52,705 bases of DNA, taken from Acidobacteriota bacterium. GTDB lineage: Bacteria > Acidobacteriota > Terriglobia > Acidiferrales > UBA7541. A program made the translations under genes and the position numbers. The notes below the pieces were generated by a model. It worked only from the letters and a program-made list of their open reading frames with translations, ran no database searches and was not told the origin of the DNA. Numbering within the stretch: position 1 is the first letter of the stretch; each line of letters starts with the position of its first letter. Positions 1 through 52,705 of the stretch are shown here, piece by piece. Location: positions 1-52,705 of the forward strand of contig QHZB01000201.1 of NCBI GenBank assembly GCA_003224525.1, read 5' to 3'.

Positions 1-159
1 AATTTACTGCAGCTCTTCATCTATCGCCGGTTGGGTCGTAGCCGCCGACCAAAGGATCCGAGCGATACGATCCGCCACATCGTGGAGGTCATGCTGCGCG
101 AAGTGGCCCTTCTTCCTGAGCCTATTCCTTGGGGGACCCTCCTGCTCGACACTAGCTGA
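1..159 (+). CDS. C-terminal fragment of an unrecognised protein
   Basis: An open frame enters from the left edge and runs 52 codons to a TGA at 157-159. The peptide is mixed hydrophobic and basic and ends in a short stretch containing EPIPWGTLLLDTS. I do not recognise a family. Its composition looks protein-like and no other frame in this stretch is better, but its start lies outside the window. It precedes a mobile-element remnant, so it could be the tail of either a resident gene or an element-borne gene. Confidence 0.35.
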   Translation, partial: NLLQLFIYRRLGRSRRPKDPSDTIRHIVEVMLREVALLPEPIPWGTLLLDTS

Positions 160-381
160 CGCGGCGCCGGAGCCGCGCTAACTGGGCGGCGCGGACGCAC
201 CGGCCCCTAACCAGCCCGCAGCTTTGGTGTGGCAGAGGAGGCTCACTCACAAAAACAGAACCAGCTGTTCGGCTGCCGGCCCCGTGCGCTCCGCGCAGTT
301 TCGCCTGACCTGGCCAGCCCAGCCGGGTAACATCGCTGCGGCTTGAAGCGGAACTCCTGGGGACGCTCCGAGCCTTGCCCT

Positions 382-407
382 CCCCCACTTTTTGGGGGCA
401 GTTTTTT
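382..407 (+). terminator. possible intrinsic terminator
   Basis: A CCCCCA/TGGGGG stem (382-387 with 393-398) has a 5-nt loop and is followed after CAG by six T residues. This is a short rho-independent-like hairpin on the plus strand. It would sit between the fragment ending at 159 and the DUF6788-like ORF starting at 454. The stem is only 6 bp, so the call is tentative. Confidence 0.35.
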
Positions 408-453
408 GGGAAAAGCCTTGACAGGGCTTTGTCTTTTTGTTTCATTAGTACCG

Positions 454-768
454 ATGAACGAAGATCAAGTTCGCAAGGCGCGAAAGCAACTTCTCCGCGA
501 ACTGCCCGATCCGACCGAGATCCTGCGAGGTTCGCTATTGGATCGCCGGATCTTCCATCGCCGCGGTTGCCGGAAGTGCCGCCGGGGAGAAGGCCACCGG
601 GTCTGGGTCCTCACGGTGGGTTATCCCGGAGGACGGACGCGCCAGTTCACGGTTCCCGCCGAACACAAGGGGCAGGTCCAGCGGTGGCTGCGAAATTATC
701 GAAAGTTGCGAGCCAAGTTGGAAGCGATTTGCGAGCTCAATCACGAATTGTTAAGGGCGGATCTTTAG
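454..768 (+). CDS. DUF6788-like IS-associated small protein
   Basis: A 104-residue soluble protein. Its centre has the pattern of the DUF6788 group often found with transposases: a paired-cysteine motif (CRKCRRGEGH) followed by a small beta segment and a C-terminal basic helix (RWLRNYRKLRAKLEAICELN). The ATG at 454 is preferred over upstream in-frame starts because the family begins shortly before the zinc-like motif. A TTGACA box lies at 418-423. It is followed after 34 bp by an IS4-like transposase remnant on the same strand, which fits an accessory gene of a mobile element. Its biochemical role is not known to me. Confidence 0.6.
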   Translation: MNEDQVRKARKQLLRELPDPTEILRGSLLDRRIFHRRGCRKCRRGEGHRVWVLTVGYPGGRTRQFTVPAEHKGQVQRWLRNYRKLRAKLEAICELNHELLRADL

Positions 769-790
769 GCTATTTTTTTGAACTTGTATT

Positions 791-812
791 GTTTCATCAT
801 TAATGATGCAAC
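791..812. promoter_or_regulatory. palindrome overlapping transposase start
   Basis: CATCATTAATGATG at 795-808 is a perfect 14-bp palindrome. It extends to 22 bp (791-812) with one mismatched pair. The presumed transposase ATG at 803-805 lies in its right half, so the site could act as an operator or hide the start codon in an RNA hairpin. The function is inferred from position only. Confidence 0.4.
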
Positions 813-1102
813 AGAGCCACCAACTCCACGCCTCCATCCGTTCCCTCATCGAGTCGTACTTTTCCTGTCTTCGCCGCCCGGTGCGCAAGAACCTTGCCCG
901 TCTGACTGGCGCTTTCCTCCACTTGGCCTGGAGCATCCGTTTCGGCTACGGCGGACTGCACCTCACTTCCATCGCCCGCGTCCTACCCGAGGGCAAGAAG
1001 TTTAAAAGCAGCTATAAATGGCTCTCGCGCTTCCTCAAATGTAAGTACTTTGACGCTTCCAGCCTGGCCGAGTGCATGCTGGCCCTGATCTTGGGGAACT
1101 TC
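803..1102 (+). pseudogene. truncated IS4-like transposase, N-terminal part
   Basis: The first about 99 residues read as the N-terminal region of an IS4-type transposase, including the segments LARLTGAFLHLAWSIRFGYG and SYKWLSRFLKCKYFDASSLA. After ALILGN the continuing frame (open to 1672) changes to unrelated, low-complexity sequence. The DDE catalytic domain expected downstream is absent. I interpret this as a 3' deletion of the element and not as a functional gene, and the open frame beyond about 1100 as accidental. The preceding DUF6788-like ORF is a plausible companion gene of the same element. Confidence 0.6.
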
Positions 1103-1233
1103 CCGAACAAGGGGAGTCCGGAGCGCCGCGCGCGGCACATATGTTCAAGCGTTCTCAATTGGGCTATCGAATTTCCAGAGAAACGCAAGGCTGCGGTGCA
1201 GTTGAACGTATCTGACCTGATCACACCCGAAAC

Positions 1234-1446
1234 ATGTATGAGAACAGCCGCCCAACGCGAAACAATCGAAAGAACACTAAGCGCATTGGAAACCGGTAGC
1301 GCGCTGTGCGGTCTGCCGCCGGGTTTTGCGACGGCCACTATGGCAGCGATGCAAGAGCAACAATGGAATTCATCGCGAAACAGCCGAAGCAGCGCGAAGA
1401 GCTCCTTGAGCAGGCTTTTCAAGTCTTCTGGCGGGCGGGGCGATGA
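1234..1446 (+). pseudogene. possible broken small ORF with internal TAG
   Basis: In the frame of the ATG at 1234, a basic 21-codon stretch meets TAG at 1297-1299. It then continues open for 48 codons to TGA at 1444-1446. The downstream half has protein-like composition (GSDARATMEFIAKQPKQREE, then a hydrophobic end FQVFWRAGR). One nonsense change would account for the interruption. I recognise no family, and there is no good ribosome binding site. It may be a decayed passenger of the neighbouring element or a chance frame. Confidence 0.25.
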
Positions 1447-1822
1447 AATCGTCGTCCGTCCAAATAAAAGAGTAACCAGGAGTCGAACTCATGTCCGAAG
1501 TTTGGGCAGGTCCGGCTTATTGGACCTGATGGCCGGGCGGAGGGAGGGTCACTGGCTGCCGGCCAATGGCAAGTACTCAGGCATCTCTAGTAAGAAAATA
1601 GCCGCACGTTCCACGATTTGCCAAATATGGCGGAATGAGATCGATATAAGTGCCACCAGTTCAGCATGTTAGGGTTTGCTAGGCGAAGCCTGGGAGGCTA
1701 GCAGTGAAAATCCATAGACTCTTGAACTGGACGTCATACGTATCATACGTAGCGCGCGATTTTCGGGCGGTCTAAGAGTTGGTATAATATGATTCAGGGA
1801 AAATACCGAGGTTAAGAAGGAG
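1447..1822. other. non-coding stretch upstream of the Spy-like gene
   Basis: No credible gene was seen. It holds a 7-bp inverted repeat (CAGGTCC/GGACCTG, 1507-1513 and 1522-1528), a short direct repeat of ATCATACGT around 1733-1750, and a TATAAT box at 1783-1788. That box is the best candidate -10 for the Spy-like gene; the -35 is poor. Confidence 0.4.
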
Positions 1823-1828
1823 ATGGGC

Positions 1829-2260
1829 ATGAAGAAGAACCGACATACGAGACGCGCTGCGATTGGATTGCTTTTTCTATGTGGGATGCTCGGACCGACC
1901 CGCGCGCAGACCACTACACCTAGTCCGATGCCGGCTCCGCTTAAGGCCGCACGTGTGTCTCGACAGAAGAGAGTCCCCAGCAAGGCGGATGACTTTGCCG
2001 GATTGAACCTCACTGATGACCAGAAAGCAAAAATTGACCAGGTTCATCAGAGTATGAATACGCGCAGGGATGTCGTCGTCAAAGACGAAAAGTTAAGCGC
2101 GGAGCAAAGAGATGCGATGCTGGAAGGGTACGAGCGTATGGAGCGCGGTCAGATTTTCAACTTGCTGACGACGGAGCAACGGAAAGAAGTTCGTGAGAAG
2201 ATCCGTGCCCGGCACGCGGCAGAGCAAGTGGAGCAGAAGAAGCAGTCTCCGCCAAAGTGA
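1829..2260 (+). CDS. Spy/CpxP-like periplasmic LTXXQ protein
   Basis: About 143 residues. It has an N-terminal signal peptide ending near the Ala-Gln of GPTRAQ, a low-complexity Pro/Ala linker, and a helical domain with two LTxxQ-type motifs: LTDDQKAKIDQ near the middle and LTTEQRKEVREKI near the C-terminus. Spy/CpxP proteins are periplasmic chaperones or sensors of envelope and metal stress. An in-frame ATG lies at 1823, but AAGGAG at 1817-1822 is placed 6 nt before the ATG at 1829, so I choose the latter. Its position beside a copper-efflux and copper-oxidase region suits a metal-stress role. It faces cusA convergently and has its own promoter, so co-transcription is unlikely. Confidence 0.65.
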   Translation: MKKNRHTRRAAIGLLFLCGMLGPTRAQTTTPSPMPAPLKAARVSRQKRVPSKADDFAGLNLTDDQKAKIDQVHQSMNTRRDVVVKDEKLSAEQRDAMLEGYERMERGQIFNLLTTEQRKEVREKIRARHAAEQVEQKKQSPPK

Positions 2261-2958
2261 AAATAGGAAGACTGCGGATTAGTCCTGAAAATCTTACCGG
2301 GCCACCGTAAAGAGGACATCCCTTCTGTGTTGCTCACGGTCGATTCGAGCTGGACCGATCGGCACGCTGATTTGGAATGCTGCTTGACGTAGCAAGCATT
2401 TGTCGAACCAAGATTTTCACTCCGTTTGAAATGCTTTTCGCTGCTGTGATAGGCGCGGTGATGATCTCCTCTTCCCAAGCGCCCTCTGAGACCACCTCCA
2501 CCGAGCACGCAGTCGCCGGGAACACCTCCTGGGGCTATTCCCCCGAGCGAGGCGCCAGGGTCAGCTCCTCCAACGATTACCGCGTAATTGCAGCGCGCGG
2601 ACCTGGACATTGTCTTCGATCCTTGAAAAACTTCGGGCCCGAAGAAATGTCAACTGTTCTGGTGTTTCCACACGCGCAGCGATCATGCTGTGCTTGAGAC
2701 TTTTACCCATGCCGATGACCGCGCTGACGACGATAGCATCGTGTGCACTTCCAGTGATATCGCGCACGGATGATTTTAGCTTTGAGCTTGCTGTGGCCGG
2801 TGTAGCCCAACAATACTCATCTCTATTCATGACGGAGCGCTCCAGCGAAGACTACCGACCTTCGGACGGGGTCTCGGCCGAGAGCAAGGTCGTCTTCTGA
2901 CCTACTGCAATTGGGGACTGTCCAGCAGAAAACACTTTTCGGAGAAATAAACACGCAA
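2261..2958. other. 698-bp intergenic stretch, no gene recognised
   Basis: This lies between the convergent Spy-like gene and cusA. Several overlapping open frames exist on both strands (for example minus 2334-2525 and plus 2610-2900). None has a ribosome binding site plus recognisable domain, and they overlap each other. It may be decayed coding DNA. No outer-membrane CusC/TolC-type partner gene could be made out here. Confidence 0.4.
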
Positions 2959-5900
2959 TTAACTTAACATCTCGGTGATTCTGGAGGCGGCATCGGGGCT
3001 TACCACACCCAGTTGCGAACCCGCCGAACCCGCATCTGCCTGCAACTCTAAGGATGCAAAACCCTGATTGGCTCTTACACTTTTCGGAAAGGAGCCCCAT
3101 CTCCAAACCTCATAGATGGCCGGGTAAACCAGCAATTCGAGCAGGAAAGAGGTGAAAATGCCACCGACCATGGGCGCGGCAATCCGCTTCATCACGTCTG
3201 AGCCAGCACCCGTCGCCCACATGATGGGAAATAGGCCAATGCAGGTAGTGGCGAAGGTCATGAACTTCGGCCGCAGGCGCTTCGCCGCCCCCTGAACGAT
3301 GGCTTCGCGCAATTGGCCGAGACTCTGCAAGCGGCCTTCGCGCTCGGCCTCCTCGTAGGCCAAATCGAGGTACAGCAGCATGAAGACGCCTGTCTCGGCG
3401 TCAATCCCCATCAGGGCAATCAATCCCACCCACACAGCGACGCTCATGTTGTAGCCGACGGCATAAAGGAACCAAATCGCACCCACCGCAGAAAAAGGCA
3501 CCGCCAATAAAACAATAATTGTCTTGGGCATTGACGCGGTGTTCGTGTACAGAAGCAGGCAGATCAAAAACAGCGTGATCGGCACTACCAACTTCAGGCG
3601 CTCCTTTACACGCTGCATGACTTCGTACTGCCCGCTCCAGGCGATCGAGTAGCCAGTGGGCAGTCTGAGGTGCTCACGCAGCAGTTGATTCGCTTCGCTG
3701 ACATAGCTTCCCGGATCGCGGCCGGCGACGTCTACATAAACATATCCCGTGAGCAGGCCATTTTCATTGCGGATCATTGCCGGCCCGGTGGCGACGCTGA
3801 TTTGCGCCAGATCACTCAATGGCAATTGCCGCTGACCGCCTGCGGGGACCGGGATACGCCCGAGCGCCCCAAGGTCGCTACGGAAATCGCGCTGATAGCG
3901 AACGTTTACGCGATAACGCTCCCGCCCGAGCACGACCGTGCTGACGTTGTCGCCGCCGATGGCATTCTCGACCACTCTTTGTGCATCTTCCACGCTGATG
4001 CCATAGCGCGCCAGGCGTTCGCGGTCCCATTGCAGATCCAGGAAGTGGCCTTCGGCTGTGCGCTCCGCCAGCACCGTGCGCGTCCCCTTAACTGTGCCCA
4101 GCAACGATTCGATTTCGGCGCCGATTCCCTGGATTTGTTGTAAATCCGCGCCTGCGATCTTCAGCCCCACCGGTGTCCGAATTCCGGTCGTCAGCATATC
4201 AATGCGCCCTCGGATGGGCATCGTCCAAGCGTTGTTGACGCCGGGAATCCTCAGAGCTGCATTCATCTGGCTGACCAATTCATCGGTCGAGATCGTATCG
4301 GAGGTCACATGACGGAACACACTTTTCCCCCATTCCGGTGCCCATGAGGAATACCAGGTATCCACATGTCGCCACGTTGCGCGCGGCTTCAGTATGACTA
4401 CCGCCTCCAGCATGGAGAGAGGAGCGGGATCCGTGGCAGTTTCCGCGCGCCCTGCTTTGCCAAGCACGCGATCCACTTCCGGAAATTGACGAAGAATGTG
4501 GTCGCTGACTTGAAGCAGCTGCTCCGCCTGGCGGATGGAAACGCCGGGCAGTGTCGTAGGCATGTACAAAATCGCGCCTTCGTCAAGCGGCGGCATGGAC
4601 TCCGACCCCAAGTGGTAGAAAACCGGTATGGTGGCAATCATCAATGCCACCGCGCAGCCAATGACCAACCACTTCCAACGCAGCGTCCAGCGCACCACCG
4701 GCTCGTACACGCGCATCAACCGCCGACTGATGGGGTGACGCTCTTCGGAGTTGACCTCCCCGATCAGTACGGCATTCGCAACTCGGCATAGCCATTTCGG
4801 CCGGAAGTCGAAGCGCTCAACACGGGTCAGCAGCAGACGCAAGGCCGGATCGAGTGTGATCGCCAGCAACGCCGCAACAAGCATGGTCAGCGTCTTGGTA
4901 TAAGCCAATGGTCTGAACATCCGCCCTTCCTGAGCCTGCAGCGTCAGCACCGGCAGGAAGGAGACAGCGATCACCAACAGCGCAAAGAAAGTCGTTCCAG
5001 CTACTTCCTTGATGGCAGCGAGCACGATTTCCCGGCAGTTACCCTTGCGCCCGGACTTTTCCCAAAGCTCGAGTTTCTTGTGAGTTTGTTCGACAACCAC
5101 GATAGAAGCATCAACCAGCTCGCTGAACGCGATAGCCACCCCGGCCAACGACATGATATTGGCACTGATTCCCATCAGCCGAAATGGTATAAACGACAAC
5201 AGCACTGCCACCGGCATGGTTACGATTGGGATTGCCGCGCTGGGGAAGTGCCACAAAAAGACCAGGATGATCAGCACTACGGTGATGATGACCTCGATGA
5301 TCGTCTCTTTCACGGTGCCAATCGTGTTGTGAATGAGCTCTGACCGGTCATAGATCGGAATGATCTTGACCCCTGCCGGAAGCCCGGGCTCTATCTCTTT
5401 GATCTTTGCTTTAACCCGGTCGATCACATCAAGCGCGTTTTCGCCGTTCCGCATGACCACAATCCCGGAGACGACTTCGCCCGTACCATCCAGGTCGGCA
5501 ACGCCGCGCCGCAGGTCGGGCCCCATCACCACCTGGCCTACGTCTTTTATACGGATCTGCGAACCGGTGTCACTCACGTTCAGGGGAATGTTTTCAAAAT
5601 CCTCGAGCGAGCGCGCGTAACCGCGCCCGCGAACCATGTACTCTGTGCCGCCAAATTCAAGCAATCTTCCACTGGATTCGTTGTTGCCACCTCGTACCGC
5701 CTCGACCACGCGGCTAACCGGGATGCCATACGCGCGCAGTCGATTCGCGTCGAGATTTACCTGGTATTGCCGCGTATAGCCACCGATGGGCGCTACCTCG
5801 GCCACGCCCGGCACCGACCGGAGGTAATAGCTCAAATACCAGTCTTGATACGAACGCAGATCCGTTAGGCTGTGCTTCCCCGAGGTATCCACCAGAGCGT

Positions 5901-6327
5901 ACTGATAAACCCACCCGAGCGCCGTCGCATCAGGGCCAAGTTCGGTCTTCACCCCCTCTGGCAAACGGGGAACGACGCTCGAGAGATACTCCATGATTCG
6001 CGAGCGCGCCCAGTACAGATCCGTTCCGTCCTCGAAGACGACGTACACGTAGGAATAGCCGAAATCGGAGAAACCCCGGACGGTCTTGACCTTCGGCGCT
6101 CCCAGCATTGCCGTGACGATCGGATAGGTGACCTGGTCCTCGATTATGTCCGGACTTCGGTCCCAGTGTGAGTAGATGATGACTTGTGTGTCGCTCAGGT
6201 CCGGCGTGGCGTCCAGCGGCATCGTGACCATGGCCCACCATCCGGCGATGCACGCCACACCAATCAACGTCAGGACCGCGAGTTTATGCTCCACAGAGAA
6301 ATCGATGATCCTGTTGATCATCTTCAT
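2959..6327 (-). CDS. cusA: CusA/CzcA-type heavy-metal RND efflux pump
   Basis: An inner-membrane proton-driven RND pump of about 1122 residues; E. coli CusA is about 1047. It opens with the classical N-terminal helix and PLDATPDLSDTQVII, typical of the Cu(I)/Ag(I) CusA branch. The Met sites expected for Cu(I) relay are present: MPPLDEGAILYMPTTLPG, TATDPAPLSM and IRGRIDMLTTGI. The TM4 region reads GVAIAFSELVDASIVVVEQ. It keeps the proton-relay Asp, but residues just before it differ from the usual IGAMVDAAIVM. A C-terminal tail of about 40 residues is extra. The ATG at 6327 overlaps the cusB stop as ATGA; ATG at 6321 with GGGAG upstream is an alternative. Co-transcription with cusB is nearly certain. 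Confidence 0.93.
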   Translation of the reverse strand: MKMINRIIDFSVEHKLAVLTLIGVACIAGWWAMVTMPLDATPDLSDTQVIIYSHWDRSPDIIEDQVTYPIVTAMLGAPKVKTVRGFSDFGYSYVYVVFEDGTDLYWARSRIMEYLSSVVPRLPEGVKTELGPDATALGWVYQYALVDTSGKHSLTDLRSYQDWYLSYYLRSVPGVAEVAPIGGYTRQYQVNLDANRLRAYGIPVSRVVEAVRGGNNESSGRLLEFGGTEYMVRGRGYARSLEDFENIPLNVSDTGSQIRIKDVGQVVMGPDLRRGVADLDGTGEVVSGIVVMRNGENALDVIDRVKAKIKEIEPGLPAGVKIIPIYDRSELIHNTIGTVKETIIEVIITVVLIILVFLWHFPSAAIPIVTMPVAVLLSFIPFRLMGISANIMSLAGVAIAFSELVDASIVVVEQTHKKLELWEKSGRKGNCREIVLAAIKEVAGTTFFALLVIAVSFLPVLTLQAQEGRMFRPLAYTKTLTMLVAALLAITLDPALRLLLTRVERFDFRPKWLCRVANAVLIGEVNSEERHPISRRLMRVYEPVVRWTLRWKWLVIGCAVALMIATIPVFYHLGSESMPPLDEGAILYMPTTLPGVSIRQAEQLLQVSDHILRQFPEVDRVLGKAGRAETATDPAPLSMLEAVVILKPRATWRHVDTWYSSWAPEWGKSVFRHVTSDTISTDELVSQMNAALRIPGVNNAWTMPIRGRIDMLTTGIRTPVGLKIAGADLQQIQGIGAEIESLLGTVKGTRTVLAERTAEGHFLDLQWDRERLARYGISVEDAQRVVENAIGGDNVSTVVLGRERYRVNVRYQRDFRSDLGALGRIPVPAGGQRQLPLSDLAQISVATGPAMIRNENGLLTGYVYVDVAGRDPGSYVSEANQLLREHLRLPTGYSIAWSGQYEVMQRVKERLKLVVPITLFLICLLLYTNTASMPKTIIVLLAVPFSAVGAIWFLYAVGYNMSVAVWVGLIALMGIDAETGVFMLLYLDLAYEEAEREGRLQSLGQLREAIVQGAAKRLRPKFMTFATTCIGLFPIMWATGAGSDVMKRIAAPMVGGIFTSFLLELLVYPAIYEVWRWGSFPKSVRANQGFASLELQADAGSAGSQLGVVSPDAASRITEMLS

Positions 6328-7832
6328 CTCCCGGATGCTTGCTTGGAAGCGGTGCCCGCGGAATTGTTCTGATATTTTTCTTTGCACTTCTTGGAGCAGA
6401 AGTAGTAGGTACTGCCGTGATAAGCGAGGGTGTTGCCGGACTTTGCCACCTCGGCGGGATCCACCGGCATGCCACAGCTCGGATCAATTACGGTTATTCC
6501 TGCCGCCACATGCCCGGACATACCAGCCGGGCTGTCCGTCGCGCGCGCCGGCGCAGAAACCCGCGCTGATGATTTCAGCCGGCTTTCTGAGTCCACCAGA
6601 AAGGTGGCGGCAGCAACCACTCGCTCACCTGGCTGAACACCCTTTCGGATCTCCACTTGTTCGCCATAACGCCATCCCGTTTCGACATCGCGAGGCTCGA
6701 AGATGCCTTCGCCGTGCTCCACGTACACGCGGGTCCGCGCTCCGGAATCCACCAACGCGTCCAGCGGAACCGTGAGCCCGGGGGGGAGATGCACCGGCAA
6801 CTCCACATCCACTAACATATCGGGCCGCAGAATGAACTTGGGATTATTAACTTCCAGACGAAGCTTGACGCTCCCTCCACCGGCCTCAGATTGTGGCAGA
6901 CTGTCGGTAATGCGCGCGGGCAATTGGCGTCCTGCGTCACTCAAGGTGACCTGAGCCTGGTCACCTGGGTGCAGATACGGCGCCTCCTGTGCATAAACCT
7001 CGGCGACCACCCATACCTGGCCCAGATCAGCGATACGGTAAAATTCCATGTTGCGTTCGAAATGCTGTCCTGGCGTAATGTTGCGCGCAAGAATCAAACC
7101 GTCGGCCGGCGCAACCACATCAATATTCTCCGGAAGCTGGCGGCTATCGGCCATCCGCTTGATCTGCACATCGCTCATGCCGAGATTGCGCAGGCGATCG
7201 CTGTAGCCCTGAAGACTGCTTACCCCTTGCTTGGATAAAGCGCCGGGAAATGGCATAGTCCGTGACCCGTCGGTGCCCACGGAGCCCGGCACGCGCTCGC
7301 TGGCGGCCAGAAACCCGGAAGCTACCGCCAAGAAATCAGGTGAATAGTAGCTCGCCAGCTTCTGGTCCTTTTTGACGAGTGTTCCCACCGAATCCTGGTA
7401 AGTCTCTCGAATAAATCCATCCACACCAGGGTTGATTCTGTACACTCCGGTGTCTTCCGGCACAACGCGGCCCACCACGCGGACGGTGCGGGTTCCACTG
7501 CTTTTCTCCACGTCTGCGACCCGGATCCCCAGCAATCGCTGGGTAGCGCCGTCGATGCTTACTGCTCCTAGCGGCAATTGTGCCAAGGACGAAGATGCCG
7601 GGGCATTCCCGAGGTCCTCGACATAGACCGGTTCCAACCGCATTCCGCAGTCAGGGGCAATTCCTGGCTTGTCCGATTTGTAGGCGGGATGCATGGGGTC
7701 CACGTAATAGAGCACGTGGCGCCCGGATTTGGCGCCTGCCTCCGAATGCCCATAGTGCCGGCCAATTCTGTACGACGCGGCTATCGCCACAACAACCGCG
7801 ATTGCAAGACCGATCCGACGCACTTGCCTCAT
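6324..7832 (-). CDS. cusB: CusB-type periplasmic adaptor with heavy-metal-binding and YHS domains
   Basis: A membrane fusion protein of about 502 residues for the CusA pump. After a single N-terminal TM segment comes a heavy-metal-binding motif (YYVDPMHPAYKSDKPG then PDCGMRLEP, about residues 40-70). The barrel-sandwich/lipoyl and beta-barrel segments of the HlyD/CusB fold follow (for example DGLILARNITPGQHF). The C-terminus carries an additional YHS/TRASH-like metal domain with DPSCGMPVDP and YYFCSKKCKEKY (about residues 445-490), so metal-binding domains cap both ends. ATG at 7832 is preferred over 7844 because of GGAG upstream. A short Cys-rich frame ends in TAG one base before this ATG. 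Confidence 0.92.
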   Translation of the reverse strand: MRQVRRIGLAIAVVVAIAASYRIGRHYGHSEAGAKSGRHVLYYVDPMHPAYKSDKPGIAPDCGMRLEPVYVEDLGNAPASSSLAQLPLGAVSIDGATQRLLGIRVADVEKSSGTRTVRVVGRVVPEDTGVYRINPGVDGFIRETYQDSVGTLVKKDQKLASYYSPDFLAVASGFLAASERVPGSVGTDGSRTMPFPGALSKQGVSSLQGYSDRLRNLGMSDVQIKRMADSRQLPENIDVVAPADGLILARNITPGQHFERNMEFYRIADLGQVWVVAEVYAQEAPYLHPGDQAQVTLSDAGRQLPARITDSLPQSEAGGGSVKLRLEVNNPKFILRPDMLVDVELPVHLPPGLTVPLDALVDSGARTRVYVEHGEGIFEPRDVETGWRYGEQVEIRKGVQPGERVVAAATFLVDSESRLKSSARVSAPARATDSPAGMSGHVAAGITVIDPSCGMPVDPAEVAKSGNTLAYHGSTYYFCSKKCKEKYQNNSAGTASKQASGR

Positions 7833-7833
7833 C

Positions 7834-8094
7834 CTACGCTCCATCCGTACGGTTAGGGATCAACGCTTCGTGCCTCTCCAGGCCCACTTCGTGCAGAGTA
7901 ATACAGGCAATCGTCGGGCCATAGGAAAACCCTTCTTGAGCGAAAGGCCGACGCCACCAGCACTGCCCGTTCGTGGGGTTGCCTGGGGCTTCATCTCCGG
8001 CGTTCAGACCCGGTGGCTCAGCGCAGCAGGTGCAGGATGCTGATTTCCGAGAGGGCTGTCGCAGCCATACGCAAGACTGACAACCAAGAATCAT
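7834..8094 (-). CDS. possible cysteine-rich small protein upstream of cusB
   Basis: An 86-codon frame from ATG 8094 to TAG 7836-7834 reads toward cusB. It has cysteine clusters (LGCQSC, SASCTCCAEPPG, GQCWW) that could bind metal. Its stop and the cusB start form TAGGATG, a spacing compatible with coupled translation. I recognise no family and see no clear ribosome binding site, so this could be a chance frame. The position at the head of a copper-efflux pair is the main reason to list it. Confidence 0.3.
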   Translation of the reverse strand: MILGCQSCVWLRQPSRKSASCTCCAEPPGLNAGDEAPGNPTNGQCWWRRPFAQEGFSYGPTIACITLHEVGLERHEALIPNRTDGA

Positions 8095-8857
8095 GAACCA
8101 AACAACGGCGTGGTGTCTTTGCGCCCCCGCAAGCGCAATAGTTCTAGTACTTATGAACCGAGACGAGGGGCTGTACGGATTGCGCAATCCCTTATCCCCT
8201 TTGTTTCTTTCATGTCGCATTCATGATGAGAAGTCCACCTTTGGTGCTGGAGTTCGGCGGAAGGGTCTGAACGGCGTTGCATCGCCTCCGGTCGGTAGCG
8301 CAGAAACAGGACACCGGGAGCAACCATTCCGCGGCGCAACTCTCGTCTACAGGCAGCTTGATCCCGGTAAGCACGCTGAGAAGCCACCCGACCTCGGTCG
8401 TTCAACCACAGTTCCCGAGACAGCAATGAGCGCTAGTTGCTAAGACGGAGGGACGTCCAGACCACGTTTGTTGCAACGCAAAGGGCGAGCTTTTCGTGCC
8501 CCAGGCGAATTAATCATCGGGCTTCCGGGGTACCACGACGGTGTAGTTCTGGCTAAATTCATGCACTTTTCCGGTACGGAATGGCAGATTAATGCGAAAC
8601 GTTTCATACGCCAACCCGGTCGGAGACGTTGACTACAGCGGATAATCGTGGGCTCCCGCCATTGGAGCGGAGGCCAGTAGGCAAAAGGTCACTTATTTGG
8701 ATGAAGCTGCTGCGCCGGCAGGTTGTTGGTTCGCTCACACCTGCCGTCGCCGCTGGACGACTGGCCGATGAGAACACGAATACACGCAATCAAATACCCC
8801 GGAGCCAAGCATCGGGCCTTGCTCCGCGGCAAACGTCAATCGAACGTGTGCTGGCTT
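8095..8857. other. 763-bp stretch with no recognised gene
   Basis: The plus and minus frames here are short, overlapping, and rich in Arg, Ser and Pro in the way chance frames are. No conserved domain, signal peptide or ribosome binding site is apparent. It separates the CusBA pair from the LolA-like gene and may hold the cusBA promoter. Confidence 0.4.
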
Positions 8858-9772
8858 CTACTTGGCCTTCGGAGAAGTCGGTTTATTCGCTGCCGCTTCT
8901 ACTTGCGGTGTCGTGAAGAGCGATTCATCGAAGTTTGGATTCACCACCACCTTTTCGATGACGATTTTCTCTGGCGGAACGGGGCTACTCCTAAATCCTG
9001 GCGACTTTTGGGCCAATGGAAGAACTCTCGTCTCCAGAACGTACGGAATCTGTAGTCCATTCACCGGCCGGTAATCGCGATAGTAGACCTCCACTGGATG
9101 GTAGCTGCCATCGAGCCGCCTGGGCTGGCCTTCGATTTTCGCTTCCAAGAAGGACTGCGCGTCAATCCAGACATGGATGGACTGCCCGTTATTCATCGTT
9201 AGTTTAAGCTTATAGGTATCGCGGTTTTCAACCTTTTCCACGCCGTCCAGCTCAATCTTGGTACCCTTGGCCGCATAATCGACCAGGGGGCCATCGAGGT
9301 CTGCTTGCATGGATGCCCACTTCATTTCTTCTGCCGTATATGGCTCAACCACACGCCGGTTAAGGAACGGCCTTAGCTTCCAACCGTGCGCGCCGTCAAA
9401 CACCTGTATTGCCGTTTGGCCCTTAAACACCAGCTCAACCCGCGTTTTGCGGGGACGCTTCAGGTCCATCACAAACGGGAGCTGCGCCTCATCGACTGGC
9501 CGCTGAGGAATCGACTTTAGACTGGTCTTTGGTCCCTGCGGTGGAACCGGAAGAGTAGCCCGTTGATTCCCTCCGGCACCCAGTTTTCCCTCCAACGACA
9601 TCGTTTGGACTGCACGCCACGCCTGCAACCCGCCTCGGGCCGCGACGTTCCTGTCCACGATAGCAGCCGCGGAAAGATTAGACCCCGTCGGCGTATCGCC
9701 CGCCGCGAAGAGCGAAATGGCAAGCGCGAGTGAGATGCAAACTACAAAGACAACCAAGAACTTTCGGAACAT
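8858..9772 (-). CDS. exported LolA/LolB-like (outer-membrane lipoprotein-sorting-like) protein
   Basis: About 304 residues starting at the ATG at 9772, which is supported by AGAGG 8 nt upstream. A signal peptide (VFVVCISLALAISLFAAG) is followed by a conserved-looking segment AAAIVDRNVAARGGLQAW. The rest is beta-rich, with KTRVELVFKGQTAIQVFDG and a long WIDAQSFLEAKIEG strand, the half-open barrel pattern of LolA/LolB-type lipid or lipoprotein carriers. Members with the VDRNVAARGG type of start are often labelled outer-membrane lipoprotein-sorting proteins, but the true ligand is unknown. It is the last gene of the same-strand series behind the copper-oxidase genes, 128 bp after the preceding exported protein. 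Confidence 0.6.
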   Translation of the reverse strand: MFRKFLVVFVVCISLALAISLFAAGDTPTGSNLSAAAIVDRNVAARGGLQAWRAVQTMSLEGKLGAGGNQRATLPVPPQGPKTSLKSIPQRPVDEAQLPFVMDLKRPRKTRVELVFKGQTAIQVFDGAHGWKLRPFLNRRVVEPYTAEEMKWASMQADLDGPLVDYAAKGTKIELDGVEKVENRDTYKLKLTMNNGQSIHVWIDAQSFLEAKIEGQPRRLDGSYHPVEVYYRDYRPVNGLQIPYVLETRVLPLAQKSPGFRSSPVPPEKIVIEKVVVNPNFDESLFTTPQVEAAANKPTSPKAK

Positions 9773-9900
9773 TTTATGCGCCTCTATGCAAAGTTTTGCA
9801 CTAAGTCTAGGAAAGTATAAAGCAGAACCAATATTCGGTCTTTGCGCTACGACAAACTCCAAGCGCATTTATGCCGGCTACGATCTGGGGAAGGCAAACG

Positions 9901-10410
9901 CTATTCCACCACGAGTCCGTCAGCGTGGAATTGCCCAATCACCACGTTTATCCGGTCTCCGCGTTTCACTCGCCTGCCGCGGTTCGAGAAAGCCATCCAG
10001 TAGATTTTGCCCGCCTCGGGCGGGGCGCTCTGGCGCAGTTGCCCGACCTGTTCCAACGATGGGACCACGAGTTTGACGCCGGCCTGCGGGTCGATCAAGG
10101 AAGGCTCGAACTTCTTATCGTTGAGTCCTTTGGCTTTATCTGCGTCTAACACACGATAGCTAAAACGAACGATCTCGCCCGACTCCGCCGTCTTGACGCT
10201 CAGCGAATCAACTCCCCAGATGAGTTTGTAATACGTACCCGCTCGTCCAGCGAACCGATCTGGCCTATAGCGGGTTGAAGCGGCAGTCACCGAAGACTTC
10301 GCGGCCGGGGCAGCAGATTGGGCCCCGGTGCGTAAAACCAGAATGCCGCTGGCGAGTACCCCTGCCAGCAGCATCGACGTTGTTTTCAAGATCACGTTGC
10401 GGTCCATCAT
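9901..10410 (-). CDS. small exported protein of unknown function
   Basis: About 169 residues with a signal peptide or anchor (LLAGVLASGILVLRTGAQS). A compact beta-rich domain follows, containing YYKLIWGVDSLSVKTAESGE, FSYRVLDADKAKGLNDKK, a proline-led segment PEAGKIYWMAFSNRG, and the end GDRINVVIGQFHADGLVVE. The domain looks like a conserved family, but I cannot name a function. ATG at 10410 or 10407 follows an AAGGAAAAA stretch. It lies downstream of the giant gene behind a strong hairpin, so its expression may be lower than, or processed from, the upstream transcript. Confidence 0.6.
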   Translation of the reverse strand: MMDRNVILKTTSMLLAGVLASGILVLRTGAQSAAPAAKSSVTAASTRYRPDRFAGRAGTYYKLIWGVDSLSVKTAESGEIVRFSYRVLDADKAKGLNDKKFEPSLIDPQAGVKLVVPSLEQVGQLRQSAPPEAGKIYWMAFSNRGRRVKRGDRINVVIGQFHADGLVVE

Positions 10411-10449
10411 TTTTTCCTTTTCCCCGTCCCGTAGTGTCTGTTCGCCGAA

Positions 10450-10485
10450 CAGGGCGGGCATCCAAAGTTTCGGATGCCCGCCCTG
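10450..10485 (-). terminator. 14-bp perfect hairpin after the giant gene
   Basis: CAGGGCGGGCATCC (10450-10463) and GGATGCCCGCCCTG (10472-10485) form a perfect 14-bp stem around an 8-nt loop. On the minus strand it lies 20 nt after the stop of the giant gene and about 40 nt before the next ORF. No T-run follows on the minus strand. It is therefore better viewed as an RNA stabiliser, attenuator or processing site than as a classical intrinsic terminator. Confidence 0.55.
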
Positions 10486-10504
10486 CCAGGGTTGATTTGG
10501 TTGG

Positions 10505-13500
10505 CTAGTTCGCGCTGTAGTTAGCATTAATGATCGGCGTGGTTGCGGCGGTGCCATAACCCGTTACTAGGAGGTGTACAGTCCCGTTGAGCGCCGCCCC
10601 TGTTGTTCCGAGGACTGGCGTATATGTGATCGTGACCGTGCAGCTCGAACCTGCCGCGGGCGGTGCCAACGTTCCTCCCGGGTTGATGGGAGCGCCTGCC
10701 GCGCAAGTACCGCCGAGCACGTAATCCGTTAATGGTGCGCCGTTGACCCGTGTGAGCCTAATTATTGTTGGGACGTACGGCCCAGCATCAAGATTCGTGA
10801 TTGGGTTTATTGTGTTTGTGATCGTTATGGTGGCGGTCTTTGGAGTGGCGTTCGCCGGAGTCGTCGTCAACTGCGCGGTGACCCCCGCGGCCGTTGCCGG
10901 GGAGACGACAATCGTCGCAATCGTGTCGTGGCCGGTGAGCGCGACCGTCTGAGTGATACCGCCTGCGGTCACGTTCAATGTTCCAGTCCTCACTGCTTGC
11001 GAGGTACCGGTAGGAACAAAGTCCACAGTGATTACGCAGCTTTGTCCAGCACCAAGAGTTGTGCCGATGCAGTTATTGGAAGTGAAGGTGGTTAATGTAG
11101 CGGTGCCGCCCGTGCCCGTGGTTGCGCCCGTAACATCCGCCAAAGTGGCCACGGCATTTCCTGTGTATCCGTTGCCGGGGGTATTAAGCGTGACGGCCGT
11201 AATCGCCCCGGTCGCACTCACAGCGGTCACCCTTGCAGTTGCACCGGATCCACCGCCACGAGTGATGTTGACGATATCGCCCGCGGTGTACCCGCTGCCT
11301 CCATTCACCAATGTAACCGTTGCGACTGCGCTCGTCGGGATGACGAAACTTCCCGCACTGATTCCAGTGGCAGTAATCGTGGCGCTGGTGACCGTCACCG
11401 GGAGGATATCCGAGTTAATGACTTGGATGTCTTGATCCGGAGGTATGGGACTATGAGCTGGGACCAGACCGAAGTCCACCGCTGGCGGTGAGAGAGTGAA
11501 CGTTGAGTGACCAGGAGTGCCTGCAACCCGGATCGCTCCGGCATCAGTATTTGGGGGACCAGTCTTCCTCGGATTGTCGAAGAAGTCGAATGCAGGAGCG
11601 TCGGTGAAGTTCGTTCCAGTGACCCTCGCCGCAGTTGCGGCGGTGATGGCGTAGTTTCCGAGCGGCAGACCGCCACCGTAATTCCCGGAAGCTCCGCCCG
11701 GGGCTGTGGGGTTCGTCATCGACAACGGGCCCCAGCTGAGGTTGACCCAGTTGTTGCCTTCGTCCACGGTAGCCGTCGGAGTCAGGTTGAAGATTGGGTT
11801 GGGCACGGTTGCATCCGAAATACCCGGAGGCACTTGCCAGCCAACCGCCGCCGCCGGAACAACGCTCGCTGTCATTGCTTCCGGAGGTACTCGCGAACCG
11901 TCGCAGTATGAAGCGACGAAGGTCGGAGCGGTGTTGGAGTTACCTGCGCCAGTAACTGCCGAGCCGCCTGGTGTCAGAACCGAATCTGACGCGACGAGTG
12001 TGGCCCCGCCACTATGGTTGGCCGGTCCCGTGTCACCGCGCACGCCGATATCCCAGAACGTGGCGGCAGGGCAAGCGCCTGTTGTGGCTTGGCTCGGCGC
12101 TAGTGGGCCAGATGCTGCGCCGGCGGCAGTCGCACTATGCAGCGAGACTACGTGCTGCTGGTCCAGAGTACCCGCACCGAGGGCGCCCACTTGGATGTAG
12201 TACATACTGTTGTGCCAGACCACATTGTTCTCCAGCTTCGGAACCGAGAGGGTCCGGCAATTGCCGTTATTGCCTGCGGGGGTCCCGGTACTCACGGTAT
12301 AATGACCCGGGGGACAAATAATGCGGACAGCTGTGGGGCCAGTCGCGGCGAGATTCGCTCTCAAAATCGCGCTGTTCTGGATGGCCACCACTCCTGCAAC
12401 TTGTGGATGTGTGGTCACGCCGCAGTTTGGTGAGCCGGGGCAAGTTTGGCTTGAGCCCGGCGGCGTGCTGGATAACGTAGCCCCTATCGTGTTGAAGAGG
12501 GGTCCTGCCGAGGCAGTGCTGGAGTTGAATGCTATCGTGTTGTTGATGATGTTCACTGCGGTTGAGTCTTGCAGCGAGATTCCGGCTCCGTCCCAGCCAG
12601 CCACGTTATCGGTGATGATGTTGTTGGTGACGGTCACCGTGTTCCATTGCCCAGGATCCGTAGGGAAGGCCACCATATCCGAGCCGTTGGCTGCCTGGAA
12701 GGCGATCCCGCCTCCGTTGCCAGACTCGGCAGCGTTCCCCATGATGAGGTTGGCATTGATCACCAAGCCCGGACCGACGCCGTCGCTCGGACCAATACCG
12801 GCTTGAACTGTAACTGCCGCACCCAATGTTGCCGAAGCCGACGCACCTGAACCTGTGGTCGTAGTGAACGTTACGCCTACAGGGCCGGTGTAGCCGGCGC
12901 CGCCGCTGGTCAGGTGGATGGAGGTAATGGCGCCGCTGCCATTTACTGTTATCGTGGCGGTTGCGCCCAACCCACCACCTCCTGCGAAATTAACGGTGTC
13001 GGCTGATGTGTATCCAGTGCCGCCGCTGCGTAGCGTAACACCGGTAATCGTGTGGCCAACGGGTGTGCAGTCGCTATCGATAGTGGTGTTGTTGCCGCAA
13101 ATTATATCTGCATCGGGGGTGCCCATGACGATGATACCACCGCCGTTGGATGGGATCGTCGGGTTGGTGCTCTGATTGAATATAATCGTGTTGTGTTCGA
13201 TGTCACCATTGTAGCTGAACCCCATGTGACCGACGCCGCCGCCGTCACCGGTGCTCAAGTTGCCGCAGACCCAGTTGAAGTTGAACAGGTAGTAGTCGGA
13301 GCCGGTGCAGAAGCTGACACCGCCTGCCCCTGCCGGCGTGGCGGAGAATAATTCGTCGCCGGTCGAGGAGTTCAACGCGATATCGTTGTTGTGAACGTTT
13401 ACATTTACGTTTTCGCAGTACGGCAACACAGCATTCGGTATAGGGCTGTCCTCGCAGGAGCCAGGCGCCGCGTTCGTCAATCCCGCCCCCTGGATGTAAG

Positions 13501-16500
13501 CCGGAGGATATTCGCCCTGGCCGACGTTGATGCCGCCAGAAAGCGTACCAGCGTTGCTGACGATCCGGTTGTTGCCGATTTGCAGGTTATGCCCCCAGCC
13601 GTGGACGAAGATGGCGCCGCCACCCTGGGAACTTTGTGTGATGCCCAAGCCGTCGATGCTCGACGGGTTGCATGAGTAGTTGCTCGGGAACGGATTGGTC
13701 GCGTCGGTGGAACTGGTGTGGCAATTAGCGTTGGCGTCGCCAACGGCGAAGTTACCGTGACCTTGACTTTCCGGTTGACTTCCCATGAGGAGCGTCGTCC
13801 CTGCCGGGAACCCGGCAAGTAAAGTGGGGTCGTACGGATTCGAGGGGAAATTCACACCCTTCGCCAGTACCGTAATGCCCGCACCTTCCAGCGCACCCAT
13901 CAGGCTTGGTTCCTGCAACTGTTCGGCAAGATTGCCGTTGAGGTTGGCATCCCAGCCTAGAACGGCTTCGAGCGGCAACCGATCTACCTGTGGATTGATG
14001 GGCGTGGGGGTAAAGTGAGTCCAGCCAGCCCCTGGGCAACCGACCGAACGCGTTGGATCAAACGGATTGGCGCCAGTGCTGGGTTGGCCATTGAGCGCCA
14101 GGCCAAACAGACAAACGATCTCTTGGCGCCAGATATCCAGCTTGCCCGCAGGATGGGTATTGGCGTTGTGGGCGGAGGGGGAGTGCACATTGGTGGCAGA
14201 GGGAGTACTACACGTAGTCGCCACTCCCGCAGTCGTGTTGCAAGTGGGATCGACAATGATCAAGTCGCCCGGATCGGCACCGTTAATCGCGGCCTGGATC
14301 GATGCCGATGGCGCAACGTGAGTCGGCGCTTTGCCGCCAATTGTCACTGTCACGGTGTCAATCGATTGCTTCCCAGCGACGACCACGCTGGCCCCGTTTG
14401 TTGTGGACGTTCCGAGGGCAGTTGACGTACCCCCAGTCACGCCTGGGCTGAAAGTCACACTAGGCGCGGTTAGATATCCGGAACCGGGGTTGGTAATTGA
14501 TACCGAGACTATGGGCCGGTTTGCTGACAGTACGGCTGTTGCGGCTGCCGGCGTTGTTGGAGCGCCGCCTCCAGTGATCCCAACCGTGGGCGCGCTTGTG
14601 TAACCAGCGCCGGGAGCGGTAACTGTCACTGCGGACACGAATCCGGACGTGACAGGGGTTCCAGCCGCAGTGGCTCCGGTGTGTGCGCCTGTGAAAGTCA
14701 CCGAGATCGCGCCTGTGAGGGCGTAGCTACCCGCATTGGTTATGGTGACGCCGGTTACGTGACCTCCCGTGAGCACGGCTGTTCCAGTTGCCCTTATTCC
14801 ACCAGTACCTGTAGGCGCACCGAAAGTCACCGTGGGCGCGGTCGTATACGTGCCAGCGCTGTTGGTCATCGTCACCGAGGTTACTCTCCGCCGCACAGTG
14901 GCTGTTGCAGCCGCGCCGGTCCCACCGCCTCCAGTGTTTGTGCTAGTGAACGTTACGCCAGGTGTGCTTGTGTAGCCAGCTCCGCCATTGGTAACCGTCA
15001 CCGAGCCTACGCCGCCGCCGCCCAGAACGGGTGTTCCAATCGCCCTGGTTCCACCCGCCGGGGGTAGACCGAAAGTCACCGTGGGGGGGGTGCCGGTACT
15101 GGAATAACTCCCTCCTCTGGTGATCGTCACGCCCGTGATGTTACCTCCGGTGCGTGTGGCGCCAGTCTTGATGACCAGTTCACCGCATTGCGCCGTCGAG
15201 CCTCCGTATTGGGCTTGTTGCTGGACACGGCAATTCGGCACACCACTCGGGACAGTGACTGTGATCGATGTGTCGCTCCAAGAGGAAACCGGAGCATTCA
15301 CTCCACCGATAGTCACGCCTCCCAACGCGAGAGTCCCGTTTTGCTGCGTAGCGCCAAAGCCATAGTGGCGCAGAACGGTTTTTGCATTGTACGGAGCCAC
15401 TGTTGCCGACGGCCCAGTGTAGGCATAGTTGGGCACCATCTGGTCGCCCAACGAAGTGATCGTGAGGGTACCACCGGCCGCGCTCACATAGGGTCCGATT
15501 CCATTGCTGCTATCCACTTCGCTGATCGCTGGCGTGGCATCCGGGTAGGCGCAGTCCGGGTTGTTGTACCCGGCGCCTACGAAGGCGGACGTGGGCGTTA
15601 CCGGAGTGTCCATGTACTGGGTTTGTCCCGGCATGAACGGGATCTCGTAGCAGAACTGGCTGTATTGCGGGTTGAACAGGGGATCGGGGATCAGCTTGCC
15701 ACCCGGACCTGGAATCGGTCCCGGATCATTCATGCACGTGACCATCATCGTGGGCGCGTACCCAGTCGGGTTCGGCGGGTTGACTTCCCACGTCGAGTAA
15801 GTTAGGCCGTCGTAGGTTCCCCACTGGTCGGTATACACGCGGGATATTTCGGTGCCAGTCCAATCCTTGATAGATACCGGCAGGCTGGCAGGCGAGAACT
15901 TCTCGCCGAACTGTGGTGAGAACGGATCGAATTCCGACGTGAAGTCGTCCGTGATCACGCCAGTGAAGTGCGCGGCCACGTGGGCCGAGGTGAAGACCCA
16001 GAACTTCGCCAGCGCCGACGCCTGTTCCGTGAGTGTCACTTCCTTGCGGTCGCAGAGATTGCGAGTAGCTCCTGCAAACGGCGCTACTTCAAGAGACTGT
16101 GGGAACAGGCTGATGTAATCGGGAACGATACGCGTCGCCCCCACGCAGGGCCAGAAGATTTCGACGCTTCCGGTGTCCCCCTCGCCTTGTGGAAAGGTCG
16201 GTCTGCCGAAATCCTGCGTCGGATTCTGTACGTTGTTGGCGTTGTAGGTGGCGCCGATCGCGGCCTGGTCGGGAAGAATGTAAACTGACCCTGCTAGGCC
16301 AGGGAACTGCACGGTGACCGGAGCAATGTAATTGTCGCCGATCAGGATGTTCTTGTCCTCTTCCTTCACCAATTCGTAGCCCGGAGGCACAACCACTTCT
16401 ACGACATACTTGCCGGCCGGCAGCATGTCTTCCTTGCCGAAACGGAAGGTATCGGTGGCGTCAGGATTCTTGACGCAGATGGTGCAGTTTGTGCCGGTGG

Positions 16501-19500
16501 TGTTGCCGGTGGTCGGGTTTATGCCTGTGACGCTGGGGAACTGGTAACTGCCGTCGAAACGCGCCGGCTGGACCTGATTCCAATTGTGCATGCCGTCGTA
16601 GCACTTGAATTGCGAGTTGTTCGGCACGGTGTGCAGGGGTGTCCCGTTGTGCATGTTGTTGTACACGTCCAGGTAATCCGGCTGGTCAAACAGTGTGAAG
16701 TAGAAGAGATCGGCGTTCGTACCTGTGCCGGCGCCCTGGCCCGGGCAGCTCATGTTCGGGTTGCCGCTTGTGGCGTTGAAACCCTGAGCCCAATCGTCCC
16801 AACTGCTGGTCGTGGTGTGGTCAACCAACGTGAGGGTTGGCGTAACCTTATCGGCCGCCGTCCCCTCCTGATACAGGTTCATGGTGACTCCCGGCACGTC
16901 CGGCGTCCAACTGGTGTGGATGAGCAAACTAGGATCGTCGAATGGCCGAGTCGAGGCGTAGATCACTTCGCCATGAATCCCGCCATTCTCGTTGGCCGCG
17001 AAGGGCTTCTTGCCGAATTCGATGAAACTGTTCTGGCCAGCGAAACCCTGCCAACCCTCGGTGCCAGCCCAGGGCGGATCGACACGTCCGGTAGATCCAC
17101 CTGCTGTGTCTCCAGGGTTACAGTCCGCCGATGCGCAATATCGTGCGCCCGGTACCCGCAAGGCAGCGGGCACAGGGATCTGTTCAGCAGTGTTCGCCAA
17201 GCTTGCGGCGATGTTGGAGTTGCCGCATACCGTTCCGGTGGTTGCCCCGCAAGTCGAGCCGTCGGACGGACCGCCCGCGTCGTAAACCACGTGGGTCCCC
17301 GTGTTCTTGAAACGCGTCGTATCCGTTTCAACGACGTACCAGCTGAACAGCGGGAAGATCTCGTTGAAGCCCGCGTTGCCAGCCAGGTCGGTGTTGTTGA
17401 AGTTGGAGTAGCTGCCATCGCGGAAACGGATGTTCGTCGGAAGAAGGGTGAGTCCGGGCTGGCTATTGCCAAAGTTCGCGTTGCACCCTGTCGGGACGCC
17501 AGTCGCCGTGCATGCCGTTCCGGTATAGTCGGTTGACACGCCGCTGCCGTTCCGATCGAAGAAGCTCTTGGTGTAGATATTCGCCTGCCACTGGTTTGTG
17601 GCAATCTGTCCCAAGTCGGTGGTAGTTCCGCCAGCGAGCCTGACAGGCGTCGAAAGGCCGTCCACGAGCATGTCGTTCCATTGGTCAAATACAGTGACTC
17701 TCCAATCTCCGTCGGGCAGCCCGCTGAGACTGAAGGAGCCATCGCCGTTGCACTTGGTGAACGCGAAGTCTTCCCCGTCCGGATCTCCAAAGCTTACGTA
17801 GCACTGAGTGAAAGCAAAGCTAGAGTTGTCGCCGCTGCTGTAAAGTCTCTCATCCGGCGTGCGGCTCATGCGCTCGGTTGTGACCAAGCCCGTGACGGTA
17901 TTTCCGCAGCCCGTGACGCCCCCGATGGTAGGATCGCTGCCATTGCAGACAGCCGCTTTGCGGGCATTGATGATTGCTGGATTGGCAAAGCCGATAGCTA
18001 CGTGGAATCCCGCTGGGCCATACTCCTGGAAGTAGCTTGGTTCTTGAACCCGGAGGAAGGAATCATGTGCCTTCTGGCCGTCCAGGGTGTTGGTTTGGAG
18101 CCACTCTTCTCCCCTTGCAATCCGGTCGGCTCCCGGCGTGGCTACGACGCCGTACCTTCCCGGCATCAGGTTGGCAATGACTGCCTGACCTGCCAGCGGG
18201 GACGGAGTCAAACCGTCTGATTCGAATACCGGGCAGACCGTGATCAAGCCGGTGATGCCCGTTTGAGTCGGATCGGGTATTTGTAGGAAGTGGCCGGGGT
18301 GCGCCGGATCGGGAATCGGACCGTCAATCGTACCAATCCTCGAAATCGCCGAAATCGGGCACGCATCCAGCGTGGTGGTCGGGTCTATCGTGTCCGCCAG
18401 GCTGTTCGACAACGGCTGGTTGAACATGTCGTAAGTCATCTGCCCGGTCGCATCGCCCGTGCCACCAGCATCGTCGAAGAGCGTGATATTGAATTGCCCA
18501 AGGCCGGGCTCGTTGTTGGCGTTTACCGTGGTCGTTCCGCCGCCGCCATCCTGCTCACCGTTGAGCGGGAAATCGTCCTGGAACACGAAGACGGAGAGCT
18601 TCGACGGTGGAAATGGATCGGGTTGCACATAAACAGTGATGGGGTTGAAGACACAAGTAGTAACGGTACCAGCGGTAGTGCACGTGGGTACGACAGGAGT
18701 GCCGCCCATACCGTGGCCGCAGACGGATGTATCAAAGCCTGGGGCCGCATTGGCTATACCGTTAACGCAGCCGGCGCCGCCGTATGCGTTACCAAACGGG
18801 TTTCCCGCATCTCCCGGCAGGACTGAGAGATAGTAGCGCTTGGTCGGATCCAGATGAACTTGGGCGGGATCTACGGCCGTCTGTTGTGAGCCATCAGTTC
18901 TGCAAACGCCATTGCCAACATCGCACACCGTGCTTACGTGCGCCCCAGTGGCTGGGTTGATGACTGTCTGGCCCGATTCGCAGGCCAACGCGCCCGCCGG
19001 CCCGGCGCAACCTGCTGCCACGACCGGCATATAGCTAGTATGGAAATTCGTCCCAAAAGTCATGGGAACGCTTGTGCCGGCCGGTGGTGTGCAGCCTGCT
19101 ATCGCGACGCTCGAGTTCGTCGTGCAATTGGGATTGACATAGAAAGTGCGATCTTCTTCAATAATCCACCGATAGTCGGTTATAACGGTTGTCTTATCTT
19201 TGCCGTCCAAAACTGTAACTGAAAGATTGCTGGCCGGCAGGAAGGTCAGCGTCACGGTCGCGGTTGTGCTACTTTGCGTTCCCCGTGAGTTCTTCGCATA
19301 GTAAGTAAAAGTGGAGGTACAACCGGCGGTGGCAGCACACGGCGTCGCCAGTGACGCGTTGAACCCTCCATTCGGGTCTGCACTAACTGTCAGGCCGGAG
19401 CTCGTAGTAGCAAGCGGCGTAACAACGGTAAGCGGATATCCCGCGTTGTCTTTGTCAACCGATAGGATGCCGGGGGGCGCGATGGCCAGGTGTGCAGCCT

Positions 19501-21220
19501 GGTTTGACGTGTACGCGATGTTGTTCATCACGATGCCGGCGGCAGTCCCAGCTTCCCCCGCACCCAGTGTCACCGTAGCCGTGAGAGTCGTGGAGCTACA
19601 TGACGCGACCGTCGTCGTTGTCGCGGCCACGTACGCGTTGTTAGCGCAATAGGTGCAGGAGTCCGAAGTGGTCGCGGCGGTCTGAACATAGGTAAATGTG
19701 CCGTCCACGTTCAAAGTCACCGTACCACCGGTTGGCGCTGCCAAGAGATGAACGCCATAGACATTCGAGTCATTGGCGATTACACCTTTGCCTGGATCCG
19801 ACACGGTCAGCCCAGGGCACGGAGCGGCGGAGCACGCAACCAGGGAGTTGTACCTGTCAGCGTTGGCTGCCGCGGAAGCGAATGTGGGGGCGCTCGGGAA
19901 TCCGGCGCCATTGATACCGATGTAGGCTAGCATCCCGGCGTCGCGTGCGGTGGCGTTGCCTGACAGACTCAACTGCCGGTCAAACACCGGCAGCGCTGTC
20001 CCGACGGTGGCGGGAACATTGATCATCACGTCGTAAGTCTTGCCGGCGGGCAGGAAAACCTCGCTTTGGACGCGTGCAACGCCCGGCAGCGGATTGCCGT
20101 CTTCAGCAATCAGCGAAAAACCGGTAGGCGGGACAGTCGCCGGGGCAATTGCGGTCCCTGTTTGCGATCCGACGATCGAAGGCACGTGCATGCGCAGGCC
20201 GGCGTTCACGAAGCGCACCAATACGGATCCGGTGACCGGTGTCGTGGCAGCTCCCGTCAAAGCTGGGAACAAAGAGGGATTAGTAGCCGCCGCGGCGGTC
20301 TTGTCGAATGCCACGCCGTTGAATAGGTAATACAGCGGCGTATAGTTCACCGCTGGCGGATAGCAGGTGTTGATTACCCCGACCGCTGAACCGGGATTGC
20401 CGCATTGGCCTGGCTGCCCAGACCACACTTTGGTTTCGCTGAAACCCGCGGTATTGACCGCAGTGCTGACTGCATTGTTTTGGACGGAGTCGATCTCACT
20501 GAGAAGCAGTGGGACTTCGGCATTGTAGGTTACGGCTGGAGTTGTGCCAACAGCTGGATACGCAGTCCCCGTCGCGGCTGCTGTCGGCGCGGTTGTAACC
20601 ACCAGCATGCCGTACAGGCCCATAGGACCCTGAATTGAGGGGTGCGTTCCTGACTCGATCAGATAGGTGCCAGGCCTGAGAGCAGGCGTCGGGACAGTAC
20701 AGGTGAGACCCCAGCACAGCGAAGTTGTAGCTCCCGCAGCCACTTCCGTGGAGAAGGACTGCACACGGTTGCCCTGCACTGGCGGCACGCCCACACCAAC
20801 TGGCGCCACACCCGGCGCGGTGCCGGCAATGGGCCATGTCAATGGCTGGGCGTTGGTATGGTCCGGACTTGTCGTGGAGGTCGCCGTCGTTCCCAGACCG
20901 CCGCCCAACTGGCCAACAATCACCAGCGAAGTAGCGGGAACGGTAATCACCACGGGCGACCAGGGGGCTGCTGCCGGGGCCAAAGGATTCAACGCAACGC
21001 AGGTCTGCGCGCCCGTCGCTAATGCAGTGCCTGTCACAGGCGCGCAAGTGTAGCCCCACATCTGGACCGTTGTGCCGTCGGGCAATATTGTGGTCGTCGG
21101 CGCCGCGGTTAGGTTGACCACCTGCTGCGCAAAGGACACACCCGCAGTCAGGAGAAGAGCTGCTACGGCGAGTGTTGCCGCCTTCAAGATTGCTTTGATA
21201 TTATTCATTCGCATCTTCAT
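10505..21220 (-). CDS. giant exported multidomain protein linked to multicopper oxidases
   Basis: 3571 residues from ATG 21220; ATG 21214 sits better behind GAGGG. A signal peptide is followed by a cupredoxin-like multicopper-oxidase region (about 30-450; GTYLIESGTHPSIQGPMGLYG-type, but without copper His clusters). Next come cadherin/Ig-like repeats (about 470-660), SdrD-B-like domains (about 850-1700) and an IPT/TIG-like domain (about 1950-2015). A glycine-rich run of six repeats (about 2020-2275) precedes a parallel beta-helix (about 2300-2920) and a choice-of-anchor-D domain (about 3240-3430). The same repeat also interrupts the helix (about 2720-2810) and the anchor-D domain (about 3294-3387). 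There is no sortase, autotransporter or type-9 sorting signal. It lies 27 bp after the second oxidase gene, so it is surely co-transcribed. It is probably a scaffold for the oxidases. Confidence 0.85.
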   Translation of the reverse strand: MKMRMNNIKAILKAATLAVAALLLTAGVSFAQQVVNLTAAPTTTILPDGTTVQMWGYTCAPVTGTALATGAQTCVALNPLAPAAAPWSPVVITVPATSLVIVGQLGGGLGTTATSTTSPDHTNAQPLTWPIAGTAPGVAPVGVGVPPVQGNRVQSFSTEVAAGATTSLCWGLTCTVPTPALRPGTYLIESGTHPSIQGPMGLYGMLVVTTAPTAAATGTAYPAVGTTPAVTYNAEVPLLLSEIDSVQNNAVSTAVNTAGFSETKVWSGQPGQCGNPGSAVGVINTCYPPAVNYTPLYYLFNGVAFDKTAAAATNPSLFPALTGAATTPVTGSVLVRFVNAGLRMHVPSIVGSQTGTAIAPATVPPTGFSLIAEDGNPLPGVARVQSEVFLPAGKTYDVMINVPATVGTALPVFDRQLSLSGNATARDAGMLAYIGINGAGFPSAPTFASAAANADRYNSLVACSAAPCPGLTVSDPGKGVIANDSNVYGVHLLAAPTGGTVTLNVDGTFTYVQTAATTSDSCTYCANNAYVAATTTTVASCSSTTLTATVTLGAGEAGTAAGIVMNNIAYTSNQAAHLAIAPPGILSVDKDNAGYPLTVVTPLATTSSGLTVSADPNGGFNASLATPCAATAGCTSTFTYYAKNSRGTQSSTTATVTLTFLPASNLSVTVLDGKDKTTVITDYRWIIEEDRTFYVNPNCTTNSSVAIAGCTPPAGTSVPMTFGTNFHTSYMPVVAAGCAGPAGALACESGQTVINPATGAHVSTVCDVGNGVCRTDGSQQTAVDPAQVHLDPTKRYYLSVLPGDAGNPFGNAYGGAGCVNGIANAAPGFDTSVCGHGMGGTPVVPTCTTAGTVTTCVFNPITVYVQPDPFPPSKLSVFVFQDDFPLNGEQDGGGGTTTVNANNEPGLGQFNITLFDDAGGTGDATGQMTYDMFNQPLSNSLADTIDPTTTLDACPISAISRIGTIDGPIPDPAHPGHFLQIPDPTQTGITGLITVCPVFESDGLTPSPLAGQAVIANLMPGRYGVVATPGADRIARGEEWLQTNTLDGQKAHDSFLRVQEPSYFQEYGPAGFHVAIGFANPAIINARKAAVCNGSDPTIGGVTGCGNTVTGLVTTERMSRTPDERLYSSGDNSSFAFTQCYVSFGDPDGEDFAFTKCNGDGSFSLSGLPDGDWRVTVFDQWNDMLVDGLSTPVRLAGGTTTDLGQIATNQWQANIYTKSFFDRNGSGVSTDYTGTACTATGVPTGCNANFGNSQPGLTLLPTNIRFRDGSYSNFNNTDLAGNAGFNEIFPLFSWYVVETDTTRFKNTGTHVVYDAGGPSDGSTCGATTGTVCGNSNIAASLANTAEQIPVPAALRVPGARYCASADCNPGDTAGGSTGRVDPPWAGTEGWQGFAGQNSFIEFGKKPFAANENGGIHGEVIYASTRPFDDPSLLIHTSWTPDVPGVTMNLYQEGTAADKVTPTLTLVDHTTTSSWDDWAQGFNATSGNPNMSCPGQGAGTGTNADLFYFTLFDQPDYLDVYNNMHNGTPLHTVPNNSQFKCYDGMHNWNQVQPARFDGSYQFPSVTGINPTTGNTTGTNCTICVKNPDATDTFRFGKEDMLPAGKYVVEVVVPPGYELVKEEDKNILIGDNYIAPVTVQFPGLAGSVYILPDQAAIGATYNANNVQNPTQDFGRPTFPQGEGDTGSVEIFWPCVGATRIVPDYISLFPQSLEVAPFAGATRNLCDRKEVTLTEQASALAKFWVFTSAHVAAHFTGVITDDFTSEFDPFSPQFGEKFSPASLPVSIKDWTGTEISRVYTDQWGTYDGLTYSTWEVNPPNPTGYAPTMMVTCMNDPGPIPGPGGKLIPDPLFNPQYSQFCYEIPFMPGQTQYMDTPVTPTSAFVGAGYNNPDCAYPDATPAISEVDSSNGIGPYVSAAGGTLTITSLGDQMVPNYAYTGPSATVAPYNAKTVLRHYGFGATQQNGTLALGGVTIGGVNAPVSSWSDTSITVTVPSGVPNCRVQQQAQYGGSTAQCGELVIKTGATRTGGNITGVTITRGGSYSSTGTPPTVTFGLPPAGGTRAIGTPVLGGGGVGSVTVTNGGAGYTSTPGVTFTSTNTGGGGTGAAATATVRRRVTSVTMTNSAGTYTTAPTVTFGAPTGTGGIRATGTAVLTGGHVTGVTITNAGSYALTGAISVTFTGAHTGATAAGTPVTSGFVSAVTVTAPGAGYTSAPTVGITGGGAPTTPAAATAVLSANRPIVSVSITNPGSGYLTAPSVTFSPGVTGGTSTALGTSTTNGASVVVAGKQSIDTVTVTIGGKAPTHVAPSASIQAAINGADPGDLIIVDPTCNTTAGVATTCSTPSATNVHSPSAHNANTHPAGKLDIWRQEIVCLFGLALNGQPSTGANPFDPTRSVGCPGAGWTHFTPTPINPQVDRLPLEAVLGWDANLNGNLAEQLQEPSLMGALEGAGITVLAKGVNFPSNPYDPTLLAGFPAGTTLLMGSQPESQGHGNFAVGDANANCHTSSTDATNPFPSNYSCNPSSIDGLGITQSSQGGGAIFVHGWGHNLQIGNNRIVSNAGTLSGGINVGQGEYPPAYIQGAGLTNAAPGSCEDSPIPNAVLPYCENVNVNVHNNDIALNSSTGDELFSATPAGAGGVSFCTGSDYYLFNFNWVCGNLSTGDGGGVGHMGFSYNGDIEHNTIIFNQSTNPTIPSNGGGIIVMGTPDADIICGNNTTIDSDCTPVGHTITGVTLRSGGTGYTSADTVNFAGGGGLGATATITVNGSGAITSIHLTSGGAGYTGPVGVTFTTTTGSGASASATLGAAVTVQAGIGPSDGVGPGLVINANLIMGNAAESGNGGGIAFQAANGSDMVAFPTDPGQWNTVTVTNNIITDNVAGWDGAGISLQDSTAVNIINNTIAFNSSTASAGPLFNTIGATLSSTPPGSSQTCPGSPNCGVTTHPQVAGVVAIQNSAILRANLAATGPTAVRIICPPGHYTVSTGTPAGNNGNCRTLSVPKLENNVVWHNSMYYIQVGALGAGTLDQQHVVSLHSATAAGAASGPLAPSQATTGACPAATFWDIGVRGDTGPANHSGGATLVASDSVLTPGGSAVTGAGNSNTAPTFVASYCDGSRVPPEAMTASVVPAAAVGWQVPPGISDATVPNPIFNLTPTATVDEGNNWVNLSWGPLSMTNPTAPGGASGNYGGGLPLGNYAITAATAARVTGTNFTDAPAFDFFDNPRKTGPPNTDAGAIRVAGTPGHSTFTLSPPAVDFGLVPAHSPIPPDQDIQVINSDILPVTVTSATITATGISAGSFVIPTSAVATVTLVNGGSGYTAGDIVNITRGGGSGATARVTAVSATGAITAVTLNTPGNGYTGNAVATLADVTGATTGTGGTATLTTFTSNNCIGTTLGAGQSCVITVDFVPTGTSQAVRTGTLNVTAGGITQTVALTGHDTIATIVVSPATAAGVTAQLTTTPANATPKTATITITNTINPITNLDAGPYVPTIIRLTRVNGAPLTDYVLGGTCAAGAPINPGGTLAPPAAGSSCTVTITYTPVLGTTGAALNGTVHLLVTGYGTAATTPIINANYSAN
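10950..11500 (-). repeat. choice-of-anchor-D domain interrupted by two glycine-rich repeats
   Basis: The family core starts with FTLSPPAVDFGLVPAHSP and resumes with SNNCIGTTLGAGQSCVITV. Between them, at about 11060-11340, sit two glycine-rich units: VATVTLVNGGSGYTAGDIV and then AITAVTLNTPGNGYTG. The flanks read through as one normal domain if the insert is removed. This indicates in-frame insertion of a repeat module into a loop of an existing domain. Confidence 0.65.
12790..13060 (-). repeat. two glycine-rich repeats inside the beta-helix domain
   Basis: Two units (about 40 residues each) with GVTLRSGGTGYTSADTVNF and SIHLTSGGAGYTGPVGVTF are placed within a parallel beta-helix. The helix turns before (HNTIIFNQSTNPTIPSNGGG) and after (VINANLIMGNAAESGNGGG) share the same N-ladder/GGG pattern, so the helix resumes after the insert. 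Confidence 0.65.
14400..15165 (-). repeat. six tandem glycine-rich VTVTNGGxGYTSxPTVTF repeats
   Basis: Six tandem units of about 40 residues share the pattern [VI]xxVT[VIM]T-GGxGYTSAPTVTF followed by a Gly/Thr/Ala spacer. Examples are GSVTVTNGGAGYTSTPGVTF and SAVTVTAPGAGYTSAPTVGI. The run lies between an IPT/TIG-like domain ending CGELVIKTGATR and a strand beginning GKQSIDTVTVTIGGKAPTHV. These two flanks look like parts of a single strand order that the run has separated. Confidence 0.7.
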
Positions 21221-21247
21221 CCCTCGTCGTCAGCTTGACGCGTAAAA

Positions 21248-22912
21248 TTACATAGACTCGTCGATCACAAATTCCCTTGAATCAACTAACATCATCATCA
21301 ACATTCCGCCGGGGAAAATGTTGTTGGTGGTGATTTCGCGCTCGTTGTGAGAGTGCCACATGAACGCAAAGCCGGCCTCCGATGACGGGCTATTCGCAAT
21401 AGTCCCGGAAGGTGGAGTGCTGCCTGAGGTGGTGCATGAAGTGGTGTTATTGACGCCCGTGCACGTTCCGCCAACCGCGCGGGTGGTCGCGTCCGGACCA
21501 AGATAGGGACTGCCGCTGTACCAGGCGCCATTCGTCAGGATGTTGGCATCGGGCAGGGTTGCAGGGCCGCCAGACGCGACATCGCCGAACGGTGCAACTT
21601 GAACCGGCTTGTTGTGGTCTTGGCACCATTCGTAATAGTTGATCTGAGTTTGTGCCGCAACGCCGGTGTTGTAGCCGTTGGCATCTGGAGTACATGTTAG
21701 CTTGGCGTTAGGGTCGGAAGAGGTTGGATTATGACCGTATGCATCCCAGTTGAGACCCTTGCCGGTCCAGTAGAAAATCCCGTCGAAGGCCAACCCCGGA
21801 GTCGTCGTGGTGGTGAACAGCAGGGGTCCCGCGAGAGGGGTGGTCTCGCCCGCAGTGGCCGCTGGGCTGAGAATCAAGTTCCCGTCCCGCGCCAGAATGC
21901 GCACGTGGTTACCGTGCTCGTGGAACGGGTGTTGCCACCGGCCTTGACCGATGACGCGGATCAGCACCTGCTCGCCTGGATGCATGTGAGGATTGCCGTT
22001 GTAGGGCTGGTGCGGATATTGGAACGCATAGTTAGGGTCCATGTCGTCGGGCATCGAGCGTCCATTAATCATGAAGTACCCAGGATGGTAAGGCTCGGTC
22101 GCGACATTGAGACTGCATCCCGTAGCCCCAGCCGCACAGCCGGCCGTCGCTCTGACCTGCGCCAACGCCTGGGTGTGAATTCTGGGATCCATTTCGGAGA
22201 ACTGGAAAATGTATTCCCGGTCGTAGCAAGCATGGTTGTTGTCGTAGGCGGCTCCTACAGCGCCTGAAGCATTCGCGAGCCGGAAATCACTTTCACCCCA
22301 GTTCCCTTCCACTGCCACGTTCGCAGCAGCCAACCCGGAGGTGCAGGCGGAGGGGATCGTGGCCGGGAGCACAATGATCGCGCCGTACAGGCCCATCTCG
22401 ACCTGCAGGTCGCCTTGGGTTCCGCTGTAATAGGCGTGTGTCCCCGGTGAGAAGCCAGTGAGGGTATACATCACCGAACCGCCAGGTGCGGCCTCTTGCG
22501 TCATGAGGCCAGTCACGCCGCCCGACGTTGCCACATGAAAGCCGGGAAACAGAATCGATGTGTTGCCGGCAGACGTGGGGAGATTATTCGTCAGCGTCAC
22601 AGTGACCGTCGATCCTTCCGTAACGATCAGCGTGGGGCCTGGAACTTGCATCGCGTTGCAAAACCCGGTGGTGATAGTCGCCGGGGCAAAGGTCGGCATG
22701 AAGCCGGCGCTGCAACCGTATCCCCACGAATAAATCGCCTGCCCATCCGGCTGGGTGAGGTAGGCGGATTGCGCCGTTAGGCTGAAGCTCGTGCCGGTGA
22801 TGCCGGGAGCCGAGGCGTGCGCCGTAGCCGTGAACAGCGAGGCCAGCGCCAGCATCACAACCGCCAGCAGCTTGGACATCGAGATCGTTTTGTTCATTTT
22901 CGTCTCTCTCAT
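21248..22912 (-). CDS. multicopper oxidase-like protein carrying the HPxHxHG/HSH half-site
   Basis: 554 residues with a Sec signal peptide. The first cupredoxin domain keeps the fold (GLYGAIIVLP), but where canonical enzymes have HxH pairs it reads FHVATSGG and THAYYSGTQG, so most copper His are missing. The second domain has a full HPFHEHGNHVRI motif and, near the C-terminus, FMWHSHNEREITTNN. That gives type-2/3 His ligands but Ser in place of the type-1 Cys. The protein alone should therefore lack a type-1 copper. Its complement is in the adjacent gene at 22923. The ATG at 22912 follows AGGAGAGG, which overlaps the stop of that upstream gene; there are 10 bp between the ORFs. Confidence 0.85.
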   Translation of the reverse strand: MRETKMNKTISMSKLLAVVMLALASLFTATAHASAPGITGTSFSLTAQSAYLTQPDGQAIYSWGYGCSAGFMPTFAPATITTGFCNAMQVPGPTLIVTEGSTVTVTLTNNLPTSAGNTSILFPGFHVATSGGVTGLMTQEAAPGGSVMYTLTGFSPGTHAYYSGTQGDLQVEMGLYGAIIVLPATIPSACTSGLAAANVAVEGNWGESDFRLANASGAVGAAYDNNHACYDREYIFQFSEMDPRIHTQALAQVRATAGCAAGATGCSLNVATEPYHPGYFMINGRSMPDDMDPNYAFQYPHQPYNGNPHMHPGEQVLIRVIGQGRWQHPFHEHGNHVRILARDGNLILSPAATAGETTPLAGPLLFTTTTTPGLAFDGIFYWTGKGLNWDAYGHNPTSSDPNAKLTCTPDANGYNTGVAAQTQINYYEWCQDHNKPVQVAPFGDVASGGPATLPDANILTNGAWYSGSPYLGPDATTRAVGGTCTGVNNTTSCTTSGSTPPSGTIANSPSSEAGFAFMWHSHNEREITTNNIFPGGMLMMMLVDSREFVIDESM

Positions 22913-22922
22913 TGCCTCTCTC

Positions 22923-24560
22923 CTAATTAACGTGAACCTCGGTCATGAGCCCGCCGAAATTTTCGGCGTCGTTAGACAGGTGGTCGAGATTGGGGGTGTA
23001 CAGATAGTAGGTCCCCACGGGAACCGTCGTGGTGCAGGCGCCGCCGACGGCTCGGACAGCGCAGGAATCGAGAATCACGTCGAGCGACTCGCCACCGCCC
23101 AGCGTGATCGAGTTGGTGTAGTAGTCGAGGTTGTTTCCCGCCTGATCCCGCAGCAGCTTGGCGTTATATCCGACGACATGCATCGGAATCCCTAGTGAGG
23201 CCAAGGTCTGATATTCCGAAACATCGAGGTCCGAAATACGCAGAAGCGCCCTCTGGCCCGCCGTAATGTTGATGATCGAAGGCAGCGGCTGTGAGAAATG
23301 ATTCACGCCATCCGAGGACTGCGTCTCCAAAGGACCTGACTTGACCGTGTCTGGGTAGCTCCGCCCGTTCAGCAAGAAGTATTTGTCCTTCATGTCCGCG
23401 AAACCTTCCGGATTGAAAGTCATGCCGACAAAATGGAAGTTGGGATCGAAGCCGTGAATCTGGATGGGATACTCGACATCGTAGTAGGTCGAGCCGTCGC
23501 CATCGTTATACGCATACCCGCTTGTCCCGCCCTGCCGAATAGTTGCTGCCCCTGCCGCACCCGTATTTACAGCGGGCAGGGGGTTGCTGCACAGGATATC
23601 GGAATGCACTGTATCCGCGGACGACGGGCAAGCCGTGCGCAGATCGAGTTGCTGATTCTGGAGCGCCGTATAGAGGTCGCCAGTGACTCGATCTTGCCGT
23701 GGGCGCACATAAAGTTGCCCGACCATGCCCATCTGCAAGTGCTCGGGAGGCGTAATATGGCAGTGCCAGAAATATGTGCCGGCATCCGGCGCAAGGTAGT
23801 AATAGGTGAAGCTGCCGCCGATGTTGATGGCGACTGAAGCGTCCGGCACGCCATCGTAAAACGCTGAAGCGTTGGGATAGCCGTGGAAGTGAACGGTGTG
23901 TTGCTCGAACAAGTCCGGCCGCATAATCATGCCCACATTGCTGAGAGTGAGGAAGTACTCGTCATCCTCATCGATCGCCATCAGAGGGGCCGGGATGTTG
24001 CCGTTCATCACGCCGACATCCAACATTTGGCGCGGATCCACGTGTCCATTGATGGCGCCTCCGTTGTCGAGGTCGGGTACCTGGCCCACGGCGCCGTTAT
24101 ACGTGAACGAAGCCAAGTTGGGCGTACTTGTCCCGGACGGGTCATCCGTCGTGGCAGGGTCACCGGGTAGAAGCACATTCGAGGGCGGATTGATGGTATT
24201 GAACTCGGTCGGGGAGTCCGTGCCGGCCTGCCCGCTCGCAATCTTCGCGAGACCAGACAATGGCCCGAAGGAGAACAGGTACGTCTGCGTGCCGTCGCCC
24301 ATCGTCGCGTAGCCGTCGCCGCCCGAGATCTGTTGGCATTTAATAGCGCCGTTCACATTCGCAGTCGGCGCCTGAAATGTGGAAGCGGAGGGCGCCGAAA
24401 GTGTGGTCGGACCGGTGTACGCCGGTTCGACATCGTTGAGCGCCGCCGGGTGGGTGATGGTGCTGTTTGGACATTGAACCCGGAACGACTGGGCGCTTGC
24501 GACCCCTGTCGCAAGACACGTAAAAGCGATGAGCAAACCAATTTGGTGCAGCTTTCTCAT
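22923..24560 (-). CDS. multicopper oxidase-like protein carrying the type-1 copper site
   Basis: 545 residues with a signal peptide (IGLLIAFTCLATGVASAQ). The N-terminal cupredoxin domain has HTVHFHG and, about 50 residues later, WHCHITPPEHLQMGM. The latter combines a type-1 site (Cys, His, Met) with type-3 His. The second domain continues with INGRSYPDT-type oxidase segments (LNGRSYPDTV) but has only GIPMHVVGYNAKLL where an HPxHxHG motif would be. It thus supplies the half-site that the next gene lacks. This is the first gene of the run. The ATG at 24560 has AAGGAG 11 nt upstream, a slightly long spacing. Manganese, iron or phenolic oxidation are possible activities; none is shown by the sequence. 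Confidence 0.88.
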   Translation of the reverse strand: MRKLHQIGLLIAFTCLATGVASAQSFRVQCPNSTITHPAALNDVEPAYTGPTTLSAPSASTFQAPTANVNGAIKCQQISGGDGYATMGDGTQTYLFSFGPLSGLAKIASGQAGTDSPTEFNTINPPSNVLLPGDPATTDDPSGTSTPNLASFTYNGAVGQVPDLDNGGAINGHVDPRQMLDVGVMNGNIPAPLMAIDEDDEYFLTLSNVGMIMRPDLFEQHTVHFHGYPNASAFYDGVPDASVAINIGGSFTYYYLAPDAGTYFWHCHITPPEHLQMGMVGQLYVRPRQDRVTGDLYTALQNQQLDLRTACPSSADTVHSDILCSNPLPAVNTGAAGAATIRQGGTSGYAYNDGDGSTYYDVEYPIQIHGFDPNFHFVGMTFNPEGFADMKDKYFLLNGRSYPDTVKSGPLETQSSDGVNHFSQPLPSIINITAGQRALLRISDLDVSEYQTLASLGIPMHVVGYNAKLLRDQAGNNLDYYTNSITLGGGESLDVILDSCAVRAVGGACTTTVPVGTYYLYTPNLDHLSNDAENFGGLMTEVHVN

Positions 24561-25343
24561 GACTTGACAATCTCCTTCCAGACCCGCGGCGCCCGAGATT
24601 CACGCTCTTTTCCTGACCAATGAATGAAACAGGTGCGACATGGGCCCGCTGTGATCGCACCCCGCGACAACATGCATGATAGCGGCTCCAATGCAGGAGT
24701 CCTTGCCCATTCGCAAACCTGGAAAAAAATATAAAGCGCTGCTGAATTATCCCTTGAACACAAGGAGGAAATGCAATCCGATGTTATTTCTTAAGTTATA
24801 TAATTTCATATTATACTATATAGTATAACAATGGACTTACGGTAAGGCGCTGGCCGCGCTGCTTCTGTTTGGATTGACGCATCTTTCGATCGGGAAGCTC
24901 TTGTTTCCGCTCTCACCATCATCAAGAACTAGCGCGTTTGCCGCAATTATCCCCGGCAAGCAATCCGGGTGATTCTTTTCCAGCCGCGAAAAGCGCCAAT
25001 CCTTCCGTGCTGACTGTCGGGAAGTCAACGGACGCAGAGAATGAAGCTTCGATACCGATATTCAAGAGTTCCATCGAGGCGGCACGCTTCACGACAAGAA
25101 AGATCTAGCTCGAGAACTCAAAGACTGAGAGAAAGAATACGGCGAGCGCCGGCTACATCTTGCATTCGAAGGAAAAACTCCTGTTGCGAGAATTCCAGAA
25201 TTCGATCTTCCATTCCCTGCCTGCATGGACTCTCTCCCGACTATAACGCCCGGTAATCGCAATCGGCACAGCCCGGCTTCCAGGGTCCCTGACGTTTTGG
25301 ATCTTTACGTCTTGAATTGCAGGCGACGTGATACAGTAAGCTT
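24561..25343. other. 783-bp AT-variable regulatory and remnant region
   Basis: This is the likely promoter region of the copper-oxidase operon, with TATATT- and GATAAT-like boxes on the minus strand around 24720-24750. A strongly AT-rich block at 24780-24830 contains an 18-bp palindrome. Further right, short frames such as a 24-codon one around 25045-25125 look like decayed coding sequence, but I recognise nothing in them. Confidence 0.4.
24811..24828. promoter_or_regulatory. 18-bp perfect palindrome, probable operator
   Basis: TTATACTATATAGTATAA is perfectly self-complementary and lies in an AT-rich block about 250 bp upstream of the first copper-oxidase gene. The size and perfection suit a dimeric repressor (TetR, GntR or ArsR type). 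Which regulator binds is unknown; the Crp-type gene at 26258 is not expected to recognise this sequence. Confidence 0.5.
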
Positions 25344-25484
25344 ATGAAGCGAACGCGAAAGACATTACAGCCGCGCGAAGAGACTCGGAAAAAAATGCGA
25401 CCGATAACGCGAGATACTTTCACGGCTATTGTCGCGAAAGCGATTAAGACACCTTCCAGGAAGCCTGCTCCAAAATCGAATTGA
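25344..25484 (+). CDS. possible 46-residue basic protein
   Basis: A short frame encodes a very basic peptide starting MKRTRKTLQPREETRKK, with a small hydrophobic core (FTAIVAKAIK) and a KTPSRKPAPKSN tail. It stops 29 bp before the end of the convergent transposase-like gene. AGTAAG before the ATG is a weak ribosome binding site. The composition suggests a nucleic-acid-binding small protein. I know no family for it, and it may be fortuitous. Confidence 0.35.
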   Translation: MKRTRKTLQPREETRKKMRPITRDTFTAIVAKAIKTPSRKPAPKSN

Positions 25485-25512
25485 GCGCCAGATTGCCCCC
25501 CTCTTCGTCGAT

Positions 25513-26055
25513 TCAGTCGGATGCTATTCCCACCCAAGTGAGCTCTCTTGTCGTTCTCTCTTCCGCTGTGAGAGAGGCAGCCGATTCCCCTTCTGGCGCA
25601 AGACCACATGCCTCTCCATCGTCTATCTTTGCGGTCGGCCGCTCCAGTGGTAGGTCTTCATTGTTGAGCAATCGCCGAACTTCATGCAATGTGCGCCATG
25701 CCGTCTTGTAAGTAACACCTGTTTCGCGTTGAATCCGCTTTGCGGATATGCGGCTGTCTGTGGAACCCATTAGGTATATGACGTAGAACCAAGTCTTGAG
25801 TGAAGTAGTGCTCTTCGTAAAAACAGTCCCATTGAGCGGGTAGATGTGATTCCCACAGTGGTCGCAGGCGTACGCCGTACGGCCGGTCACGCGGTGATGT
25901 TTACGTTCGATGCTGCATTTCTCGCACTTAGTGACCCCGTTCGGACAGCGCTGTTCTTTGATGTATTCGAGGCAGGCATCATCATTCGCAAATTCGCGGT
26001 TAAAATCGTCCACCGAATAGAACTGTTCTTTTGCGATGCTCAGTCTTGGCCTCAT
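25513..26055 (-). CDS. IS1595-type transposase zinc-ribbon protein lacking the catalytic domain
   Basis: 180 residues matching the N-terminal part of ISXO2/IS1595 transposases: FYSVDDFNREFANDDACLEY, two CxxC pairs (CEKC and CDHC) of a zinc ribbon with HIYPLNGTVFTKSTTSLKTW, and a helix-turn-helix-like segment SAKRIQRETGVTYKTAWRTL. The DDE-type catalytic domain that should follow is absent. The protein ends in an acidic Thr/Ala-rich tail instead. It may be a truncated insertion sequence or a retained DNA-binding derivative. No flanking inverted repeats were identified by eye. Confidence 0.7.
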   Translation of the reverse strand: MRPRLSIAKEQFYSVDDFNREFANDDACLEYIKEQRCPNGVTKCEKCSIERKHHRVTGRTAYACDHCGNHIYPLNGTVFTKSTTSLKTWFYVIYLMGSTDSRISAKRIQRETGVTYKTAWRTLHEVRRLLNNEDLPLERPTAKIDDGEACGLAPEGESAASLTAEERTTRELTWVGIASD

Positions 26056-26257
26056 GTCCGCCTTCCAGAGATACCGAGCGTATTGCCATACTTGTATTCA
26101 AGGGATAGATACAGATTGATGGCTGAAAACCGCGCCAGAAGCAGAATCGATCCTTGCGACTGCAGTTTCGACGGTTCGCCCGCAGATCGAACACCTACTA
26201 TGGCCGGTCCAGAAATTGTCGCCTCCCTTCGATTAAGTGGCTCCCAGAGCCTGGAGA

Positions 26258-26950
26258 TTATTTAGCCTTACATAGATCCAAGAGCCCAGCGACATTGTGA
26301 ACCTCGATCACTTCCCTTCGAAGTTTCAGGAGCCCCTGATTTTCCCAGTTGGTGAGTATCCGGCACACCGTGAACGAGGCCATGGATGTCATCTGCGCCA
26401 GCGCTTCCTGCGAGACGTTGATTTCAACATGGCTGTTCACCTGGCGACCTATTTGATCAAGCAAACGAGCTAACCCGTGAGCCAGCCGTGGCGCGACCGT
26501 TTCAGTGGATACTTCACAAAAACGGCGCTCAAGCTCTTCCAAGCGCTGTTCAAGGATGCGCTTTGCGTTGCGTCGAAGGAGCGGGGTGCGTTCTAAAGCA
26601 GCCTCGAACGTCGCTGAATCCCAGGCAAGCACCTCGCAATCCTGGGCTGCTTGTGCAGTCGAGGAGTGCCTGCTCCCCGGCACCAAAGCAAGCTCGGAAA
26701 TCAATTCGCCAGGGATGCACAGTCGAAGAATGACTTCCGTGCCGCGTTCACTGAATTGGGTTATCTTCACGCGGCCGCTAGTCAGCATGAAAATTTGCTC
26801 GATCTGATCGCCCGCGAAATAAATCACCTGGCGGCTCCGGATGTCCATAGGGCGCGCGGTAGATAGGATATTTGTGCAAACAGAACTGGGAATACCCTCA
26901 AATAACTCAGTTTTTGTCTCCAATGGACTCTTCTCCCCTGCTTCGGCCAT
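26258..26950 (-). CDS. Crp/Fnr-family transcriptional regulator
   Basis: 230 residues. The N-terminal cyclic-nucleotide-binding-like beta roll covers about residues 18-130 (VIYFAGDQIEQIFMLTSGRV, then LCIPGELISELALVPG). The dimer helix follows (about 135-160), then a C-terminal winged helix with INVSQEALAQMTSMASFTVC as recognition region and LLKLRREVIEVHN as wing. It lacks the four-cysteine iron-sulfur cluster pattern of Fnr, so it is more like a Crp or stress-type member. GGAG lies 8 nt before the ATG at 26950. Its target is unknown; it is the nearest regulator to both the copper-oxidase operon and the accessory cluster. Confidence 0.88.
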   Translation of the reverse strand: MAEAGEKSPLETKTELFEGIPSSVCTNILSTARPMDIRSRQVIYFAGDQIEQIFMLTSGRVKITQFSERGTEVILRLCIPGELISELALVPGSRHSSTAQAAQDCEVLAWDSATFEAALERTPLLRRNAKRILEQRLEELERRFCEVSTETVAPRLAHGLARLLDQIGRQVNSHVEINVSQEALAQMTSMASFTVCRILTNWENQGLLKLRREVIEVHNVAGLLDLCKAK

Positions 26951-27111
26951 GATAGGTCTCCAAGCACTAGCTGGAATATCCCAGATGGAGCTCCAGTCAG
27001 TGCAGCCCGGAAGTTCAATTAAGTGGTTGCTAAGGAAGAACGGCTAGACATCGCCAATCCACAAAGGAGGACGAGGCCAGAAGCCGCCGTTTTGTAATGA
27101 TTAAGAGAGTT

Positions 27112-27822
27112 TCAGGCGCGGGAGGGTGTTGGAGGTGCGCGGCCGAGGAGAGAATCTAAGAGGAGACTGCGGAGTGTCGCAAAATCCGGTCGTGGAATGG
27201 AGCCCCTTGCCGGGCTAGGATGTAACAGGTATTTCGATCCAGAGAAATCTCCGACAGGCAATCGCGGAGCTTTCGCAACTGTGTCCGTCTGCGGTGGCAA
27301 CTTACAATTCAGAGTCTTCCCAGACCCGCCAAAGGACGTTGGGAATGAAGATGGATCAGCTAATGAAAAAGCCCCGTGTCCGTCGATGACCAGGACCGCA
27401 AGGGTTTCTTCTCGCCAGGCTGAGCTGACAATCAGGTCGGGAATGTCGTCGCCGTTCACATAGCGCGTGGCGATTCGCAGCCCCCCCGAGGGCCCAACCA
27501 AATGGATGGATTGCTCGCCAACCGCGCTGAGCTGGAATTGAACTCTGTAAGTTGTACCTGAGGAGTTATTTGAAACCTGCTGAACGCTTGCTAAATCTGG
27601 GCGATGGTCTCCGTCAAAATCGTCAATTGCAAAAGGTAACCTAGGCCCAGAAACAGGCAAACTTTGATTACTCGCTTGTGCTGGTATGCTGCCAAAGAAG
27701 GGTCCAACAAGAACGAGCAAACAAACCCGCAGCGCCGCAGGTAGTGGGATGATCCGCCTAACCAATTTGCTCCGCCAAGACACGTCTGAAAGCATAATGA
27801 CTCGCATCAAAACTGTCGTCAT
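27112..27822 (-). CDS. secreted FG-GAP/VCBS-type repeat protein
   Basis: Up to 236 residues. A signal peptide (ALRVCLLVLVGPFFGSIPAQ) is followed by FG-GAP-like units with the DxDGDxxxD calcium-type loop (AIDDFDGDHRPDLASVQQ) and a second, IATRYVNGDDIPDLIVSSAW. A variable C-terminus ends in a Pro/Arg-rich stretch. The third unit is reduced to VLVIDGHGAFSLADPSSFP. The start is uncertain: ATG at 27822 or a later ATG (MLSDVSWRSK) nearer the signal peptide. It is divergent from the enoyl-CoA hydratase cluster. Such small FG-GAP proteins recur in acidobacterial genomes (general recollection); their function is unknown. Confidence 0.65.
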   Translation of the reverse strand: MTTVLMRVIMLSDVSWRSKLVRRIIPLPAALRVCLLVLVGPFFGSIPAQASNQSLPVSGPRLPFAIDDFDGDHRPDLASVQQVSNNSSGTTYRVQFQLSAVGEQSIHLVGPSGGLRIATRYVNGDDIPDLIVSSAWREETLAVLVIDGHGAFSLADPSSFPTSFGGSGKTLNCKLPPQTDTVAKAPRLPVGDFSGSKYLLHPSPARGSIPRPDFATLRSLLLDSLLGRAPPTPSRA

Positions 27823-28305
27823 TCAACTGCATGATCGGTTCGATTCTAATGGTACTTTGGTACTTTGGTACTTTTATGTCCGAGCACGTACCCCGCCATT
27901 GGTCATTTTGGCCGGAAGTCTTTGCATCGAAACGACATTCGCGGTGGAGGGCCCTTGCCAGATGCGTGAATCATCTTGCACAACTTGGCAAAGTTCTCCC
28001 TCATTTCTGAATTATTTTAGTACCTCCTCTCTGTCAGGGTCACTGGAGTGACGATGCGGATGGTCTCTTTATCAGGTATGGCCTCCATGGCTTGCCATCT
28101 GGATTCATAGTCCCTTTGCTTCACTCAAGGAATCCACTGCGTAACACTTTCCCGGCCAAGGAAAGAGTTGGCTACGGCTGTTCTCCCGAGTTCCAGTCTC
28201 CTCGCCTCCGCGATTCTTTGTCCAAAGGAAGTGGGCTTTGATATCCCGTATAGGCAGTTTCCATGCCATTTGACAGGCCTGCATTCCTTATGTACCGTGC
28301 CCGCC
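27823..28305. other. 483-bp divergent intergenic region
   Basis: No gene was recognised. It contains a perfect threefold tandem repeat of the octamer GGTACTTT at 27851-27874. It should carry promoters for the leftward FG-GAP gene and the rightward enoyl-CoA hydratase gene; I cannot place them confidently. Confidence 0.45.
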
Positions 28306-29065
28306 ATGACCAGCAAGAAGCCAAGTGTCGCCTCCAGCCCCACGGCGGGCAAGGGAGTCGTGGTGGATCGCGCCGATGACGTACTCATCTTTCACCTTGG
28401 ACAACTCCAGCCACGGCAACGAAGTCACCGGTGTGATGTTTGACGCCATGCTGGCCGAGCTGCGCAAGGAAACCTCCAAACCCCGCGCTCGAGTCTTACG
28501 CATTCAAGCGCGCGGCAACGTTTTCTGCACAGGACGCGAGCGCGCGGGCCGCACTCCTGCGGCAATCCGTCGTGAATCGGCTCGTATCATCAAGTTCAAA
28601 GCCGCTCTGCGGTCCTCTCCATTGATCAGCATCGCGGAGGTCCAAGGCAACGCGTTCGGCTTCGGCTTCGGCCTCGCGATCGTATGCGACTTCGCGCTCG
28701 TCGCGGAGCATGCCTCCCTCGGCTTCCCCGAGATGCGTTCCGGTCTCGCCCCCGTCGCCATCCTGTCCTATCTCGGTGAATACACGCTTCCGCGCTTCGC
28801 ATTTCCGCTCGTTCTGCTCGGTAAGCCCATCGACCCGCATCGCGCCCAGCAAATCGGTCTGATCTCCGAAGTCTGTCCCACTGATCGCCTCTCCGCCGAA
28901 GCCGACGCTCTCGTCGGGCGTATCCTGCGGCTCGACCCTTCTGCCGTGCGCCACTGCAAAAGCTTTTTTCTCAGCGCCCAACAAAACTCTTTCGACCAAA
29001 ACTGCCGTCTCGCCGTTGACGCTTTGACGAAAGGTAGCCTGGCCTTGCTCGAGAGGAAAAAGTGA
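28306..29065 (+). pseudogene. enoyl-CoA hydratase/isomerase family protein with one-base frameshift
   Basis: From the ATG at 28306 the frame gives an N-terminus VVVDRADDVLIF and then drifts. The +1 frame from about 28391 gives TLDNSSHGNEVTGVMF and continues through the whole crotonase fold to 29065. It includes the oxyanion-hole regions ARGNVFCTGRERAG and EVQGNAFGFGFGLAIVCDFA and ends LALLERKK. Removing one T from the TTT at 28390-28392 restores a protein of about 252 residues. This is either a recent frameshift mutation or a sequencing error. It overlaps the next gene by GTGA and heads a three-gene plus-strand cluster. The substrate is unknown; catalytic Glu pairs of true hydratases are not obvious. 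Confidence 0.75.
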
Positions 29066-30400
29066 ACTCCCTCCTGACCGCGGACTCCGGCGCGCGCCTC
29101 GATCGGCTCCCCATCTCCAGATTCCATCGCCGCATCATGCTGCTGATCGGCACCGGCATGTTTTTCGATGGCTTTGACATCTACGTCGCCGCAACCGTTC
29201 TTGGCGCCACGCTTAAGAGCGGTTTTTCCACCATCGGTCAGAACGCGCAGTTCATGTCTCTCACGTTTGTGGGCATGATGCTGGGATCTTTTCTGACCGG
29301 TTTCCTCGGAGACCGCTACGGCCGCCGCTTCACCTATCAGGCTAATCTCGCCATCTTCGGCCTCGCGTCCATCGCTTCCGCCTTTGCTTCTTCGATGGCC
29401 GTGCTGACCCTGCTGCGCTTCATCATGGGCGTGGGCCTCGGGGCCGAGAACGTCGTGGGGTACTCGACGATGACGGAGTTCGTTCCTCCGCAGGCCCGCG
29501 GCAAATGGCTTGGCGGCATGAATGTCATCGTGGTGAGCGGCTTGCCCGTCGCCGCACTCCTCTGGAACGCTCATCATCCCGCACTTCGGCTGGCGCGCCA
29601 TGTTCGCGCTCGGCGGATTGGGTGCGCTGGTCGTTTGGTATCTGCGCAAGGCGTTGCCGGAGTCGCCGCGCTGGCTGGAATCGGTAGTCCGAATCCCCGA
29701 AGCTGAAGCCCTGCTGCGGTCCATCGAAAACGAAGTCTCGCGACAGCACGGTCCTCTTCCGTCTGTAGTGCCGCGATCACCAGCTCATCCGTCGACCAGA
29801 CTCGGTTCCCTGCTCAGTCCCGCGCTGCTTCCTCGCATGACCGTCGGCGCCACTACTCTGATCGTGATGAACACCTTGATCTTCGGTTTCGTGACTTGGC
29901 TGCCCTCCTTCTTCGTTCAGGAAGGGCTGAGCATCGTCGCATCCTTCCGCTATTCGCTCATCATGTCGCTCGGCGCGCCATGCGGTTCGGCTATCGGTGC
30001 ATTCACCGCTGATTCCTGGGGGCGCAAGCCCACAATCGTCGGCGCGTCTCTCCTCACCATCGTGCTCGGTGGCATTTATCCATTCGTCCATCAGCCGATG
30101 GCTTTGATGACCGTCGGTTTCTTATTGACCGTTCCCATTTACATCCTCGTCGCTACGCTCTTTGCGATTTACATTCCGGAATTATTCCCTACCGAAGTTC
30201 GCCTGCGGGCTTCTGGAATCTGCAACACTTTTGGGCGTGCAGCGACGATTCTCACGCCCTTCCTGGCCGTCGCCCTGTTCCGGTCGTACGGGATTCGCGG
30301 TGTCCTCAGTCTGATGATCGGCTTTCTCCTCGTGCAAATCGTGGTGGTCCTCCGCTACGGAATTGAGCCCAAAAAGCGGCGGCTCGAGGACATGGTATAA
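29062..30400 (+). pseudogene. MFS transporter with one-base frameshift
   Basis: A GTG at 29062 overlaps the upstream TGA. The first frame encodes TM1-5 with the MFS signatures GMFFDGFDIYVAATVLGATL and GDRYGRRFTYQ, then breaks after GLPVAALL at about 29560. The next frame resumes with GTLIIPHFGWRAMFALGG and runs to 30400 through TM6-12, with the second signature ADSWGRKPTIVG. One extra base in CTCT (29560-29563) explains the break. Repaired, it is about 446 residues and resembles the metabolite:H+ symporter/AAHS-like branch of the superfamily. It probably imports a small organic acid for the neighbouring hydratase and amidohydrolase-like enzymes (inference). Confidence 0.8.
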
Positions 30401-30434
30401 GGCTAAAATACAGGGCGGTTCAGGAGGAAATTCA

Positions 30435-31310
30435 ATGAAGCGCGCGGCTAGCTGTTCTCTGCTCATAACTCTTGTGGCTGCTAGTACCATCCATGCGCAA
30501 TCCAAACTCTCCGCGAAGTGGGAAGAGCTGACTGCCGCGGAGTTTCGCGACGCCATTCAGCTATCCAAAGGTACGTGCCTGTTGCCGTTCGGCATCTTGG
30601 AAAAACATGGGCCGCATCTGCCGCTGGGCACGGATCTTCTCAATGTGCGGCACGCTTCCTTGCAGGCGGCCGAGCAGGAGTACGCCGTCGTTTTTCCGCA
30701 GTACTACTTCGGGCAAATTTTTGAAGCCAAGCACGAACCCGGAACCGTCGCCTACAGCATGGAACTCCAGTTGAAGCTGCTCCAGGAGACCACCAGTGAA
30801 ATGGCGCGCAATGGCTGCAAGAAAATCCTCATCGTCAACGGCCACGGCGGAAACGAACATCTGCTTCCCTTTTTCGCCCAGGCGCAACTCGATCACCCGC
30901 GCGACTATGTCGTTTACGTCCTTGACGGCGAAAGGAGCCGCCCCGGCGGGCCGCCGAAAAAATCAACCGGCATCGATTACCACGCCGGGGAGAACGAAAC
31001 CTCGAACACCATGGTCTCCCGGCCCGACCTGGTGCACCTCGATCGCGCCGCCAGCGAATCCGGCAGCGACCAGAAACGCGTGAACTTGCCGGACGACGTG
31101 TATACCGGCATCTGGTGGTACGGCCGCTTTCCAAACCATTACTCCGGTGACGGTTCGGTCGCCACCCGGGAGCTCGGCGAGTGGAACATGAACAATTGGA
31201 TTGCCGCCACCGTCGAAGCCATTCGTGCCGCAAAGGCGGACGATCAGAGCCTCAAGCTCCAGAACGAATTCTACGAAAAAAGCAAACATCCCCTTGATAC
31301 GCGGCCCTGA
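30435..31310 (+). CDS. exported creatininase-family amidohydrolase
   Basis: About 291 residues. The ATG at 30435 is set by AGGAGG 7 nt upstream, giving a clean signal peptide (SLLITLVAASTIHAQ). The creatininase metal motifs are present: GILEKHGPHLPLGTDL (Glu, His and Asp ligands), VNGHGGNEH and HAGENETSNTM. The family hydrolyses cyclic amides such as creatinine or formamides in riboflavin/F420 or mycofactocin pathways; here the export signal points to a periplasmic substrate. It lies 34 bp after the MFS gene, suggesting one operon with it and the hydratase, and is convergent to the PilZ gene. Confidence 0.85.
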   Translation: MKRAASCSLLITLVAASTIHAQSKLSAKWEELTAAEFRDAIQLSKGTCLLPFGILEKHGPHLPLGTDLLNVRHASLQAAEQEYAVVFPQYYFGQIFEAKHEPGTVAYSMELQLKLLQETTSEMARNGCKKILIVNGHGGNEHLLPFFAQAQLDHPRDYVVYVLDGERSRPGGPPKKSTGIDYHAGENETSNTMVSRPDLVHLDRAASESGSDQKRVNLPDDVYTGIWWYGRFPNHYSGDGSVATRELGEWNMNNWIAATVEAIRAAKADDQSLKLQNEFYEKSKHPLDTRP

Positions 31311-31374
31311 TACGCGAATTTGACCCGCGCATGCGGCATCGCTCAAACCGGGATGATCGGCTAGTTAAAAATTG

Positions 31375-31752
31375 TCAGCGGGACTTGCGGAGTTGTTCCA
31401 CCCAGCGGAAGAGCACATTGTTGCAGGGCGCCTCGACGTCCATGAACTCAACGCCCATGCCGATCCGCGGCTTCACAATACGCACCACGGCCAGCGCTTC
31501 CACCCTTTGGTCCTTCCGCTTGAGCGTGATTCTCATACGGGCATTCAAAGCGAACGGCCGGCTCGTGCAGATGAACGCGCCGCCCATGGAAATGTCGGAC
31601 GTAACGCCCGCTGCCTTTGTGCCGCTCTCCAGGTCCAGCATCTCAACGTCCGCGGCAAATGGATAGCGAATGCAATAGCGGCGGTCGCGAACAGACATCC
31701 CCCGCGCGTCGCCTTTCAAGGTTCGATCGTCCATGGAAATGACGTTGCTCAC
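31375..31752 (-). CDS. PilZ-domain protein (c-di-GMP binding)
   Basis: 125 residues consisting almost only of a PilZ domain. The c-di-GMP signature residues are present: the arginine motif DRRYCIRYPF (RxxxR) at the start and DISMGGAFI (D/NxSxxG) about 30 residues later. The end is VLFRWVEQLRKSR. A single-domain PilZ protein is likely a c-di-GMP adaptor for motility, polysaccharide or type IV pili. The partner is not evident locally. It is divergent from the second PilZ gene at 32009. Confidence 0.85.
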   Translation of the reverse strand: MSNVISMDDRTLKGDARGMSVRDRRYCIRYPFAADVEMLDLESGTKAAGVTSDISMGGAFICTSRPFALNARMRITLKRKDQRVEALAVVRIVKPRIGMGVEFMDVEAPCNNVLFRWVEQLRKSR

Positions 31753-32008
31753 TGTCGTTTACGCCGGGCTGCAAACGGCTTGTGGTTACCGGGGGCGTGT
31801 CCGGTACTCATTAGTTTGCCTCAAACAACCCGGCGCCTGGCTATTCAAACCATCGTGAACGCCAAAAAGATAACACCAGCGAGGCCCTGTCATCACCAGG
31901 CATTATCCGTACATGATATTACTTGGAACGACAAACCGGCGTTTCTCGAAACCGCCCGCCCAGTCCCGGCGTGCTAGCCTGATTGCGGGTTTCTCTATTA
32001 TCAGCGCC

Positions 32009-32854
32009 ATGACCACACTCTCCGATGGACTCCGTCAAAGCGACCGCGTGCGATTCCGCATGCCCGTCGAGGTATCGTGGCTCACGTCTGCTGGCGTCAC
32101 CGTCACGCACAACGCCGAGACTCTGCTGGTCAGCCGCAATGGCGGCGTGCTCCGCCTGGCCGAAAAACTTTCCATGGGCCAGGAACTCCACTTGCGCCGC
32201 GACCTCGAAGGCGACAACTGGAAGAAGACCCGCGCCCGCGTGGTCGCCGAAATCGACCAGGACCCGCCCGATAACTTCCTCTACGCCATTCATATTCTCG
32301 ACCCGCGCTCCGACTTCTGGGATATCGACTTCCCCGCTCCGCACAAAGCCGAGGAAGCTCTCGCGCGTCTTCTCATGGAATGCAGCTTCTGCCAGCGCCG
32401 CGAAGTCGTCTATCTCGACGAGCTGCAGTTGAAATCCTTCGAAGTCCGCAAGTGCATCGCACGCGTCTGCAAGCTTTGCGACTCGCCGTCCATCTGGATC
32501 GAATCCCAATCCGAAATTCGCAGCCCTGAAGATGACGCGCCCGGCACCACCGTCGAAGAACGCGTTATTCCTCGCCGCAATCGCACGCGTATCAAGGCTC
32601 GCGTCCTCGCCTGCATTCGCCACCGCGGCTTTCAAGAAGAAATCGCCGTCTGCGAAGATCTATCCAAGGGCGGCCTCAGCTTCCGCAGCCGCAATCAATA
32701 TCCCGAAGGCACCCGCGTCGAAGTTGCCGTGCCCTTCACTCCCGGCACCGGCGCCATCTTCGTTCCCATCCGCATCGTCTTCTCCCAAGCCATCCCCTCC
32801 GCCGGCCTCCACCGCCACGGCGCCGCCTACATCAAGCCCCCCCTCGACATCTGA
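32009..32854 (+). CDS. double PilZ-like protein with a central four-cysteine motif
   Basis: About 281 residues from the ATG at 32009. The N-terminal third looks like a degenerate PilZ fold (RVRFRMPVEVSW, then LLVSRNGGVLRL). The centre has paired cysteines, CSFC then about 30 residues later CIARVCKLC, that could form a zinc knuckle. The C-terminal third is a good PilZ domain with RRNRTRIKARV and CEDLSKGGLSF. A PilZ-zinc-PilZ order suggests a c-di-GMP or structural regulator. The first domain lacks the RxxxR motif and may not bind c-di-GMP. It is divergent from the single-domain PilZ gene, with 256 bp between them. Confidence 0.75.
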   Translation: MTTLSDGLRQSDRVRFRMPVEVSWLTSAGVTVTHNAETLLVSRNGGVLRLAEKLSMGQELHLRRDLEGDNWKKTRARVVAEIDQDPPDNFLYAIHILDPRSDFWDIDFPAPHKAEEALARLLMECSFCQRREVVYLDELQLKSFEVRKCIARVCKLCDSPSIWIESQSEIRSPEDDAPGTTVEERVIPRRNRTRIKARVLACIRHRGFQEEIAVCEDLSKGGLSFRSRNQYPEGTRVEVAVPFTPGTGAIFVPIRIVFSQAIPSAGLHRHGAAYIKPPLDI

Positions 32855-33458
32855 GCCAGTTTCTCTTCGCCGCCGTTGTAGCATACCTAGGAAGCGGCCA
32901 CTTTACTCACCTGCGTTCTTTGTAGCCCCGGCCTTTCTCTTACTTTCCTTTTTCCTTCTCTCCTATTTTTTTGGATCCTGCGTGAATTTTATTGCGGGAC
33001 GAAACTAGATCTGCGCCATTCTGCCGGTCTCGCGCCAATACACGTGCGGGCGAATGTCCTTTAAACCTGCGTTATGGCCATTTCGGATATCTGTGTGATG
33101 GTCGCTACGTCGACGGTATCATCTATGATCGAGACAATCTGCCAGTCGCTGCCTTCTCGCATTTTGACTTCGGCCAGCATGAAGTTTAGATGACTTCAAT
33201 CTTCAGATGCCCGGATTCCATCTCCTTCAGCTGCAACACTTATGGATCCTCACGGGGAGGGGCTGCAGCTATGGAATTCCTGAAGCAGAACTTTAACTGC
33301 ATGGAAATTCCGACAGAATCTTGGCAGCCGTCGAGTCTTCAGAGTGCTAGAGCGAGCATCGGCCATCTCCGGCCGCGCCCTTACGTGCTCATCACTGTCA
33401 ACTGACAACTGGGCGCTGACCATTCGTTGGAGTAGAGCGCCGGAACCGCGCACGCTCG
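32855..33458. other. 604-bp intergenic stretch with one coding-like segment
   Basis: A pyrimidine-rich run (about 32930-32975) is followed by a segment at 33064-33189 that looks protein-like on either strand. On the minus strand it encodes a 38-residue frame from ATG 33180 with SDWQIVSIIDDTVDVATITQ; on the plus strand a frame with YGHFGYLCDGRYVDG. Neither has a good ribosome binding site. A TGTCA-AC-TGACA inverted repeat lies near 33397-33408. No known gene was recognised. Confidence 0.35.
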
Positions 33459-34478
33459 TCAATTGCCCAAATCGAAAAACTGTCCCATCTTGCGGAACTT
33501 CTCGTAGCGCGCCTCCAGCAGTTCCCGGATGGGCTGATTCGTGAGCGCCGCTAGTTGCCGGTCCAGCACTTCATCCAAGAACCGCGCTGCTCCTTCATGG
33601 TCGGTGTGCGCGCCGCCTTCCGGCTCAGCAACGATCTCGTCCACAATCCCCAGCTCTTTCAAATCTTTCGCCGTGATCTTCATGGCCGCGGCGGCGGTTT
33701 CCGCTTTCGTCGAATCGCGCCAGATGATCGAAGCGCACCCCTCCGGCGAAATCACCGAATAGAAACTGTTTTCCAAAATGTTAACACGATCGCCGACGGC
33801 AATGGCCAGGGCCCCGCCCGAGCCGCCCTCGCCCGTCACCGTGACGATCACCGGCACTCGCAGCCGCGTCATCTCTCGAAGATTTCGCGCGATCGCTTCG
33901 CCCTGTCCGCGTTCTTCCGCATCGATCCCCGGGTACGCCCCGGGCGTATCGATCAGCGTAAGAATCGGCCGCCCAAACTTCGCCGCGAGTTGCATCACGC
34001 GTAACGCTTTCCGATAGCCCTCGGGCTTGGGCTGCCCGAAATTTCGCACCAGCCGCTGCTTCATGTCACGGCCTTTTTGATGGCCGATGATGACCACGGG
34101 CCGCCCATGAAATTTTCCCAATCCCGTGATGATCGCCTTGTCGTCGGCATAGCCGCGATCCCCGTGCAGCTCGATAAAATCCGTAAACAGCAAACCGATA
34201 AAATCCAGCGTGTACGGACGCTGCTGGTGACGCGCGATCTGCGCGCGCTGCCAGGGCCCCAGGTGGGTGTAAAATTCTCGCCGTAATTCCCCGACCTGCT
34301 CGCGGATGCGTCCCAACTCCACGTCGGCATCCGCGTTTCCGGCCAGGCGGCGCAATTCCTCGACATCTTTTTCCAAGCGTTCGATTTCTTTTTGGCGCTC
34401 GATTTCCTTTTGGCGATCGCTCTCTTTCGAACGACCCGGAGGCGACGCGCCGGTTTTGGTTTTTTCTTTTGGGCTCAT
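33459..34478 (-). CDS. accA: acetyl-CoA carboxylase carboxyltransferase subunit alpha
   Basis: About 339 residues from ATG 34478, which overlaps the dnaE stop as ATGA. The longer upstream frame lies inside dnaE and is not used. An N-terminal charged extension ([20 protein letters not shown]) forms a coiled coil before the usual AccA start. The carboxyltransferase core contains [38 protein letters not shown] and [15 protein letters not shown] (oxyanion-hole glycines). AccA pairs with AccD to transfer carboxyl groups from biotin to acetyl-CoA for fatty acid synthesis in the cytoplasm. Coupling to dnaE is a known neighbourhood in several phyla. Confidence 0.95.
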
Positions 34479-37400
34479 TCCGGCACCATTCGAACGGCGT
34501 GGTTGCCGCAAATCTCCCGGACCGCTTCCACCAATTGGGGCGTGGTTTTCACGCGCTGTTGCGCCTGCAGCACGGCCATGGAGCCGTCCGGCAAGCACAA
34601 TTCGAACACCACTTGGCACGAGCCCGGCGAAGCGGCAAACAAATCCTCCAGACGGTCGAGAGCATTCTCGCTCAGCGATTGCATTTCAATGCGAACGCGG
34701 AGCTCGCTGGATGCAGGGCGCTCCGCCATTTCCTCGAGGCGGCGCGCTTCTTGCAGTGACAGCCGCGTGCCCGCTTCTTCCACCTGAACGCGAACTTTCA
34801 GGAGAAGCGGATTGCCTGCTTTCAAGACCTGCTCGAGGCGCGCAAAACTTTCCGGAAAGGCGAGGAGCTCCTGAACGCCGGTCATATCCTGGATTGTGAA
34901 GATGGCCCAGCGAGCGCCCTTTTTCGAACGCATGGCACGCGTGCCGACGATCAACGCGGCAACGGTGATGTCTTTTCCGTTTCGCTGATCCTCGACCTGA
35001 TCGAGAGAAACGGTTTTCAGATCCATCAAGCGCGAAGCGTACTTGGCAAGCGGATGGCCGGAAACGTAAAAACCGAGCATGGCGTATTCGCTCGCGAGGC
35101 GTTCTTCTTCGCTCCAGGGCGCAGCCTCAAGCAATTCGAACGGCATCGGCGCCGGGGCGGCGGCGGTTCCGAACAATCCGTGCTGGCCGGATTCGCGCGT
35201 CCGGGAAGCGCGCTGCAGGGCGGCGACGGCATCATCCACGGATGCCAGCATGGATTCACGCGGACCAAGCGAATCCACGGCGCCAGACTTAATGAGGCTT
35301 TCAAACACACGCTTGTTCAGAAAGCGCGATTCGATACGTTCGCAGAAATCATAAAGGGATTTGAATTCTTCCTGACTCAGACGTGATTCACGAATCGCTC
35401 TGGCGGTGTTCTCGCCGACATTCTTGATGGCGGCGAGACCGAAGCGAATGGATTCCCCGACGGGCGTGAAGTACAGATCGCTTTCATTCACATCGGGCGG
35501 AAGAATGGAAATGCTCATCCCGCGCGCTTCATTGATGTACTTCACGACTTTTTCGGTGTTGCCGGCTTCCGAGGTCAGGAGGGCGGCCATGAACTCGACG
35601 GGATAATGCGTTTTCAAATAAGCCGTCTGATAAGCGAGTAAAGCGTAGGCGCAGGAGTGAGACTTGTTGAAGCCGTAGCCGGCAAACTCCTCCATCAGGT
35701 TAAAGATGCGCTCGGCTTTTTTCTCGGGGATCCTGTTGGCAGCGCATCCGGTCATGAACTTGGCGCGCTGCGCGGCCATCTCTTCCTTCTTCTTCTTTCC
35801 CATGGCGCGGCGAAGGATGTCCGCTTCTCCAAGCGAAAAACTCGCCAGGAGATTGGCGATTTGCATCACCTGTTCCTGGTACAGGATGACGCCGTAGGTT
35901 TCCTCAAGAATGTCTTTCAACTGCGGAAGTTCGAAGCTGACCTTGGTCTTGCCTTGTTTGCGGTTGATGAAATCGTCGATCATGCCGCCCTGGATGGGGC
36001 CGGGACGGTACAGCGCGTTGAGAGCGGTGAGATCTTCGATGCGCGTGGGCTGGTAGCGACGGAGAATGTCGCGCATGCCGTGTGATTCAAACTGGAAGAT
36101 GGCGGTGGTTTCGCCGCGGGCGAAGAGCTTGTAGGTTTCGGCGTCGTCCAAAGCAAGATTGTCGATATCAATTTTCGTGTTGCGGTTCTGCTGGATCATG
36201 CGAACGGTATCGTGAAGCACGGTGAGCGTCGTCAGGCCAAGAAAATCCATCTTCAACAGGCCGATGCGCTCGAGCGCATTCATGTCGTATTGCGTGGTGA
36301 TTTCATCGCGGTTTGACTTGTAGAGCGGAACGATGTCCGTAAGCGGCCTCGGAGAAATCACTACGCCCGCCGCGTGAGTGGAAGCATGCCGCGACAAACC
36401 TTCAAGACGCAGCGCCACGGCCATCAAATCCTTGAGCCGCTCATCGCTATTGATGGCCGCTTTGAGTTGCGGGGCTTCTTCCAAGGCGTTTTTCAACTCA
36501 ATGCCGAGGGTGGTCGGGATGAGCTTGGCCAGGCGATCCACTTCAGCGTAAGGAACTTCCATGGCACGGCCCACGTCCTTCACCGCGGCCTTCGCCGCCA
36601 TGGTCCCGAACGTAATGATCTGGGCGACATTTTCGCGGCCGTATTTTTGCGTCACGTATTCGATCAGCTCGCCGCGCCGCCGCATGCAGAAGTCGATGTC
36701 AATATCGGGCATGGACACGCGCTCGGGGTTCAGGAAACGTTCGAAGAGCAGGTTGTACTGCAAAGGATCGACGTCGGTGATGCGCAGGGCGTAGCTCACC
36801 AGGCTCCCCGCCGCCGAACCGCGCCCCGGCCCGACCGGAACATTTTGTGCGCGTGCGTAGTGAATAAAATCCCAGACAATCAAGAAGTAGCCCTCGTAGT
36901 GCATCTTCTTGATCATTTCGATCTCGGAGGTGAGCCGGCGCTCGTACTCGGTGAGTGAATTCCGCAGGAATCCCTGCTGCGCCTGGCGCTCGAGATGCGG
37001 AACGCGGGCGGCAAATCCCTCGCGCGCCACCGATTCAAAATAGCTCGCGGAACTATGCCCTTCCGGGACTTTGAACTCCGGGAAAGGATTCGGGATGCGC
37101 TCGATTTTGACGCTGCAGCGCGAAGCGATGTCCACGGTACGGCTCAACGCTTCGGGAAGCTCGCCAAAAACCTGGGCCATCTCCACAGCGCTCTTGAAGT
37201 AAAACTGGTCGGTCTGGAACTTCATGCGATTGGTGTCGCTCATGGTTTTGCCGGTCTGGATGCAGAGCAGGACTTCCTGGGCGTGAGCGTCTTCGTGATG
37301 GAGGTAATGACAATCGTTGGTGGCGACGAGCGGGATACCGGTCTCTTTCGAAAGACGGACCAGTTCGCGGTTGACATCCTTCTCGACCGGCAACCCCTGA

Positions 37401-37978
37401 TCTTGAATTTCGAGGAAGAAATTTCCCTTGCCGAAAACATCGCGCAAGCGGTAAGCATTCTCGCGCGCTTGATCGTACTTCCGATCCACGACCGCTTCCG
37501 TTACCGGGCCGCGAAGGCAGGCGGAAAGCGCGATGAGGCCTTTGCTATGTTTGGCAAGCAAATCGTAGTCAATGCGGGGGCGGTAGTAGAAGCCTTCGAG
37601 GAAACCGGCGGAGACCAACTTGATTAAATTGTGGTAGCCCTCGAGCGACTCAGAGAGGAGCACGAGATGATTTGAGCCGCGCATTCCGGGTTCGGCGTCG
37701 CCGCGATCCTGGCCGTTGCCGCCATTCGTTTTTTCGCCGCGGTCATGGCGGCTGCCCTTGGCCACGTAGACTTCGCAGCCAATGATGGGCTTGACGTCGC
37801 GCTTGCTGGCTTCATAGAAGAAATTGGCAGCGGCAAAGAGATTGCCATGGTCGGTGATGGCCACGGCGGGCATCTTCTGGCGGGACGCTTCATCCAAAAG
37901 CTCGGAGGTTTCGCAAGCCCCATCGAGCAGGCTGTAATCGGTGTGAACGTGAAGATGAACGAACTGCGGTTGGCTCAT
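34475..37978 (-). CDS. dnaE: DNA polymerase III subunit alpha
   Basis: 1167 residues, normal for DnaE1. It starts with a PHP domain ([20 protein letters not shown]). The polymerase core has the catalytic aspartates in [10 protein letters not shown] and the third acidic residue in [12 protein letters not shown]; a downstream HhH region and an OB-fold ([13 protein letters not shown]) follow. It has no intrinsic proofreading Exo insertion. This is the replicative polymerase. It ends by overlapping accA (ATGA), so the two are translationally coupled. The ATG at 37978 is followed directly by the conserved PHP start. Confidence 0.96.
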
Positions 37979-38077
37979 GGAACTCGATTCTAACAGGATA
38001 AGGAAAAAGTCGATATGCTCCGCACCAATTCAAAGCGCTAATCTTTCGATTCGCCAAGATGGCTTGCCCGGAGGCAC

Positions 38078-38311
38078 TCACACACTTTTCTCCTTGATGA
38101 CGGCCATAGATTCCGCATCGGCAAAATTGAGCAGAACGCCGTCCACATCCATGGGGACACAAGCACTTTCCTCGGTTTTCTTAGTGGCCGCATTAACCAG
38201 CAGGAAGTCTTTGTGCGGCTCCGAATCGGAGACGATCCCGTAGCTCTTGAGTTCGCCCGTGTAGAATCCAGCTCCCTGCTTCATCTGCACTTCAGTCGAA
38301 GGTGCGCTCAT
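38078..38311 (-). CDS. small conserved-looking hypothetical protein
   Basis: About 77 residues starting MSAPSTEVQMKQ, with a beta-rich pattern (GAGFYTGELKSYGIVSDSEP, then DFLLVNAATKKTE and GVLLNFADAESMAVI). Codon use looks normal for the neighbourhood. No signal peptide, metal motif or known domain is seen. The ribosome binding site is weak. It sits 99 bp upstream of dnaE on the same strand. An earlier in-frame ATG (38377) would add 22 less protein-like residues. Confidence 0.5.
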   Translation of the reverse strand: MSAPSTEVQMKQGAGFYTGELKSYGIVSDSEPHKDFLLVNAATKKTEESACVPMDVDGVLLNFADAESMAVIKEKSV

Positions 38312-38576
38312 TACCGGTTTTCTGGTGCAATGCCTCGTACCACACAGGGGCTTCTTCAAGAAAGGCGAGGACGCCAAAACGGACCAATAACGGGCTCAGC
38401 CAACGATTATCTGCGAGCCCAGTTCCGATTCGCCGGTCCCGTTCCGCGATGCCCCGGATGGCCCCAAGAACCGAGCCCAACAGCAGACTCGCGATGTAAT
38501 AGAAAACTTAGAAAACGATTCAGATAGCGATGTTGCTAGGTTCAGATAGGCGGCGGGCGGCCGCCAAACCGGCGCG

Positions 38577-40097
38577 CTACTTGCGCGCGTGACTCTTCTT
38601 GCTGGAGGCGGCGCTCTTGCCATGAGATGCCGGGGCGGCGCGCTTCGCGTGGGGCTTCGGGGAGGCAGGTTTCCCTTTGGCCGCGTGTTTCATCGCCTCT
38701 ATTTCTGCGGCCGCGTGCTTCTTATGAGCGGCGTCGCCCATGGCCGCGGCGGCATGAGCCTTGTCAACGCCCTTTGCCGGCTTCTTTTCCTTCTCTTTCT
38801 TTTTCGGCGGTTCCTTGATGCCGCTGAGCTTTCGCAGAATTTTTTCGCGCTCTTCGCGCGTCTTGCCGCGGCCGGTGAGTTGCAAGGCGAAGACTTGTTC
38901 GACGATCTGGTCGAACTTTGTTCCACGTGGCATGCCAAGCGCTTCGAGCTCGGTGGCCACAACTGGAAGAGCGTTGCGAACCGGGCGCCACTTGTTCAGG
39001 AAGGCGCGAATTTTCGAGAGGGCGGCTGATTTATTGGACTCCGCCATCAGGTATGCGATCTGGTCGAGCGGAAGTTTTTCGAGGAACCGGAAAGCATCGA
39101 CAGACGCATTCATCTTGCGCCCAACGAGCTCCTTCTGGGCTTCCAACGATTCTTCCTCAAAACCAAGCGCGGCCTCCGATTCTGCGGAACGGAATCCGGC
39201 CTTAGAGAGAACGTTGGCCTGTTCCCGGTCTTTCAATCGTCCCAGAACGGCGAGGAGCATCGGGGCGGCGAGACGCGGGCGAAAGCCCGCGGTGAACAGG
39301 TCCTCGCGCACCTTCATCAGGCGGCCGATGGCGTCGTAAGCGGGATGTTTTTTAGCCAGCACGGGATTGACGGCCTCGAGGAGGTCGTGCTCTTCCCAAG
39401 CCTTCAGCACGACGGAGGGCCGTTCCTCGCGGGCAACGGCGCGAAGCTCACCGCCGGCATCTTCCGGCGTGATGGTCTGCTGGAGATTGCGTTCGATAGC
39501 CAGGTCAAACCATTCCTGGGTGCGCTGCTCGATCTTGAAGCCCATGCGCGCCGCGAACCGCAGGACCCGCAATAAACGGACCGGCTGATTCGTGAAACTG
39601 TGAATGGTGAGGGCGCGCACTTCGGCACGCTCGATATCGGAGAGGCCGTTGGTGGGATCGAGCAGCAAGCCGCGCGAAGCGGGGTTCAGGGAAATGGCGA
39701 TGGCATTGAGGGAGAAATCGCGGCGGCGCAGATCTTCCATGATGGTGGACCAGCGAATCTCGGGACGCGTTCCGGGACGAACGTAGTGGTCGTCACGGGC
39801 GGCGGAGATGCTGCCCTCACAGTCGCCGGCGAAGAGCACTTCGACGTGGCGAAGCTTTTCATCCTCGGAGAGGATTTTGGCGCCACCTTTTTCAAGTTCG
39901 TGAGCGATCTTCGAGGGATTCCCCTCCACGGTGAAATCGAGATCGCGGAGGGAAGCGCCGGTAACAAGGTCGCGGACGGTTCCGCCCGTCAGATACACAT
40001 TGAATCCGAGTGCGGCGGAGAGTTCCTGCACGCGCAACATCACGGCGCGTTGTTCCGGCGAGAGCCGGCTTTCCAGCAAAAACATATAGTCTGGCAT
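38577..40097 (-). CDS. CCA tRNA nucleotidyltransferase/poly(A) polymerase family protein with Lys/Ala-rich tail
   Basis: 506 residues. The class-II nucleotidyltransferase head is clear: YLTGGTVRDLVTGASLRDLD with the catalytic DLD and then RRDFSLNAIAISL. The RNA-binding neck follows (RVLRFAARMGFKIEQRT). The family usually ends around residue 410-430. Here about 75 more residues form a Lys/Ala/His/Pro-rich tail (KKKEKEKKPAKGVDKAHAAA and on to SSKKSHARK) like histone H1 or bacterial HU-tail sequences. It adds CCA or A residues to tRNA or RNA 3' ends. Whether it is CCA- or A-adding cannot be decided from sequence alone. It lies downstream of xerD with 76 bp between them. Confidence 0.88.
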   Translation of the reverse strand: MPDYMFLLESRLSPEQRAVMLRVQELSAALGFNVYLTGGTVRDLVTGASLRDLDFTVEGNPSKIAHELEKGGAKILSEDEKLRHVEVLFAGDCEGSISAARDDHYVRPGTRPEIRWSTIMEDLRRRDFSLNAIAISLNPASRGLLLDPTNGLSDIERAEVRALTIHSFTNQPVRLLRVLRFAARMGFKIEQRTQEWFDLAIERNLQQTITPEDAGGELRAVAREERPSVVLKAWEEHDLLEAVNPVLAKKHPAYDAIGRLMKVREDLFTAGFRPRLAAPMLLAVLGRLKDREQANVLSKAGFRSAESEAALGFEEESLEAQKELVGRKMNASVDAFRFLEKLPLDQIAYLMAESNKSAALSKIRAFLNKWRPVRNALPVVATELEALGMPRGTKFDQIVEQVFALQLTGRGKTREEREKILRKLSGIKEPPKKKEKEKKPAKGVDKAHAAAAMGDAAHKKHAAAEIEAMKHAAKGKPASPKPHAKRAAPASHGKSAASSKKSHARK

Positions 40098-40173
40098 TGC
40101 GCTCCTTCTGCTTCAGGGTGTCCGCGCTGACCGCCGCGGAGGCACCCGCAATGAGTTTTCCTGGCCAGCCGCG

Positions 40174-41067
40174 TTATGCACGCGGGTGATGCGCTTTGTA
40201 AATCTGCTTCAAACGCTCCTCGACGACGTGGGTGTAAATCTGGGTGGTCGAAATGTCGGCATGCCCGAGCATGAGTTGCACGGACCTTAGATCCGCTCCG
40301 CGCTCGAGCAAATGCGTGGCAAAACTGTGCCGCAGCATGTGCGGCGTAAGAGCCATGCGCATGCCCGCTTGCCGTCCATAGGCCGAAAGTATCTTCCACA
40401 CGCCGACCCGGCTCAACTGCGCGCCGCGGCGATTCACGAACAATGTGGGATTGCCGGCGACTTTGCCGAGCAGCTTCGGCCTGGCGTCGCGGAGATACTT
40501 TTCGACGATGGCGAGCGCCTTCTTGCCAACGGGAACAATGCGTTCCTTGTCGCCTTTGCCGATGCAACGAACACAGCCGACTTTGGCATCGAGATCCGTG
40601 ACGCGCAACCCCGTGAGCTCCGATACACGCAAGCCGGTCGAGTACAAAACCTCGAGCATGGCGCAGTCTCGCAAGCCGAGAGGAGTCTTGACATCGGGCT
40701 GGCTGAGCACGCGCTCGACTTCCTCGAGTCGGAGATAGCCCGGCAAGGAACGCCGGACCTTCGGCGATTCGAGGTTGACGGAAGGATCTTCCGGAATCAG
40801 GTCCTGAATCTGGGCGAAACGGAAAAAGTTACGCAGGGTGACCAGGTGCCGGGCCACGGTCTTGCTCTCCAACTTCTGCCGGTACAGACCCGCGAGGAAA
40901 TCGACGAGAGCGTCGCGGGTGACGGCCTCGAGGCTGAGCTTGCGCTTGCGGGCAAATTCATCGAATTTTACGAGATCGCGACGATACGCGGATACGGTAT
41001 TGGAAGACAGCCCCTTCTCCACCCGCACGTGGGTCAAGAACGACGAAATGGTTGCTGTAATTTCCAT
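40174..41067 (-). CDS. xerD: tyrosine recombinase XerC/XerD
   Basis: 297 residues, the usual Xer size. It has an N-terminal SAM-like core-binding domain (EKGLSSNTVSAYRRDLVKF). The C-terminal catalytic domain carries the full set: Arg in YSTGLRVSEL, Lys in GKGDKERIVP, HMLRHSFATHLLERG (HxxR), His in LGHADISTT, and the nucleophile Tyr in TQIYTHV. It resolves chromosome dimers at dif during division. The ATG at 41067 overlaps the murJ stop (TGATG), so it is coupled to murJ. Closest in pattern to XerD, but XerC cannot be excluded without comparison. Confidence 0.92.
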   Translation of the reverse strand: MEITATISSFLTHVRVEKGLSSNTVSAYRRDLVKFDEFARKRKLSLEAVTRDALVDFLAGLYRQKLESKTVARHLVTLRNFFRFAQIQDLIPEDPSVNLESPKVRRSLPGYLRLEEVERVLSQPDVKTPLGLRDCAMLEVLYSTGLRVSELTGLRVTDLDAKVGCVRCIGKGDKERIVPVGKKALAIVEKYLRDARPKLLGKVAGNPTLFVNRRGAQLSRVGVWKILSAYGRQAGMRMALTPHMLRHSFATHLLERGADLRSVQLMLGHADISTTQIYTHVVEERLKQIYKAHHPRA

Positions 41068-42665
41068 CAGGGCTCCAGGTATCCGTCACTGGGGCCGACG
41101 GTGCGCCGCGTGGCAATTCCATAGACTTCCTCGATTTCATGGCAGCGGAAGAGCCAGGCGAGGGCGAGATAAAGGGCTGTCGCTCCGATGATCAGGCCGG
41201 CAAAAACGAGCAGCTGCACGAGGAAGCGCGAGTGGATCGTAAAAGTGGTGTAGTAATTTCCGAACCAGCACGCTACTCCCATGATACTCGCACACAAGGA
41301 GGTCTTTCCGAAGGATCGCAATATCTCCATCGTTCCCATTGCCCCGTAGCGCAAGCGAAAAATAACAAACAGTGCGAAGAAATCAAAAAAGCAGGCGATG
41401 GCTGTCGCCAGCGCGGGACCTCCATTTTGCACGCGCTTGAAGAAAAATTGCAGAAAAATGATGTTCAGCAAAATGTTGATGCCCAGCGAAATCGACGCGA
41501 CTATGACAGGTGTTTTCGTGTCTCCTGTCGAATAAAAGGCTGGCACTACCAGCTTTACGGTTGCCAACGCCGGCAAACCTACGGCGTAGTAGAGCAAAGC
41601 TCTTGCCGTCAAACGCGTAGACTCCGCAACAAACTGCCCGTGCTGGAACAACACCCTGATTATCGGCTCACGCAGAATCATCAGTCCCAGGGCCGCAGGT
41701 ATTGTGATGAAGGCCACGATGCGCACGGAGAACGCCAGCGTCTTCTTCAGCGATTCGTAGTCCTTGGCCGCCGCCTGATGAGACATCATGGGCAGGATCG
41801 CCGTCGCCACGGCGATTGCGTATCCCCCAAGGACCAGCTCCATAACACGGTCCGCAACCGTCAGCGCCGCCAAACTTCCAATGGGCATAACAATTGACGT
41901 TGCAAATCGCGTATCAACGAACAGATTAATCTGTCCGATCCCGATTCCAAACAACCTTGGAATCATCAGTCGAGCTACGTTCCTGATCCCAGGATGTGAA
42001 AAGGAAAGCCCGAAATTGAACCTCATGCCCTTTTCTACCAGGAGTGGTACCTGTATCAGGAACTGCAGTACCCCCCCCACAAGCACTCCGACCACGATGG
42101 CCGTTGCTGAGTCCTTGAAATGGCTGCGGACCACGGCGAAGGTAAACAGGATGGTTGCTAGATTCAGGCAGACCGGAGTCGCTGCGGGTAGGCCAAAGAC
42201 ATGGAAACAGTTCAATATACCCATCGCGAGTGCTGCCAACGCTACGAAAAACAGGTAAGGAAATACGATGCGGTTCAGCTCGATTGCCTGGGCCTCGGCG
42301 ATGTTTTTTCCGGCAAACAAGTGGACCACCGCGGGCGAAAAGACCATCCCGAGTATAGTGATCACCGCCACAACAAGAGCCAGCGTCCAGAAAAGCCGAT
42401 TCGCAAATTCCCAAACCTCCTCTCTAGTCTTTTCCCGCATGTACGTGGTGAAGACCGGGATGAACGAGGCCGTCATCGATCCCTCAGCGACCAGTCGACG
42501 GAATAGGTTGGGGATCCGGTAGGCAAGATTGTAAGCGTCCGCTGCCGCAGTTGTTCCGAGCAGGAGGGCTATGCGTTGCTCACGTACGTAACCGAGAATT
42601 CGGCTGACGATAGTGACCAGGGAGATGATCGAGGCCGATTTGAGGATGCTCTTTTTATCGGTCAA
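41067..42665 (-). CDS. murJ: lipid II flippase MurJ (MviN)
   Basis: 532 residues with about 14 predicted membrane helices. Characteristic MurJ segments include YNLAYRIPNLFRRLVAEGSM near the N-terminus and FARVFYSTGDTKTP-type sequence (VPAFYSTGDTKTPVIVASIS) in TM10. A conserved Arg-Glu pair (LMILREPIIRVLFQHGQF) is also seen. It flips lipid-linked peptidoglycan precursor across the inner membrane. The ORF ends by overlapping xerD. Upstream, the divergent gene at 42792 has its own promoter, so murJ probably starts the leftward transcript. Confidence 0.95.
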   Translation of the reverse strand: MTDKKSILKSASIISLVTIVSRILGYVREQRIALLLGTTAAADAYNLAYRIPNLFRRLVAEGSMTASFIPVFTTYMREKTREEVWEFANRLFWTLALVVAVITILGMVFSPAVVHLFAGKNIAEAQAIELNRIVFPYLFFVALAALAMGILNCFHVFGLPAATPVCLNLATILFTFAVVRSHFKDSATAIVVGVLVGGVLQFLIQVPLLVEKGMRFNFGLSFSHPGIRNVARLMIPRLFGIGIGQINLFVDTRFATSIVMPIGSLAALTVADRVMELVLGGYAIAVATAILPMMSHQAAAKDYESLKKTLAFSVRIVAFITIPAALGLMILREPIIRVLFQHGQFVAESTRLTARALLYYAVGLPALATVKLVVPAFYSTGDTKTPVIVASISLGINILLNIIFLQFFFKRVQNGGPALATAIACFFDFFALFVIFRLRYGAMGTMEILRSFGKTSLCASIMGVACWFGNYYTTFTIHSRFLVQLLVFAGLIIGATALYLALAWLFRCHEIEEVYGIATRRTVGPSDGYLEP

Positions 42666-42707
42666 AGGGCAGTGCTCCGGGGCCCTAACCCTAATGAAAA
42701 CAATGAG

Positions 42708-42737
42708 TTGACAGGAAAAACGTACTTAACATAACAT
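42708..42737 (+). promoter_or_regulatory. sigma70-type promoter for the DUF6982-like gene and lpxD
   Basis: TTGACA at 42708-42713 is a perfect -35. TAACAT at 42732-42737 is a fair -10 (4 of 6) with an 18-bp spacer. It reads toward the gene starting at 42792 and is the best promoter in this part of the window. Confidence 0.6.
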
Positions 42738-42791
42738 ACATTTTGCCGATTCGCAAATCTGGGTCTTCTCTGGACCGGGGAACGCGGAAAT

Positions 42792-43286
42792 TTGAAAAAT
42801 AGAGCCCATGCCTCAACGCACAAGAAGGTTATCGTTGTGCTCGCCGACAAGAAGCCCTTGCGCGGCTACCTGAACCCAGGGCAGCTGGGGCGGACTGATC
42901 CCCTTGATCTGTTAACCCCGGAGGGGGAACACCTAGAGGTTCCGCTGGCGGGAGTGCGGTCCATCTATTTCGTGCGTGAGTTTTCCGACGAATTCGAACC
43001 GGAGCGCAAGGCCTTTCTGAGCCGGCCTAAGCTGGACGGATTATGGGTGAAGTTGCGTTACAAGGACGGAGAAACACAGGAAGGCGTTGTGCCGAACGAC
43101 CTGCTGTCGCTGCTGGATAACGGGTTGCAAATCACATCGCCGGACCTGAACTCTTCCACGGACCGTATCTTTGTTCCGCGTGCCGCGCTCTCTGAAGTTA
43201 CCGTTCTCGGGGTCGTGGGCGTCGCGCGCCGCAAGCCGGCCGCCGCTGCTGCCGCGGCTTCGCAGCCCCGCCTTTTCAACGAATAG
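42792..43286 (+). CDS. DUF6982-like conserved hypothetical protein
   Basis: 164 residues starting from TTG at 42792; no in-frame ATG is available near the conserved start. It has two beta-rich halves: KKVIVVLADKKPLRGYLNPG, then VPLAGVRSIYFVREFSDEFE, and a second unit LWVKLRYKDGETQEGVV with VPRAALSEVTVLGVVG. An Ala-rich linker and short tail close the protein. The pattern fits DUF6982-type acidobacterial proteins. Cytoplasmic, no signal peptide; function unknown. It lies 80 bp before lpxD on the same strand, probably in one transcript. Confidence 0.6.
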   Translation: MKNRAHASTHKKVIVVLADKKPLRGYLNPGQLGRTDPLDLLTPEGEHLEVPLAGVRSIYFVREFSDEFEPERKAFLSRPKLDGLWVKLRYKDGETQEGVVPNDLLSLLDNGLQITSPDLNSSTDRIFVPRAALSEVTVLGVVGVARRKPAAAAAAASQPRLFNE

Positions 43287-43366
43287 CTTCGAGGCCGGCT
43301 GTACTTCCCTCTTTGGCCTGTGCAAAACTCGCAGACAGCCCCACAAAGAACTGAGGAGTCCTCTCC

Positions 43367-44404
43367 ATGAAACTTTCTGAAGTTGCGCAGAAATTGGGAT
43401 GCCGATTGGAAGGTCCCCCGGAACTCGAGATTCGCGGTGTGGCAGGAATCGAGCATGCCGAGGCGGGGCAGATCACGTTCCTTGCGAATCGGCGCTACTT
43501 TCCGCTGCTGAAAACAACGCGCGCCTCGGCCGTACTCGTCGAAGAAGGAATTACCCTGGAGCGGGAGGCGTCGCTGCCGGCGCTTGCGGCGCTGCGCTCC
43601 GGCAATCCCTATTTGGCATTTGCACAGGCGATCGAGCTTTTCTATCAGCCGCCACGCTATGCGCCGGGGATTCATCCGACGGCGATCATCGCGAAAAGCG
43701 CAAGGATTGGCGAAGTGGCGCATGTTGGGCCCTACTGTTATGTTGACGAAGACGTCGAAATTGGGCGCAACGCCGTGCTACACAGTTTCGTTACAATTTA
43801 TCGCGGTGCGAAGATTGGCGATGATTTCTTCTCGCACGCGCACGCCGTCGTGCGTGAGTTTTGCCGCCTTGGCAACCGCGTCATATTGCAGAACGGCGTG
43901 GTGATTGGCGGCGACGGATTTGGTTTTGCCAAACAGAGAGACGGTACTTGGCACAAAATGCTTCAGGCGGGCCCCGCGGTGCTCGAAGACGACGTCGAGG
44001 TGCAGGCTAACTCCTGTGTCGACCGGGCTACCATCGGGGAGACCCGCATCGCAGGCGGCGCCAAAATCGACGACCTTGTCCTCGTTGGCCATGGCTCACG
44101 CGTTGGCGCCAACACCCTGCTTTGCGGCCAGGTGGGGCTCGCCGGATCGACGAAGGTGGGCAGCGATTGCATTCTTGCCGGGCAAGTCGGCTCGGGAGGA
44201 CACGTCACCATCGGTGATCGCACGATGATCACGGCCCAAAGTGGCATACCGCACGACCTCGCTGGGAACACTCACTATTCAGGCAGCCCTTGCGTGGACC
44301 ATCGGCAATGGCTGAAGAATGCGGCGGCGCTCAATCGGATGCCCGATCTGCAAAAGCGTGTTCGCGAGCTGGAAGCGGAAGTAGAGAAGCTGAAGTCACG
44401 CTGA
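43367..44404 (+). CDS. lpxD: UDP-3-O-acylglucosamine N-acyltransferase
   Basis: 345 residues. The N-terminal uridine-binding domain (AGQITFLANRRYFPLLKTTR) is followed by a left-handed beta-helix of hexapeptide repeats with VVIGGDGFGFAKQRDGTWHK and the catalytic His in LVGHGSRVG, where the usual motif reads HNVRIG. A C-terminal coiled-coil tail ends MPDLQKRVRELEAEVEKLKS. It adds the N-acyl chain in lipid A synthesis in the cytoplasm and acts as a trimer. GAGGAG precedes the ATG at 43367. It is convergent to plsC. Confidence 0.94.
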   Translation: MKLSEVAQKLGCRLEGPPELEIRGVAGIEHAEAGQITFLANRRYFPLLKTTRASAVLVEEGITLEREASLPALAALRSGNPYLAFAQAIELFYQPPRYAPGIHPTAIIAKSARIGEVAHVGPYCYVDEDVEIGRNAVLHSFVTIYRGAKIGDDFFSHAHAVVREFCRLGNRVILQNGVVIGGDGFGFAKQRDGTWHKMLQAGPAVLEDDVEVQANSCVDRATIGETRIAGGAKIDDLVLVGHGSRVGANTLLCGQVGLAGSTKVGSDCILAGQVGSGGHVTIGDRTMITAQSGIPHDLAGNTHYSGSPCVDHRQWLKNAAALNRMPDLQKRVRELEAEVEKLKSR

Positions 44405-44426
44405 AAACACGCGCAGGGCCGGCAAA

Positions 44427-45176
44427 TCAGGATGCTGATACTCCGGCTGCGGGCCCAGGAAAACCAACTGGCCGCTGGTCCGGGGGCAGGCCCCCAGCCA
44501 TGACGTCGTGAACGTGTTCGTTCAGGGCATCCCGCTCCTCTAAGGAATACTTGGAAGCATCGATGGGCTCGAGAAACTCGACAAGAATTTCACCCGGGCG
44601 AATGACCAAGGAGCGCTTCTCCATAACACGGTGCGCACCGCAGCATACCATCGGGGCGATCGGCACGCCCGCTTTAATCGCCATCATAACCGCACCTTTT
44701 TTGAACTCCTGCAGGCGGCCATCCGGACTGCGCGTGCCCTCGGGGTAGATCAAAAACGATTGCCCGGCCTTGAGAGCTTCCGTGGCCTTCTCGACGCTCG
44801 AAATTGCCGACTCGCGGGCGCTTCGATTGACCGGGATGAACTGAGCCGCCAAGAAAGCTTGTCCCACGATGGGCCATTTGAAAAGTGATTCTTTTAGAAG
44901 AATGGCGATCCTTCGAGGAATGGCGCCAACAACTGCGGGCGCGTCGGCTGAGCTCGTGTGATTCGCGACAAAAAGGCAAACGCCCGGAGGGATACGCTCG
45001 AGGCCCCGGACGTGAACCCGCACGCCAACGGCTCTGACAAAAAACATCACGCCTTTCACGCCCGCCCAGTAAATCGGGTCAGGATTGCGGGTGATCAGAG
45101 TGTAGACCAGCAGCGGCGGCCCGACGAGCAGGATGTACAGAGACAAGAAGACGCCGATAAAAAGAGTCCGGAGCAT
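44427..45176 (-). CDS. plsC: 1-acyl-sn-glycerol-3-phosphate acyltransferase
   Basis: 249 residues with an N-terminal membrane helix (FIGVFLSLYILLVGPPLLVY). The acyltransferase motifs are FVANHTSSADAPAV (HxxxxD), FIPVNRSARESAI and LIYPEGTRSPDGRL, followed by APMVCCGAHRVM. This is the PlsC-type enzyme that makes phosphatidic acid at the inner membrane. Cys residues in the final motif are unusual but harmless. It is convergent to lpxD with 22 bp between, and 65 bp downstream of the M61 peptidase. Confidence 0.9.
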   Translation of the reverse strand: MLRTLFIGVFLSLYILLVGPPLLVYTLITRNPDPIYWAGVKGVMFFVRAVGVRVHVRGLERIPPGVCLFVANHTSSADAPAVVGAIPRRIAILLKESLFKWPIVGQAFLAAQFIPVNRSARESAISSVEKATEALKAGQSFLIYPEGTRSPDGRLQEFKKGAVMMAIKAGVPIAPMVCCGAHRVMEKRSLVIRPGEILVEFLEPIDASKYSLEERDALNEHVHDVMAGGLPPDQRPVGFPGPAAGVSAS

Positions 45177-45241
45177 GGGCAGGCAAAACTTTCTCGAATC
45201 CCACGCCGCTGGTCAAGCGGAACATGGAATCGACCGCATCG

Positions 45242-47047
45242 TTAACGAATGGGGATCGCGCTGGTCTCGCCGCGAAGCATCCCTTCTCGAATGTGGCGCG
45301 CCTTTTCACCGGCGTGCGAAACCTCCATGACCTCGTAAAGGGTCTCGTTATTCTCACCGAGCCGGAATTCGAGCGAAATCTCCTTGTCTTCCCGGCGAAC
45401 CCGCAGCTTCAGCAGATCGCCGGTCTTTTGCTCCTGAAGCCAGTGCTCCACACGCCTGGGCACCTCGCCACCATTCCAGCTGAGGATGACATCCCCGGCC
45501 CGCAAGCCAGCCTGGGCCGCAGGGCCTTCGGAATCGACCGTGCTCACGAGGAAAGGACCGCTCGGATCGTGCTCCGCGAAGAAGCCAAGCGCCGGTCGCC
45601 GGCGCTCCACGGTTCGCAGAGCCAGGCCTGCCAACGCCAGGATCTGCTGATAGGGGAAAGGGTCCGTGCCCGCCACATATTTCCGGAAAAATTCCTCAAA
45701 CGACCCGCCGCCGACGGTCTCCGCGGTCAGTTGGACGTCCAGACTGTCTCGGTACGTTTTCTCCTGCTTTGCAAAATTCGTATTCATCAAGCGCAAGACA
45801 TCGTCCAGGCTTTTCGCATTGCCGGTTCGGTCGCGAATGAGAATGTCGAGCAAGTCTCCCAGCACCTGCCCTTTGGTGTAATACGAGACGCTAAATTCGG
45901 GTTGATTGTAGAGAGGATATTTTTCCAGCCAGGCATCGAGGCTGGATTGCTCCGCGCTCTGCCAGCGATTTGCCGGGCGGCCTTCCAGCTCGGTGATCTG
46001 TTCGCCGAGGTCCGCGTAGAACTGCTCTTTGCTCCAGATGCCGCTTCGAACGAGCGTGTAGGAACCGTACGTGTTCGTGACGCCTTCGGCAAACCACAGA
46101 GCGCGCGTATATTGCTCCTTCGTAAAATCCACGGGATCCAGCGAGGCTGGCCGGATGCGCTTCACATTCCACAGATGAAAGAACTCGTGTGCCGCGACAC
46201 CCGGCAAGTATTCATCCGAATGGACGCCAATCGCGGTCGAGTTCGCGTGCTCCATGCCACCGCCGCCGGTCCCTTTGCCAAAGTGGAGAATGAACGTGTA
46301 GCGTTCGAATGGAGCTCCGCCCATGAGCTTCAGTTCGTACTGACAGATGCGCTTCAGGTCCTCCTCAACCCGCTTCTTTTTCCAGTTGTCTCCGTGAATT
46401 ACAACCTCGACGTGGGGCGATACTCCGGGCAAGTCAAACTCCTGAAACTTCGCGATCTCAATCGGCCCGTCCGCAAGCTCGTCGTAGGTCTTTGCCATGA
46501 TCGTAAACACTCTGACACCGCTTACTTGCAACGCGCTTGCGAGCGAAGGGCTAGCAACTTGCCATTGGTAGGGGACATCCGGCATTTCGAGGAGGGTCTG
46601 TTCGGACCGGCGATCGGGGACGTACATCAGGATCATCGCGGGATTGATAAAGGCGTGCTCGCCATTGAGCTGCGAGTCGAATGGGCCGGTTTCATCCCAA
46701 TAGCTATCATAGCGGATCGCAATGGTCCCCTTCCCCGTTACCCTCCAGGATTGCTTATCCAGCTTTTCAATGGACGATATTTCTGTACCGGCAAGGGCCG
46801 CAACATTCTGGACGTGATTGCTGAAGTCGCGAATCTGATAAAGGGCGTTCCATGCCGCCATCTGCACGGTGACTTCTTTCACGACATTGGGAATGGTCAT
46901 CGTCACGTGGAAGAGATGCTGTTCCGGGTGTGCAAGCGACACTTCGTATCGGATGACGGCGCTGCTGGAGGAGCCAGATAGGAGAAGAAACAGGAAGCAC
47001 AGGAGCGCCAAAATTCGCAGAGTGCGCCGACCCAGAGTTAAGATCAC
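45242..47047 (-). CDS. M61-family peptidase (glycyl aminopeptidase-like) with PDZ domain
   Basis: About 601 residues from GTG 47047, which overlaps the mpl stop as GTGA. This start is preferred over ATG 47110, which lies inside mpl. A signal peptide or anchor (LRILALLCFLFLLLSGSSSS) precedes a beta-sandwich. A thermolysin-like domain has HEFFHLWNVKRIRP (zinc His pair) and WFAEGVTNTYGSYTLV (downstream Glu). A C-terminal PDZ domain (STVDSEGPAAQAGLRAGDVI) follows. M61 enzymes of this type are extracytoplasmic metallopeptidases with Gly/Ala preference. It is the last gene of the mgtC-ldcA-mpl run, suggesting peptide or envelope turnover. Confidence 0.88.
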   Translation of the reverse strand: MILTLGRRTLRILALLCFLFLLLSGSSSSAVIRYEVSLAHPEQHLFHVTMTIPNVVKEVTVQMAAWNALYQIRDFSNHVQNVAALAGTEISSIEKLDKQSWRVTGKGTIAIRYDSYWDETGPFDSQLNGEHAFINPAMILMYVPDRRSEQTLLEMPDVPYQWQVASPSLASALQVSGVRVFTIMAKTYDELADGPIEIAKFQEFDLPGVSPHVEVVIHGDNWKKKRVEEDLKRICQYELKLMGGAPFERYTFILHFGKGTGGGGMEHANSTAIGVHSDEYLPGVAAHEFFHLWNVKRIRPASLDPVDFTKEQYTRALWFAEGVTNTYGSYTLVRSGIWSKEQFYADLGEQITELEGRPANRWQSAEQSSLDAWLEKYPLYNQPEFSVSYYTKGQVLGDLLDILIRDRTGNAKSLDDVLRLMNTNFAKQEKTYRDSLDVQLTAETVGGGSFEEFFRKYVAGTDPFPYQQILALAGLALRTVERRRPALGFFAEHDPSGPFLVSTVDSEGPAAQAGLRAGDVILSWNGGEVPRRVEHWLQEQKTGDLLKLRVRREDKEISLEFRLGENNETLYEVMEVSHAGEKARHIREGMLRGETSAIPIR

Positions 47048-48492
47048 CGGGTTTTCGCCTCGCCCGCAAGTTGAACAATCGTGCCAAGTTTCTTCAGAAC
47101 TTTTTCGCACAAGCCATCAAAGCTGCCGTTGGACATGATGAGAAGGAGATCGCCCGGTTTGGCCTCGGCAGCAAGATGTTCCGCGATGGCGTCCGAGCTG
47201 TGAAAAACGCGAGCGCCTTTGCCAAGCGTACGGACGCTTTCTGCAACCGTCTCGGGGTCAAGGCGATTCTCGCCGCCCAATTGCTGGGCGCGAAAAACGC
47301 CGCCGAGAATGACGCGGTCGGCGAGGGCGAGCGCCTTTGGCAGCGCCTCCTGAAACACTTTGCGGCGCATAGAATTTGACCGCGGCTCGAGAATGGCCCA
47401 GAGCCGGCGTGCGGGCCAGCGTCCGCGCACGGCCTCGATGGTGGCTTTCACCGCCGTCGGATGATGTGCGAAATCATCAATCACCAAGACTCCCCCGATT
47501 TCGGCCTTCACATCCATTCGGCGCTTCACGCTGCGGAACGTCCCGAGCGCCTTGGCAATCTCCGCGGCTGGGATGCCGCGTCCCTCGGCAACGATGAGCG
47601 CCGCCATCGCGTTCAAGACGTTGTGGCGTCCCGTGGCGGCCAGCACAAATCCTCCAAACAGCTTTCCATGATGCGCGACGCGAAAGCGCATGATTTCGCC
47701 ATCGATCGCGAAGCCGCTCGCCACCCAATCATTCCCATCGTTGAAGCCGTACGTTTCAACCGGGCAGAAAGCCTTTTCTGCCGCGAGTCGCAAGGCCGGG
47801 CCCGCATCTTGCGCGTCGCCCCAGATGACCACGCGGCCGCGCCTGGGAACAAGATTAACCAGGCGGCGGAAAGCCAGCTGATACGTCTCAAAATCAGGAT
47901 AAATGTCGGCGTGATCGTATTCGAGCGAGGTAATGATCAAATCATCGGGGTGGTAATGAAAAAACTTGGGCCCGCGGTCCCAGAACGCGGTTTCGTACTC
48001 GTCACCTTCAAGAATGAACTCTTCCCCGCCGCCAAGCCCATAACTCTTGCCAAAGTTTTCCGCCACGCCTCCCACGAGAAAATTCGGCCGCTTCCCCGCA
48101 GTGTGAAAAATCCAAGCCAGCATCGCCGTCGTGGTGGTTTTTCCATGTGTGCCGCTGACGACAATGGAATGTCTTCCTGGGAGAAAGACTTCCTCCAGAA
48201 TCTCCGGCATCGAACGATACGGGATCTTTCGGTCCAGCACTTCCTCCAGCTCGGGATTTCCGCGCGCGATGATATTCCCGATCACCACGAAGTCAGGAGC
48301 AGGCTGCAAGTGCGCGACATTAAAAGTGTTGAAGAATGAAATGCCGAGGGTTTCAAGCAGCGTTGACGCCGGCGGGTAGACTCCAGAATCCGAACCGCTC
48401 ACGCGAAAGCCGCGCTCGCGCAGCATCCCGGCCAGCGGCGCCATCGCCGATCCGCCAATCCCGATCACATGCACGTGCTTCGTTTCGCTCAA
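47044..48492 (-). CDS. mpl: UDP-N-acetylmuramate:L-alanyl-gamma-D-glutamyl-meso-diaminopimelate ligase
   Basis: 482 residues starting at TTG 48492, which overlaps the ldcA stop as TTGA; the longer ATG frame lies inside ldcA. It has a Mur ligase N-terminal Rossmann motif (HVIGIGGSAMAPLAGML), an ATP-binding P-loop VVSGTHGKTTTTAML, a central segment EGDEYETAFWDRGPKF, and a C-terminal domain with DDFAHHPTAVKATIEAVR. These distinguish Mpl from MurC. Mpl re-attaches the recycled tripeptide to UDP-MurNAc, so it fits directly after ldcA, whose product it uses. The TTG start implies reliance on translational coupling. Confidence 0.93.
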   Translation of the reverse strand: MSETKHVHVIGIGGSAMAPLAGMLRERGFRVSGSDSGVYPPASTLLETLGISFFNTFNVAHLQPAPDFVVIGNIIARGNPELEEVLDRKIPYRSMPEILEEVFLPGRHSIVVSGTHGKTTTTAMLAWIFHTAGKRPNFLVGGVAENFGKSYGLGGGEEFILEGDEYETAFWDRGPKFFHYHPDDLIITSLEYDHADIYPDFETYQLAFRRLVNLVPRRGRVVIWGDAQDAGPALRLAAEKAFCPVETYGFNDGNDWVASGFAIDGEIMRFRVAHHGKLFGGFVLAATGRHNVLNAMAALIVAEGRGIPAAEIAKALGTFRSVKRRMDVKAEIGGVLVIDDFAHHPTAVKATIEAVRGRWPARRLWAILEPRSNSMRRKVFQEALPKALALADRVILGGVFRAQQLGGENRLDPETVAESVRTLGKGARVFHSSDAIAEHLAAEAKPGDLLLIMSNGSFDGLCEKVLKKLGTIVQLAGEAKTR

Positions 48493-49436
48493 GCCATCAC
48501 CGCCGGTTCCAGGAATTCGAGTGTGCCTTCCCCCTCCGCGTCCAGGCGCGCCTTTATGCCCAGGGGTATCGTAAGCATGGGCCGCACGGTATGACCAACC
48601 GGTGCACCGAAAATGATCGGGACGCCAAGCGGCCGCAGGATTCGCGCGCAAACTTCCCGTACCGTGGGGGCTCCGGCCGCGGCCGGCTCACTTTCAGGAA
48701 AATCCCCGAGTACAATCCCGCGCACGCCTGCAAATTTTCCGGCTTGTTTCAAATGCATCAGGACGCGATCCACCTGGTAGGGCTTCATGCCGCGATCTTC
48801 GAGAATCAGGAGCGAATCCTTGGTGTCCAATTCCCACGGCGTTCCGATCGTGGCCTCCAGCAGAGTCATGCATCCGCCCAAAACTCTGCCCATGGCCTGA
48901 CCGGCGAGGACGGCTTCACCCCTCAGCCGCAGCTTCCATCCGCCTTCCGCCCTGCCCACCGCTTGAAGAAATGAACTCTCATCGTAGCCCTTGCGTGCAC
49001 CCGGACCCGCGTTGAGCCCGGCGGCAACCATTGGACCGTAGAAGGTTACCCAGTTGCACCTTTGCCACAGAAAGATCTGCAGAGTGGTGAGGTCGCTGAA
49101 TCCAATCACGCACTTGAGATTCGCGAGGCTCTTCTCCAGTTCGAATTCCAGAAGGTAATTCGATCCGTAGCCGCCGCGCAAGGCAACAAGTCCGTCGACC
49201 AGATCGGAATTCAGGTGCCCAAGAAAGCCATTGGTCCGCTCCAGGGACGGACCGGCAAAGTACCCTTCCGCTTTGCTGTCTTGATTGGCGACGACCTGAA
49301 AACCGTGCCGCTTCAGCTCCGCGAGCCCCGCAATCATTGCAACGGAATCAGCGGGCGAAGCCGGTGCGAATACTCCAAGCCGCGAACCGGCGGCGAGCGC
49401 CTTTGGTTTTCGTGGAGCTCCATTGCTTCCGTTCAT
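48489..49436 (-). CDS. ldcA: LD-carboxypeptidase (peptidase S66)
   Basis: 315 residues. The S66 fold starts with LGVFAPASPADSVAM. The nucleophile Ser is in VIGFSDLTTLQIFLW, followed by a Glu-containing segment (LLILEDRGMKPYQVDR) and a C-terminal His in FGAPVGHTVRPMLTIP. It removes the terminal D-Ala from murein tetrapeptides in the cytoplasm. Its ATG overlaps the MgtC-like stop (ATGA) and its stop overlaps mpl (TTGA), tying it into one coupled peptidoglycan-recycling unit. Confidence 0.92.
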   Translation of the reverse strand: MNGSNGAPRKPKALAAGSRLGVFAPASPADSVAMIAGLAELKRHGFQVVANQDSKAEGYFAGPSLERTNGFLGHLNSDLVDGLVALRGGYGSNYLLEFELEKSLANLKCVIGFSDLTTLQIFLWQRCNWVTFYGPMVAAGLNAGPGARKGYDESSFLQAVGRAEGGWKLRLRGEAVLAGQAMGRVLGGCMTLLEATIGTPWELDTKDSLLILEDRGMKPYQVDRVLMHLKQAGKFAGVRGIVLGDFPESEPAAAGAPTVREVCARILRPLGVPIIFGAPVGHTVRPMLTIPLGIKARLDAEGEGTLEFLEPAVMA

Positions 49437-50095
49437 TCTTGATGGCCCTCGACGGGAGCCACCTCGGTGATCACGCCCTGGCGATTGAGCTGATTGAAAA
49501 TCGCCTCTTCCTGCTTGTGGGTCACATCCGCCTCGAATTCCACGGTAGAAGTTGCGCCCGCCATCGAAGTGCGCAAATGCTGCATCGGAATTTTCATGCC
49601 CGCCATCATCCGCTGAATTTCCGTGGCGAGGCTATCCGCTTGACTCGTGGTGATTCGGAACACCATAAGCCGGCACTTCAAATTGAAGTATTGCTCCGCC
49701 CAGCCAATGACCGTCAAGCCAAAGAGCACCAGCCCCGTTGCATAGCCGGCGACGGCGTAAAGGCCTCCTCCAGCAGCCATACCGATGGCGGCCTCTACAA
49801 ATATCGTTGCCGCAGTGGTCATCCCCAGGACGCCCCCCGGTCCGCGGAGAATGGCGCCCGCTCCAAGAAAACCGATGCCCTGGACGATATTGGAGGCGAT
49901 TCGCGTGCCGCTCGAATCGCCAAGGCGGTGTGCAATTTCGCCGGACAAGATGGTAAACAGCGCGGTAGCCAGACACACAAAGAGGCTGGTGCGAATTCCG
50001 GCCGGCCGCCGCCGCAAAACGCGTTCAAAGCCGATGATCGCGCCCAACGCCGCCGCGATCGTTAGCCGTAGAAATATTTCATGAATGGAAAGCAT
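49433..50095 (-). CDS. MgtC/SapB-family membrane protein
   Basis: 220 residues. Five or so N-terminal helices with the MgtC signature (ALGAIIGFERVLRRRPAGIR and NIVQGIGFLGAGAILRG) and a C-terminal ACT-like soluble domain (STVEFEADVTHKQEEAIFNQ). MgtC proteins modulate F1Fo-ATPase or act in Mg2+-limited growth; the SapB-like branch is less studied. It is the first gene of the overlapping run with ldcA, mpl and the M61 peptidase. There are 43 bp between it and pfkB, so it may extend the same transcript. Confidence 0.85.
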   Translation of the reverse strand: MLSIHEIFLRLTIAAALGAIIGFERVLRRRPAGIRTSLFVCLATALFTILSGEIAHRLGDSSGTRIASNIVQGIGFLGAGAILRGPGGVLGMTTAATIFVEAAIGMAAGGGLYAVAGYATGLVLFGLTVIGWAEQYFNLKCRLMVFRITTSQADSLATEIQRMMAGMKIPMQHLRTSMAGATSTVEFEADVTHKQEEAIFNQLNRQGVITEVAPVEGHQE

Positions 50096-50138
50096 GGCCC
50101 CAGCGGCCCACCCCCCGCCTGAACGAAATTCTAGCTAT

Positions 50139-51047
50139 TTACAATTTAAATTGCGTCAATTTCACGAAGTGGCGTGCCCTAGCGTGTATCTCGCTGCGCT
50201 TTAAGTGCCGCAGCCGGTCCAGGCCGAATTTCTCGACGGTAAAGCTCCCCAGCACCGAGCCATAGACCATGGCGCGGCGCAGCGAAGCGTCACTCTTATT
50301 GCCACAACCCGCCAGGTAGCCCATGAAGCCGCCGGCGAAGCTGTCGCCGGCGCCAGTGGGATCGTGCGGTTCTTCGAGCGGAAATGCCGGCACACAAAAG
50401 ACGCCACGTTTGTCCACCATCATGGCCCCGTGTTCGCCGCGCTTCACCACCAGCGTCGCAGGGCCCATCTTGAAGATGTGTTTCGCGGCGCGCAGCAAAT
50501 TGTGTTCATTGGAAAGCTCGCGAGTCTCCGAATCGTTGATCATCAGGATGTCCACGTGCTTCAGAGTCTCACGCAGTTCCGCGTTCGAGCGCTCGATCCA
50601 ATAGTTCATTGTATCCAGCGCCGCGATTTTGGGGCGCTTCTTCACCTGCTGCAGGACGTCCCGCTGCAAATCCGGCGCGATATTTGCCAGGAAAACGTAC
50701 TTTGACGCGCGGTACTTTTCCGGCAAGCGGGGCTTGAATTCCGCAAACACATTCAGTTCCGTTCCCAGCGTTACGCGCTCGTTCAAGTTCTGGGAATAAC
50801 GCCCGGCCCAGAAGAAGGTCTTGCCCGTGGCTCTCTCCAGGCCGTCCGTGTCGATATGCCGGCCGCGAAAGATTTTCTCGTCTTCCTGGGTGAAATCGTC
50901 GCCCACGATGCCGACGAGACTTACGGGAGCGAAGAAGCTGGCGGCCACGGCGAAATATGTCGCCGCACCCCCGACGGTCCGTTCCACTTTTCCGTAAGGG
51001 CTTTCCAGCGCGTCGAACGCCACGGAACCAACAACGAGTAACGACAC
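50139..51047 (-). CDS. PfkB-family carbohydrate/nucleoside kinase
   Basis: 302 residues from GTG 51047 with AGGAGG 5 nt upstream. It opens with LLVVGSVAFDALESPYGKVE and has the N-terminal glycine pair VGGAATYFAVAASFFA. The C-terminal signature DPTGAGDSFAGGFMGYLAGC carries the catalytic Asp and anion hole. The lid and substrate residues do not identify a specific sugar. It directly follows mtnP, whose stop TAG begins the Shine-Dalgarno (TAGGAGG). This suggests phosphorylation of a ribose or methylthioribose-related product of the MTA salvage step (inference), though an adenosine or other sugar kinase role is equally possible. Confidence 0.88.
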   Translation of the reverse strand: MSLLVVGSVAFDALESPYGKVERTVGGAATYFAVAASFFAPVSLVGIVGDDFTQEDEKIFRGRHIDTDGLERATGKTFFWAGRYSQNLNERVTLGTELNVFAEFKPRLPEKYRASKYVFLANIAPDLQRDVLQQVKKRPKIAALDTMNYWIERSNAELRETLKHVDILMINDSETRELSNEHNLLRAAKHIFKMGPATLVVKRGEHGAMMVDKRGVFCVPAFPLEEPHDPTGAGDSFAGGFMGYLAGCGNKSDASLRRAMVYGSVLGSFTVEKFGLDRLRHLKRSEIHARARHFVKLTQFKL

Positions 51048-51056
51048 GAATTCCTC

Positions 51057-51968
51057 CTAGGAAATGTATTTTCCGAGAATGGCGGCGAGCCGCTTCTTGG
51101 TGGCTTTGGGAACGATTTTCAAGTTCGTGACCAGCGCATGCTGCAGCGCCGCTCCGCACTTGCATGACCGGCTGGCGGGCATCTCGCGAACCGCAGTTCG
51201 CAGAACCTTTTGCGCATTATCTGCATTTTGCACCAGCGTGGTCATAATTTGCGCGGCCGTCACCGATTCATGCAGCGGATGCCAGCAGTCAAAGTCCGTG
51301 ATCATCGCGATCGTGGCGTAGCAGATCTCCGCTTCTCGCGCCAGCTTCGCCTCCGTCAAGTTGGTCATGCCGATGACTTCGAATCGCAACTCCCGATTTA
51401 CCTGCGCTTCCGCAAGCGTCGAGAATTGCGGCCCTTCGATGCAGATATACGTCCCGCGGCGATGCACCTTCACGGCTTCGTGGACGCAGGCGTCGGCGAG
51501 CACTCTGGACAACGGTCCGCACGTCGGATGCGCGAAGGCCACGTGCGCGACGATGCCATCCCCGAAAAAGGTGCAGGCGCGGTTCTTGGTCCGGTCAAAA
51601 AACTGATCGGGAACGAGAAATTCCCCTGGCTGTAAGTCTTCCTTCAGCGAACCGACCGCGCTCACGGAAATGATGCGCTCCACGCCCAGCAGCTTCATCG
51701 CACAGATGTTCGCCCGGTAATTGATTTCACTGGGCAGAATGCGGTGTCTGCGGCCGTGCCTCGCAAGGAACACCACGCGCTTCTCTTCCAGCGTGCCGAG
51801 CACCATCGCGTCGGAAGGATCGCCGAAGGGCGTCTTGACGCGTATCTCCCGCGTGTTCGTCAACCCGCTCATCTCGTATAGTCCGCTGCCGCCCGTGATG
51901 CCGATTGCCGCACTGGCATCGGTCTTGGCACTCTTTGACTTTTTCGGCTTCTTTATTGCCATTCTCAT
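51057..51968 (-). CDS. mtnP: S-methyl-5'-thioadenosine phosphorylase
   Basis: 303 residues, with ATG 51968 or 51962 as start. The purine phosphorylase type-2 motifs are clear: IGITGGSGLYEMSGL, FLARHGRRHRILPSEINYRA (phosphate/substrate contacts), TYICIEGPQFSTLAEAQV, and VIGMTNLTEAKLAREAEICY with the catalytic Asp region MITDFDCW. It cleaves MTA to adenine and methylthioribose-1-phosphate in the methionine salvage pathway. A short basic N-terminal tail (AIKKPKKSKSAKT) is extra. It is coupled to the PfkB kinase downstream and lies 84 bp after meaB. Confidence 0.92.
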   Translation of the reverse strand: MRMAIKKPKKSKSAKTDASAAIGITGGSGLYEMSGLTNTREIRVKTPFGDPSDAMVLGTLEEKRVVFLARHGRRHRILPSEINYRANICAMKLLGVERIISVSAVGSLKEDLQPGEFLVPDQFFDRTKNRACTFFGDGIVAHVAFAHPTCGPLSRVLADACVHEAVKVHRRGTYICIEGPQFSTLAEAQVNRELRFEVIGMTNLTEAKLAREAEICYATIAMITDFDCWHPLHESVTAAQIMTTLVQNADNAQKVLRTAVREMPASRSCKCGAALQHALVTNLKIVPKATKKRLAAILGKYIS

Positions 51969-52052
51969 TTTCTCCGTGGGAATTGCCGCTCGAGCCCCGG
52001 TAACTCCACTTCGCTCGTTACACCCTGCTCCGGCGGCGATGCCGCGAACTCG

Positions 52053-52705
52053 TTAGCTCCGAAGGCCGCTGCTATTGAGAATCTCGTTCACGGCGGTAAA
52101 CGGATCTTTTTTCCGGTCCGCGACTTCTCCCGCGAGCTCCGCCAGCCTCGCTTCTCCCCCCGCACCGCCGAGTGCGCGCTCCAAAAGCCGCGATCCGAGC
52201 AGCTCGAGCAACCTGTTCTTCCAATGCTCCGCCTGCTTGCGGTGTCGCTCCCCGCTGGCCTCAAAATGCATTCGAAACTTTGCCACCGTCTCCGCGAGCG
52301 CTTCCACGCCTTTGTTCTCCGTGGCCACCGTGCGCACCACCGGCGGATGCCAGCCATCTCGCGGCATGACCAGCGAAAGCATCGCGAGCAGTTGTTGCTC
52401 GAGGCCGTCGGCGCCTTCGCGGTCCGCCTTGTTCAAGACAAAAATGTCGCCGATCTCCATCAACCCGGCCTTCATGTTCTGAATGTCGTCTCCCAGCCCA
52501 GGCACGAGCATGACGATCACGCAATCCGCCAGCCGTACGATGTCGATTTCGTCCTGGCCAACGCCAACGGTTTCGATGAGTACCTGCTTCTTCCCGGCGG
52601 CATCAAGCAGCAGCGCTACTTCCGCGGTTGCTCGCGCCAGACCGCCGAGAAAGCCGCGCGTCGCCATCGAGCGAATGAACATGCCGCCATCCCCCGCATG
52701 GCCTT
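52053..52705 (-). CDS. meaB: MeaB/ArgK-type GTPase, partial
   Basis: At least 217 residues; the start is beyond the right edge. In frame through the edge it reads GHAGDGGMFIRSMATRGFLG, the standard MeaB sequence after the P-loop. The G3 region IETVGVGQDEIDIVRLAD and G4 region VLNKADREGADG follow, and the long C-terminal dimerisation arm ends NEILNSS. The Walker A lies outside the window. MeaB assists adenosylcobalamin-dependent methylmalonyl-CoA or related mutases, so a mutase gene is expected upstream, to the right. Confidence 0.9.
   Translation of the reverse strand, partial: GHAGDGGMFIRSMATRGFLGGLARATAEVALLLDAAGKKQVLIETVGVGQDEIDIVRLADCVIVMLVPGLGDDIQNMKAGLMEIGDIFVLNKADREGADGLEQQLLAMLSLVMPRDGWHPPVVRTVATENKGVEALAETVAKFRMHFEASGERHRKQAEHWKNRLLELLGSRLLERALGGAGGEARLAELAGEVADRKKDPFTAVNEILNSSGLRS

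What the first reader, a model, noticed from the sequence alone, without database searches (positions are those of the whole stretch)
21248..24560. Copper ligands of one multicopper oxidase appear divided between two adjacent proteins
The 545-residue protein has HTVHFHG and WHCHITPPEHLQMGM (type-1 copper plus half of the trinuclear site) but no HPxHxHG. The 554-residue protein has HPFHEHG and MWHSHNERE (the other half, with Ser instead of the type-1 Cys) but has lost the N-terminal HxH pairs. Each alone should be incomplete; together they make a full set. The genes are 10 bp apart, with the second ribosome binding site overlapping the first stop. This implies an obligate heteromeric oxidase. 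Canonical multicopper oxidases carry all ligands on one chain or use homotrimers (established knowledge); the split reading is my inference.
Basis: partly seen in the sequence, partly recalled or inferred. Interest (0 to 1): 0.87.

Follow-up and report, generated by a model that had tools for sequence, protein, structure and literature searches.

The report
Copper oxidase split across subunits
Two neighbouring secreted bacterial proteins, probably with a third copper-free relative attached to a giant surface protein, each appear to carry only half of a copper enzyme's active site, so the enzyme would work only when the different proteins assemble.

Summary
Protein A (22923-24560, minus) carries one live cupredoxin domain (type-1 copper plus half the trinuclear site). 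Protein B (21248-22912, minus) carries the complementary half without the type-1 Cys. Together they supply the ten His and one Cys of a multicopper oxidase; neither does alone. These ligands are essentially invariant in 81 A and 78 B sequences (Acidobacteriota, Burkholderiales, other proteobacterial MAGs) and recur in eight divergent loci. A and B were adjacent at all 41 places found in 35 genomes; no fused copy was seen. In the divergent loci A, B and C are three adjacent genes, and the giant scaffold is a separate gene upstream of A, or fused to A. Of six cupredoxin domains only A-d1 and B-d2 are live: the pattern expected if the homotrimeric two-domain oxidase diverged into an A-B-C heterotrimer keeping one of three active sites. 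That resembles ceruloplasmin encoded in pieces, with the type-1 site in the other domain of the pair. Assembly and activity are inferred; AlphaFold models were too poor to use. Substrate unknown; heavy-metal efflux genes sometimes follow.

The parts
22923..24560 (-). Subunit A, 545 aa, two-domain cupredoxin protein with signal peptide (by eye): d1 live (T1 + half trinuclear site), d2 dead
23694..24020 (-). A domain 1 (Cu-oxidase_3, residues ~181-289)
23880..23900 (-). HTVHFHG (H221 = T1 His; H224, H226 = trinuclear His)
   Evidence: ligand roles by alignment with two-domain MCO 3g5w
23724..23768 (-). WHCHITPPEHLQMGM (H266, H268 trinuclear; C267, H274, M279 T1)
22918..22924 (-). Shine-Dalgarno-like AGGAGAG of B, overlapping the stop codon of A
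21248..22912 (-). Subunit B, 554 aa, two-domain cupredoxin protein with signal peptide (by eye): d1 dead, d2 live for the trinuclear site only
21911..21931 (-). HPFHEHG (H331, H333 trinuclear; H328 conserved)
21335..21361 (-). MWHSHNERE (H520, H522 trinuclear; S521 in place of T1 Cys)
   Evidence: alignment to 2zwn FHDH is weak
10505..21220 (-). Subunit C plus scaffold, 3571 aa
19886..21136 (-). C core (residues ~29-445): two-domain cupredoxin core without copper ligands, paralogous to B
10505..19885 (-). Giant scaffold (homologues match SdrD_B, cadherin-like/Big_9 and beta-helix models), a separate gene or fused to A in divergent loci
9901..10557 (-). Gene D, small protein without Pfam match, conserved downstream of C in both subfamilies
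8858..9868 (-). Gene E, homologous to genes downstream of C in Paraburkholderia, one of which matches LolA_like just under its cut-off (28.7 of 30 bits)
2959..7844 (-). CusB/HlyD-type (6324-7844) and CusA-type RND (2959-6387) efflux genes, recurrent neighbours, not core

Best explanation
A, B and the N-terminal core of C are three paralogous two-domain cupredoxin subunits that most likely assemble 1:1:1 into a pseudo-three-fold ring like the homotrimeric two-domain multicopper oxidases. In that ring a trinuclear copper site forms between domain 1 of one chain and domain 2 of the next. Here only one of the three sites survives. A-d1 supplies the type-1 copper (H221, C267, H274, M279) and four trinuclear His (H224, H226, H266, H268); B-d2 supplies the other four (H331, H333, H520, H522). 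A-d2, B-d1, C-d1 and C-d2 have lost their ligands and are structural. Electrons from an extracellular substrate would enter at the T1 copper of A, pass through C267 to the A-B trinuclear site, and reduce O2 to water. C ties the oxidase to a giant surface scaffold. Shown: ligand distribution, conservation, pairing, paralogy, scaffold shuffling. Inferred: secretion (signal peptides judged by eye), assembly, copper content, activity, anchoring, substrate.
For: Ten His and one Cys are complete only across A+B, invariant in 81 A / 78 B rows except one H226S. The divergent subfamily repeats the pattern in 8 of 8 fetched loci: A has HxxHxH plus HCHxxxxEHxxxxM, B has HPxHxH plus HSH, C has none of these (the eighth C, found, checked). 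A-d1 aligns with d1 of the two-domain MCO 3g5w (whole-match E 5.8e-15); B's second domain matches Pfam Cu-oxidase_2 (20.7 bits, cut-off 20.4). A and B are collinear homologues (hhalign 96.9%, E 1.5e-10), as are C core and B (99.4%, E 2.4e-21). The compact-C profile finds Paraburkholderia C far better than its B (5.9e-68 against 2.4e-41), window C about as well as window B (3.8e-43 against 1.7e-41). A, B and C form separate groups in the tree, each holding window-type and compact members (limits in the Against line). A-B adjacency 41 of 41. Order A-B-C in 74 of 80 loci and with a broken B in two more; the four without C end within 528 bases after B. The scaffold is the tail of C in the window family, a separate gene upstream of A in seven compact loci, and fused to A in the eighth. 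In known two-domain MCOs the trinuclear site joins d1 of one monomer to d2 of the adjacent one (PMC13151041 and PMC6854816, passages).
Against: No complex model: both AlphaFold jobs were poor (pLDDT 40.8 and 54.9, pTM 0.31 and 0.34), so the A-d1/B-d2 interface is untested in 3D. No biochemistry. Alignment of B-d2 to solved two-domain enzymes is weak (9.8 bits to 3g5w d2; WHSH opposite 2zwn FHDH at -2.6 bits), so the roles of H520/H522 rest on motif and position. The C core gives no significant PDB match (best 0.13), and the C-B alignment stops in the first half of d2. B is not clearly one group when distant outgroups are added (33% of bootstraps). No fused A-B gene was seen. The C core of this window lacks about 24 residues present in relatives, and C of the second copy in the same genome is broken over several frames, so C may not always be needed. 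Stoichiometry is inferred from domain counting.
Confidence: 0.76

Rival explanations
1. A and B alone make the oxidase (heterodimer or A-B oligomer of other stoichiometry); the C core is only an anchor that docks elsewhere and takes no place in the ring.
For: All catalytic ligands lie in A and B; C of the second copy in the own genome is broken while A and B are intact.
Against: C core is a paralogue of B with the same two-domain plan, is present in all 8 fetched compact loci and in 76 of 80 other loci, the four exceptions ending within 528 bases after B; two two-domain subunits do not close a three-fold ring.
Confidence: 0.14
2. The set is a MnxG/MofA/ceruloplasmin-type six-domain oxidase whose gene was cut into pieces.
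For: Six cupredoxin domains in all, one trinuclear site, four domains without ligands, as in six-domain proteins (PMC3600357, Results section read).
Against: In prokaryotic six-domain proteins the trinuclear site lies between domains 2 and 3 with T1 in domain 2, and in animal ones between 1 and 6 with mononuclear sites in domains 2, 4, 6; here T1 is in the first domain of its pair. No fused relative appeared among the matches listed. MofA/MnxG sequences could not be fetched for direct comparison.
Confidence: 0.06
3. A and B are not an oxidase: copper-storing or electron-transfer proteins whose HxH motifs bind metal separately.
For: No activity data; T1-only cupredoxins exist (recalled).
Against: The His sets match the MCO motifs one by one, are conserved in both genes, and the genes are strictly paired.
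Confidence: 0.04

Closest known systems
Type C two-domain multicopper oxidases (3g5w, 2zwn; the type label for these two entries is recalled)
   Same: Two-domain chains; T1 in d1 (HTIHWHG and HCH in d1); d2 with HxxHxHG and HDH without Cys; trinuclear site formed between d1 of one chain and d2 of the next
   Different: Those are homotrimers with every chain complete and three active sites; here three diverged genes share one site, and C carries a giant scaffold
Six-domain multicopper oxidases: ceruloplasmin, Fox1, MnxG (PMC3600357, Results section read)
   Same: Six cupredoxin domains, a single trinuclear site, other sites decayed
   Different: One polypeptide, T1 in even domains and trinuclear site between domains 6/1 or 2/3; here three polypeptides and T1 in the first domain of its pair
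Mnx complex MnxEFG (PMC5622069: title, start of abstract and find passages seen; subunit details recalled)
   Same: Multi-subunit bacterial multicopper oxidase
   Different: MnxG is thought to carry the complete copper set itself (recalled); here no chain does
Heteromeric laccases reported in plants, fungi, algae and bacteria (mentions seen in PMC8517187, PMC6854816, PMC10673308)
   Same: Laccases found as hetero-oligomers
   Different: The passages seen do not say that the copper ligands of one site are divided between different chains; details of those enzymes were not read
Insect MCORP (PMC4203857, abstract start seen)
   Same: MCO relatives lacking many copper ligands are conserved and needed
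   Different: Not known (recalled) to complete a site in a partner; B here keeps exactly the complementary half

Membership tests
Multicopper oxidase superfamily (Pfam Cu-oxidase_2/3) | Cupredoxin domains over curated cut-off | tested here: met
   A: PF07732 53.8 bits and PF07731 47 bits on the same stretch; B: PF07732 51.6 and PF07731 20.7 (cut-offs 21 and 20.4). C has no Pfam hit
Multicopper oxidase superfamily (Pfam Cu-oxidase_2/3) | Ten His and one Cys for four coppers (count from PMC4203857, abstract start) on one chain type | tested here: not met
   A has 6 His + Cys, B has 4 His; complete only as a pair
Multicopper oxidase superfamily (Pfam Cu-oxidase_2/3) | O2-reducing oxidase activity with T1, T2 and T3 copper | not testable with these tools
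Two-domain MCO, type C | Two domains, T1 only in the N-terminal one (definition in PMC13151041); d2 with trinuclear His only, on the same chain | tested here: not met
   Met only in trans: A-d1 and B-d2 fit, but A-d2 and B-d1 are dead
Two-domain MCO, type C | Homotrimer | not testable with these tools
   Three paralogous genes argue for a heterotrimer
Six-domain MCO (ceruloplasmin/MnxG) | Six cupredoxin domains in one chain | tested here: not met
   Separate ORFs of 545, 554 and 3571 aa; no fusion among the matches listed
Six-domain MCO (ceruloplasmin/MnxG) | T1 next to the trinuclear site in an even domain | tested here: not met
   T1 in A-d1, the first domain of its pair
Six-domain MCO (ceruloplasmin/MnxG) | One trinuclear site retained of three possible | tested here: met
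   By sequence: ligands only in A-d1 and B-d2 of six domains

The most novel reading that the evidence does not exclude
A natural 'ceruloplasmin in three pieces': a heterotrimeric multicopper oxidase in which three diverged paralogous subunits build one ring, two of them sharing the single oxygen-reducing site, the third being catalytically dead and holding the enzyme on a giant surface scaffold. It would have arisen from a type C homotrimer independently of ceruloplasmin and MnxG.
Probability: 0.65. Interest if true: 0.83.

Novelty: new variant of a known kind. Interest (0 to 1): 0.76.

Why it matters
Multicopper oxidases are known to place the trinuclear site between domains of one chain or between identical chains. 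A naturally heteromeric one, with each half-site on a different gene product, would show divergence of a homotrimer into unequal subunits before any fusion, a step on the road to six-domain enzymes that ceruloplasmin no longer shows (inference). It would also explain a conserved set of proteins that are annotated as hypothetical in the one annotated record read, and it gives a split oxidase in which each half can be supplied separately.

Tried and rejected
Artefact of one split gene: rejected, because the same two-gene arrangement recurs in 80 loci and 35 genomes, with signal peptides on both window proteins (by eye).

A-B as one folded chain: I translated the in-frame A-B pair of L053 through A's stop codon as a device, not as a claim about the organism, and folded it. 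pLDDT was 40.8 and pTM 0.31, so it was rejected. An earlier alignment with single A and B rows misaligned the B rows and was not used. A core alone gave pLDDT 54.9, pTM 0.34 and was not used; no fold search was run because low-confidence models give meaningless matches.

Fused relative: none among the matches (in only the best 4-5 first-look candidates per genome were scored). B frames of 1043-1109 aa (L070, L104, G288 C38) overlap A in another frame and were judged chance extensions. MofA/MnxG records could not be reached, so direct comparison was not made.

First tree: my trimming cut several rows and A_G071 was left out; repeated with better cores and outgroups, where B is not clearly one group. 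The outgroup joins long branches.

Motif patterns understated conservation (too strict) and were replaced by column counts. The greedy gene caller missed B in many loci and C in L127, and was replaced by profile calls. The haem-motif count gave one multihaem candidate (L131, 23 CxxCH) in the 8 compact loci, so a multihaem partner is not a general feature.

Papers that looked as if they might hold a heteromeric MCO (PMC10673308, PMC6854816, PMC10367259, PMC8517187) were searched for passages: 'heterotrimer' there means a reaction product or CO dehydrogenase, and heteromeric laccases are mentioned without ligand details.
Full report
WHAT IS THERE. Two minus-strand ORFs lie 10 bp apart: A (22923-24560, 545 aa) and B (21248-22912, 554 aa), with a Shine-Dalgarno-like AGGAGAG that borrows the last two bases of A's stop. 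Pfam sees the MCO domain Cu-oxidase_3 in A (181-289) and B (88-184), and Cu-oxidase_2 in B (274-350, barely over its cut-off). One refinement: A's HTVHFHG has the HxxHxHG spacing of HPxHxHG, so A holds a whole T1-type domain. B's second domain, with HPFHEHG and WHSH, looks like the normal non-T1 partner; 2zwn and 3g5w show HDH in their second domains.

LIGAND ACCOUNT. A supplies H221, C267, H274, M279 (T1) and H224, H226, H266, H268 (trinuclear). B supplies H331, H333, H520, H522. That is ten His and one Cys, the usual MCO count (PMC4203857, abstract start). Roles in A come from a sound alignment to 3g5w (5.8e-15). Roles in B come from motifs, a weak alignment and homology with A, not from a structure. 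Conservation: 81 of 81 A rows at seven positions and 80 of 81 at H226; 78 of 78 B rows (three loci with broken B dropped). The rows are the window and 80 loci of one genome-contig scan, which kept the best 80 of 222 relatives: Acidobacteriota MAGs, Burkholderia, Paraburkholderia, Cupriavidus, Trinickia, Collimonas, Pandoraea and others. Cupriavidus metallidurans CH34 carries A and B on its megaplasmid.

PAIRING. Of 297 Acidobacteriota genomes, the A profile hits 14 and the B profile 13, all 13 among the 14; the odd one (G194) has A at a contig edge (E <= 1e-20; only the best 4-5 candidates per genome were scored). In 35 genomes reached through 37 chosen loci (2 not held), 41 A and 41 B places pair with gaps of 1-141 bp between matches. 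One further A fragment belongs to a counted A, and one further B hit is the N-terminus of a 3056-aa frame, i.e. C-like. Those genomes were chosen because they hold A, so they test pairing, not frequency. Among plasmids, B matches 8 records and A covers at least 80% in the same 8; A also matches 218 others below 60% identity, which include ordinary MCOs.

THE THIRD SUBUNIT. The next ORF (10505-21220, 3571 aa) has no Pfam hit, but its first ~380 residues align with B through d1 and the first half of d2 (hhalign 99.4%, E 2.4e-21, 25% identity); its first 445 residues hold only three His and no HxH. Of 80 loci, 74 read A-B-C, two read A-B(broken)-C, and four (L051, L057, L060 with a broken B, L070) end within 528 bases after B. 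A divergent subfamily was found in nine Acidobacteriota genomes; eight were fetched. All eight have neighbouring A, B and C, C being 341-674 aa as called. A and B keep the ligand pattern in 8 of 8, and C has neither HxxHxH nor H[CS]H in 8 of 8. The compact-C profile finds Paraburkholderia C at 5.9e-68 (its B at 2.4e-41) and window C at 3.8e-43 (window B at 1.7e-41).

SCAFFOLD SHUFFLING. The remaining ~3100 residues of window C match (phmmer) a giant protein upstream of A in seven compact loci (E 8.6e-38 to 6.8e-165; some cut by the contig end) and the N-terminal part of the A protein itself in G171 (2281 aa, E 3.4e-120). Homologues match SdrD_B, cadherin-like/Big_9 and beta-helix models, typical of surface proteins. 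The same four modules in three operon arrangements argue that they act together.

RELATIONSHIP. In a tree of cores (one row lost, four rows under half filled) A, B and C are each one group (100/100, 97/92, 99/99), each holding window-type and compact members. With full cores and distant outgroups A (94/99) and C (100/100) stay single and B+C join (99/98), but B is single in only 33% of bootstraps. So the triplication most likely preceded the split of the two subfamilies; the B/C order is less sure.

MECHANISM. In two-domain MCOs the trinuclear site is made by d1 of one monomer and d2 of the adjacent one (PMC13151041, PMC6854816, passages; PMC3192119, passages). A ring A-B-C of this fold has three such interfaces: A1:B2, B1:C2, C1:A2. 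Exactly A1 and B2 are live, and the four other domains are dead. This is what one surviving site predicts. I wrote the idea down after a first look at window C but before the compact C genes were found. Ceruloplasmin did the same in one chain, but six-domain proteins carry T1 in even domains (PMC3600357, Results section), while here T1 is in the first domain of its pair, as in type C. The set therefore works like ceruloplasmin but is probably not a cut-up member of that lineage.

SUBSTRATE. Unknown. CusB/CusA-type heavy-metal efflux genes follow the set in the window and in 4 of 7 other Acidobacteriota large-family downstream regions in which gene D was found (L138, L139, L142, L143; not L137, L141, L144; two further short regions, L140 and L145, held no D), and in one of eight compact loci (L133). 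They were not found in the stretches read of Paraburkholderia (L118) and Cupriavidus (L117); there an ORF with one CxxCH lies downstream (a Cytochrom_C match in L118; a similar-sized ORF in L117). A metal, perhaps Cu(I), is my leading guess (about 0.4), then Mn/Fe or soil phenolics. Gene D is conserved downstream in both subfamilies (5 of 8 compact loci) and may be an accessory factor (inference).

LITERATURE. Nine full-text searches were run: five for heteromeric or split MCOs, three on neighbouring topics and one on MnxG/MofA. Beyond listings and abstract starts I saw passages or one section of nine papers. None of what I saw described an MCO with ligands divided between different gene products; heteromeric laccases are mentioned without such detail. 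The library holds open-licence papers only; the 3g5w structure paper was not held.

CHANGES AFTER SELF-CHECK. The weakness of the B-d2 alignment, the near-tie of window B and C against the compact-C profile and the candidate limit were added; confidence was lowered by 0.01 and the novel-case odds by 0.01.

Noticed in passing
window 20900-20960 (C core, around residue 95): The C core of this window lacks about 24 residues (a stretch like LTINLTNNLP in relatives) that the 13 other aligned relatives have and that the second copy in the same genome also has.
   Followed up: partly
L125 (own genome, contig C362) 1031-14991: A second copy of the set in the same genome (A 84% identical, B intact) with C broken over several reading frames.
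   Followed up: partly
window 9901-10557; L127, L129, L130, L132, L133: Gene D, a small protein without Pfam match, follows C in both subfamilies and may be an unrecognised accessory factor.
   Followed up: partly
L131 3464-5623: An ORF with 23 CxxCH motifs (multihaem cytochrome candidate) lies downstream of the compact A-B-C set of this genome.
   Followed up: no
L069 A protein: One A protein has Ser in place of the trinuclear ligand H226 while the other A ligands checked are kept.
   Followed up: no
window 25513-26055: ORF with an IS1595-type transposase zinc-ribbon domain upstream of A.
   Followed up: no
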